Origin: Polytrichum commune
Lineage: Eukaryota; Streptophyta; Polytrichopsida; Polytrichales; Polytrichaceae
Reading direction: 5' to 3'
Assembly (NCBI GenBank): GCA_950295325.1
Contig: OX485806.1
Coordinates: 9,114,001-9,178,000, forward strand
DNA length: 64,000 bases
Shown here: positions 1 to 64,000 of the stretch, piece by piece
Layout: each line of letters begins with the position of its first letter
How positions within the stretch are numbered: position 1 is the first letter of the stretch
The notes under the pieces: model-generated
Database searches by the model: none
Told to the model about the DNA's origin: nothing
What the model saw: the letters and a program-made list of their open reading frames with translations, nothing else
Translations under genes and position numbers: made by a program

Positions 1-1340
1 GATGACTAAATTCCTTTAAAAGAAGAGAAGCTTATCACTATAAACTACATGTTGACCCATATATGTGTTAACCATTATACATAATATATTATATAACATA
101 TGTTTGAGTATTAAACTTATTTTATGATAAATGATAAGAACATTGACAAGATACTATGAAAATTAACACATCGAAGTTTGAGTCCATATGAATGAATTAA
201 TATGTGATGAACTACTTACCACAATTGTTATTCGAATTGGAACTTCTTACTCTCTCGAAGATTCTTTGTGAGTTGTTGGATGTCATTACAAGTTGAAAGA
301 TTTGTCTCTCTTGAACAAACACTCAAGAGAGTAATGTAAGAATGATGTTCAAATCTTCTCGTCATCAAGAAACACTTTGTAGTAAAAGTGTTTTCTCTCT
401 CAAAGATTCTTTATGAGTTGTTGGATGTCATCACAAGTTGAGAGATTAAACAATCGGAGAAGAATTGTCTAAATATGTAATATGTGATTAAGTAGAAGTA
501 AGATTGACGTTCTAATTACCCTATGTATGCTTATTATTGAGATCGTAATATTATATTATAAGTAGTAACACTTGAGCTTAAAAAGGAGAAAGACTCAAGA
601 CATGAGATCTTCTTCATTATTGTTATAAATTGTGAAAGTGACATATTAAAGAGTATGATTGATGTTTTATGAACTAAGAACTTTAAACTCTTATTGAATA
701 ACTAAGTTGCTATCAAATATTTATGATATTATATTTATATATGTTTTGAAGGGATTTGATATACCTCTTGAACCCTCTCTACCTTAATTGTTCTCACAAT
801 CAACGAGCCTTACGTTGAGAGTGAAAATAAGTGAGGATGAGATCGTTTTACTCCAAGGAACTATATTCAAATCATAAGGAGAAGAGAGGCTACTAATTTA
901 AGATCGAGCATATTAATTAGGCACGGTAGTTCTCAAGCGAATATAAATTTACATGATGTCGCATCGTGAGTCTTCTTAGCTAGTTTGCAAAGGAACGACC
1001 CACGGCGTCCATCACAGGGTTGGTTGTGAGGGAATACCGGAAAGTGGCCATATCAGGCCATCTTTCTCGGATGAGCCACTTCACCCTTGGAGGTAGGAAT
1101 ATAGGAGGTAGGAGTAGGAGTAAGCCTTAGATTTAGTGGTTCATCCGGAAGGCAAGTCCTGGAAGTGAGGATTTCCAACTAACCATCCGGAAACGGAAAG
1201 GCCATTCTGCCCGGTGGTTGATTTTCAAGCAGGGAAGGAGAGGAACAACCATCTTACACTTCACAGGGTCCCTGGAACGATACTCGGATCATCCGGACAC
1301 CCGGATTAAGCACTAAAAACGCTTAAACCGGATCCTTTGT
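1..1340. other. AT-rich intergenic DNA with a short direct repeat
   Basis: No gene is supported here. A unit of about 52 bp built around a TTGTTGGATGTCAT core occurs twice in direct orientation (about 254-306 and 394-448) with roughly 90% identity. From about 960 the composition shifts to a more GC-rich stretch rich in CCGG and GGAAG words, which runs up to the 3' end of the LINE remnant. I could not tell whether that stretch is LINE 3' UTR or unrelated DNA. Confidence 0.5.
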
Positions 1341-1410
1341 CGATCCCGTGTTCCCACACTGTGTTTTCTGGTGGATTATTGTTATATGTGCCTGCATTCA
1401 TGAGAACTTA

Positions 1411-2880
1411 ACATCTTGATTTTTTTGATGCCACTATTAGTGTTCTTAATTCCCATATTGCCTTATTATGTCTTTTGGTTCTAAGGGCATGTATGTGGTG
1501 TTGTATGCACTTTAGGAGTAGGTGTAGCCATGTGTCGGGGTCTAGGGAGTTACATATGGGACATGTGATTGACGGGAAGGCTTCTCTACCGAAGAATAAT
1601 TATTTTTTGGCGTTCCCCATATATTGGCCATGTCTTAATTTTAGAAGGCATGTTTTTTGAGCATCCGTAATGTTTTTGTTCGTCCAAAATTTATTTGATA
1701 ATTCATTGTCTATTGTCTCATTGGCTATCCATTTATCTATGTTAGGGTATAGTATAGGAATTAATTCTAGGTTTATATTTTTATCGTATTTTATAAGATA
1801 TTTTTCAAGGAATCTAATGGGTCCTTTGTCCGGGGTTGAGTCCATTGATGGCCATTCATCTCTTTGGTAGTAGTATGGGGTTGAGTGGGCAAATTCATGT
1901 GATTGGGAGGCGTTGAGGCGTTCAATAGTTGTGCCTTCTTTAGCAAGTGCGTCGACTTCTTCGTTTCCCTTGATGTTTGCATGTGCTCTGACTTTATATA
2001 GTGTTGTGGGTTGCGTTTTGTGGATAAGGAACTTAACAATTTCTTCTAAAATGGTTTTATCTGGGTGGTTGTTATGTAGTGTAGGGTGTTTTATTTGGTT
2101 TTTTATCACATATAGGCCATTGAGGCAATCTGTGAAGATATGGGCGGGTTCATTTGGGAAGTCATTATTTATTATTGTAAGGGCGTGGTGTATGGCCATT
2201 AATTATGCTCTAAAAATATTTTGTAGGCCTACTAGCCTCATTGCAAGTTTGATATTTTTTTCTTGGTTGTATATGCCATAACCAACTTCTTCCCTTAGCC
2301 AAGTGTCTCCTACTTTTTTCGGTGGGTTGATGGATCTGTCCGTGTAGAAGCAATATTGGAGTGGGAATTTAAGGGGTGTTTCATTCTCGTAGTTTGGGAT
2401 TGGTGGAATTGTGTTATGATAGTGTATGTTTGGGCTTAAGTTTGTAAGGGCATTCCATTTTTTACTTATGTTAACTTCTATATTTTGTGGGGTAGGAGGG
2501 GCGATTTGTGTGGTTATGCGTTTTATGTCAAGGTTATTGCATATATTTTTCATTGTGTTAATTTGTTCAAGTGTACTGATGTTATTGTGTTGGTGGTGTA
2601 CGCATAGGATTCTTATAACAAGTGATTCTATTCGTGTTTGAGTGAGTTCCAATGGTTTAGTTGGTTCCTCGTATTTAGTGGTATCTGCTGGTATATGGGT
2701 GATTACATGTGTGTCTGGGAAGGGGCCTATGTGTGGGGTGGGGATCTGATACCAGTTTATGTCTGGGATGGTGAGTATTGTGATGGAATTTGGGTTATGT
2801 TTAGCTGCTAACCTAGCCCAGTGAATGGCTTCTTGGGCTTCTCTTTCATTGTGGGGTGGGCATAACATGTTTCGTGCCAT
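1411..2880 (-). pseudogene. LINE RNase H domain, inactivated
   Basis: One reading frame runs from the ATG at 2880 to beyond 1600, broken only by point stops. The RNase H signature is visible: a first catalytic Asp in FYTDRS (usual TDGS, so Gly is replaced by Arg), a second in FTDCLNG, and the His...Asp of VRAHANIKGNEEVDALAKEG. The stop at 2203-2205 falls in FRA-stop-LMAIHHAL, exactly where the family has its catalytic Glu, so one GAA to TAA change removes both the residue and the frame. A second stop at 1600-1602 lies just before LFFGREAFPSITCPIC, and a third follows the SRC at about 1411. The element therefore cannot make active RNase H. Confidence 0.75.
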
Positions 2881-3325
2881 TTATGTGAGAATGCAGTACC
2901 TATGGATCCAAAAAAAATATCTCTAGGAAATGGTGAGCAAAATTTCATTAGCTGAGTGGAGCATGTGACTGGTGAGGAGAAGTAGGAATGGGTAATATTA
3001 AAGGATGTTGTGATGTAGTCTAGTAATGCTTTGGGTAAGGCGTGGTGTGAGTTTTTGAGCGGGTCATTCTTTGGGATTATGTGTTTGTATCGTTGATATA
3101 GCCGTGTTATTTCTATTTCAAATGTTTGGGTGGGGGGTATTAGGTCGTGTGGTTGATGTAGCAGTCGGTTGTATTGGGTCCATAGCCATATGAGTCTATC
3201 ACAGGGAATGGTTATAAGGTGACTTCATGTTTCGTCATATATGTGGCCGTTGTCACCTTGTACTTGAATTTTGTTTGTATTAGTGTTGATATCTTTTTTC
3301 GGGTTGCATTCATGTGTAGATATAT

Positions 3326-3838
3326 TTACAAGGTCTTGTATATTGTGTGTTTTTTCTTGGTAAAGTATGTGAGTATTGTATTTGTATTGTGTTGTATGAC
3401 TCTTGGAATGTTATAAGGGAATAATTCTCTTTGTGCAAGTTTTTTGCTATGAGTTGTACCATTGGGTAGTACCCATTGGGATAGATATGTGTATTGGGCT
3501 TTTATAATTTTATGTTTGTCTTTGGTTGGTACTATATAGTGGTCTATTATTGAGTGTATGGGGTATTTTGTTGGGTTATTTATTATGTGTGTTGGTGCGG
3601 GCGGGTTTAGTGGAAGTGGTGAATGCGTGTGGGTGTCATTGTTTAGAGGTTCTATGATATGTCTTGCTATAATGTATATTTGTTTTAGTGTGCGTGGTGG
3701 GTAATGGTTTTGGCATGGTTCTTGGCAATTTTCATTGCATCTTGGATGGCAAAATAATTGTTCTGCTATTTTTAGTGTTTGTTTTAGCGTATGTGTTGGT
3801 TTTTTGTAGTAGTTTATGTATTCGGTATGGGACATCAT
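3326..3838 (-). pseudogene. LINE linker region between reverse transcriptase and RNase H
   Basis: This 170-codon frame contains a Cys-rich stretch (FCHPRCNENCQEPCQNHYPP) followed by low-complexity Pro/His/Thr-rich sequence. By position it lies between the reverse transcriptase thumb-like part (higher coordinates) and RNase H (lower coordinates) of the same minus-strand LINE. It is in a different frame from its neighbours, so at least one frameshift separates the parts. No independent function is inferred. Confidence 0.55.
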
Positions 3839-4829
3839 GTGTGTGCCATCTCTTAAAGTGAGTTGTTTTATGTCATATATGTTCTCTAAGAGTAATTTGT
3901 GTATGTGTTTTAGGTTTTGATTGGAAATTTTTTGTGGAGGTGATGTTGTGGATAGTTTGTGCCATTCTTTTTCGAGTGGTGTTGCTTCAAGAAGGAATGT
4001 TTCTATATGGCTTTTGAGGTGGGCTCCACCTACTGTTTTATAAGGTATATTGTTCTAGTGGTGGGTGATCGGTTGCAATCGTGGTGTTTGATTCTAGGTA
4101 TATTTTTTCCACCTCCATGTTTGGCAAGTATATAGTGTGTAAGACCTATGTAGATTGTTCCAAGTTTGCCTTTGTCATTTAGTGCGTTTCTGAGTTGTTC
4201 CCCAATACATATAAGATAGGCATTTTTAGTGAAAATGCTTCTATTCCAAACAACTCATGGGGTAATTAAGTGACCATATTTGGCGTGCATTTGGGAAGTC
4301 TGCATATTTTCTTTTGAATTGCTATGATTTTTTTATCTAGTTTTATGATTCCGGGCAGTGAGTATGGAACTACATAAAAATTTTATGCAATTCCGGCTCT
4401 GATTACTTCATGTAGTCCAAAAGATTCTCTAATTCCGGAGATGGAGTACTTCGTGTAGTCCAAAGTTGGGGCTATATTTTCTAGCACCCTTTCTAGTGTG
4501 GAGCCTATTAAGCGGATGTTGGGTCCTAGTGTTCTTCCAAAGGTGGATGCATCATGTGTACATTTACTCCCTTACACAGAGTTAAAGAAGAGGACTTGCC
4601 TTTAGATCTATTACGGTCGAGTTCCCAAGTTTGCCTTTGACCCAACACGACAATGTTGGTGTGATGAGACCCCGGTCTTAGGGTACACGGGCATACATGC
4701 TTGTGATTGGCTGACCAAGCACACCAATATCTTAAAACCGATGGGGGAGAAAAGGAGGTTGGTGATCCCTGTGAATTTTCCACCTTTGTGGAGTATGGTT
4801 TCATAAGTGTTTAATTAAGATGAATAACT

Positions 4830-5030
4830 AAATAAGGTTGAGATATCCATAGTCGACCAGGTCCATGTAACCTCTCACTAGGGTCATATAATGCCGACAT
4901 GGATGAGATCTATATTTTTTGAGGCGTATGGAGTTAAGGTGTGAGGTTAAGGCAACCATAACCAACCATGTCCATTTTAACCGCTCACTAGGGTCATGTG
5001 ATACCGACATAGATGATATCTATATTGAAT
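4830..5030. repeat. Two-copy tandem repeat, about 117 bp unit
   Basis: Two adjacent units share the words CACTAGGGTCAT, CCGACAT and GATGA-ATCTATATT in the same order and spacing. The first runs about 4830-4920 and the second about 4940-5030. It is diverged and non-coding. Confidence 0.6.
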
Positions 5031-5046
5031 TCTATGTGTTGATGGC

Positions 5047-5625
5047 TTATGATGGATAACCCCCAAAAGATTATCGGCAATTGTCGTAGCCAAGGAGTAG
5101 GATGGAGATGAGCGGTTATGGGTTAACCTAAAGATCGACTATGTGTAACCTAAAATTTACACTTTGAAATTTGTAGCAATTTCCATATTCAAGATTTTCC
5201 TATATTAAAATAAAAGTGCATTCTCCTTAGAATCTATTTCTCTTGGCAAGATCAATAATTCTCTACTATTATTCCTCCTAAATAGATGCAAGCTATCTTA
5301 TTTTATTGGTTAAAGATGCCTCAAGCATATGTGGTGGTGGCTTGTAATTGATTACCCTCGTAAGAGTTTTGACAGTTGTCGTAGTGAAACAGTAACATGT
5401 AGATGAGCGGTTATGGATTAACCTATAAATTGACTACGTATTACCCTAACTTTAACGCTTTGAAATTTGTAATATTTTCCACATCCGTGGTAGAAGATTG
5501 ATTTTTTGGGATTCTTCTTAGAATTATTAGAATTTGTTTCTCTTCCCAAGAAAAATAATTCCCCGCTATCACTCCTCCTAAACGGATGCAAATTCTCTGA
5601 TTTGTATCGGTTATAGATGCCTCGA
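5047..5625. repeat. Two-copy tandem duplication, about 285 bp unit
   Basis: The unit at about 5047-5325 is followed directly by a diverged copy at about 5332-5622. Both carry GATGAGCGGTTATGG, CTTTGAAATTTGTA, TTTCTCTTSSCAAGA and TCCTCCTAAAYGGATGCAA in the same order and end with a GATGCCTC word. No coding potential is seen. Confidence 0.7.
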
Positions 5626-5753
5626 CCTTAAGGGTGCGCGTACCTTATTTGGTTCCTTCCCCACTTACGGCACTCGGATCTGAAGGAATGTTTAGTACTC
5701 ACAGCAAATATTTCCAAGCTATTCCAATGCTCGACCTCCTTGGTATCACATGA

Positions 5754-6995
5754 GGGCCACTTCACACATGGGACCGAGAGCCTGTGACCATTACACTTCA
5801 AGCACTCTCATTGGTGGAAAAAGGCGGAGCCGGTCCAAGTTCGCTACTTCACACTACGCTTGAGGGACCAACAGAGTATGTGAATGCAAGATGGATGTGA
5901 AGTCCACGTGGATTCCCACATGGCATCCAATGGATCATGTTCCATGGTCACTTGGACTATTTTCAAAAAACCACATCTTGGAGGTAGGCCTAACACAAAC
6001 CTGGGAGACCATGGCACTCCGAATGCTCATAATCATTTATATTTTTTATTTTATCATGCGTGAGGACCTGCATGAATAGGAATTCATTGAAATAGCATTT
6101 GGTTGAGGGCCCGGTCACATATGACTTCACACTACACTTGAGGGTCCATGTTTTTGGAGGTGTGTTGGGACCAGTGTTCAATATTTAAGTCTTCAACAAT
6201 TGTCAAATGCCATTTTTGCCATCAAAAAGGTTTTTTTTGGGGGGGGAGGTGCACTTCACAAAAATGTGCTCTGCAAAGTTTCCACCAATCTCAATGAAGG
6301 CCTCTCCAAAAAACCGCTTGTCACAAAATACAATGGCTGCAATTTTCAAATAAAAACATAGTTGGACTCCAATCTTGGCACTCTAGCACACACTTTTGAA
6401 TTCCCATACTCTTGCAATTTCGACTCTGCAACTTCAACTCAACATTGAGTGCAACTTCGGCTTGGCAAACACAACTATATGTGAACGTGGAATTTTCAAA
6501 TAGAATTGGATGAAGAGTAATCGCAAAAGTTGATTAAAACTTGAAGCATTGGATGCATTGATGCGAGTGTCATTATGTGGTCTTCTGACGGAAAATGTGC
6601 CTTGGGCTAGAATTTTGACACTTGGAAATCGACCAAAAACCAAAGGACTTTGCCTTTGGAGTTGGATGATGATTAAGTGCACTATGTAGGGAATCTAGAT
6701 AATTTTAGTCCATCATTTTAATGCATGTACTTCTTCATTATAGCGAGACATCATAGTATTTTCATATTCAATACAAATTGACCAATATCAAGTTTTTTTT
6801 TTTTTTTTGGTGAAGTGTTGGAAAAAAGTTTGAAAGTTTGAGTGAAGTGTGATTATTTTGAAGCCCTTCACATTGGAATGCATGTGCACACTTCAAACTT
6901 GAACACTTGTTGGGACGGCTTTACCTTTCAACACTTTCTTTTGGGCTCTCACAATTTCATGGTCACAGCTCTTGGCGCGTGTGTGAAAGCGGCCC
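5754..6995 (+). mobile_element. PIF/Harbinger-like non-autonomous TIR element, copy 1 (with nested insertion)
   Basis: The termini are inverted repeats starting GGGCCACTTCACAC on the left and, read inward from the right, GGGCCGCTTTCACAC. A second copy lies in opposite orientation at 47601-48099. Removing the nested hAT-like element and one 8-bp target duplication leaves 497 bp, against 499 bp for copy 2, which strongly supports both sets of boundaries. The flanking trinucleotides are TGA and TTA, compared with a perfect TAA pair around copy 2. There is no transposase frame, so it is a MITE-type element. Confidence 0.8.
6172..6908 (+). mobile_element. hAT-like non-autonomous element nested in the PIF-like element, copy 1
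   Basis: The 737-bp insert is bounded by a perfect 8-bp duplication GTTGGGAC (6164-6171 and 6909-6916). Its ends are CAGTGTTCAA and, inward from the right, AAGTGTTCAA. An 8-bp duplication and a YARNG-type terminus are typical of the hAT superfamily. The other PIF-like copy lacks this insert and shows the empty site. A second, inverted copy of the hAT-like element lies at 50332-51071. No transposase is encoded. Confidence 0.85.
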
Positions 6996-7330
6996 TTATT
7001 TGGTTCCTTCCCCACTCACGGCAGTCGGATCTGAAGGAACGTTTACCAGTCACACGGAATATCTCGAGGCTATTCCAATCCCGACCTCCTTTGTATCCTA
7101 TCACATGACAATGTTGCTGCATGCACTGTATTAATAGCAACATCTGCCAGCAATATATTCTACAAGGAATATGAATAACTTATTAGTCTATCCACAAGTC
7201 GTGCACGTGATACACACCGGACACCTGTCAAGCATCTTATTGTAGCCATAAAGGATTTAACGAACTTTGAAAAGTAAAGGCTTACTATATATATGTGTGC
7301 GCGGTAGGTGAAGTTATGAAGCCTCGGGAT

Positions 7331-7531
7331 CAATGTTCGGGGAGAACCGGCGGTTAGCTGCAAATGAACCGGTTGAGTTTGAGAAATAACCGATCATTTT
7401 AGAGGAATCTATAGAGAAATATACCCCAAATGAATGAAGCACAACCGGAAGATGTCAACATGTAACCGGTTGGATTTCGAATCACTAGGATCTTGACCGA
7501 CTATATATGTCCTAAAACTTCCCGGGCATTG
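7331..7531 (+). mobile_element. MULE-like MITE of the CCGG-rich family, copy 1
   Basis: The ends are CAATGTTCGGGGAGAACCGG and an inverted match CAATGCCCGGGAAG read from the right. Internal words AACCGGTTGAGTTTGA and TGATCATTTTAGAGGAAT recur in the copies at about 16756-16995 (inverted) and 31583-31810. The family is assigned to MULE-like elements because two other copies have 9-bp target duplications. No matching duplication is visible for this copy. Confidence 0.6.
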
Positions 7532-7539
7532 TTTGGTAT

Positions 7540-9338
7540 AGATGGAAGCTACTAGAGGTGGGCCCTTCGTGCCCTTGCCACACGTATCTCGAGCTCGAGT
7601 TGAAGCTTCCAAGTTCGTAACAAGGTTTAAGGAGGTATTAGAGTTGTCCGTAAAAGTAAAGCATATGAAATCATGGGGTTAGTCCCAAATCTTGAGATAA
7701 TGATAATTAACACAAAGTCACTCAACTTTTCTTAATGCTTAAATTATTAAACACAAAGAGTGGCAGTGGGCTATTAAAAACGGCTTTCTAGTTTGTTCTA
7801 CTAGGATGGGTGGACCAAGCTAGCCGTGCATAAGTGGTCCAAAATAGCGGATAGCATGTCCCGTCTGCGTACCATGTTTTAGATCCAAAGAATCTCGTAA
7901 GGTTTGAGAGGTGGAAGAGGAAGTCCCAAAACTTTCAACCAACTTTCAAAAAGGTTCCAATACATGATGAGCTAATGCGCTCTTAATAGAATTTTTTTCT
8001 CAAAGAAATATCAAACCCATGGTTTCCGTCCCTCTTTGAGAAACTTTATGGATAATTGTATTGTTCCTTGCTTTTCTAATTCTACGTATACCTATACGAC
8101 TTGCATCTACATTGGTGTGTGCAGTTAGGTTGTGGTTGGCTAAGGTTTCGCAACGTCTAAGGTAGAGGGTGCTAAAACCAACACCCCATCCAAAACCAAC
8201 ACCTATAAACGCTTCCCAATTGCTGACACTCTACAACCTTGAACCATACCTGGCAATGTAGGAGTGTCTAGGCCCACGGAGTGACGGTTTTAGATGCCAT
8301 TAGTGATGCCACCTCATAGCGGCCTTCGCTACCTTCATGTAGGGTAGGTAACGGGCTCCACTCTATCTCAGGTTGGTTCAAGGTGGGATTTGGGTGGCTT
8401 GTCAATGCCTATTCTAGCCACTCTATCACAACGCCAAGGAGGTAGGCCCACAAAGCATAAAAGGGTCATTTCCCAGGATGCAAGGGGGTTAGTTCCCGGG
8501 ATGCAAGGTGATGGTTTTGCAAGCGAACTGGATGGGATCATGGAGGTAGCCGTGTGGCTTTGCGTATCATTACTACTTGGGCTTAATTTCATGTAGTTTG
8601 GGTCTAGTACCCAAGTATGTTGTGTTGATTCTAGGCAATGAAGATGGGGGTCCTCATCATATGAGAGGTTGCCATACACAGAGCCTATGGATTAGAAGAT
8701 AGTAGTTTTGACTTTGAGTATTCATCAAATATTCAATTGAAACTAAATGTATTTTTTCTTTCTTGATACCTATGTTTAGCCCAAAGGCTAATATGATTAT
8801 ATATTTTACATATCAACCACATAGCCATATGTATGTGCAATAGCTTAAAGTGTTGGTTTAAGCACCTTCTACCTTACCTATCATCATTTTGAAGCTCAAA
8901 GCAACGGACTTTCACCCTTGTGAAACGCCAAAGTTTATTTATCATGTGGCTCTAAGATTATCACTTGGTGTAAGATGGCCCCGTGTCTAAGGGCTCTTGT
9001 TTTTTATCATGACTAAATATGGACTAATGGATTGTTGAATTTATTTCTATATGTTTAGGTACCCACAACTAAGATGATTCTAGTCTCAATAAGGGCGGCC
9101 ACGAGCACTTCAAAACCATATAGAAGTAATTATTTTTGACATTGATATAATTCAATACTTTGAATATAAGGGTTTAAATGCCAACATAGAGTAATACAAT
9201 AAGGATTATGATATTATGTGAGAAAATATGTGTGGGTTTTTCAACAATAAGAAGACAAACATTAATCTCTATGTGATATCTTTTAATAATATTCTAAATA
9301 TATGGGCAACCCAATGATTGAGGTAGATTAGCAATAAA

Positions 9339-9340
<2 letters not shown>
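7540..9340. other. Intergenic DNA, no gene seen
   Basis: No reading frame here looks coding. The part at about 7890-8060 is a diverged copy of sequence in receptor-kinase intron 19 (about 28020-28165), sharing TTCTCAAAGAA and CCAACTTTCAAAA words, so it is a dispersed repeat. The rest has no feature I can support. Confidence 0.45.

Positions 9341-9342
<2 letters not shown>

Positions 9343-9374
<32 letters not shown>
9343..9374. repeat. (AT)n microsatellite
   Basis: An uninterrupted AT dinucleotide run of about 16 units, directly visible. Shorter AT runs occur near 34888-34912 and 59148-59168. Confidence 0.95.
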
Positions 9375-9377
<3 letters not shown>

Positions 9378-9539
9378 TGTCCAATTTAATAAGAAGGATC
9401 CAAAGCCATATCATGCACAACCTCTCACCCAAATAATATACAAGCTCATCATGTGCACATGTTTTCCTCCTTTCTTTGAGATTACTAAAGAGGGACAAGG
9501 AGGATGTACTTGCCAACTTGCAACCCACCCTCTAAAATG

Positions 9540-12370
9540 AGCCCCATCCCACTCACCCGATGAACTCATATGAAATTTTATACTGGACGAGCTTACTTAG
9601 ATGTTGCGAATGCCCAACTTTAGGTTGTCTTATGCTAATGTGTCGACATTCAACATTGTTTTGAACATTTACTATCACAGTAATAAAGTACATGATTATT
9701 TTTACAGGTGGTTACCATACAAATTGATCAACAAAGTTATAAGTTTTGGTATTATGATTTTGACCCAAGATAATTTGATTGAGTAAAGAGACAACCTATT
9801 TGTGTAGGCAACCTCACTACATATAATCAAAATGTACACAACATTCTTTAGTGCATGCAAAATGAACTTAGTGAGCCCAAGAAATCCTATGCACATTATG
9901 CAATTATATCCTTGGAATGCGAATTTCCTCCTCCACTTACGCTAAAATTTATTGGTTTGGGCGGCAAGGGTTGTAGTATAGTGCCATGCTATAGAAACAT
10001 GGACACTCTCTTGCAATTGTGAATATTATGTAGGTAGAGTATTCAAGGGTGGTCAGTGATCCTAGAAATTTCTACTATTAGATTATGTTTTCAAATTAGT
10101 CTAAACCCTTAGCAGATTGTGCATGATTCCCATGAACTCATCCATTGTCCGTGAAAAAATTATGCATGGGTGGAGCTGAACACATATCTTATGTTTTATG
10201 GGACAAAGTAAAAAGTATTTGAAACCTTAAATGTGTGTAAGATGGTCTTTAGTATTCAACGCATGATGATTTGGTCTTTGTGTTGGAGCCAATGATGGTG
10301 TCCTACTTGTCATTTAATTGATCATAAATTGAATCACATTGATTGAGTTATATATAAGTATTTCATGAGATACATAGGATTTTTAACCATCCATGAAAAT
10401 TGAAGACAAAGCTTTAGGAGGTGATGGGTGATGTCAATAGCTAAGTATAGGAAGTTGGGAAGAAGTGATTGTGTTTTAGCAAGATGGGCAATCAAACATT
10501 AAACAATTTCACAAGTCTTGGGGTGTGCCGTACATTACTTAGGCAAACGTGGGAGGGGGAGGGGGTTATGTTATGGCACGAGGTGTTCTGCAAGTGTAGT
10601 GAATGACATAATCATTTGGCAAGCTAAGTTAGCCATACTCATGCCTTTGAAGCAACCTGATAGATTTTTTTCCTACTTAGGTGAGTTCTTGTTGTACCCT
10701 TGTTTTACCAACCTCGACGGAGGTGCACCTTGATATTTAGTTCACAAGCTTGCTTAGTTTGACATGTTCTTATAGCCTTGGTTTTTGGTTCTCCTTGAGT
10801 CATTACTTTGTTTCTAATTTTGCCATAAGATCCATTGAGTTAGGTCAATCTTTGGCGGAGTATCTTTTGAGAATGGGTCGTTTTGGAATTCATAAGTCAT
10901 AGTAATTTTGTGTTTGAAGACAAAATGTCATGCTTGGATACAATTTTTGACAAAAGTTTGGGTCAATTTGAATTTTGGAGGCATATGTACCATGAGCATT
11001 TATAGGTAAGGAATGTGGGTCTCATGTGGTCACTTTTCTTGGACACCATATTAGAGAGAGATATGGCAAGGCTTGTAGGTAAGAATGTTTAAAAATCAAC
11101 AAAAAAAATACATGTGTTATGGGTAGATTGGACCTTGTGTTCAAAATTGTTCTAAGTTCAACTTGGAAGACAATAAGAAGGGCCTATGTGACTATTTGAA
11201 GAGATAGATAATCCTCATTTTGACCTCTTACATTTGCATCAAGTCATTTCCAATTTTGAAATTTGATTGATCACAATCTTCGTAAATCAAGCATGTTGAT
11301 AACACATGAGACAATTTTCAATTCAATCCAACGGCCAATGTTGTATGTGGCGCTGGAAGTGCGGCCTACAATAGGGCCACATACTGTATATCTCTTGGGC
11401 ACTTCCTATCTCACATATGCAATGGAAATCTGTAAGTTTCTTTCAAGAATGACTTCAGTGACACCAAATATCGGGATACTTTGATCCAATTCCCCATGAA
11501 TGAGCTTCATTCACGGCCACTTGGAGCCCGATTGTGCGCTCTTCGGGGGATTGTATTATAAAAAAAACCTATGCTACAAGTTGATTCTTTTGCTCTTTGT
11601 TACAAGTGGTTACTTCTGTCCCTTGATCATGTTTGCAACACAACCCCCTATTTGAGCACGACTCTTTGACATGGATTCCAATGTCTTGGTTGTAATTGTA
11701 TTCCTTAACACAACCAAAATTTTCGTTTAAAACTTCACGGAATATATTCTTTCAAAATTTAGTTTTCAGAAGAAGTCTTTGTTTGGTCAATGGTCCACTC
11801 CCCAATGAGCATGGCTCCTTGCGGGGTTTTGGTGCCTTCATTGTATTTAAATTCTCTTGCCATGGAATTTCATTTGTTGAGACTTGAGAGTCTTGCGGAA
11901 CAATTTTGTAAGAGGACATGTCGGACTTTGGAGCAATTATACCATCCATGGCCCACAAAAACCTTATCATAAAGTATGCTAAGTTTAGGGATGCGAATGA
12001 CCAAGTTGCTCTTGAAACCAAGTTTGAGAGTATTTGTTGGTGCGCTAGTGAAGTTTGTTCTCCCCCTAGACCATCCTTCAGGAAAGTCTCTTGTCCTCAT
12101 AGTTGAATTGAAGGGTGACCTCCATTTTGCTTTTATGCATGTACTTCGATTCTTCCCAAATAAGTCATAAGTTATAGAGAATTTATTTCTTTCCACCAAA
12201 AAAAACACAAAACAAAAAAAAAACCATTTTTCGTAAAAAAACAAATCCAACCTTAGTTTGGCACTTTTGAAGACAAGGAAGGGAAAGGACTGCTATGGAA
12301 CCCATGAGGGGGTAAATCAGTAAAAATCGTCCCCGACGAGGCATTGCGTGCACGTAACTTAGGCCCATGC
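9540..12370. other. Repeat-derived intergenic DNA, no gene seen
   Basis: No credible gene. The part at about 11170-11400 resembles, in reverse orientation, the GGACAC-ended dispersed element described at 18669. Short frames near 11700-12250 overlap on both strands and show no coding signature. A run of A near 12198-12240 precedes the GC-rich island. Confidence 0.4.
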
Positions 12371-12374
12371 CACA

Positions 12375-12775
12375 CTACAGGAGGGCAAACGAGCGGTACA
12401 GGCTAGGGGAAATGGAGCTAACCTAGCTCCGAGGCTAGGTGCCGGGCAGACCAGCTGCCACACTCCCTTGGCCGGCAGAGGGAGTTCAGCGCGTCAGAAG
12501 GGGGAGGGTACTTTCCGGGAAGATTCTAGCTGCAGCCTGGTAAGCAGAGCCCGGTAAGACAGGAGGTGGAAGCGAGGGCGACAGGAGGTGGAGAAGAGGC
12601 GACACGCTGGCGGTCAAGCCCTGGTCGTGGGGCCCGGCGCCGGGGGGGTCGGAGTTCCAGGGGACTCCCCCTGGAAGTTGTACTCTGCAACCTGCGGTGA
12701 CAGGTAAGCCTCCCGCCTTTTTAACTGCCGGCAGTGGGGTACCAACCCCATTGCCTAAACCAATCACAGGCCACG
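12375..12775. other. GC-rich island of unknown origin
   Basis: About 400 bp is markedly richer in G and C than its surroundings, with GGCCGGCAG, GGCGCCGGGG and a short inverted word pair TGCCGGCAG/CTGCCGGCA. A 93-codon minus-strand frame (12767-12486) covers it but is rich in Pro, Gly and Leu and has no recognisable domain. It may be a fragment of a GC-rich retrotransposon or a decayed exon; I cannot decide. Confidence 0.35.
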
Positions 12776-13369
12776 ATTTCGCAGCTATGCCCCTAGTGTG
12801 GTACCCCCCTTAGTACACACACCGCAACTTGCAACTCACACGTGAGGAATCGAGGAAATGCCAGCTGAAAGTCCACCCTTTTATTCATCTCAAGAAATTC
12901 CCTGCAAAGTAACTTGGGGATTCTTATGCTAATTTGAGGGTCAAAGTTTCCAATATGTATACCCACATATACATTCCAAACTCCGTAATATCAACCTTCT
13001 TAATGTCACTCTTTTTCTTATATCCCAAAACCTTAGGGAACGAATATGTTCTTAGTTAAAATCTCGTTCCTTGTTGTCATGTTTCCCTTTCCATACATTG
13101 TGCAGGTTTCGACATTGAAATAAACCATCAAAGAATTCAAATCACATGCTCGCACGCATTATGTTGTCATCATTATAATCATAGTCATCAATGCAATGTT
13201 GACTTTGTGTTTTTCCATAATGTCACATGCTACGCTGATTCTCTTGTATCATGTATCCATGCTAACATTGCCTAACTTTTTACTATCATGTGCACTTTGA
13301 TTGCCACAAAGCATGATATTACGGAGTTTGGAGTGTACACAAGTGCTATAGAGTAGACATACCCATTTA

Positions 13370-13925
13370 TGATACCCTCCCCAATCTTATTACATAGAGT
13401 CTCTTAAAGCCGTGAAGTTCCACACATCTAGAGCCGTCATTTTCCAACGTGATGGGAAAAAGTCGTGAAGAATCGCACATGTAGCCATCCCATTTGGTGT
13501 GATGGAAAAAGTAAGTAAAAAGGGCGCGGATCCAAGTTCCTTGAAAAGGGCACTATTTGTACTCAAGTTTTTGTCTCCCAGTTATCGGCACTAAGTCAAC
13601 CTACACTGTGAATATGGGTTGGGAGAGAACCTTGCCTTTGAAAATTTATAGTATTTTCAAAACTTGGAAACAAATTGTGATTTTTTTTGGGTGGAATGTT
13701 GTGATATCAATTTCCACACCCCTAAAAAATCACCCAAGTATCATGATACCAGTCATATTCAACTGAGTCTATATGTCGGGTGGCGCCGGGAATAAGCCAA
13801 ATTCTACTCGGAATCATGCTCTGTTTATTCTCACAGCAGAGCACCGCACTAGTAGATTCAGGCCGAAAAAACTCGAATGAAGCAATCTATTGATATTATT
13901 AGAATGTAACGGGTGACAACAACTG
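13370..13925. repeat. Dispersed repeat blocks A and B, left copies
   Basis: Block A (about 13370-13765) matches 49880-50240, sharing GGGTTGGGAGAGAA, AAGTTCCTTGAAAAGG and TTTTTGTCTCC in order. Block B (about 13781-13925) matches about 48238-48390, sharing TTGATATTATTAGAATG. The order of A and B differs between the two loci, so they may be separate elements or parts of a rearranged LTR element. The Tigger-like element 13930-16196 is inserted in block B. Confidence 0.65.
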
Positions 13926-14269
13926 AATACAGTCTAACCTCGTTAGTACGACACTCGTTAAGACGACACCCTTGATATTACGACACATTTTTGCGCGACC
14001 AAACTTCTTAGTTCAAAACTCCCTCTTTTAGACAACTATGACACTCGATAATACGACACTTAGAGCGTGCATTTTGTCATATTAAAGAGGGAATAAATGC
14101 TAAAATTCCTTTCATCCATGATATGTACATCTAGAATACATCCATTTTCACTTGGGAACTACTTGGGAACTTCACTTATCATTGGGAACTTAATGATAAT
14201 TAGGGTTACAAGTGTAGAATGGACTTGGTTTAGGGTTAGAGGGGCCTCCTCCCTAGTACTGAGCTAGAA

Positions 14270-15893
14270 TTGACAACTGATGAGTTGGTGGATGCCGCTT
14301 TGGGAGTCAATCATACACAAGGCTTTGATCTTAATGTTGATTTGCATTCAGTAGATGTGGATGATGTTGCTCCACCTACAGTAAAGCTTAGGGCATCCCC
14401 AAGAGAGATAGAAAGCAACCCACCAAAAATAATATATTATATTGTCGCAACCCTTGCTAGGTCCCTTAATAATCTTGCCAATTTTCGTTTCTAGCAAAGG
14501 TTACGAGCGCTAACCCTTCGCATTCCGCCATGCTAATGGATAGCTCCTCTTACCCCGGACCAATAGTTCATAGGAGGGAACCAACCCTCCTACTTTGCTT
14601 TCGGGACTCACCCCTTAATCGGTAACCCATTTCCCCAATGTGGACTTCCATCCATGGAAGTCCAATCCTATGTTGATCATCGCGTTGCCGGAGCAACACT
14701 ACAACAACCCGAACCATACTAGGCAACTATGGCCTCACAATGGGCCAATGCCCATGGAGGCCGTGCCGTTCGGCCTCGGGTGGGTGAGGCCACACCACCT
14801 CACCCATATAAGCCTCTAGGACTCTACACGGAGCCCCTACCCCACCGCCAACCAACCTCTTGTCTCTCTACCAAGAGTTGGGGCCAAGTGGACATTTTCC
14901 CTTAGCTGCTGGGCCTAGAACCCCCCCAGCAGCTTCAGACCATCATAACTTCCTTGTATGATGTCTGATCATAACAACCAACCACTCCATCCTCATCTAC
15001 GCTTCACGTAGATGCCGATGGACTCCTCGCTTGCCCCATTCGGGCAAGTCTTGAGGAAGTTATGCCTGTTTGAACCTTGGCAGTCCCGGGAATCACTCCC
15101 AGGCACTGCTGTACCAGGGCGCTGTCCCGGGACAGCACCCCACTCAAATGGCCATAACTCCTAGCTCACACCTCCGATTGAGGTGATCTTGAGCATTCTA
15201 GAATCACCACGCCATGAGCTACGCATAGCTCATGGCCTCACCCTCATGCCTCCTAGTCTTTGTGGGTGGGAGGCGTTCCCAACGCCCGGGGCCCTCACCC
15301 ACACTAGGATCACTTGGGCCCTCTCACCAACGGCGCCACAAGTCCTGGGTGTCACTCCAGGGTCCCCCTTGTGCCCATGGTGTTTCGGCCACTCCTCATG
15401 GAGAGGTGCGCGACATATATGGTGTTTAGGGTGTTTGGGGAGCCCTCCATCTTGGGCGGGGCAGCTCATCTTGAGTCAGAGCCCACCAACGCCTAGGCAT
15501 ACCCCCGGTATAATTAGGAAGCAATCAATAAGACAACGACACCTATTATCTGACATGGGATAAAGTAGGATATCGGAGTATCTGATATTAAAGTAATCTC
15601 TTGGCGGGCCGGAGGAGGGTCGCCATATGAACCATTTATGGCGTTGGAAGGCCTTTACTATACCCGGGCCGGTTCTAAATTATGCCGGACCGGACATTGG
15701 TGGGGCTCAATTTATGCCGGTACCGCCACCTAAGAACCCGGGATGCCCCATTTTTGGCGTTGGCATGCCCCATGGCGAGGCTGCTGGGGACGTTCTTAGT
15801 GATGCTAAACATCATGCATCATTGTTGTCTAATTTCTTATTAGACAACTCTTTACATTTTGGTGTTAATGAAATTATTAGTTTCAAAAGCTAG
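14270..15893 (+). pseudogene. Tigger-like transposase C-terminal fragment, split by an insertion
   Basis: The left part (14270-14391) reads TTDELVDAALGVNHTQG...VDDVAPPTVKL. The right part (15800-15893) continues SDAKHHASLLSNFLLDNSLH and then a GVNEIISF stretch before a stop. Skipping the insertion and one CTTAG duplication gives one continuous frame, with Ser made from AG+T. The same C-terminal peptide, slightly diverged, is encoded on the minus strand of copy 2 (about 43890-43800). The DNA-binding and DDE catalytic parts are missing, so no active transposase can be made. Confidence 0.75.
14392..15794. mobile_element. GC-rich insertion within the Tigger-like transposase remnant
   Basis: The insert is bounded by a perfect 5-bp duplication CTTAG (14387-14391 and 15795-15799). 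Its ends GGCATCCCC and GGGGACGTT are imperfect inverted repeats. Inside, a stretch starting TGTCGCAACCC at about 14443, with a TATA-like CATATAAGCC at about 14800, looks like part of an LTR, but its right end is not clear and no coding frame is convincing. The 5-bp duplication would fit an LTR retrotransposon, but the termini are not TG...CA, so the class is left open. Confidence 0.6.
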
Positions 15894-16199
15894 TAGGGAA
15901 TTTAGAGAAGATGACAATTGCTAACTTAGGTAGGCAACACCAGAGATCTTTGAACTCTTATTTCAAGAGTTCTTGAGAATTTTTGTATTTGTTTGGAGTT
16001 ATAAGTTATTATTTCATACACTTCCTAAACCCTAAATTCAATGTATATGGTTTGAATCTCATATTTCTTTTGTTTTTGTATTCCCTCGATAGTACGACAA
16101 TTTTAGGCCATTTGTCATATTAACGAGAAGACGACACCTCGATAATACGACATTTTTTGCGTTTCCCAAAGGTGTCATACTAAAGAGGGAGAACAGTAA

Positions 16200-18418
16200 T
16201 GTTATGATCCACCAACACGAATCATGTTATGATCCTACCCACTAAAAATACAAAATGACTCAAGCTCTTAAAAATGATTAAGCAGTGTGCGTCGTGGCCA
16301 TATGTATGAGTCTCCTGCGTTGTCAGCTTGGGTAAGCCATGGCAGGGCCCCAGCTCATCTGTTGTCGCCCTGGCCCAGGCCGAGAGCCTGCGAGCCACTT
16401 GGAGAATGCAATGCAAGGGAGCCCTTTCATAGCCTCTTCTAAGCGCTGGCGTCCCCGAATTAGAGTTGACTTCGATGCCGCAAGTAGAATGCGGCATGTC
16501 AACTCCGAGTGGGAAAGCATTAATTATTTTATCCCCTGGTTCCTGCTCCCCGCTCCTCCATTTCAGCCACAGTATTGCCTCTTTCTACGTCCTGAATCCT
16601 GGCCATGGGGGTTGGTCCGTCTCCGATTCCACATAATAATATGGTAACCGACAGTGTCAGATTCCCCACCATGTACAAGTCAACCCCAAAAACAATGATG
16701 ACTCAGACAGCAGGCTTGAAGGCCCCTAAGTTAATTGAAGTTCAACGAACCAAGCCAGTGGCCGGGAAGTTTTGGGCAGATTCGGTCAAGATCCTAGTGA
16801 TTCTAAATCCAGCCGGCTACATGTTGACATCTTCCGGTTTTGCTTTATTCACTTGAGGTATATTCCACAGATTCCTCTAAAATGATCAGTAGTTCTCCTG
16901 AAGCTCGAACTTCAACCGGTTATTTCTCAAACTCAACCGGCTCTGCTGCAACAATGGCAAGTTGGGGGTTAATTGTGTTATCTGGGGGAGAGGTAACTTC
17001 CAGCTAGTCGTTTCGGAAGGCACTCACAAGCCTGAGATCCGCAGCCTTGCCACTTTTGGGTTTCTGCAGGTTGATCAAAGGACAGTTCCTTCTCGCTCCC
17101 TCCGAAGTCATGATTCATGATGATGATGGTGGTGGTGATGATGAACTTGGCGTTGCAGGCAGAGTGTAACTTAACTAGTTGGAGGGTGTTGCATCAGACG
17201 ATCTGGCCATCAGTGCAGCTGGGTGGTGGTCTCGGTATTTGAGGAAACCTTTCAATATTGTTCAAGAGTATTCGATCTCATCATGATCCTCACATAGCAA
17301 GTTCGATATGATCCGTGGGTCCGGAGGTTCTAGTGCTGGTTTCGGTCACCCATGTTGAGGCGAGGGCATGTGAAGAATCTCTGCAGCAGACAGCAGTCGA
17401 GTCGGTAACCGAATTCCTTTGCTGGATCGAGGTATCATCTTTCCGGCACAGAAGGAAGCTAGTAGGAGAGATTAAAAGAAAGGTTATGGCCAACGTGTGA
17501 ATTGAATCGAATCTCATCAAGTCGAAGAGTCTCCTCTCCCGATTATTGCAGGAAGAGGCGTAATTGGAGGCCAAGAGTACTCCTCGGTCATCAGTAGTAC
17601 TGGGAGGAGGAACTAACTTGGGGAGAAGATGGTGGCCTCTGGGGGCACGAGCTGGCGAGTGCCTCAGAATGTGTCAGGTACTTAGAACTAGGGTTTACAA
17701 TTTTGTGTGGGTCTCATGATGAAACGACCAAGTAATTTAGTGTACTATGTGACATACTGTTGAAACCATATTGATTGTTTCACCATTTGGATGTTGATGC
17801 TTCTGTAATGAGTAGGAACAGAACTTTTAGAGTTTGCAATGACAGACAGAATAGAAAAGAAAACAAAGAAGGAAAACGACGCCGCGGCAGTTGTCATGAG
17901 TTATGGTGTTGAGGCTTCATTTTCGAGCTCGCCTAAGTCTACGTAATCCTGAAATGGGCAGTGCGACAATTAGAGGACTCTCCGCGATGAATACTATTGC
18001 CTTCTTTCAAATGTGTTCACTGGCCGGCCGGCACTTATCCCCTAGGTTCACACATGGTGGTTGGTTGAAATTACGCAGTTTATCTGGATACCCACACTGT
18101 GATTGGGTGGATCATAGGTGGTAAGGTGCACAGGAAACAAGTGCTAAGAAGGTCGGTCTCCCCATTATCAAGTACTATCCCGGCCTCAGGCTGCTTAACC
18201 TCGGAGTTCCCATGGGATCTGGATTGATAAGCCCGGTATACCTTGTTTCAATAGTGTATAATGAACGATATAACGCCGTAGTTAATCTCTGTCGACCCCT
18301 CTAGCTACTGTTGTTGAGTTTGTAAAAGTGGAGATTTAATACTGATACTGAGTAGCTGATGTGGGAATCATGATGGTGGGTGTCAGGTGATAAGATCACT
18401 TTCAAGGTGTCTTATACC
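16200..18418. other. Region upstream of the receptor kinase
   Basis: No gene is supported. Part of it (about 16756-16995) is an inverted copy of the CCGG-rich MULE-like family, with TTCAACCGGTTATTTCTCAA matching the complement of copies 1 and 4. The remainder, about 17000-18400, is less AT-rich and may hold the promoter and 5' UTR of the downstream receptor kinase; I see no decisive TATA box. Confidence 0.4.
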
Positions 18419-29932
<11,514 letters not shown>

Positions 29933-29939
29933 GGTAGTT

Positions 29940-31200
29940 GTTTGCATCACTGCATGAATTAGTGAGATTCTAAAGCATTAGATTTGGTGAGGTTCTTTGA
30001 AATAGGTGTCGGTTCTCTGACACCCCCATCATGAACTCACTGTAATGTATGTCAGTTGAAAGAGTATTTATGAAAACAACTAAGCACACAATTGTTGCTC
30101 TCTGTTGACATACAAATGCTGCTAGCTATGTTTTATATACGCAAATGAATTGCGCCCAGTGAATCTGCAGGAATACAGTTTGGTGGTATGCTGATGATTG
30201 TCAACCATTCTTTGTGGATGTCTAAAATACCTGACTTGAATCGCTATGTTTTTGTATAAATAATGCTTTTGGGATGGGTGCTGATGGTATATTTCAAAGT
30301 TTGTGATGATCGATGGCATATGTGGCTTTCTTTTCAGTAGATTTTGACCGAAAACCTAATCTATGTAGGAATAGTTTGTGCAAAAACGCAGACTTCATGT
30401 GGATCAAAAGTCCTCCTGTCAATAATTTAACACAGTTGTGTTCTAATAGGTAACACACAATCAATTTGCTGCATTTCTGTATGTGTCTAATACGCCACTC
30501 ACACATGAGGGCTTGCCAACATGGATTGAGGACCGACACGTAATTAATGTTCTAATTTCTTCTTGGTTTTAGCCAGTGGTCAATTGTTTTGGTCACCATC
30601 AAATTAGCTTATGGTATATGGAGCACAAGGGCACATTTCTGTGTGCCAACGAAGTTGACGAAAACCACTAGGTCAAGAAAAATAGAAATGATAGCAAGCA
30701 CGATTGTAGGCAATAGTTGAAGTTTGCAGAAGGGGCCTTGACTGCCTCTCTACTCCAAAATACGGATATTGACTTCCATTTGAAAGGAAAAATCTTGATG
30801 TTCACAAACATGTTGGTGTGGACAGGATGTGGACATGAAATTGTCAAGTTCTTCACTATTGCATATTCTTATTATTTAGACCTTGTCCAAAGGATTCATA
30901 TTTTTTGGATTTATTTTAACTTTTTTAGAATCTCAACATATGAAGTCCAACGAACACATCACGCATCATTTAAAATGGGTAAGAAGACAACCACATTCCA
31001 ATCTACTCTCTCATGTATTGACCCCCCAACATGGAAGTGCTTGGCCAACAAGCTACTTGAAGATACTGGCAATGGCCTCGTGGATGTTGGCAAGCTCTAT
31101 TTTCCTTTGCTACAATAGCGGGCACATGGAAGTTTGCCCTGAGCCATGATGAGTATGAAATGAGGTATGTTACTCTATGATTGCAGTGCTTTGTACATTT
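29940..31200. other. 3' flank of the receptor kinase and intergenic DNA
   Basis: No further gene is supported. The first few hundred bases probably include the 3' UTR of the receptor kinase; no unambiguous AATAAA signal was seen. Short frames near 30700-31150 show no recognisable domain. Confidence 0.4.
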
Positions 31201-31209
31201 TTAAAGTAC

Positions 31210-32055
31210 ACATTCACAACCTGACAAAGATTCACAACCAGACGGATTTATCAATATCTCACACACTTGAAGAAAATTGGTTTAAAGATGGACACTACCT
31301 TCATGACTACAAAAGTTAGTTGCACTTCCATGACAACAAGGGGGGAGTTTCTACAGTCTTCCAGCCAAACGACTTCATGGGTCCTAAGTAGCGTTCCCCA
31401 GACACTTCCTCGATGGGGATGGCTACTTTGAGCGCCTTGATCTCTTCATCAATCAACTTCACATTTAATGCACCCACGTTCAATTCCAAGTTGGCTGTCT
31501 TTGTAGTCCCTGGAATGGGAACTGTGAATGGAGACCCTTTGTGGATAACCCATGCCAATGCCAACTGATTGGTGGTGCATTTCAATGATCGGGGAAAACC
31601 AACAATTAGTTACAAATGAACCGGTTGAGTTTGAAAAATAACCGGTTGAAGTTCAAAACTACAAGAAAATTACTGATCATTTTAGAGGAATTTATAGAAT
31701 ATACCCTAATTTAATAAAGGAAAACTGGAGGATGTCAACAACATGTAACCGGTTGGACTTGCAAACATTAGGATCTCAACCGATTTTGCCCAAAAATCTC
31801 CCTGATCACCGGTGCATCACTTCTCCTCTGCAATTTTTGCAACACATGCCAATAATACCTTGTTCTTCTCATAGTTGTTGCCATGAAAAAATGGGATGGC
31901 GTTATGCAAGGAGTATATTCTCCCCCATTAGTTTATCACATGTGGCGGCCAACAGAAAAACAATGTCTCAGTTCACTGCAAGGACAGACTTCATAGTAAG
32001 TTATATCACAGCGTCAAGAATGTTCATCACGTTCCATGTGACAGTTTCCCATGTG
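31210..32055 (-). pseudogene. Partial duplicate of the aldo-keto reductase 3' end
   Basis: The minus strand of 31316-31574 encodes the last ~85 residues of an aldo-keto reductase, from [15 protein letters not shown] through VPIPGTTK to the stop, closely matching exon 5 of the gene at 35822-39687. Similarity continues into the 3' flank (to about 31210) and, beyond the exon 5 acceptor, into intron 4 (to about 32055). It is therefore a DNA-level copy, not a retrocopy. Exons 1-4 are absent. The exon is interrupted by a 228-bp MITE at 31583-31810. No product is expected. Confidence 0.85.
31583..31810 (+). mobile_element. MULE-like MITE inserted in the AKR pseudogene
   Basis: The insert is flanked by GGTGCATTT (31574-31582) and GGTGCATCA (31811-31819), a 9-bp duplication matching at 7 positions. 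The intact gene has the uninterrupted site GGTGCATTTCTTCTC at the same codon. The ends CAATGATCGGGGA and, inward, GGTGATCAGGGA are imperfect inverted repeats. Internal AACCGGTTGA words place it in the same family as 7331-7531. Confidence 0.8.
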
Positions 32056-32059
32056 ACAC

Positions 32060-32980
32060 TAATCACTCTAGGCTCAATGGTCAACATAATTGAGGGGGAG
32101 GGGGGGACCTATATGACCAATGAACCCAAAGTGGGTTGTGTGTGTTTTTGTAGCAACTTTAGAAGTATTCAATAAGTCTCTTTTGAGTTGAGTTTTTCTT
32201 TCCACTTGTAGCTATTAAAGTTTGAACCACCTTTGGCAATTGGGTTTAAGAAAATTTATTACCAACAACTTTTTGTTCCACCCATATAGATGTAGTCTAA
32301 AAATCACCCTTAACAATCACCTTTTGTACATCAACTCCAAACTAGGTCACCAAGCCACACTACATAACACATCTTTAAATCATGTATGCCCCCTTGTTCT
32401 TTAGGGGTTAATGAGCACGAGAATCTTTGCGATTTTCATAAGATATTGAGATGTTTATAACACTTGAAAATTACGAGGAAAGTGGCTACAACCGCAATTT
32501 GGATATGTTAATCATCTTGTCTTTCATATCATGCCAAAGGAAGTGGGCTAGTCGGGAGAAAAATTTAACCATTTAAGACTCATCTACATTAGACACCACA
32601 AATCCTTGGGGGTCCTTAAGTTACTAAATGAAGTGAAGCCAACTTAAATTATGTTTTCTTGGGCTCAATGGATTTCATTAAGTTTCATGACTCTATTAGC
32701 CTCTACATCATAGGAGGTTTCCACACTTCGCCACTCTATAGAATTAACATTGTTTGACATTGTAATCATGATATACTTTTACTCCCATAAGCCTTTTGGC
32801 TTCCTAGACTCTCGAATCAAGTTCATTTTGTTACACATCCAAAACATTATTCAACAGTGTGCATTTGTTTTGCGGGCCCTTAAAATATGACCATGGGATG
32901 CCTTAATCTTGCGCAAGGAGACTTAGATTTGGACTGAGCTCCTAGCAACCCATGGTTATATTCTCAGTGCCCACATAACG
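32060..32980. other. Intergenic DNA with a TA-flanked MITE fragment
   Basis: About 32040-32595 shares TCTAGGCTCAATGGTCAACA, AAGTGGGCTAGT and ATTTAAGAC words with the MITE at 23340-23719, but the ends are decayed. The rest, to 32980, shows nothing I can support. Confidence 0.45.
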
Positions 32981-32984
32981 AATG

Positions 32985-33235
32985 CAGTAAATAATAAATA
33001 CTAGGCAATAAACAATAAACAATCTATAATAGACAATAGACAGTAAACAGTAAATAGTAGACAATAAACATTAAACAATAAATGATAGAAAATAAACTGT
33101 AAACAATAAATAGTAGACAATAGACAATAAAAAAAAAATGTTAGGCATTAAATAGTAAATAATAAACAGTAGACAATAGATGGTAAATAATACATAGTAG
33201 ACAATACATAGTCTATAATAGACAGTACATAATAG
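32985..33235. repeat. TAGACAATAAACAGTAAA-type low-complexity array, left arm
   Basis: About 250 bp consists of irregular repeats of AGACAATA, AACAGTAAA and AATAGTAGA. The complementary words (TTTACTGTTTA, TATTGTCTA) fill 34995-35345, so the two arrays lie in inverted orientation around a GC-rich core. The array is low in complexity, so base pairing between arms would be patchy. Confidence 0.75.
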
Positions 33236-33239
33236 CCTT

Positions 33240-34740
33240 CATATAAAAAGCTTTGGAGCACTCCTTATATATCATGTGTAGTGGAATGACTTAGTAGTTA
33301 AGGCCTCTAAGGATTCTTCGGCAACACACCCCACTGGAGATATGGGAGGCCATTTCCCAGGAACAAGAGCCCGAGGATGCACAGATTTCAAAGGAAAACC
33401 ACCCTCCGCAAGGTCCCATGCCCCCGGATTCCGCCTTCATGGGTGTTATTACAATGGCATCAATCGCTCACATCTGGAGACCCAGTACAAGTTGCCACAC
33501 AGAACGATGCGCGGCGGGTCCTATGACAAATTGGGGTCATTCAACACCCACCGTGCCACTCCCCCCACAACAACAACATAATGAGCAAGACACCCACATT
33601 GGTTTCACCAGCGGGGCCAACGACTGGTGGGTCCAATTATGGCCATCCACCTCTCAACCTGACTTGCACTCCAAACGCTGCGGCGAGCCTGAACTCGAGG
33701 CACCACTCTAGGAATTCGGACACACTCACGATCAGGACCCTAAGGCTTGGCCAAAGTTCCTTTTCTTCGACTCAGGCCCAAGCTCGCAGAATACCAACCT
33801 TACACGCAAGCCAACAAGCAGAAAAATAAATAAAATGCCACAGATACAAACATCAACTCCCGAATATTACTGATGATCGGTTGTTGAGATCACCAGTCGT
33901 GAACCAAATTCGACATACTCACCCAATGGCTCATGGGAAGTACACCCCACTCCAGACTCGGCAGGCCACCTCCCCTCAGTGCTGGACAGATTCAAGGCCT
34001 CGGCCGATCAGGAACCCCGACTGTATCCGTACAGATTTACCCTGAAATGGTTGGGCATTACGGAGGAGGTCTTTGAATCCCGCATCGAGAGAGGAGTTGA
34101 GGGAGCCCTGACTGAATTTGCTACCGCTCGTTGCCAAGCCCTCCGACAACAGGAAGAGATCACCGTGATTCACCCATTTGTTCCACTCACGAAGGCAGAT
34201 TGCCTTCACCACTTTCGACAAAATGGTATGCCACCGCCCGGTGCGCTGATGGGCGTTTATCGTTGGGCTGCGGACCTTGACATTGCTCGGTATAATTTTG
34301 AACTCGGCTTCGACCCGGAGAGCATCACTCTGCTCGATGCATATGACTGAACCCCCCCCCCCCCCCTCGCACCCTCAATCTCACCGAGGTGTGGGAGTGC
34401 CAATCCCTCTGTCCCGACGGGCCTTGGCTTTGGTCCGCCCTCCTTCTTCGGCACACGTCATCCCGCCTTTCCTTGACAAATGGCGTGGATGTGGCTGAAG
34501 TTAGCCCGTCCCTGTCTGATCTCCCGGGTCGCAAGTCGGGGAACGGATAGGTAATTAGTTTGTTCTTTTGTTTGTTTGTTTTTTGCCTTGGGTTCTCCCC
34601 TGTGGCTGCCTTTTTGGCTCCCATCCGACGTGGGGTGCCCCTCCCAGGTATCGGGCCCCCGCGATTGGTTCCCCCTTTTCGGGACTTGTAATTTTCTCTC
34701 AAATTAACCTCGGTGAGGTCTTCATGGTTAAGGCCTCTAA
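33240..34740 (+). mobile_element. GC-rich core between inverted low-complexity arms, probable transposon remnant
   Basis: This core differs sharply in composition from its flanks. It begins with a tRNA-like word GACTTAGTAGTTAAGGCC (about 33288-33306) and holds the orphan frame 33877-34350, a C-tract (34351-34366) and GC-rich 3' sequence. No reverse transcriptase, integrase or transposase motif is visible. It may be a remnant of a gag-bearing retrotransposon or a composite foldback element. Confidence 0.4.
33877..34350 (+). CDS. Orphan reading frame, about 157 codons, unknown function
   Basis: The frame is open from just after stops at 33871-33876 to a TGA at 34348-34350 and contains no ATG near its start, so it is probably part of a larger, broken gene or an exon. 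The C-terminal part reads as a folded domain with a motif RYNFELGFDPESITLLDAYD; the middle is charged and helical. GC content and codon choice differ from the flanking DNA. A gag-like retrotransposon origin is possible, but I recognise no family. Confidence 0.35.
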   Translation, partial: SVVEITSREPNSTYSPNGSWEVHPTPDSAGHLPSVLDRFKASADQEPRLYPYRFTLKWLGITEEVFESRIERGVEGALTEFATARCQALRQQEEITVIHPFVPLTKADCLHHFRQNGMPPPGALMGVYRWAADLDIARYNFELGFDPESITLLDAYD

Positions 34741-34860
34741 GTGGGAGCCATGAGATGCAAGGTTCGATTCTCTTGGCTCTTGCTTTTAGCCTAGCCTAGG
34801 AGGTAGTCCACCTACCGGGGGTAGGTCATCAGGTGCCAGAGGTGAATTAATAACGGACCT
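34715..34860 (+). mobile_element. tRNA-derived SINE-like sequence
   Basis: An A-box-like TGGTTAAGGCCTCTAAGTGG at about 34726 is followed 30 bp later by a near-perfect B box GGTTCGATTCTC (about 34760-34771), the spacing of an internal RNA polymerase III promoter. The following sequence is not tRNA-like, and an AT-rich tail follows near 34870-34915. This is the layout of a plant SINE rather than a tRNA gene: no acceptor stem pairing is seen. Confidence 0.55.
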
Positions 34861-34878
34861 ACCAACTAAACATATTAT

Positions 34879-34910
<32 letters not shown>

Positions 34911-34994
34911 TTCCCTTGAAAATTAGCAGCAAAAAAATACCCATAATTATAAATTACTGCCACAGTATAAATTTTCCTTTTCAAACCACGACAT

Positions 34995-35345
34995 TTATTG
35001 TATATTGTATATTATGTACTGTCTATTGTCTATTATTTCATGTCTACTATCTATTATTTATTGTTTACTGCTAGATATTTATTAATTATTGTGTATTGTC
35101 TATTATTTGTTGTAGACTTTTTATTGTCTACTATTTACCGTTGAATGTCTATTTATTTACTGTTTACTACCTAATATTTACTATTTAATGTCTATTATTT
35201 TCTATTTATTTATTTATTATTAAATTTTTACATGTAATATTACTATTTAGTGTCTGTAATTTATAATTATTTATTACTTACTATCTACTATTTTATTATA
35301 TACTATAAATCATCTATTATTTAAAATTTGTTGTCTATTATTTAT
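34995..35345. repeat. TATTGTCTATTATTT-type low-complexity array, right arm
   Basis: About 350 bp of irregular repeats of TATTGTCTA, TTTACTGTTTAC and CTATTATTTA, the inverse complement in type of 32985-33235. Confidence 0.75.
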
Positions 35346-35660
35346 TATTACCATTTTTATGTTTTTATGTTGGATGAATGAAAAACACACTTGTATGCGG
35401 TAATTGCCTCTCTCCCACCTTAGTAGTTAATGAGGAAGTTTATTCACACCTAAATCTAGATCTAAAAGATCTATAAAACTAATTAAGGATAGAAAATTCC
35501 TTCATGAAGCTTTTCCATGGCAATGAAGTGACACAACTCCCACACATGTAAGAAAAACTATGTGGAGCTCAAAACTTGAGCACGGACGTCAAAACTCCGA
35601 CACAAAAGTATTTTATGTCGTGGCCGTATATCAAAGTGACCCTCCTTCCTACTACTGTAG

Positions 35661-35720
35661 TGGAGTTTGACATGTCTGCAAAGCCTTAATGGGCTAATCA
35701 TCATCTTCAGAGTTTAGAAG
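35661..35720 (-). other. Motif shared by the 3' flanks of the AKR and PPR genes
   Basis: About 57 bp downstream of the AKR stop matches 45489-45545 downstream of the PPR stop at roughly three quarters of positions, including TGTCTGCAAAG, CTTAATGGG and TCATCTTCAGAG in the same spacing. Both lie 50-160 bp past a stop codon on the minus strand. Confidence 0.6.
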
Positions 35721-35821
35721 TATAGATTCGCAGTCTGAGAGATTCACAACGGGATAGAGTTTAACAATATCTCACATTTTAGAAGAAAATTGATTTGAAA
35801 TGGACACTAACTTAAGGAAAG

Positions 35822-38800
35822 TTAGTTGCCTTTCCATGAGGACAAAGGGGGAGTTTTTGCAATCTTCCAGCCCAAGGATAATTCGGGGGTTGCATAGCGT
35901 TCCCCAGACACTTCCTCAATAGGAATGGCTGCTTCGAGCGCCTTGATCTCTTCATCAGTGAGCTTCACATTTAATGCACACACGTTCGATTCCAAGTTGG
36001 CTATCTTTGTAGTCCCTGGAATGGGCACTGTGAACGGAGACCCTTTGTGGATAACCCATGCCAAAGCCAACTGGTTGGTGGTGCATTTCTTCTCTTCTGC
36101 AATTTTTGCAACACGTGCAAATAATACCTTGTTCTTCTCGTAGTTGTCGCCATCAAAAAATGGGACGGACATCTGCAAGGAGTGTACTCTCCCAAATTAA
36201 TTTATCACGCATGACAACGAGAGATACAACGTGGTAGTTCCATTGCGAGGAGATACTTCATAGTAAGTTATATCAGTGTCTGAAATTTTAATGCATTCCA
36301 TGTGACAGGTACCCATGTATGATGAATGTGTTGAAATAGAATATGTGGGCCTTATTCCATTTGAGCTCCAAAAGTAAATCCCATTAAATAGCAACAACGA
36401 ACGAGACAGGGTATGGAACCTTGGAATGAGGCTAGAAGATTTGGAATAGAAACTATTAAGTCCAGTGCACATTCCTTGGACAATCAAAGCCACTTAGATG
36501 AAATTGATGAATGAATTGGACAATGGAGTTTACTACACTGTATATGATTTGGAATGGCCCACTCCATTCATCAACAACCCACGTCATTGATCTTGTGAAA
36601 ATTGGATGGCAACCATGGAAGTTGGAATGGGACACTTGTTTCATGATAAGTTATGGAAACCACTTCAATCAACATGGCACATAGATTTTTAAGCCAATAC
36701 TTTTTAAATAAATTATGAAATAGCTTGATGTCTTTTCATTTTCCTTGTTTATTTTGCATGCCTCTGTATTTTCTTTCAAAGACAGTTATAATCTTCAAGG
36801 GTACTAGAGCTTACGTGACCATAATGAATGAGGGCAAGGTAAGACCCAAGGAATGTATGAGGTAAGATTATAAGAGGGAGGGAGATTTGCTTTGTTCATA
36901 TTATTCTATATGTAATCATTTTGCTAGTGACGTGTCATCTCTATAAAAGTTTCTTGCTGGACTATTGGAAGCAAAGGACATCAATAAAGAGAAAAGGTAG
37001 TCACCTTTCGGAAGTCATCATTGGTAAGCTCTTCCTTTTTGATGCCGGCAAAGAAACCTCGACCTAGTGGACTATATGGTACAATGCCGATACCCAGCTC
37101 CCTGCAACATCGACCAACACACAGAGATATCCAACGATCACTCCACATGATTGTCTCCAACAATCCAGAATATTAAGTTACATGCACAAATCAACAAAAG
37201 TATGTTCTCAAGCGAACTAGAAATTTGAGATCAAGAAACAAAAGACCCCCCAAACCACTATTGTAACCATCACATTATTAAACCTCGTGCTCCTTCAACC
37301 CCTTCTGAACAAAAGAGATGCCATTTCTCATGGGGACCTTGTTGCGGCACTAAGACTGAAGACGTTGTTTTTATATGACGATACAAAAAAAAAAAAATTT
37401 ATAATATTTTTGAAATAATAAATCCTCTTCCAAACAACAATGTGAACACAAATTCAAACTGGGTTGAGTAAATTGAGGATTGTTCATACATGCAAGTAGG
37501 AATGATGTCACTCTCTATGTCACGCACCCAAAGTGACCATTCAACTTGCACAGCAGTGATGGGATACACTGCATGAGCACGTCGAATCTCAGATGCCGAG
37601 GCTTCAGACAGTCCAAGATATTTCACCTTGCCTTCTTCCACCAATTTCTTCATCTCCCCTACCTGGTGGAGACAATTACCAAAAAGCATAACAATTTTTA
37701 GCACACAGGCATTAATTCCAAAGGTATGGCACATCTTAACTGAGAATCTGAAGAAATTTGCACAGGAAATCTAATATACAAGTAAGTAAGGCATGCGGCC
37801 CTTATTGTGGGCACTTCCAACTCCAAACACAATTTCAGCCGTCGGATGAGATTGCAAATTGTTTCATTCAGTTAGCAATGGCAAATGATGAAAATCATCA
37901 TTTCGCATTTTAGATTTGAAGTTGAGGATCAAAAATTATAAGATGTCAAAGTGAAGATTCTCCTTCTCGTTAACCTATCACGTAGGCCTTCCCATCTATG
38001 TTATCTATTGGACCTTGAAAAGTAAACCATTTAAGAGCCGTGTACCTTAGAGGAAGAGTAGCTCATCCATCCCTGGCGTTTCCACTAATCCCGAGCAATG
38101 GAAAAACAATATAGACACAGGATTGAGAAGAGAAATTCTTACAGTCACTTCGATGGGAGTCTTAGGGTCCAAGCGGTGCTGGTAATACAAGTCGATGCAA
38201 TCAATCCCTAATCTCTGCAGGCTGGCTTCGCACGCCTCGCGCACATGCTCCGGGTCTCCACGCACCGAAAAATTGCCGTTCTCGTCTTGGTAAAACGAAA
38301 ACTTGGTCGCAATCTGCACCTTGTCTCGGATATCCTTAAATGCCTGCACCACATGTAACAATATCCTCCGCGAGCTATAAAAATAAATTCAAGAGCATTC
38401 ACTCGATCGATGCACACTTGCCACAGCCATACCGACGTAACAACAAAATATGATCACACAAAATTTGTCTACCTTCACATTACATGTCCTCGTTACTACG
38501 ATGTATCAAATGCACACAAAAAAAAATCACTCCCTCGACATTTTAAAAACACTGACTCCATATACTTACAGAAATCAGTGCCCTTGCATCTTCTACTTCT
38601 ACTTCTACTCTGCCCGAAGGCTAAATTAACATTGCACCAGTAAATTACAGATTCTTAAGCAAGATTGAACCACCCGGATCAACATACGGGGATAAAAAAA
38701 TATGCATACTACCGTTTCCGGTTCTGTGTGCACAAATTGTCTTCCTAAACATTAGATTCCTTCGTGTATCAGTAGTACCAAATCCTTAGAAGCTGTTACT

Positions 38801-39687
38801 GCCATCACCAACGACCAGTATAAACTCCTCCTTACTATGATGCCTTACATTTAGAAACAAACTCTCTCCCTAGACATTGGGATACTTACAAATTTTCAGT
38901 GGCTCTGCATCTTCTACTTCTACTCTACCCGACGACAAGAAAACATTGCACCAGTAACCTGCAAATTTTTAAGCAAGACTAAACCACCCGGATCAGAACA
39001 CGAGGACTACCGTTCCCAGCTCTGACTAGAAAATTTATCTACCTACACATAAGATTTCCTCTTGTATCATATGTCTCAAATCCTTAGAAGCTGCTACTGG
39101 CATCCACAATCAACGACCACAGGAAATCTCTTTTTGGACATTGAAGTAACAGAGAAGGGGGCATTTAAAAAACAATGATATGGTACACTAACAGAACTCA
39201 GAGTCCTTGCATCTCCTACTTCTACTGTGCCCGAAGACACAATTAACATTGTACCAGTGAACTACAGAAAATTTCTTTAACAACATTGATCCTTACATAT
39301 CAAAACACGGGGATATAACATACGCGTACTACCATGTCTATTTCTGTCTGCACAAATTTCTCTACCAACACATTAATTTTTCCTAGAACATCAAATGTAC
39401 TAAAAACTGAGAAGCTGCTACTGGCATCAACAATCAGCAACCACATCTCAATTTGAACACCACCAGCACCCGACCTTTCCGAGCAACACTTCGTTAGTGA
39501 AGGGCCCGTAGGCATTAGAAGAGTCGAAGAACGTGACACCGAGCTCCACTGCCCTGTGAAGGACTTTAATCATGTCCTCGTCCTTCGCGGCGGGGCCGTA
39601 GCCGAATGACATTCCCATGCATCCCGGCCCGATCGCAGAAACCTCCAGGCCCTGCGATCCAAGCTTCACTCGGGGGACGGTCGCCAT
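35822..39687 (-). CDS. Aldo-keto reductase (AKR), auxin-induced-protein / perakine-reductase type, 5 exons
   Basis: Exons on the minus strand are 39687-39475, 38343-38143, 37662-37490, 37101-37005 and 36172-35822; all introns are GT-AG with matching phases, giving 344 aa, the normal length for the family. It is an NADPH-dependent aldehyde/ketone reductase of the soluble TIM-barrel type. The catalytic tetrad is visible: Asp55 and Tyr60 (FFDSSNAYG), Lys85 (ATKF) and His127 (YYQH). Family motifs [15 protein letters not shown] and VPIPGTTK are intact. The closest plant group is that of IN2-2, PCNT115 and perakine reductase; the substrate cannot be told from sequence. No transit peptide is seen, so a cytosolic location is likely. 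A partial copy lies at 31210-32055. Exon 3 ends AT|GT, giving Met where the family usually has Arg. Confidence 0.92.
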
Positions 39688-40009
39688 AGCTGGAGGAATT
39701 TAGTGCAATTTAAGCTCCGAAGAATGAAGCAATGCAAATGGCGCTCTCCTTGAAGCCTAGAGTGAAAGAGTGATTTGAGTCTTTCTGTTGTTGCGAGAGT
39801 TTGTGGCTTCGAAGCCCGTGGGCTTTCCTTCGCCAACACTTGCTTGCCACTGAGGTTCTAATGGGAGGGCCTGGTGGATGAACTTCATCCACTTGTGGAT
39901 GATCCTCAGTCTGGATGAAATAGTGGCCTAGTTGGCCCTCTCCATTGCTGCTCAGGTTTTTATTTTGCGGCAAGTACTTGACCTCATAGTCACTATGTGG
40001 CAACCAGAG

Positions 40010-41990
40010 AATGTGGCATGAGATACACCCTAAACTCCGTAATATCTACCCCCATAATGTCATGCACTCTCTAATATCCCGAAACCCTATGGAACGGATG
40101 TTTGTAGTTCAAATCTCACTCCTTATTTCCCTTATATCACGAATTATGTCATTGGTGCAAACCACCAAAGAAGCCAACCCACACCCTCGCATTGCACCAT
40201 GTGTCAACATGTAGAGTACCTTTTTCTTATTCTTACTCTTCTTCGTCTTCTTATGCCACGTGTTGAATTGTTGGTGCATGGATTTGTCACTTTACCAGGG
40301 AAGGCCAAGTGAAGTGAGGGCATAATATCCTAGTTGCCTCTCTATTGATCACAACTTCTCACTTCTCTAGAAGCTTGATATAAGGTTGACAAGTTAAAGT
40401 TTTTTGGACCCTCATGATGGGTCAAAGACAGCATTCAAAGTTGAACGGTCTATATATATGTATATATTTGTCATGTTTATCCTAATTATTATTTTTTGAT
40501 CGACTACAATAGTATATTTGCAGTGCCGTTGACATTCTTTGTATGACTGTGTGGGAGATGATCGACGTGGAGACAAAGTTCGAGGGCGAAGCTTATTGAC
40601 ATTCATATTTCATATTTATTGATTGTTTGCCAAGAACTCAAAGCCAAAGTAGGTGATGTGAGGGTCTAATAGCTTGGTTCCCTCTCCATTGATTAAGTCG
40701 TCTCATTTATTTGGATTCGCGGGAGGTTCAAGGCAACATTGGAAGTTGAGTAGTCTATATGTGTGTGGGCGCATGCATGCGCAATGCATGCACGTTTTTT
40801 TTTAATAATAATCTGCCCTAATTACTCTTTAACTATCTGCTGCAACGTGATGTGTCCAGTGTAGTGCTCCATATTCAGTGTTCTCTCGCATCCACCATGA
40901 CTTCCTCTCTAAGCACCACCCCATTTTCAAAGCCTCCAATTCTTGGCATTAAAAGAATTGCATGAAGTGAATCTTGAATTTTTATATTAATATTTTGGTT
41001 GCACAAGTTATATGGGGTGTTGATGGATGCAAGTTTCAGTATCCAATATCTTTGCCTTGGGATTGGCATGCAAACATTCGAACTCTTCAGGATAGAATGA
41101 AATCACGAATAGATGAAGAAGTTTCACAATTGAAGAAGTTCATAGCAAGTTTGAATGTAAGCAATACACAAGATTGTAGGCACACTAAGAAACTTCATAT
41201 TGAGGATTATCTTTATATGGTTGATGAAAACATCACAAAGTTTGAATTTTCAATAGCGGAGATTGTTCACTTGGTACAAAGCAATGATCCCATGGTAATT
41301 GAAGGTCATGTTGCAGGCAACGATGAGCACTTTGACCCAGCTTAAGAGCCTAATGCAACAACATACAAGAATGGCATGGAATGCAAGAGTATTCACTTGG
41401 TGGAAGCACATGCCAGTTCTAAGAAATTATTGGATTTCATCATAGGCGGAGGTTTAGAAAGTTTTTTTTTTGTGGGGTTGGTGCAAGTGGAATGCATTTG
41501 TGATAGATTGTCTAGAATATGCGTTGTTCATATAACTTCTACTGAGAAATCGGACATTAAGAGTTTTATGTTGCATGATTGATAGTGACGATTTTTGCAC
41601 ATGTTAAATAATATGTAGAAGTATTTATTGTACTTGTACTTATTGCACCATTTTGTACATGTTGTCATGAAATATTCTTCAAACATATCCTAGAAAGTTT
41701 GAACTTTGCATATGTGTGCAAGTTTGGGGAGATTATCCATGTCCCATGTATGAAATCATCAATTAAAATAATACAATGTTGCATTTTTTGTTATTGCATA
41801 ATGCCAAATGCTACACTAATTCTAGAATATCATGCATCCATGTTAGCGCTACAAAACTCAAACCGGTGTTCTTGACAGACCTTCACTTGGGGATAAATTT
41901 TTAAGTTGTCACCACAGACAACTCTAGCCAGTGGATTGTGTTACTTGGTTAGCAATCAAAAACAAGAAAGATTGGGACTTCAAGTTGCAG
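40010..41990. other. Intergenic repeats upstream of the AKR gene
   Basis: About 40010-40215 resembles 12950-13190 (AAACTCCGTAATATC and AACC.CCAAAGAA words), and about 41790-41870 resembles 13205-13280 (ATGC.ACGCTGATTCT type words). These are dispersed repeats of unknown class. Apart from the fragment at 40974-41345, nothing looks coding. Confidence 0.4.
40974..41345 (+). pseudogene. Possible gene fragment, unknown
   Basis: A frame of about 120 codons, lacking an early ATG, encodes a charged, helical peptide including DRMKSRIDEEVSQLKKF and IAEIVHLVQSNDPMVIEGH, ending at TAA. The composition is more protein-like than other frames nearby, but no domain is recognised and no splice partners are evident. 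It could be a decayed exon of a host or transposon gene. Confidence 0.3.
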
Positions 41991-42199
41991 TATCCAAGTA
42001 GAGATGCAATAGTGATAAGAGGCCACAGTGAAGATTCTCGATCTCTTTATACAAATGCATAGACCCTGTCAATTGTGTTCATTATTGAACTTCGAATAGT
42101 TGAAATGTTTTCAACACATGGTCCAATCTCATCATAAGTTGTGTCATTTTGGTGTCCATTTTAACTTACACACCTTGCCATATACCACTCAAATAGTTG

Positions 42200-43488
42200 A
42201 ACGTGTAGATTGTCTGTATTGCAATAAGAATCAAAATCAAAATCGTTGTGGAGGTGCCAACAGAGGAGTGGGCATCCAAGTAATTCAAACTTAAGGGGGG
42301 AAGCTTGTTAGTGGCCTCTTAGCAAATATGGCCTGCTTCCTCGAATCCATTAGACTTGTGCCTTTTGTTTTGCCTACTTCATGTTCTTTATGTCTCCTGA
42401 TTTCATCGTTAAGATTGAGGTCTTAGTACACATGCTATAACTTACAACAATTTCCATGATGAGTCTTCCTGGTACCTATGAAGATTAGTAGCAAAAAAAC
42501 TCACCGATGCACATCTTACAACTTTAAATGATGTTGTGTATGGTATCACATCCGTCCATGTGCCAAGCAACTTCTTCACGTGCATGAAGCTCGCCGCGAA
42601 CCTGTGGGTGCCCCTTGCTCGGTGTCTCTACATGTAGGATATGGATAGTTTCTAACTATGTTTCACTTGATACAATTGCAAAAACTTTGTTTAGGGTCAT
42701 GTACATGGAGGGCATTGCAATTTGGTAAGCAAGATTTGCAGGATGAGATTTGGTAGGAAATTGAAGAGGAACGTGAACTTTCATGGCCACTTTTGTTACC
42801 TTAAACAATCACAATGAAATGCATTTGTGAATGCAAAACTCACACCTTTTACTTCTCTATTTGTGTCCATTATTACAACATGCATTGATTCTAACCTCGA
42901 ATGTACAGTTTGTGTGTTATGGTTGAGGCTCTTCATTTAGGCTTGGGCATTCTACATCATTGCATTAAAGTGACTAGTTAGGGCTATAACTTAGTATCAC
43001 AAAGTAATTTTATGACCTAAAACCCAAAATAAATAAGGTTTTTATTTGAGTTAATATAGGGAGATGCCTAAATGGTCAATTTTTAGAATTATAACTACCT
43101 AAGGGAGAAAGAAATAAGCCAAAAGTCTAAGTAGAACAAATAATATGATAGTACATAACAAATAATATCATGTAAATAACCCCCTAAAAAAAATGTTTGA
43201 CACGCATATATATAAATCTTATGACATATGGAGGTACATGTGCCTCCAATGGGTGGAAATTTAGGGGTTAAGACAACTCTTGTATCATGTTGACTTCATC
43301 ACCCAACTTGTGCACACCTTCATTCATTTGTGCTTTGTTGCCTTACAAATTCATGTTCACAAGGGTATGTAAGATTTGTTGAAATCTTTTGTTATACTGC
43401 AACAACATTAAGGTATGCAGCCTTTAATCAAACAACTACAGTAGTCTTATGCAAACGCCTATAGTTGAGTGGTTTGTGGCAAGGTTTA
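42200..43488. other. Intergenic DNA, nothing recognised
   Basis: AT-rich sequence without a coding frame or a repeat I could match within the window. Confidence 0.4.
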
Positions 43489-44218
43489 CTATTCTCCCTC
43501 TTTAGCATGACAAGTTTGGGAAACACAAAAAAAAGTCATATTATCAAGGTGTCGTCTTCTCATTAACATGACAAATGGCATAAAGTTGTCGTATTATTGA
43601 GGGAATACGAAAACATAAGTAAAATGAGCTTTAAAATATATATATAACGAGTTCAAGCAATATAGATGGTATAAAATAATGACTTATAACTCCAAACAAA
43701 TACAAATATTCTCAAGAACTCTTAAAATAAGAGTCCAAAGATCTTTGGTGTTACCCACCCAAGTTAGCAACTATCATCTTATCTAAATTCCCTACTAACT
43801 TTTGAAAACTAATAATTTCATTAACATCAAAATATAAAGAGTTCTCTAATAAGAAACTAGACAACAATGATACGTGACGTTTAGCAACATACTAGACAGG
43901 AGGCTACTCTAAACCTAACCATGTCCATTCTGCACTAGTAACCCTAATTCTCATTAAGTTCCCAATGGTAAGTGAAGTTCCCAAGTAGTTCCCAAGTGAA
44001 AATGGATGTATTTTAGATGTACATAACATAGATGAAAATAATTTTTAGCATTAACTACCTCTTTAATATGACAAAACAGAGATTCTAAATATTGCATTAT
44101 CGAGTGTCATAGTCGTATAAAAAAGGCAGTTTTGAACTAAAAAGTTTGGTCGCGCAAAAATGTGTCGTAATATCAAGGGTGTCGTATAAACGAGTGTCGT
44201 TTTAATGAGGGTAGACTG
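43489..44218 (-). mobile_element. pogo/Tigger-like deletion derivative, copy 2
   Basis: The 730-bp element has ends CTATTCTCCCTCTTTAGCAT on the left and, inward from the right, CAGTCTACCCTCATTAAAAC, each flanked by TA (43487-43488 and 44219-44220). It lies in opposite orientation to copy 1 (13930-16196) and shares its subterminal sequence. Its minus strand (about 43890-43800) still encodes the transposase C-terminal peptide containing HVSLLSSFLLENSLYFDVNE. The rest of the transposase is deleted, so it is non-autonomous. Confidence 0.85.
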
Positions 44219-44275
44219 TATAGAGGAGAACAGACCAAAAAGACACAAGTTATGATTGGACGAATGTGCTCAAAA

Positions 44276-44513
44276 TAAGGACACCATTGTCCGTGCACGA
44301 GTTAACACAATTAGGAGGGTCTATGTGAAAACTTCAAGACAAACACACATCTTCAAATGGCTGACCTCTAAAACTTTCACATCGCAACTCCAATTTTGAC
44401 ACTTGAAACAACAATCTTTGTGATTCACAATTGCTAACTGCAAGAGACGATTCATGATCCCGTCCGACAGGGAAATGTGCATGTGGAGTTGGAAAGTGTC
44501 CGTTATAGGTCTG
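44276..44513 (-). mobile_element. GGACAC-ended dispersed TIR element, inverted copy
   Basis: Read on the minus strand it begins TATAACGGACACTTTCCAAC and ends with GGTGTCCTTATTTTGAG, matching the family at 18669-19052. It lies about 60 bp from the end of the Tigger-like copy 2. Confidence 0.55.
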
Positions 44514-44699
44514 CATACCATACTCCTGAATCTTGTTCTCCCAGGGATTCAATGATGGTGGAAAACACGTAACTTCAAGGTAATGGGAAATTAGGCATTG
44601 CTTGATGCGGGGACAGTGGACAAGCCATACTCTTTCCAATATGATCCCAAGTGTAATCTTACAAAAGAGTGCTGTGCTATCATGAATCACTTCGATAAC

Positions 44700-45590
44700 T
44701 TATAACTTATAACTTCTCTTGTAACTATAATGTACATTGAAGTTATTACATGCAGTGGCAATGCCAGTCATATAATGGCATTGAAGTTAAAATCGCTTCA
44801 AGATCAATGTCACACAAGTTGAAAAAGAAGACCGATATCATGTTGGTGTCTATTGATTTCGCCAATTCCGATGTCCACAGGAGAATGAGATAACTGCAAC
44901 ATATCAGCATTCAGGGACACATTTTGTGCAATCACTTGCAATTTTTTTGAGATGAACAAATTGTACTTTCATAGCAGCAAACAAAAAGTACATACAGTGT
45001 TACACTTTAGGGATGCATAGTTCTATTCCACAGTAGGAAATGGAGCACTCCCTATAAACATGGAATTATACAATTAGATCTTTGGCATTGCTGCCTGAAT
45101 TTATATACATTGAATAAGTCAGAATTTCCCCCACGAATAACTTCATGCCCATTTTTTGGCACAAAGGTCTAGGTCTAGTCTTCGGAGGCTTCGGTTTCTT
45201 TGTCGAGACCTCAGAAGTCGGAAATCAGGACACAGCTGCACCCATACTTCCAAAACTTGTTTCATGAGCTCCTTCACAGGTAGAATTAATATTTATCAGC
45301 TTTGTGCCATCAGACCCAAGCCACTCAAAAAGATCAAAGTTGAGCTTCTGATGCTGACTAAAAAATCAAAATAAAGGTTAGAAGTCAGGATTTTTGGCCA
45401 GTCAAGGATTCATCTTCTGAAGGTGCCGCATCATGAAGCATTGTACATTTACTTTTAACTTCTTAATGGTTGTCTTGGACGGTTAGGGGTCTGACCTGTC
45501 TGCAAAGGCTTAATGGGACGGTTGTCATCTTCAGAGCTAAGAATCCCGACCGAATCGTTTTAGAGAGTCCTTGGTCGTCAATCTGTTGGA
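44700..45590. other. 3' flank of the PPR gene
   Basis: No gene seen. The part next to the PPR stop should hold its 3' UTR, including the motif at 45489-45545 shared with the AKR gene. Confidence 0.4.
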
Positions 45591-45596
45591 CCAGAC

Positions 45597-47449
45597 TCAC
45601 TTGTTGGATGCTTCCCAATCTGCCTGCATCTGCTGTGCCTTGTCAAACTTCCCAATTCTTTTGTAGGTATCAATCAGAATAGTGTACGTAATATTGTCAG
45701 GTGCACAGCCTGCAAGCTTCATCTCCTCGAAGACATTCTCCATATCCTCAAACATTCTAGCCTTTTGATAGGCATCAATAGCAGCATTGTAAACAGCCGT
45801 GTCAATGGTTACATTAGGGTTCCTACATTGCCGCATAATTTTGTCAATTTTGTGCCAGTATCCTTGGTTTGCATATGCACTCAAAAGAGACGAAAACGTA
45901 ATGCAACTTGGTCTTACGCCCTCAGCTTTCATCTGATTAAATGCAACCTCCATTTGGTCTATGTTCCCTGCCTTGCCATACACCTCAATTATTGAATTGT
46001 ATGTGGCCGTGTTCATCTCATAATTATATCTACGCATGTAATCAAGGACGCAGTGCATTTTTCCATAGAATCCATTCTTCCCGTAGGCAGCGACAAGGGA
46101 ATTCAGAGTAACAATGTCTGGCAGTAGACCTTGCTGTAGCAGACTCTCATATGCTTGCTCCATATCTTGAATTCGATTATGAAGTCCAAAGATTCGAATC
46201 AAAGAATTCCACGTCCACGTATCTGGTTCCACGTTTCTTGCATCCATTAGAGTCAGAACATTCTCCATCTCATCAAACAACCCTTGCTTACCGTAAGCAA
46301 AAATCAAGGTATTGTAGGTGACAACATTTGGCTCTGCTCCCTCCCACCACATCTCATTGAGCAATTGGGCCGCCCGATCGTAAAGCCCCCCGTCACAACA
46401 GCCCTTGATCATCGCAGTGTAGGCGTAGACATCAGGTGCACATCCTTCAAACTTTGGCATGCTCTTGAAAAGGTTCAGGGCCTTGTCAAGTAGGTTGCTT
46501 TTTGTGTAGATATTCAGAAGAGCTGTGAAGATTGCAGTTGTTGGACGCACTTTGTCTTCTAGCATATTGTCAAAAAGCTTAGCTGCCTCTTCAGGTTTCT
46601 TGCAGTTCCCTAGCATCGTCAAGAGTTTGATATATGTTCGCACATCCGGATGATACCACTCTTGTAGTCTCACAAGTTCAAACACCTGGTGTACTTCATA
46701 CACCATCAAAATTGGATGCTGAACGTGAATTCCTCAATGCTATGCAACATAGTAGAACCCTAATCAACACAAACATGAAGGACCCGGATGATACTACTCT
46801 TGTTACCTCACAAGCTCAAACACTCATCATGTTTCTTACACCAGAAAAATTGGGAACTGAATGTGACTTCCTCAATTCTATGCCAACACAGTAAAACCCC
46901 TAATTGACACAAACACTAAGAATGGCCCGGCTGATACTACTCCTATAAACCTCACAAGCTCAAACGCCTATCCTACTTCATACACTATCAAAATTGGACG
47001 CTGAATGTGAATTCCTCAATCCTATGCAACACGGTGAAAATCCTCAATTAAGAAAGAAAAGCTAATGAACGCAAAACAAGGTAAGAAGTCGGGGAACGAG
47101 ACCAACACACCCTGATAGCAGACTCCCAGTGGTTCTGTTTGATGCGCTCGTCGAGCGACTCCAGCAACGCACGAGGATACAGCTTCGTGGAAGTCTTGGT
47201 CAACGCTCGCATCTCGGACTCCTGCTGCGCTCGCTCGATTCTCTGCACCACAGACACGGCTGTCCTGGCCGCGCGCCTCTTGTTGCCGCTCTCTTGGAAG
47301 ATGGAATTGGAGGGATTCGCATTTTGTTCGCTCGCACAAACCACTGGGCAACGTCCGCTCCTTGTCCTCGTCCCCGTTATTCTTGTTCCCGTTGTTCTTG
47401 TTGCTGTGTCCGTCGTATTCCAAGGCCATGGCGCAGCGAGGGCGGCCAT
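45597..47449 (-). CDS. P-class pentatricopeptide repeat (PPR) protein, 2 exons
   Basis: Exon 1 is 47449-47111 (ATG at 47449) and exon 2 is 46685-45597; the intron is GT-AG, phase 0, giving 475 aa. The N-terminus is Ala/Thr/Arg-rich and may be an organelle transit peptide. RALLESLDERIKQNHWESAI and FELVRLQEWYHPDVRTYIKL span the junction and are continuous with known plant PPR proteins. About ten 35-residue PPR motifs follow, such as PNVVTYNTLIFAYGKQGLFD and EMNTATYNSIIEVYGKAGN. No E, DYW or SMR domain is present, so it is P-class, expected to bind organelle RNA and affect its stability, splicing or translation. It most resembles the At5g48730/At3g53170 group from memory of the family; orthology is not proven. 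The 425-bp intron is almost wholly a tandem array (46643-47045). Confidence 0.9.
46643..47045 (-). repeat. Tandem triplication of the PPR exon 2 acceptor junction
   Basis: Three units of about 140 bp start at 46643, 46783 and 46926. Each has, in plus orientation, a CCGG.TGATAC word, then CACAAG.TCAAAC, AAATTGG..GCTGAA and TTCCTCAAT. The first unit overlaps the real start of exon 2 (46643-46685) and its acceptor; the other two repeat that exon edge within the intron. Their exon-like parts carry stops or lost residues (unit 2: FELVR followed by a stop codon), so they look like decayed exon copies. Confidence 0.85.
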
Positions 47450-47600
47450 GGCGAGCGACGGAGGAGGTTGGGTTAGAACTGAGCGGCCATCTAGTTATCA
47501 AGCCAGGCTCCCATATTAAGGTAGATGGGTCTTAAATGGTTACTCTCCCCAACTGTGCCAAGTGTCACAACTCTATTTGTCTTGTTCGACACTACACTAA

Positions 47601-48099
47601 GGGCCACTTCACACAAGAGCCAAGAGCCGTGACCATGAAACCGTGAGAGCCCAAAAGAAAGTGACCAAAGGCCGTCCCAACACACCTCCAAAATCATGTA
47701 GTGTGATCATGGACCCTCAAGTGTAGTGCGAAGTCATATATGACCGGGTCCTCAACCAAATGCTATTTCAATGAATTTCTATTCATGCAGGACCTCACAC
47801 ATGATAAAATAGAATAAATCAACGGTTGTGAGTGTTCGGAGTGCCATGGTTTCCCGGTTTTGTGTTAGGCCTACATCCAAGAGGCGATTTTTGAAAATAA
47901 TCCAAGTGACCATGAAACATGATCCACTCGATGCCATGTAGGAATCCATGTAGACTTTACATCCATCTTGCATTTACATGCTCCGATGGTCCCTCAAGCG
48001 TAGTGTGAAGCGAACTTGGGCGAGCTCCGCCTTTTCCACCAATGAGAGTGCTTGAAGTGTAATGGTCATGGGCTCTCAATCTCATATGTGAAGTGGCCC
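47601..48099 (-). mobile_element. PIF/Harbinger-like MITE, copy 2, upstream of the PPR gene
   Basis: The 499-bp element has ends GGGCCACTTCACACAAGAGC and, inward from the right, GGGCCACTTCACATATGAG. It is flanked by a perfect TAA duplication (47598-47600 and 48100-48102), the target of PIF/Harbinger elements. It matches 5754-6995 in inverse orientation and lacks the hAT-like insert. It lies about 150 bp upstream of the PPR start codon, so it may affect that promoter. A TA-flanked MITE end (TAAGGTAGATGGGTCTTAAA) lies at about 47517, closer still to the gene. Confidence 0.85.
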
Positions 48100-48102
48100 T
48101 AA

Positions 48103-48730
48103 GGGTAGGTTCACACCTATGGGTAAGTCCTAATTGTGATTGCTAAATTTACCAATCTTAATGGTAAAATAATCTAACCTCAAGTTAACCTAAATGTCAT
48201 CTCATTCATAACATTATTTAGCTAAGTTTGTACATTGGGTGGGGTCAGGAATAAACAAGATTCTATTTGGGATTATACTTTGTTTATTCTTACAACAAAG
48301 CATTGTACTAGCAAATTCAAGTTGAAAAACTCGAGTGAAGTAGTGTATTGATATTATTAGAATGAACACAGCTGATAGCGGTTGAATATTGTTATGTTCA
48401 CACCTACATGCAACTTCACCAAAAAGTCACCTATCTAGAGTAGGTTATTACTTCCATTCACAAATGACGATCATTAAACTCACCTTGCTTGCCATGTGTC
48501 ATCATGTCACATGTCATGCGATCACTAGTAAGTCACTAGTCACTACCATTGTCTTTTAATTTAGCGAACCATTCTAGTACACATGTGGTAAGTTACCACC
48601 AAGGTTAGGCGCTAATTTTGTTGTTAGGTGACTTTATGTATGAAGTAAAGTTAACAATGGACCAAGTGTGCATGTAGTTAAAAGAATCACGATGTTAAGA
48701 AAGAAAATACTCATGGGTGTGAACCATGCC
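48103..48730. mobile_element. Second TAA-flanked TIR element, abutting the first
   Basis: The ends are GGGTAGGTTCACACC and, inward from the right, GGCATGGTTCACACC, flanked by TAA (48100-48102 and 48731-48733). The left TAA is shared with the neighbouring PIF-like MITE. Repeat block B (about 48238-48390) lies inside it. No coding frame is present. The assignment to PIF-like elements rests on the TAA and terminal style only. Confidence 0.55.
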
Positions 48731-48739
48731 TAAATATTG

Positions 48740-50330
48740 TATTTAAAGTGTTTTATGTCATTGTGGTGACTTTTCTAATGACACTTCTTATGAATAAGTT
48801 TACAAATACTATCATCCCAACTTACTTTTAGATCATCCACTTTTGGTATATTTTGCATCCTAACATTTTTGTGATGAAATAATGTCATGAATGATTGAAA
48901 CTTGGATTGAAAATCACTTTTGTAAGTGGCAATAATTGTAACATTGTAATCTATGAAGACTTATTTTTTACCAAGGAATGACAAATACTGTCGGGTTTAC
49001 ATTTAATGTTGGTGACACTACATGGGCCGTTTACACCTACATGCTCTCAATAATGTTATGTCTATAAAATGATGATGTGCTAAGAGTCTGCCACTTGGCA
49101 AAGAATCTTCATATACCCTTCCAATTTTTTTACATGTTTTTTACTACAATTTCTTAGTCTTGGGGTGGGGTGCATATTCTACACATTACATGACATGATC
49201 CCAACATCATAAAAGAAAAAGAAAAGAAAAAAGAACGCTTGTATATAAATATCGGCATGAATGTGAGCATGTTGGCCTTACATTTATCATAGTGTTATGT
49301 GATGCAATGTAAGGTGTTATGCCTCTTTCCTAGCATCTCATATATATATTCATTTCATTCAAGAAGTTTGGATCAATTGGAGAGTTTGAATGCGTGGTCA
49401 TGTATACTACACTTGGTTCAATGTCACTTCCAACCAAGTTTTTCATATTATTAAACCCAAATTGCTCCTTTCTTTCATTGAGTTGTGTGTGTATTTTGTG
49501 TATTATATGTAATTATTGTGCAAGGTTTTAGAGTGTTGTTATTGGAGTGTTGTTTTTACTGCATGAGTGGTTCTCAATGTCTTGATCCTTGGAATGCTTT
49601 CGCGCGTTGTTTAGAGCGGAGAAGGTGTCGGGCACTAGGGCTAGAGAGGGATTGAAATAGCTAGGGTGGCGTTAGGACTTGTTCTTATGAAGATAACAAA
49701 ATCAACTTCATGGAAACTCACCCTTTACTTCTGCCTTATTTGAATCCCATGGTTCAAAATTCAATTTAATTGGACTTGACCCTAAAACCGCCATAGGTGC
49801 AAGACTTATGTAAGGTTCACGGAGGATTTTCTTTATGCAAGATTTATGGTAGACGTACTTATTTCCAATTACACATTGCCCCCCATCCCAATCTTAATAC
49901 AAAAAGTCCTCTAAAGCCATGAACTTTCACGTACCTATCACTTTCTAATGTGATGGGAAATAGCCATGAAGTTTCATACACGTCACTGTCACATTTGGTG
50001 TAATGGAAAATAGTAAGTTAAAAGTTCCTTGAAAAGGCCCTAGTTGTACTCAATGTTTTTGTCTCCTAATTTTCAAAAAATGGGTCGACCTATGATGTGA
50101 GTATGGGTTGGGAGAGAATGTTGCTTTTGGAAATTTACAATAAGCTCAAAACTTGGAAATAAATTAAGATTTTTTTTTATTGATCACTGTGATATCATTT
50201 CCAAACCTGTGAAAATTCACTCCAGCATCATACTTGTACTCCACTTATGCAAATCTCCTCACAACTACAAAATGGGTCTGTCTACCTTATGTACTTTGTA
50301 TGCAAGATTTCAGGTTGTTGGTATTGGGTG
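48740..50330. repeat. Intergenic DNA with dispersed repeat block A, right copy
   Basis: About 49880-50240 matches block A at 13370-13765, with GGGTTGGGAGAGAATGTTGC and TTTTTGTCTCCTAATTTTC. About 48740-49870 is AT-rich with nothing recognised. Confidence 0.5.
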
Positions 50331-50331
50331 G

Positions 50332-51071
50332 CAATGTTCAAGTTTGAAGTGTGCACATGCATTTCAATGTGAAGGGCTTCAAAATAATCACTTCACTCAA
50401 ACTTTCAAACTTTTTTGTAACACTTCCAAAAAAACAACTTGATATTGGTTGTCTTGTATTGAATATGAAAATAATATGATATCTCACTATATTGAAGAAG
50501 TACATACAATAAAATAATGCACTAAAATTACTTAGATTAAGTATAAAATGCACTTTTATCATCATCCAACTCCAAAGGCAAAGCCCTCCAATTTTTGGTC
50601 GACTCCAAGTGTCAAAAATTCTAGCCCAATCCATATTGTACATCAAGCAACCACATAATGACGCTCGCATCAATGCATCCAATGTTTCAAGTTTCAATCG
50701 AATTCTGCAATCACTCTTCACCCAATTATGCTTGAAATCCATGTTCATATATAGCTGTGCTTGCGAAGTCAAAGTTGCAATCAACGTCAAGTCGAAGTTG
50801 TAGAGTCAAAATTGCAAGAGTTCTTGGAATTTGGAAGTGTCTACTAGAGTGCCAAGATTCGAGTCTAGGCAAGTTTGTAGTTGCAAATTGAAGCCAATGT
50901 ATTTTGTGACAGGCAATTTTCGGAGAGGCCTTCACTGTAAAGGGTGGAAACTTTGCAGAGCACATTTTTGTGAAGTGCAAAATAAAATATTTTTTATTTT
51001 CTTAAAAAAATTCTTTTTTGATAGCCAAAATGGCATTTGACAGGTGTTGAAGACTTCAATATTGAACACTG
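50332..51071 (-). mobile_element. hAT-like non-autonomous element, copy 2
   Basis: The 740-bp element has ends CAATGTTCAA and, inward from the right, CAGTGTTCAA, flanked by TTGGGTGG (50324-50331) and TTGGGTGT (51072-51079), an 8-bp duplication with one mismatch. It is inverted relative to the nested copy at 6172-6908 and of nearly equal length (740 against 737 bp). No transposase frame is present. Confidence 0.85.
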
Positions 51072-51079
51072 TTGGGTGT

Positions 51080-52458
51080 CTTGGTTTTAGTGCAGGATTT
51101 TTGGGCAAAAGCATGGGCAATTTTTGGCAAGTGCCAGAATGGTTTTGGGAGCCATTTCAGAGGGGAGAAAGCTAGGGAGGGACTTATGTAGATAGAGTTG
51201 GGTTACACACATGTGTTCTTCAAATTTTGTATGTAAGTGAATCCTTCCTGAGCCTGTGGGGCAAAGGAGGGGATCCATGTCCATTTCATTCAAAACAAAT
51301 ACTTGTACAAGAGGTGTCCATGTTCATAAACTAAAGTTCCTCAATACATCAACTAAATATTATCAGATATAGATATAATGTGTGGCCTTCAGATGGAAAG
51401 ATTGTCACTTCGTCTACTTAGATTGACACAAATGACATTGAAACATTAGAATTTGGAGCAATCCAGCTGGGAACATATCTAGAATTGATTTGAGGATAAT
51501 GCTTCACAACATCAAATAGCTACAAGCTGGATGGGGATCATATCTGAGTTTGATGGAAACTGTGCTTTCCTATTATCACAAAGACAGGATAATTGTTCGC
51601 CACAATCAATAGAACCAAGAAAATACAGAACATGGATACGCTGTTATTTCGTCCAAAGCCCCAGAGTAAGGTACGTATGCCCAAAACCAACATTAGTCGT
51701 AAAACCAACACTATGTACCACAGTGATACAATTGAAGCCTTCACTGATGTACAATGTTGGTACATATTCTCGGGTTGGGATTTTGTATTGGTTTTGCATA
51801 TGCCTAGCTTAGAAGTTCTGACCATGGACATAACAAGCAAACCTAAAGCTCCTACTACACAGGAAAGCAATATCCATGAGCACAAATAAAAATGGATCAC
51901 CTCAAGTAAAGAATCATGTTCTCATGGACATTTGCCAGATCTGAATCCAGATACTGCTTCTACTAAGGTACACCTGAACAAGTGTCAGCAAGCATATTCT
52001 TAGTACCAATTTGCATAATTCTACAGAAAAAGAAATCCTCTCCAATAAACTGGGCTTTGTAGTCTCACTGATGGAGCTCTTCAAAAGCAGGCACCACATC
52101 CTCTCTCAAAGACTCATGATCAATATCTCCCAGGGTCTTCATCTCTTTTGAAGACTGACATAAATTTGATGAAATGTTACAGAAAGTGCATGTAAACAAT
52201 AGGTACCTCTCTGGTAGATGCCTTGCAGTAGTTTAGGTGAACCCTAAACAAATCCGCAATCTGTACACAGGTCAATGACACATGTGAAAAGTGGTCCAAT
52301 CTTCAGAGAATCAGTGGAGTTGATAAACACAGCTTCACAAAAAGTTCACCTTGCCATATACGTGAAAACCATGTCATTTGTCAACCATTCCTGTAAGATT
52401 AACCTAGGCAGCCATTGTATCCACATATGCGTCACCACTTATACTCAGGTTGATGCCA
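51080..52458. other. 3' flank of the RBM42-like gene, nothing else recognised
   Basis: The frames in this stretch overlap on both strands and lack coding signatures. It probably includes the 3' UTR of the minus-strand gene ending at 52459; no clear AATAAA was fixed. Confidence 0.4.
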
Positions 52459-55400
52459 CTAGTTGTGCAAAATGGTTCTCTTGGTCTTCTGCCGCTTGTT
52501 ATGCTGCACGACATCACCAATAATCAAATACAGAACGTACCATGCATGATAGGCAAACTGTTTACTTTAGACAAAGCATGTGAATAATAGAGAAGAGGGC
52601 TGTGGCTAGACCGAAGCAACTTGTAGCTCACTTCACTCAAGAAAAATGGGGAGCCTCAGAACAGCTTACTGTTAGTCTGAAGGAACCACAGCATATATGA
52701 CCCCCACTATGACTGGATGCCTAGGTAACTAGCTTTACAGTGTTCTCAACTTTAGTTTGGTAAGCTCTCAGAGGTGCACTACACTGATGATATATTGATT
52801 ATTTTTCCCTAGTAGTCAATTTGCCAACACTCACAACCAAAATACAAAATTCTTCTGTATCTGATCATGAATATCTACATAGATATCTCCTCATCTACAA
52901 AACACAAGATGATAATATATACTTTATTGGTACTGACCCAGCTGCTTAAGATTCTAAAAAGTTGGAATTCACAAAAGAAACAGGTGCTCAAAGTACAAAA
53001 TCAGGATCTTGCAAAGTCTACCTTCTGATGTGTTAGTGCCTCTTGATCCGTCCTTTCCTTCCAAGTACTCTTTCGTAGCTTAATTGGCCTATTACCGACA
53101 TATTTGCCTGTGCAGATGAAGGATACAGTAGTCAGGCATCTGCATACTCAAAGATCAAAGACACACATAACGAATTCCAAGAATATGAAGAGCCTTGTCA
53201 ATATCTAACATTTTCCATGCAATTTAGGACAAACAAAGCAGCGCAGAGAATCTTTGATAAACCATCAAAAGTCATGTTAAATATAAGCCTACTGAACGAC
53301 TTTCTATGTCCTCTAGTGGTACACATACATGTACAACCCACAAAGTTCTCAAAAACAATCCCATGAACCATGTCTCTCTTCCTGAATAGCATTAGAGATT
53401 TGAAGTTGGTCCATGGCTGTCACATACCATTCATCTCTTTCAATGCCAAAGCCAAATCAGAGGGATTTGCAAAACTGACAAACCCAAATCCCTTGGTCTT
53501 CCCAGTGCGCTTATCTCGAACAACCTACATTAGAGCAACAACCACCCCCTGTATCAGACCACCTTAGTTACACAGATCTACTTGGTACTGCAAGTAACAG
53601 ATTTGTCAATTAGGCAAAAGATACTCACTCGAGCCATGTTGAAAGTGGCGAAGCGTGTAAATGCCTTGGTCAAAACCTCATCATTCACTTCATTTCCCAA
53701 GTCACCACAGAAAAGGCGGTGGTCATCTGCATCCAGAGTGTAAAATACAGAAATTAAATCAATTACTGCTATCCAATATCTCACTTCAGATTTGCATTAG
53801 TGGTAAAGAACACTGTGACAGCTATTATAGGCTAATATCATGAACTGCAATGAGAGGGCACTTTCTACAGTCTGATGTGATAAAGTTAACACCAAAAAGT
53901 TTCTGAAAGACTTCACTAACGCTCCACACCCGTATATGACAAATTCATAGTATATTGAAGAGTGGCAATCAATGAACTCCGTAACAGAGAACAAAAGTAA
54001 TCTCTATCTAAACAAATCTATGAATCTCTAGACTACATATACCAGAACTTAGAACCATCACAATCACAACAATGAATAACAACAAACATGCACTGCCTAG
54101 ATTGAAGGATTTTGCACACACTTTCAGGCCATTCAGCAAGAGTAGGATCCTCCCAAGTTTGTCCAGCAGCTTTTCGAGGAATCGCTTTCTTCTTTGATTC
54201 CACTTTGTGTTCTCCATCTCCACTAGCCAAGGCAGCCTTCACGCTCTCTAAAGCCTCTGGTGTGATGGTTTGTGCATCTCTTTGAAAAAGCTGTTGTGCC
54301 TGCGATGGTGAAAAAACACCCCTCAGCAAGACAAAGTAATCAAAGATGGCCAATGGAACATGGTTGACTCAAAAGAAACAAATCCAAAAAATTAAGAATA
54401 AAAAAAAGAAAAAAATAGGAATTACTCTTGAGTCATACATGAATCGTTAGCACCCATCTAAATACCATGGAAAAAGGCTTATCAAGCCAGTGAAAGCTGC
54501 AGAAATGGCCAATTGAAGCCAATTACAAATAGTATGTTATGTTTTAAGAAAGAGCTATGTGACAGAAGGGTACCCTCCTAGTGCTGATTATCTTGTGCAT
54601 TTCAACAGCCACTGCAAGTACCTCATGCAAGCTCCAGAATTTTAGGTGTTGAGAGATACCATATGAGCACCTTTTTCTCCCCTCCAATTATATTCCACTC
54701 TCCTCACTTTGTAAATATTCTCAATTAATTCTCTCTCTTCTGAGATGTGATTATATGCAGTGAGTTTCTTCTAGATCTGGACCTCAAATAAAAAGAAAGG
54801 AACAAAAATTGTCGAGTCATAAAATGGATTATCAGTTCAACCATCCTTTGTTTCAAATCCTAACACTTCAACCAAACCATGAGCTAAGCTAGAAGGCAGA
54901 GTCTAAAACCTTATGTCCTTTGAACAAAGTAATATGTGTGGACAAAACAATTCACAAAATGACATTAAGAAGCCCTAAGCATTTAACTCGCGAAGAAATT
55001 GACCTATTGAACTTCAACATATGACCAAGAAAAATTGGAACCCTCTGAGTTTTTGTTTGCGTTTTAAAAATCTTCAACCACCAAGATAGAGTGGAGCCCT
55101 GAGCACTAGAACTCTTGATACTCCTTCAAGATATCCTTCAAAAAGTAAACCAATGAGAAGGTTAGAGAGCACACCTGGTGTTGTTGAGGCAGAGCATAAA
55201 CTGTTGCATCGGCCGATGTTGTAGCTGTAGTGGTGGCAGATTGCTGGTACACAGTTGGATATTGATAGGTAGGAGGTTGAGCTGCTTGCATGTGACTTGG
55301 TGTTGCAGGATACGACACTTGTGGGGCCTGACTATACTGTTGTGGAGGTGCTTGATACTGTTGCTGATGTTGCTGGAGATGGAAAGGGACTGGGAAATAA

Positions 55401-57585
55401 GAATTTGCTGAAGCAGCAGCAGGAGGAGGAGGGGGTGGGGCATAATTCGGTGTTGAAGAAGGTGCAGGGTATGAGTATTGTGCTCCAGAAGTGGTAGGAG
55501 GAGGAGGAGGTAAAGGGGATCGAGAGGGAGCCCCTGTCTGTGTGGCTGATGCAGCAGGACTGCTCAACCAAGGTGAATGAGTACTGGCTTCTTGTTGAGG
55601 AGAAGGAAGAGAAACAGGAGATACAGGGGGAGGGGGAGGAGGCAGCCTGGAATTTTGTAAGGTTGAATGCAAAGGTGCAGATCCATTCGTAGCAGTCCCA
55701 ACCGTCTGCACAAGAGATACCAATTAGATGCATTTGCAACTCTTGACACCCATATGATAGCATCCAAGATGAATCATGCTTCCAAGAATGCATACAAACT
55801 GCCTAAGAACTGGCTTAAAGAATCCATCAAAATCGTTCAAGTTATGCAAGGCAGCAAAACAAAGCCTATTAAACAACTTCACAGTTACCTTATCCTCTAC
55901 AACATAAGTTGGTCATCTCTAAGCACTACACCTTTGCAATTTGAATGGCAGTGAAGATTCCAATTCATTACCCACTGCTCAAGGTTTATGAAACCCTATG
56001 GCAGTCCAAAAGGATACCTAATTCCAGTAACTGCTCTAAGTTCCTCTTCAAGCAAGAAAGAATTCAAATGTTGATCCTCCTCGATACTGCCTCCCTCCAC
56101 CAGAAAGCAAAGAAAAGGACCAATCCTATCTAACAACTACACGTGCCTCTAAAAGTTTAAACCCTAAGACTAAACTTATCTCCTCACGTCTTAATTTCAG
56201 CTAGTTAGAGTATTCCAAACTCTCCATCACCTATATAATCGTTGGACGTAGCTGAACGGTCCAGGTCCACCTAAGATCGCCAGACAAAGCTCAACAACTT
56301 GGACAAAGAACTCTTTCTGAGGTAATGTTTCCAATTGAAGGGTCGTTTACACTACAAAGGTGGTTGTGATTGTGGTTAACCACAATAATCAACCACAACT
56401 ATGGTCTTCTTCGAAATCTTGTAAGTGTGGGTGATGGTGAGGTTGGTCTTCCAAATTGCAATCTATAATTGGTTTAGGTCTTGGCCTCGAAAAGAAATTT
56501 AAGTGATTAATATTCTCGTTGGCCTTGACTTGTAATGTTGAATTGGTTACCTCCTCAACTTCCTTTCCCGAACCTTAGTGGTGCCAAATGAGTAAGTACA
56601 ACCGCCCTAAGATGGTTAACCATGGTGAGTAGTGGGATTGATGGGATAGAGTGTGGTTGTGCTTAGCATTTATTATGCCTTTTCCATCCAAATACAATGG
56701 AAGAAAGTAAACCACGAAACACAAGCAGAACCAGAACCACCCCTAGTGTAAACGACCCTTGAGTGAATACAAAGTCTGACCCCAATTCGGGCCTGCCCAG
56801 TCAACACGCAAGGGTCCAGATAAACGCTCTACTGGAGCTAGGCAAGTGAGAAAAGTACACGGCAGGAAAAAAGAAAAGGGAGAGCGACGGGATGACTTCA
56901 AACCTGCGGAGGCAAAAATGTGCTCGACTCTAATTCTCTAATTTCTAGTGATGCCCGTTTGGTGTTACATTTAGACCAACTCGAAGATGAAGCAACATCG
57001 GAGTCATCATCATCTCCCTGCTCTCTCTAGAATTATACAAAGCCTCAAAAAAGAGGGAGAGTGACAGTAGGTCTTCAAACCTGCCGAAGAAAAAATATGC
57101 TCGGCTCTATTTCTCGTGATGCATGTTTGGGAATTACATATAACACCATAATTCATGTGGGTGGCAACATCGGAGTCATCATCTCTCTCTTCACTCTAGA
57201 ATTATATAAAGCCAAAAACAAAAGGGAGAATGACAGTAGGAGTGCAAACCTGCGGAGGCAAAAATGTGCTCGGTGGAGGTGGTGGAGGAGGTAAGACAGT
57301 AGAGGAATTCGCGACAAGAGTTGGTGGAGCACCAACCCCATAAAGTCCTCCTACAGTTGGTGGAGGTGGAGGCACCCCCGGTGGCCCTCGTAGACCCCCA
57401 GGGGGTGGTGGCGGTGGAGGTCGAGCCTGAGGAAGATGGCCTCCGCCTCCTCTTCCAATGAGGAGTCCAGGGGGCGGGGGCGGTGGAGGAGGCAGCAACA
57501 CTTGTTGTTGATGCGGAGGAGCCTCTGATCCCAGATCCTTCATCTCCTGCTCGAACCTCTCGAGCTCACTTAATAAATTCGCCAT
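52459..57585 (-). CDS. RBM42: RBM42-like RNA-binding protein, 7 exons
   Basis: Exons on the minus strand are 57585-57250, 55705-55175, 54299-54122, 53726-53629, 53524-53428, 53107-53022 and 52503-52459; phases match at every GT-AG junction, giving 456 aa. Exons 1-2 encode a long Pro-, Gln- and Ala-rich disordered region with several polyproline runs. Exon 3 encodes AQQLFQRDAQTITPEALESV and the conserved AAGQTWEDPTLAEWPE stretch typical of RBM42. Exons 4-6 form one RRM, with RNP2 (LFCGDL, 353-358) and RNP1 (KGFGFVSF, 392-399). Exon 7 encodes a short basic tail HNKRQKTKRTILHN. The family binds RNA and is linked to pre-mRNA splicing; a nuclear role is inferred. Intron 1 contains a tandem array copying the exon 1 donor and a TIR element. 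Confidence 0.92.
56339..56759 (-). mobile_element. PIF-like MITE in intron 1 of the RBM42-like gene
   Basis: The 421-bp element has near-perfect inverted ends AGGGTCGTTTACACTA on both sides, extending with GGTGGTT. TGA trinucleotides flank it (56336-56338 and 56760-56762). Inside, TTGTGGTTAACCACAA is a perfect palindrome. A 3-bp duplication and GGG-type ends suggest a PIF/Harbinger-like MITE, though the usual target is TWA. Confidence 0.75.
56879..57275 (-). repeat. Tandem triplication of the RBM42 exon 1 donor junction
   Basis: Units begin at about 56879, 57055 and 57227, each with GGGAGA.YGAC followed by CAAACCTGC. Read on the minus strand, each carries an exon-like end with CAG followed by GTTTG: the real donor at 57250/57249, and copies at 57081/57080 and 56904/56903. 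The copy at 56904 is identical to the exon end for the last 20 bases. Spacing is 169 and 177 bp. Homology in the first unit stops about 25 bases into exon 1. Confidence 0.85.
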
Positions 57586-58390
57586 TTCTCACCTCCCTCC
57601 GATATTGCAACCAATTACAGCTGCTTGCTCGACTACAATGCAACTAGTCTATTGTACTCATAATTGTAGTTCTTGCTCGTTCCTGCACCAAATCGATCGA
57701 GAAAAATTGTACAACGTAAGTTGCGGAGCAGCGGCTCTGGAACAACGGAGAGGAGGTACGCAAGAAGCAAACAGAGATGAAGAGCGGAGGGAGGAGGAGA
57801 AGACGAGGCAGGGCACTTCGAGAATGGCAATGCAGAGGAATGACAACAACAGGAACCCTAAACACGAGCGCATATGTGTATGTGAATATGTGTACCGTCA
57901 GTTTAGGCACTTTGCTTTGCTGGCGGAAAGTGGATTTAGTCTTATGCCAACCAACCATAATCGGACACGTGGCCTTCTTGGTCCAGGAGAATGAATGTTG
58001 TGTGTCGAAATTTAATAAAGGGAATAGGTGTATGATGTAAGAGGGAACTGGAATGGACGGAACTTGTTTGAAGACTGGGCTTGCATATAATTTCGTCGGA
58101 GATGGTCTAAGACCAAATATTCTACAAGCGAGGGGTCATGGTCCCAACGGCAAAGATCTTAGGCCAAGACCACACATTGTGCACCAAGCATTAACATAAA
58201 GGTGGGTTGAATCGGATAACTTTAGTGTAGAGGAGAGAAGTCTTTCTTTGCGTTCCACAAGTTCATTCTACATGAGCATTTTAAGTTGTGGGATTCATGG
58301 TCAAAACTTATAATATGTTCTTAAAATACACAAGGCTCTATGTAGGAAAAGTTGAAACATGAATCATTATGAAATTTTAATATTTGGTTC
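57586..58390. promoter_or_regulatory. Upstream region of the RBM42-like gene
   Basis: The region 57586-58000 is less AT-rich than its surroundings and holds a telo-box-like AACCCTAAA at about 57857, a word often found in promoters of plant housekeeping genes. Overlapping frames on both strands here (up to 129 codons) show no domain and are probably chance. Whether a divergent gene starts here cannot be told. Confidence 0.35.
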
Positions 58391-58398
58391 TCCAGTAG

Positions 58399-58401
58399 AT
58401 G

Positions 58402-58445
<44 letters not shown>
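58399..58445. repeat. (TC)n microsatellite
   Basis: A pure TC dinucleotide run of about 23 units, directly visible. Confidence 0.95.
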
Positions 58446-58449
<4 letters not shown>

Positions 58450-58450
<1 letters not shown>

Positions 58451-61118
58451 GCATATTTGAAGGGGTAGATACCTAGAACCCAACTTAATTTCACTTGTTG
58501 ATTTTCCAATGTACAGATTTTTACAAAACTAGATGAAATAACACCCACCCCCTATGTATACTTTGTAAGTCAAACTTTGATTAGGTATCCTTTTTGTACA
58601 ACCATGTGGTAACATATATGGTACATTAAGTGCCCTCCATGAGTAAGAAATTCACAACAATTAATATTTTGGAGTTGGGGGAGGGGGGGAGGGGGTTATG
58701 GTCATTGTGTTTTCTTCCATTGTTGGCTACATTAGTGAGCTTCTAGAAGTTGAAAAAGGAAGTAAGAATACAAACTAAATACTTAAATGCAAAAGGCCAA
58801 GAGGAGAAAATAAAAACAAAAATTCAATCTTGATCCATACATCCAAACAAAACAAGTAACCACCAAATTTGAAGAAAATTTCAAACTCCAAACCACTTCT
58901 TACTCTTGCATTCCTTACATCAGATACAATATTCAACCTCCGTCAATGGTGGTGAGGAGCATTGTGTGGCTCTTTACTAATTTAACTTTCAATTGAGTAA
59001 ATTTCATCAAGATGCATTGCAATTAAGTTAATGGCTTTGGAGCTATGTATGGAAAGCATAATTGGAATTTACACTCATAATAGGGTTTTGAGGTGTTGTA
59101 GGCTCAATGTATGGATGGTTCCTTGGACCCATACTATGATGATGATGATATATATATATATATATATTACAAGTGAACTAGACTTCCTAAGATTTGATGA
59201 GGTTGACAAGGTTGTTGAATTCTATATGTTATGTTGTGTCCTCTTCATCTTGGGGGTGAGGAGGTGATACTAGGATGTTGAGTATGTATGGTCTAACTCC
59301 GCTAGGGCAATGATATCTTGGACGGTACCAAGTGCAAGTCAAAAGCCAATGTGGGATTGTGATGCTTGAGCTTTGATTATTCTCAGTACTTCTATAACCA
59401 ATGTGATGAATATTGTTTGAGGATGGGGATGGATGATGGGTGCTTGTGGACATCCAATCTAACTTCACCATGAGATTTGTTATCCTAAGGATGTGCATAT
59501 TGTGAGGACGCTCATCTTTATTAATTCCATATTGCACTCCTCATGTGGGGCTCAAGTGGGTTTCAACCAATGTAGGAATGGCTCATTGTAAGCCACATAT
59601 GATAAGAAATTATCAATAATGGGAATAGAGAGCCCCCTACAGTATCCAATCCCGGACCATCATGATGATTTTGTAATTCTCAGTAGGAGACAAAGACGAC
59701 ATCTCACTCGTGTGGAAGCAGTAGTGGTGGAGTGAGAGTGGGCATGTCAAGGGGAGAGAGAAATCCATGAAATTGCATAAGTCAAACATCCATAAAATTG
59801 GAGACCTATGAACTCTACTTGGATCACGAGATTTGAAAAGTTGAAACTCTTTGATCTCATTTCCCATGGAATCCAAAGATTGCATATCAAACAATAAAAT
59901 TGAATTGCCACTTTTCATAGCTCACTCAAAACTTGTAGGCACTTCCCACACCAAAGTACATTTCTTGTTCATGACCGGGAATAACATTAAATTGTCAATG
60001 TTTTCTTATAGCACAGTCTCACCTACCAATGCATGATTTGATATCTCTTCCCAACTTCTAGCATATTGTACATTTGTATCTTGACTTCTAGATTAATAAG
60101 TCAAGATTATCATTACAATCTATAAATAAACCCATCTACTACTCTTCACCTATGCTTGCTTTCACAAGAAGTTGGTTTTAATATCAATAATGTCCAAAAT
60201 GTGAACAAGTTGCATAGTTGTAACCACATTTATAATGTTTCAAAAAGTTGGAATATAACGTGTCTAGGCAAACCATTCCACTATGGTAGTACTGAAAACT
60301 TTACAATGAAACATTGCTTTACAATGAGCATCCAATTTACGAGTGCTCACTATGAGCACCTTCAAGAATCACACTTTTGAAAGAATCCAAGCTGAAGGAT
60401 ACAAAGTTATTGGTATTTCTTAAAAGTGTAGAACATTTTGTGCAAGACCGATATTCTTGAGCCACGATGGCATGCAAAATTTAAAGTTATACTAACTCTA
60501 TTGAGCTGCAACAATGTCAATGTCGACATGTATGTAACTCCCATTTCTTACTTTGTAACAACTTGATGTTTTTGAGAACTTACTGCTATATAACACGTTG
60601 ACCTAGACAATGGAGTGATATGTAATAGTAAAGCCATGATGTGGTAATCAATTGAAAGCAACTTGAAATCTTCGATTTATGTACTCATTCATCAAAAGTC
60701 AATGCGAAGTTGCAATCCCTCAGCTAAATTTGCATTCCCTTATTTTATTGATACCGAGTTGCATCGGTAAGCACGTTTGGAAGATTAACACCTTCATAAA
60801 AATCAGTCATCTTGAAAGATATGACTCTCTCGAGGCTTGATAATCTTGCCTGGTAGGAAAGAATTAACGATGAATGATCAAGTTGCCCCAATCATGGCTA
60901 TTCAAAAGAGTCCACCTCTTAAGCGAGACAATAACATGCGGTCAAAGAAACTCAGTATAATGCATGCTAGTGTTGACAGACATAGATGTTAGATTTCTTA
61001 TTTTAGATTCCCTTATAGAAACTTCGATGATAGATTCAACTTCCTCATATGTCGTGATTATGGATCACTTAAATATTAAAAGCTAATGAAATGTATGTGT
61101 TTTGTATTCTGATCATTA
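58450..61118. other. Intergenic DNA, nothing recognised
   Basis: AT-rich, with a short AT run at about 59148-59168 and G-tracts near 58678-58695. No frame shows a recognisable domain. Any promoter of the gene starting at 61152 should lie in the last few hundred bases. Confidence 0.4.
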
Positions 61119-61151
61119 GTGTCGACACTGAGCACGCATAGCCATGATCAG

Positions 61152-62871
61152 ATGTATCCAGGTGAACTTCGAGCTCTTGAACCCAATTTTGTTTTGGTTC
61201 CTGACCTCATTCGTCAAGCGAGTCCTCAAAAACCCTCATACAAAGTTAACGACTCCAACGACACGGACCTCGTCGAGATCATCTCCCCATTGAGCGATTT
61301 GAAGCGCAATCTCGCGCGAGGGAAGAGCTTGACAAATCGCCAATTTTCTCACTCTAATCACTCCTTGACGAGAGGCGAAAGCCCGCCTCAGAAGCCATAT
61401 TTCAAAAAGTCTCAGCACCGTGACGCACGAAATAATTATATGTTCCATGGGGCTCATCATGTAGAGCTGCTCGGCTTGGGGTTGCACTCTTCGAGGCCGA
61501 ATTCGGTGCAAAAGACATTCAAAGAGGCCATGAAGAAGGTGAAATACTAGGCATGAGGAGGCAACTCTCCTTCCCCCTTTTGAATACTTGTTTCTAAATC
61601 GCTTGCAATACTTCTATAATCAAGCGAGGATTTATTAGTTCTCAACGAGGAGCAACATGGTTTAAAAAGAGGACATTGAGAGGAACCCGTTGAGGTCATT
61701 TGTGATTGAGTTGAAAAGAGTTTACATGTGCAGATATCTTGTTTAGAATCGATGAGAAGCAACTCTTCTGGAGCAGCAATCGCCATGTAGATCCTGTTGA
61801 TATTTTGTGTTTCATTTTTTAAGACTTTTTAAATGATTTTCTTAGAATTCATAATCATAAAATTGCTCATTGTACAAAAGAAACTCCAACTAATATTCAT
61901 CAAAAACATTTTAGCAACTCCAAACCAAGGTTTAAAGACAATGACGTGCAGGGTTGGTACGATAAGCAAACTAGTTAAGTCACTAGTCCTAATTGAGCAC
62001 TTACATTTGAGTGTTGTGTGGTCAAGCATAGATCCATAACGTACACTAAAGAACACACTTCTCAAAACGAAAAAAGTTGGACTATGCATTCGGAATGTGA
62101 TAACTAGTCTAAGTTCAATAGTCGACATTATTAAAGGGAGCAATATGAAGGCAAGAAGAAAGGGAACCTGATTCCTTTGACAATGACTAGCATATTCATA
62201 TGAGCTATGGAAGTTGTGTAGAAAAGTATGCTTAAGACCTGTCTATCTTACAGATGATTGCTAACCCGGGGATGAAAGCGTGTGAAGAGAACTATGAGGA
62301 GAGATTGGTGATGAAGGATGTGCACAACAACCTTCGAGAGTCCCCAGTCATGAGGCGGAACAATACTCACGAGTCCGAGCAAAACACCGAAGTCTTAAAG
62401 GATTCGGAAGAGAAGGCAAACGAGTTGAGACATATAAGCAAAATATGGCATCAAGATTGTGAGAACTCGGTTTCCATCCAACAACGATTGACGAACCTCT
62501 TGAACGCGAAATACAAGAAAGCCTTCGCCGATGGCCGGATGTGCTTGCTCGAGAAATGCAAGCATGATGATTTCAAGGCCGAGGTCGGCCAAATTTTGAA
62601 GAGGATGGAAACCGCGGGGGCTTTGCAAATGCCAAATTTGCGCACAAAGTACAAGCTCGTGGTCGAATGCGTCGACGATGTTTGTGGGGGTGGAATGGGC
62701 GAAGAATATATGAAGCTCGAGATGTATTACTTGCAAGCGAATGCCGGACCGACTCCGATATCACACTTGACGAGGAATTCGGACCACGTCAAGGAGATGG
62801 TACGAGATGCTCCCAAAAAGTACTCAGATGTGCAAAATGTAGTTGAATATATGTTGGAGCAACTAAGTTAA
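61152..62871 (+). CDS. Two-exon gene of unknown function
   Basis: The proposed exons are 61152-61538 (ATG at 61152; donor AAG|GTGAAA) and 62254-62871 (acceptor TTACAG|ATG), phase 0, giving 334 aa. Both have higher GC and more protein-like composition than the AT-rich flanks. The N-terminal half is Ser-, His- and Arg-rich and probably disordered, with a repeated RGKSLTNR/RGESPPQK-like pattern. The C-terminal half is charged and helical, with KANELRHISKIWHQDCENSV and MPNLRTKYKLVVECVDDVCG. No catalytic motif, membrane segment or signal peptide is seen and I do not recognise the family. More exons could lie upstream. Alternatively these are two separate or decayed frames. Confidence 0.5.
61962..62248 (+). 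mobile_element. TA-flanked MITE fragment ending at the exon 2 acceptor
   Basis: The right end TTAAGACCTGTCTATCT is followed by TA (62249-62250) and matches the terminus of the family at 23340-23719. Internal words CTAAGTTCAATAGTCGACAT and TTGAGTGTTGTGTGG also match. The left end is decayed. The element end lies directly before the CAG acceptor of the proposed exon 2. Confidence 0.5.
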
Positions 62872-62879
62872 GCCAAACT

Positions 62880-64000
62880 GAGAATAGTTAAGAATAGGTT
62901 TGTCAAGAATTTTGTTGGTCACGACATCAAGGCATGTGAACGCATTGATTTTTGGTGATTGACCCAGGGTTGATCCTCAACCATTAGCCCTTAGCCTCAA
63001 TGAGTTCCATTGCAACTGAATTGATGAGTTGGTTGTATCTTGAGCGATAAATATGATGAGTTTCATTACATTTTGAACTTCCCATATGCGCCTATGTCAA
63101 GATGCATAGACTATCTAGTCATTTCTTTGGACCCAACATTATCTCCAACCATTTCATATTGGCCTTAGAACATAGTTGCTCATACCTTAAGACATGCTAT
63201 GAGCATCTAACTAAGCAAAAAATGATTGATTTGTGAGATTACAATTTTGCCAATTTCATGGCATGGCCTTCTTGTGTTTACACACTTTTGTCTAACTAGC
63301 AATGCCAATTACAAAGTGATTGTATGACCATACTGGAACATTTTTTAAACATATTAAATTTTGACTTGAATTAACTATCAAATGTGTGTGCTTACATGTG
63401 TGATTGTCTAGCATAGACTACAAAGTCCACACCGTGATTCAACTTCTCATGGGACTTAGAATTACTAAGGTTGATTATTCTACAAGATCCACTTACACCA
63501 ATGCTTAAGCAAAGACCATTCTAAAATAGTAGAATGAAATCCGTAGAAAATAGCGATGCCATCAAACATATGGCGCGAGTCAAATAATATGCATTGTTGA
63601 AGTATCCATTAAAGAAATGGCTCATTATGTATCTCAAGTTGTGTTTATGGTTTTAGTTAAAGTCCTAGACAACATTTTAAATCAAATTTTCATTAGAAGA
63701 AAGCTTCAACTATGAAATATTTCTCATCCACATGAATTTCACAGAGACTATTGAAGATCGTATCACCTAGGAGTATGATACATGAAACTCACATCATGTT
63801 GTTGCTTATTTTGCTATGTGTTCTCTCCTTGCGTGGTTCAAGTAAGCGTTCAACTCAACTCAAATTTATTTTAGAAAGAAAATACGTGCTCACAAGCTAG
63901 TGAAGAGGCAAAAAGAAACACAAAAACAAACTTTTTACACTTCACCATTCAAATTTATTCTAGAAAGGAAATATGTGCTCACAAGCTAGAAGAGGCAAAA
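62880..64000. other. Intergenic DNA at the window end
   Basis: AT-rich and without a credible gene. A 40-bp direct repeat near the end (TTTATT.TAGAAAG.AAATA and GTGCTCACAAGCTAG) occurs at about 63867-63905 and 63954-63990. Confidence 0.45.

Follow-up and report, generated by a model that had tools for sequence, protein, structure and literature searches.

A tandem duplication over an intron-exon boundary is described in the potato RdRp gene PGSC0003DMG402000361, where the duplication created a new, transcript-supported intron; a separate 83-bp duplication lies within the first intron of that gene (PMC4974935). Tandem genomic duplication is also described as a mechanism of intron gain, in which an AGGT exonic segment is copied and becomes the two ends of the new intron (PMC3443670). 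Additionally, small direct tandem duplications from break repair are described in people and plants, and a class of under 100 bp is named in the introduction of the same source (PMC8355091). Our literature search returned the potato case and reviews and did not find a study that surveys a genome for arrays at the edges of exons, although one may exist. For intron gain via tandem genomic duplication, PMC3443670 and the potato paper cite work by Gao and Lynch in 2009 and Hellsten in 2011, and Vaughn and Bennetzen are said to have studied small duplications in rice in 2014.

An earlier note on the window analyzed here (the whole 64-kb stretch of DNA) claimed triplicated exon-intron junctions in two neighbouring genes and suggested a genome-wide process that duplicates exon-edge segments into introns. 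With a probability of roughly 0.87, we attribute both arrays instead to ordinary small tandem duplication, which is common in the sampled parts of this genome and would be tolerated wherever the copy beside the exon retains the original splice site.

Results

Two genes carry tandem arrays across an exon edge

The window contains tandem duplications of two to three copies across exon edges in two genes, both old and decayed (Table 1). One is a PPR gene (its open frame 45600-46733 matches Pfam PPR_2 at 1.7e-72), for which the first ATG of the frame was picked as start codon and in which exon 1 joins exon 2 in frame. The other is an RBM42-like gene, whose seven joined exons encode a spliced protein of 471 aa with an RRM domain and no stop. 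The best PDB match of this protein is 6qw6, named RNA-binding protein 42 (E 1.8e-38).

Table 1. Positions of the genes, introns and tandem arrays in the window.
Feature	Position	Strand	Details
PPR gene exon 1	47111..47449	-	ends ...WESAIR, donor AGG/GTGTGT
PPR intron, 425 bp	46686..47110	-	modelled; sites from frame and simple scoring
PPR acceptor array	46646..47049	-	period 138, 2.9 copies: 46646-46783, 46784-46926, 46927-47049
PPR gene exon 2	45600..46685	-	first 40 bp (46646-46685) inside first array unit
RBM42-like gene exon 1	57250..57585	-	last 24 bp (57250-57273) inside array
RBM42 donor array	56868..57273	-	period 177, 2.3 copies
RBM42 intron 1, 1544 bp	55706..57249	-	gene model
RBM42 exons 2-7 and their introns	52068..55705	-	Pfam RRM_1 1.6e-17
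Comparison array, nearly three units	38539..39445	-	offsets 320 and 623; aldo/keto reductase intron 1
Comparison two-copy array	19996..20274	+	within an intron of the LRR receptor kinase gene
Comparison two-copy array	26588..26924	+	within another intron of the same LRR receptor kinase gene

Tandem Repeats Finder placed the PPR array at 46646-47044 (period 138, 2.8 copies, 77% matches), and self-blastn continued it to 47049, with 78% identity over 269 columns and 84% over 105. The exon-like part of the intronic PPR copies contains stops in unit 2 and a frameshift in unit 3. The RBM42 array consists of two full 177-bp units and a partial one of 60 bp; it is this partial unit that contains the modelled exon edge. 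By blastn, 56870-57104 matched 57047-57273 at 76% and 56868-56926 matched 57214-57272 at 86%. While Tandem Repeats Finder at score 50 left the RBM42 array unreported, self-blastn detects both arrays. These results bear out several points of the earlier note, namely both gene identities, the unit sizes of 138-177 bp and the unrelatedness of the two array sequences. Triplication holds for the PPR gene but not for RBM42, with only 2.3 copies. Similarly, the claimed exon reach of 25-45 bp is right for the PPR array and is corrected to 24 bp for RBM42.

Units are 76-86% alike across both arrays, and an assembly artefact is unlikely given the 14-24% divergence among them. Ten dinucleotide shuffles of the window each yielded 0 local repeat pairs, compared with 15 in the unshuffled window, a count that includes a low-complexity stretch; thus, neither array is a chance similarity. 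Introners are dispersed intron-making elements, with one unit found in many unrelated introns. In the window, blastn at E 0.01 returned no other match of the PPR or RBM42 array. A DNA search of the genome with 46600-47100, which skips very common words, gave a single match, the query itself. Rfam (gathering threshold) and tRNA searches across the window came back empty.

Arrays are not enriched at exon-intron junctions

Of nine local arrays in the window, two cover one of the 57 modelled junctions; these junctions are predictions from gene models, some of them approximate. Random placement over the window would give 1.68 junction-covering arrays (P(≥2) = 0.52), and five alternative array definitions gave P values of 0.46-0.55. 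Among the five arrays inside modelled genes, two cover a junction versus 2.5-3.3 expected. We also scanned the junctions for nearby copies. A score of at least 40 was reached at 2 of 57 junctions versus 37 of 1500 random window positions (1.41 per 57), a background that contains the PPR and RBM42 arrays themselves. With the two arrays taken out, a score of 40 is attained at 25 of 1500 positions and a score of 60 at 1 of 1500. One junction reached 60, where 0.15 would be expected from the window background and 2.8 from other stretches of the genome. At this score the RBM42 donor stands above the rest of the window but not above the other stretches (147/3000).

Those other stretches form a small sample, twenty 10-kb pieces (200 kb) of a 408-Mb genome taken at 1-Mb marks on four contigs. 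They contain 34 arrays that occupy 14,998 of 200,000 bases, versus 0 arrays in one shuffled set; by the same measure the window has 10. The median period of the 34 arrays is 139, with 23 having a period of 100-350 and 9 having 2.3-3.5 copies when copy number is taken as array length divided by the shortest period. The PPR and RBM42 arrays, with periods of 138 and 177, match these background arrays in unit length and copy number. Scores of at least 40 occurred at 216 of 3000 positions (4.1 per 57).

A further sample comprised 40 kinesin gene stretches (92,256 bp, 59 introns), with the edges of profile matches serving as junctions. Four arrays were found there; coverage of a junction by 15 bp was seen in none of them (1.24 expected), and at score 40 the count for junction proxies was 0/118. 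The arrays in stretches L030 and L054 reach the cut edge, with their far ends outside view. By our own reading, the array at 1309-1725 of stretch L053 starts ∼8 bp inside the exon, past the donor, and repeats the donor-like TTCAAG/GTGCT or close variants, so junction contact recurs. Enrichment of arrays at junctions is absent in the samples examined.

Other introns of the window also contain arrays. The array in the aldo/keto reductase gene (Pfam Aldo_ket_red, 1.6e-56, four joined exons) stops ∼29 bp short of the donor (39474) and includes no exon. Two arrays lie in the LRR receptor kinase gene (Table 1). The kinase has six 72-nt exons.

Discussion

Under ordinary small tandem duplication, a segment of ∼140–180 bp that by chance spanned an exon-intron junction would have been duplicated, followed by a further full or partial copy. 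The copying step may have been break repair or slippage, with unequal exchange then supplying the extra copy. The original splice site would stay in the exon-adjoining copy, the upstream-most copy for a donor and the downstream-most for an acceptor, and these exon-proximal sites are probably the ones used. Because the exon-adjoining copy would retain that site, the duplication would be tolerated. The protein would be unaltered, and the remaining copies would turn into intron and then decay.

A process that in this species acts specifically on exon edges and places copies of junction segments in introns, as the earlier note proposed, would account for the arrays in two neighbouring genes and for the kinesin array that begins just inside an exon. 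However, a junction excess is absent both from the window and from the 40 kinesin stretches, arrays with the same unit sizes and copy numbers are present in other parts of the genome and, free of exon, in the aldo/keto reductase intron, and the sampled counts point to a genome-wide number at or below the random-placement expectation. What survives of the proposal is that short tandem arrays of this unit size and copy number are common in the sampled genome; its focus on exon edges is not supported, and we consider such a process highly improbable. We give still less credence to an origin of the introns themselves by tandem duplication of exonic sequence, as in the AGGT model. The PPR intron is ∼86% array, in units with exon-like sequence, which would suit that model. 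Yet intronic sequence makes up 98 bp of the PPR unit and ∼153 bp of the RBM42 unit in the exon-bearing copies, so that the unit is mostly intronic rather than an exonic segment supplying both intron ends, and the PPR donor at 47110 is without a nearby copy (score 20, among the low scores). Additionally, by simple arithmetic, ∼144 bp of the PPR intron and ∼1.2 kb of the RBM42 intron would remain after removal of the extra units. Since both introns would persist, the arrays do not look like the intron gain that the earlier note mentioned.

It is also very unlikely that selection for alternative splicing keeps the repeated sites, with spare donors or a cassette exon regulating the RBM42 transcript. 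The three donor copies (57249, 57080 and 56903) are nearly equal in simple scores (3.96, 3.84 and 3.84), and the third closes a 41-codon open stretch (57026-56904) with an AG ahead of it. This copy also closes with STFLPPQ, like exon 1 and in the phase of that exon (assigned by hand), and its exon-like part is identical to the exon end at 23/23 positions, compared with 28/36 for its intron part. We set this identity aside as a sign of selection; by our own estimate it has a chance of ∼5% if only the intronic copy mutates, versus 0.3% under two-sided decay. Against regulation, the second copy is in a different phase (again by hand), open stretches of 41 codons are not rare in any given frame, and splicing from exon 1 directly at donor 2 or 3 would lead to a stop, met at ∼57204 when exon 1 is read past its first donor. 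The spare donors are candidate splice sites. RBM42 is a protein of the spliceosome, and we are very doubtful of the specific version in which the three donors form a regulated splice switch, the inner donors adding a stop and the third copy acting as an in-frame 41-codon cassette exon within an autoregulatory intron.

With ordinary tandem duplication as the preferred reading, a striking coincidence in a single window dissolves against the genome's own measured background. Had a process acting on exon edges held true, intron evolution would have gained a new driver. The locus adds two clear junction-crossing tandem duplications that seem to lengthen introns while the coding frame stays intact. 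The density of short tandem arrays (34 in 200 kb) may merit comparison with other plants.

Like the described break-repair duplications, the units here are small and direct, but they are longer than the class of under 100 bp, and at 76-86% likeness neither their breakpoints nor their mechanism is legible any longer (PMC8355091). The splice sites were copied by local duplication, as in the intron-gain model outlined in PMC3443670, although the units here are mostly intron and intron gain is not seen. The nearest counterpart is the potato RdRp gene as presented in PMC4974935. In contrast to that gene, the copies here, 2.3-2.9 in number, seem to do no more than extend an intron that was already present. 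Similar to it, they are head-to-tail copies that each combine part of an exon, or its decayed remnant, with part of the neighbouring intron, produced by tandem duplication across a junction in a plant gene.

Two arrays cross exon edges

Both of the arrays described in the earlier note exist. Using Tandem Repeats Finder, the array at the acceptor of the PPR gene, which lies on the minus strand, was placed at 46646-47044 with a period of 138 and 2.8 copies, and self-blastn extended it to 47049. The array at the donor of the RBM42-like gene consists of two full 177-bp units and a 60-bp partial unit by self-blastn, and units within either array are 76-86% identical by the same method. The exon sequence inside the array amounts to 40 bp for PPR and 24 bp for RBM42. 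Overall, 15 local repeat pairs were found in the real window (low-complexity stretch counted) vs 0 in ten dinucleotide shuffles.

The frame of exon 2 in the PPR gene has matches to PPR families (PPR_2, 1.7e-72), and exon 1 (...WESAIR) joins exon 2 (VFELVRLQEW...) in frame over a 425-bp intron (47110-46686), a join that rests in part on plant homologues. An alternative AG at 46718, 33 bp upstream, keeps the frame and scores -1.08 vs 0.80 for the modelled acceptor. The RBM42-like gene (57585-52068) joins seven exons into 471 residues without a stop. Its protein has an RRM match (1.6e-17) and its top solved relative is 6qw6, named RNA-binding protein 42 (1.8e-38), a human chain belonging to the spliceosome. 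Together with the aldo/keto reductase and LRR receptor kinase genes, these four models give 57 junctions, some of them approximate (e.g. the reductase's last acceptor and some kinase edges); one RBM42 donor, 54121, was entered as 54087 in the main random-placement count and in the junction scan. Six LRR exons of the kinase gene are exactly 72 nt, which supports the gene models.

All three RBM42 donor copies have similar scores. The third unit holds an open 41-codon stretch that follows an AG, ends at a donor and, worked out by hand, is in phase with exon 1; by its sequence this stretch is a possible cassette exon. Compared with exon 1, the exon-like part of this copy is identical at 23/23 positions and the intron part at 28/36. 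The 23/23 identity could reflect either chance (~5%, an estimate) or a used exon.

Arrays and other repeat features, in window positions unless a sampled gene stretch is named
Feature	Position	Remark
Local direct-repeat array	247-447	
Local direct-repeat array	4835-5026	
Local direct-repeat array	5033-5623	
Local direct-repeat array	19996-20274	
Local direct-repeat array	26588-26924	
Local direct-repeat array	38539-39445	
Local direct-repeat array	46646-47049	PPR
Local direct-repeat array	56868-57273	RBM42
Local direct-repeat array	63860-64000	
Open stretch in third RBM42 unit	57026-56904 (-)	candidate cassette exon
Kinesin array	L030, 1-266	
Kinesin array	L037, 1672-1793	
Kinesin array	L053, 1309-1725	
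Kinesin array	L054, 6-287	
AT-rich heptamer-like arrays (TAAACAA type)	32985-33235, 34993-35349	inverted around ~1.8 kb
Inverted pieces	5753-6998, 47598-51071	81-86% similar; more pieces at 13380-13906
105-bp direct repeats	5643-5747, 6994-7097	flank the 5753-6998 piece
Open frames	1603-4054 (-)	one with RNase H match (1.7e-07)
Reductase last-exon region, duplicated	31200-32054, 35713-36318	79-83%; one copy in pieces

The window holds further repeats. The inverted TAAACAA-type arrays resemble the long inverted termini of a mobile element, and the similarity of the two large inverted pieces points to two copies of a single mobile element, with an internal deletion in the first. The minus-strand open frames look like retroelement remains, and the fragmented copy of the reductase last-exon region is probably a pseudogene fragment.

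Placement of arrays relative to junctions

Nine local direct-repeat arrays were found in the window by self-blastn, with the low-complexity stretch at 33.0-35.4 kb excluded. When a junction is counted as covered if at least 15 bp of array lie on each side of it, 2/9 arrays cover a modelled junction vs a mean of 1.68 under random window placement (P(≥2) = 0.52), and P stayed at 0.46-0.55 when the array definition was varied over five settings. Five arrays lie inside modelled genes; placing these at random within genes gives an expected count of 3.3, or 2.5 if an array is limited to one junction.

In the junction scan, 50 bp around each junction were searched against 600 bp on each side. A score of at least 40 was reached at 2/57 junctions vs 37/1500 random window positions (1.41 per 57); many of the latter fall in the PPR and RBM42 arrays, without which 25/1500 reach 40. 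At 60 or more, the RBM42 donor was the single junction (1/57), vs 4/1500 random positions, or 1/1500 without the two arrays. At this level the RBM42 donor is above the rest of the window. Across 20 other stretches, genes and spacers alike, 216/3000 positions reached 40 (4.1 per 57) and 147/3000 reached 60 (2.8 per 57).

These stretches, twenty of 10 kb each, come from 1-Mb marks along contigs 1-4 of the 407.8-Mb host assembly and are a non-random sample; the window itself occupies 9114001-9178000 of contig C4. The stretches are dense in short tandem arrays (period 60-700), with 34 per 200 kb vs 10 in the 64-kb window by the same measure (one of the 10 lying in the low-complexity stretch). The 34 arrays span 14,998/200,000 bases, and one shuffled set gave none. 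Their median period is 139, with 23/34 at 100-350, and 9/34 have 2.3-3.5 copies (array length divided by shortest period), indicating that the unit sizes and copy numbers of the PPR and RBM42 arrays are common in this genome.

Arrays in kinesin and chaperonin genes

A kinesin family search gave at least 147 exon-wise matches, from which 40 gene stretches (92,256 bases) were taken and the remaining clusters left. In these, 59 introns are flanked by contiguous profile positions, 36 of them from the first 20 stretches and 23 from the other 20. None of the four kinesin arrays was seen to reach 15 bp into an exon across a junction, where array length and junction density predict 1.24, and the kinesin junction proxies reached score 40 in 0/118 cases and score 30 in 1/118. 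By sequence reading, the L030 and L054 arrays stop ~30-36 bp before an acceptor; both lie inside 300-bp flanks picked beside exons, so this closeness is in part built into the sampling, and each reaches the cut edge of its stretch, so one end of each is in view. One chaperonin gene stretch (4.2 kb) contained no array.

The earlier note had proposed a genome-wide process that duplicates exon-edge segments into introns. The L053 array favors this insofar as junction contact recurs: by sequence reading it makes up most of a kinesin intron, begins ~8 bp inside the upstream exon and carries donor-like TTCAAG|GTGCT or close variants in three copies. This intron is outside the 59 because its flanking profile positions are not contiguous. 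The proposal holds in a weaker form, short arrays being common in the sample, while nothing in the samples links them to exon edges. The finding of two junction-crossing arrays is an ordinary one.

Proposed origin and comparison with known duplications

Most likely, each array began as a head-to-tail duplication of a short junction-spanning segment. The copy next to the exon would have kept the original splice site, leaving the protein unchanged and the other copies free to decay. In the PPR array the exon-like part of unit 2 contains stops and that of unit 3 a frameshift; in RBM42, translation continued beyond the first donor ends at a stop near 57204. Subtracting the extra units shortens the PPR intron to ~144 bp and intron 1 of RBM42 to ~1.2 kb; since introns remain, both look lengthened and not new. 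Judging from the literature, the copying step could have been break repair, slippage or unequal exchange.

According to PMC8355091, small tandem duplications are the commonest of the human genome's short insertions; the paper ties them to break repair and cites data from plants. A review table (PMC3443670) attributes 188 unambiguous intron gains to tandem genomic duplication in several species, including Arabidopsis and rice. In the potato RdRp gene (PMC4974935), a tandem duplication across an intron-exon boundary produced a new, transcript-supported intron, and the first intron contains a further 83-bp tandem duplication.
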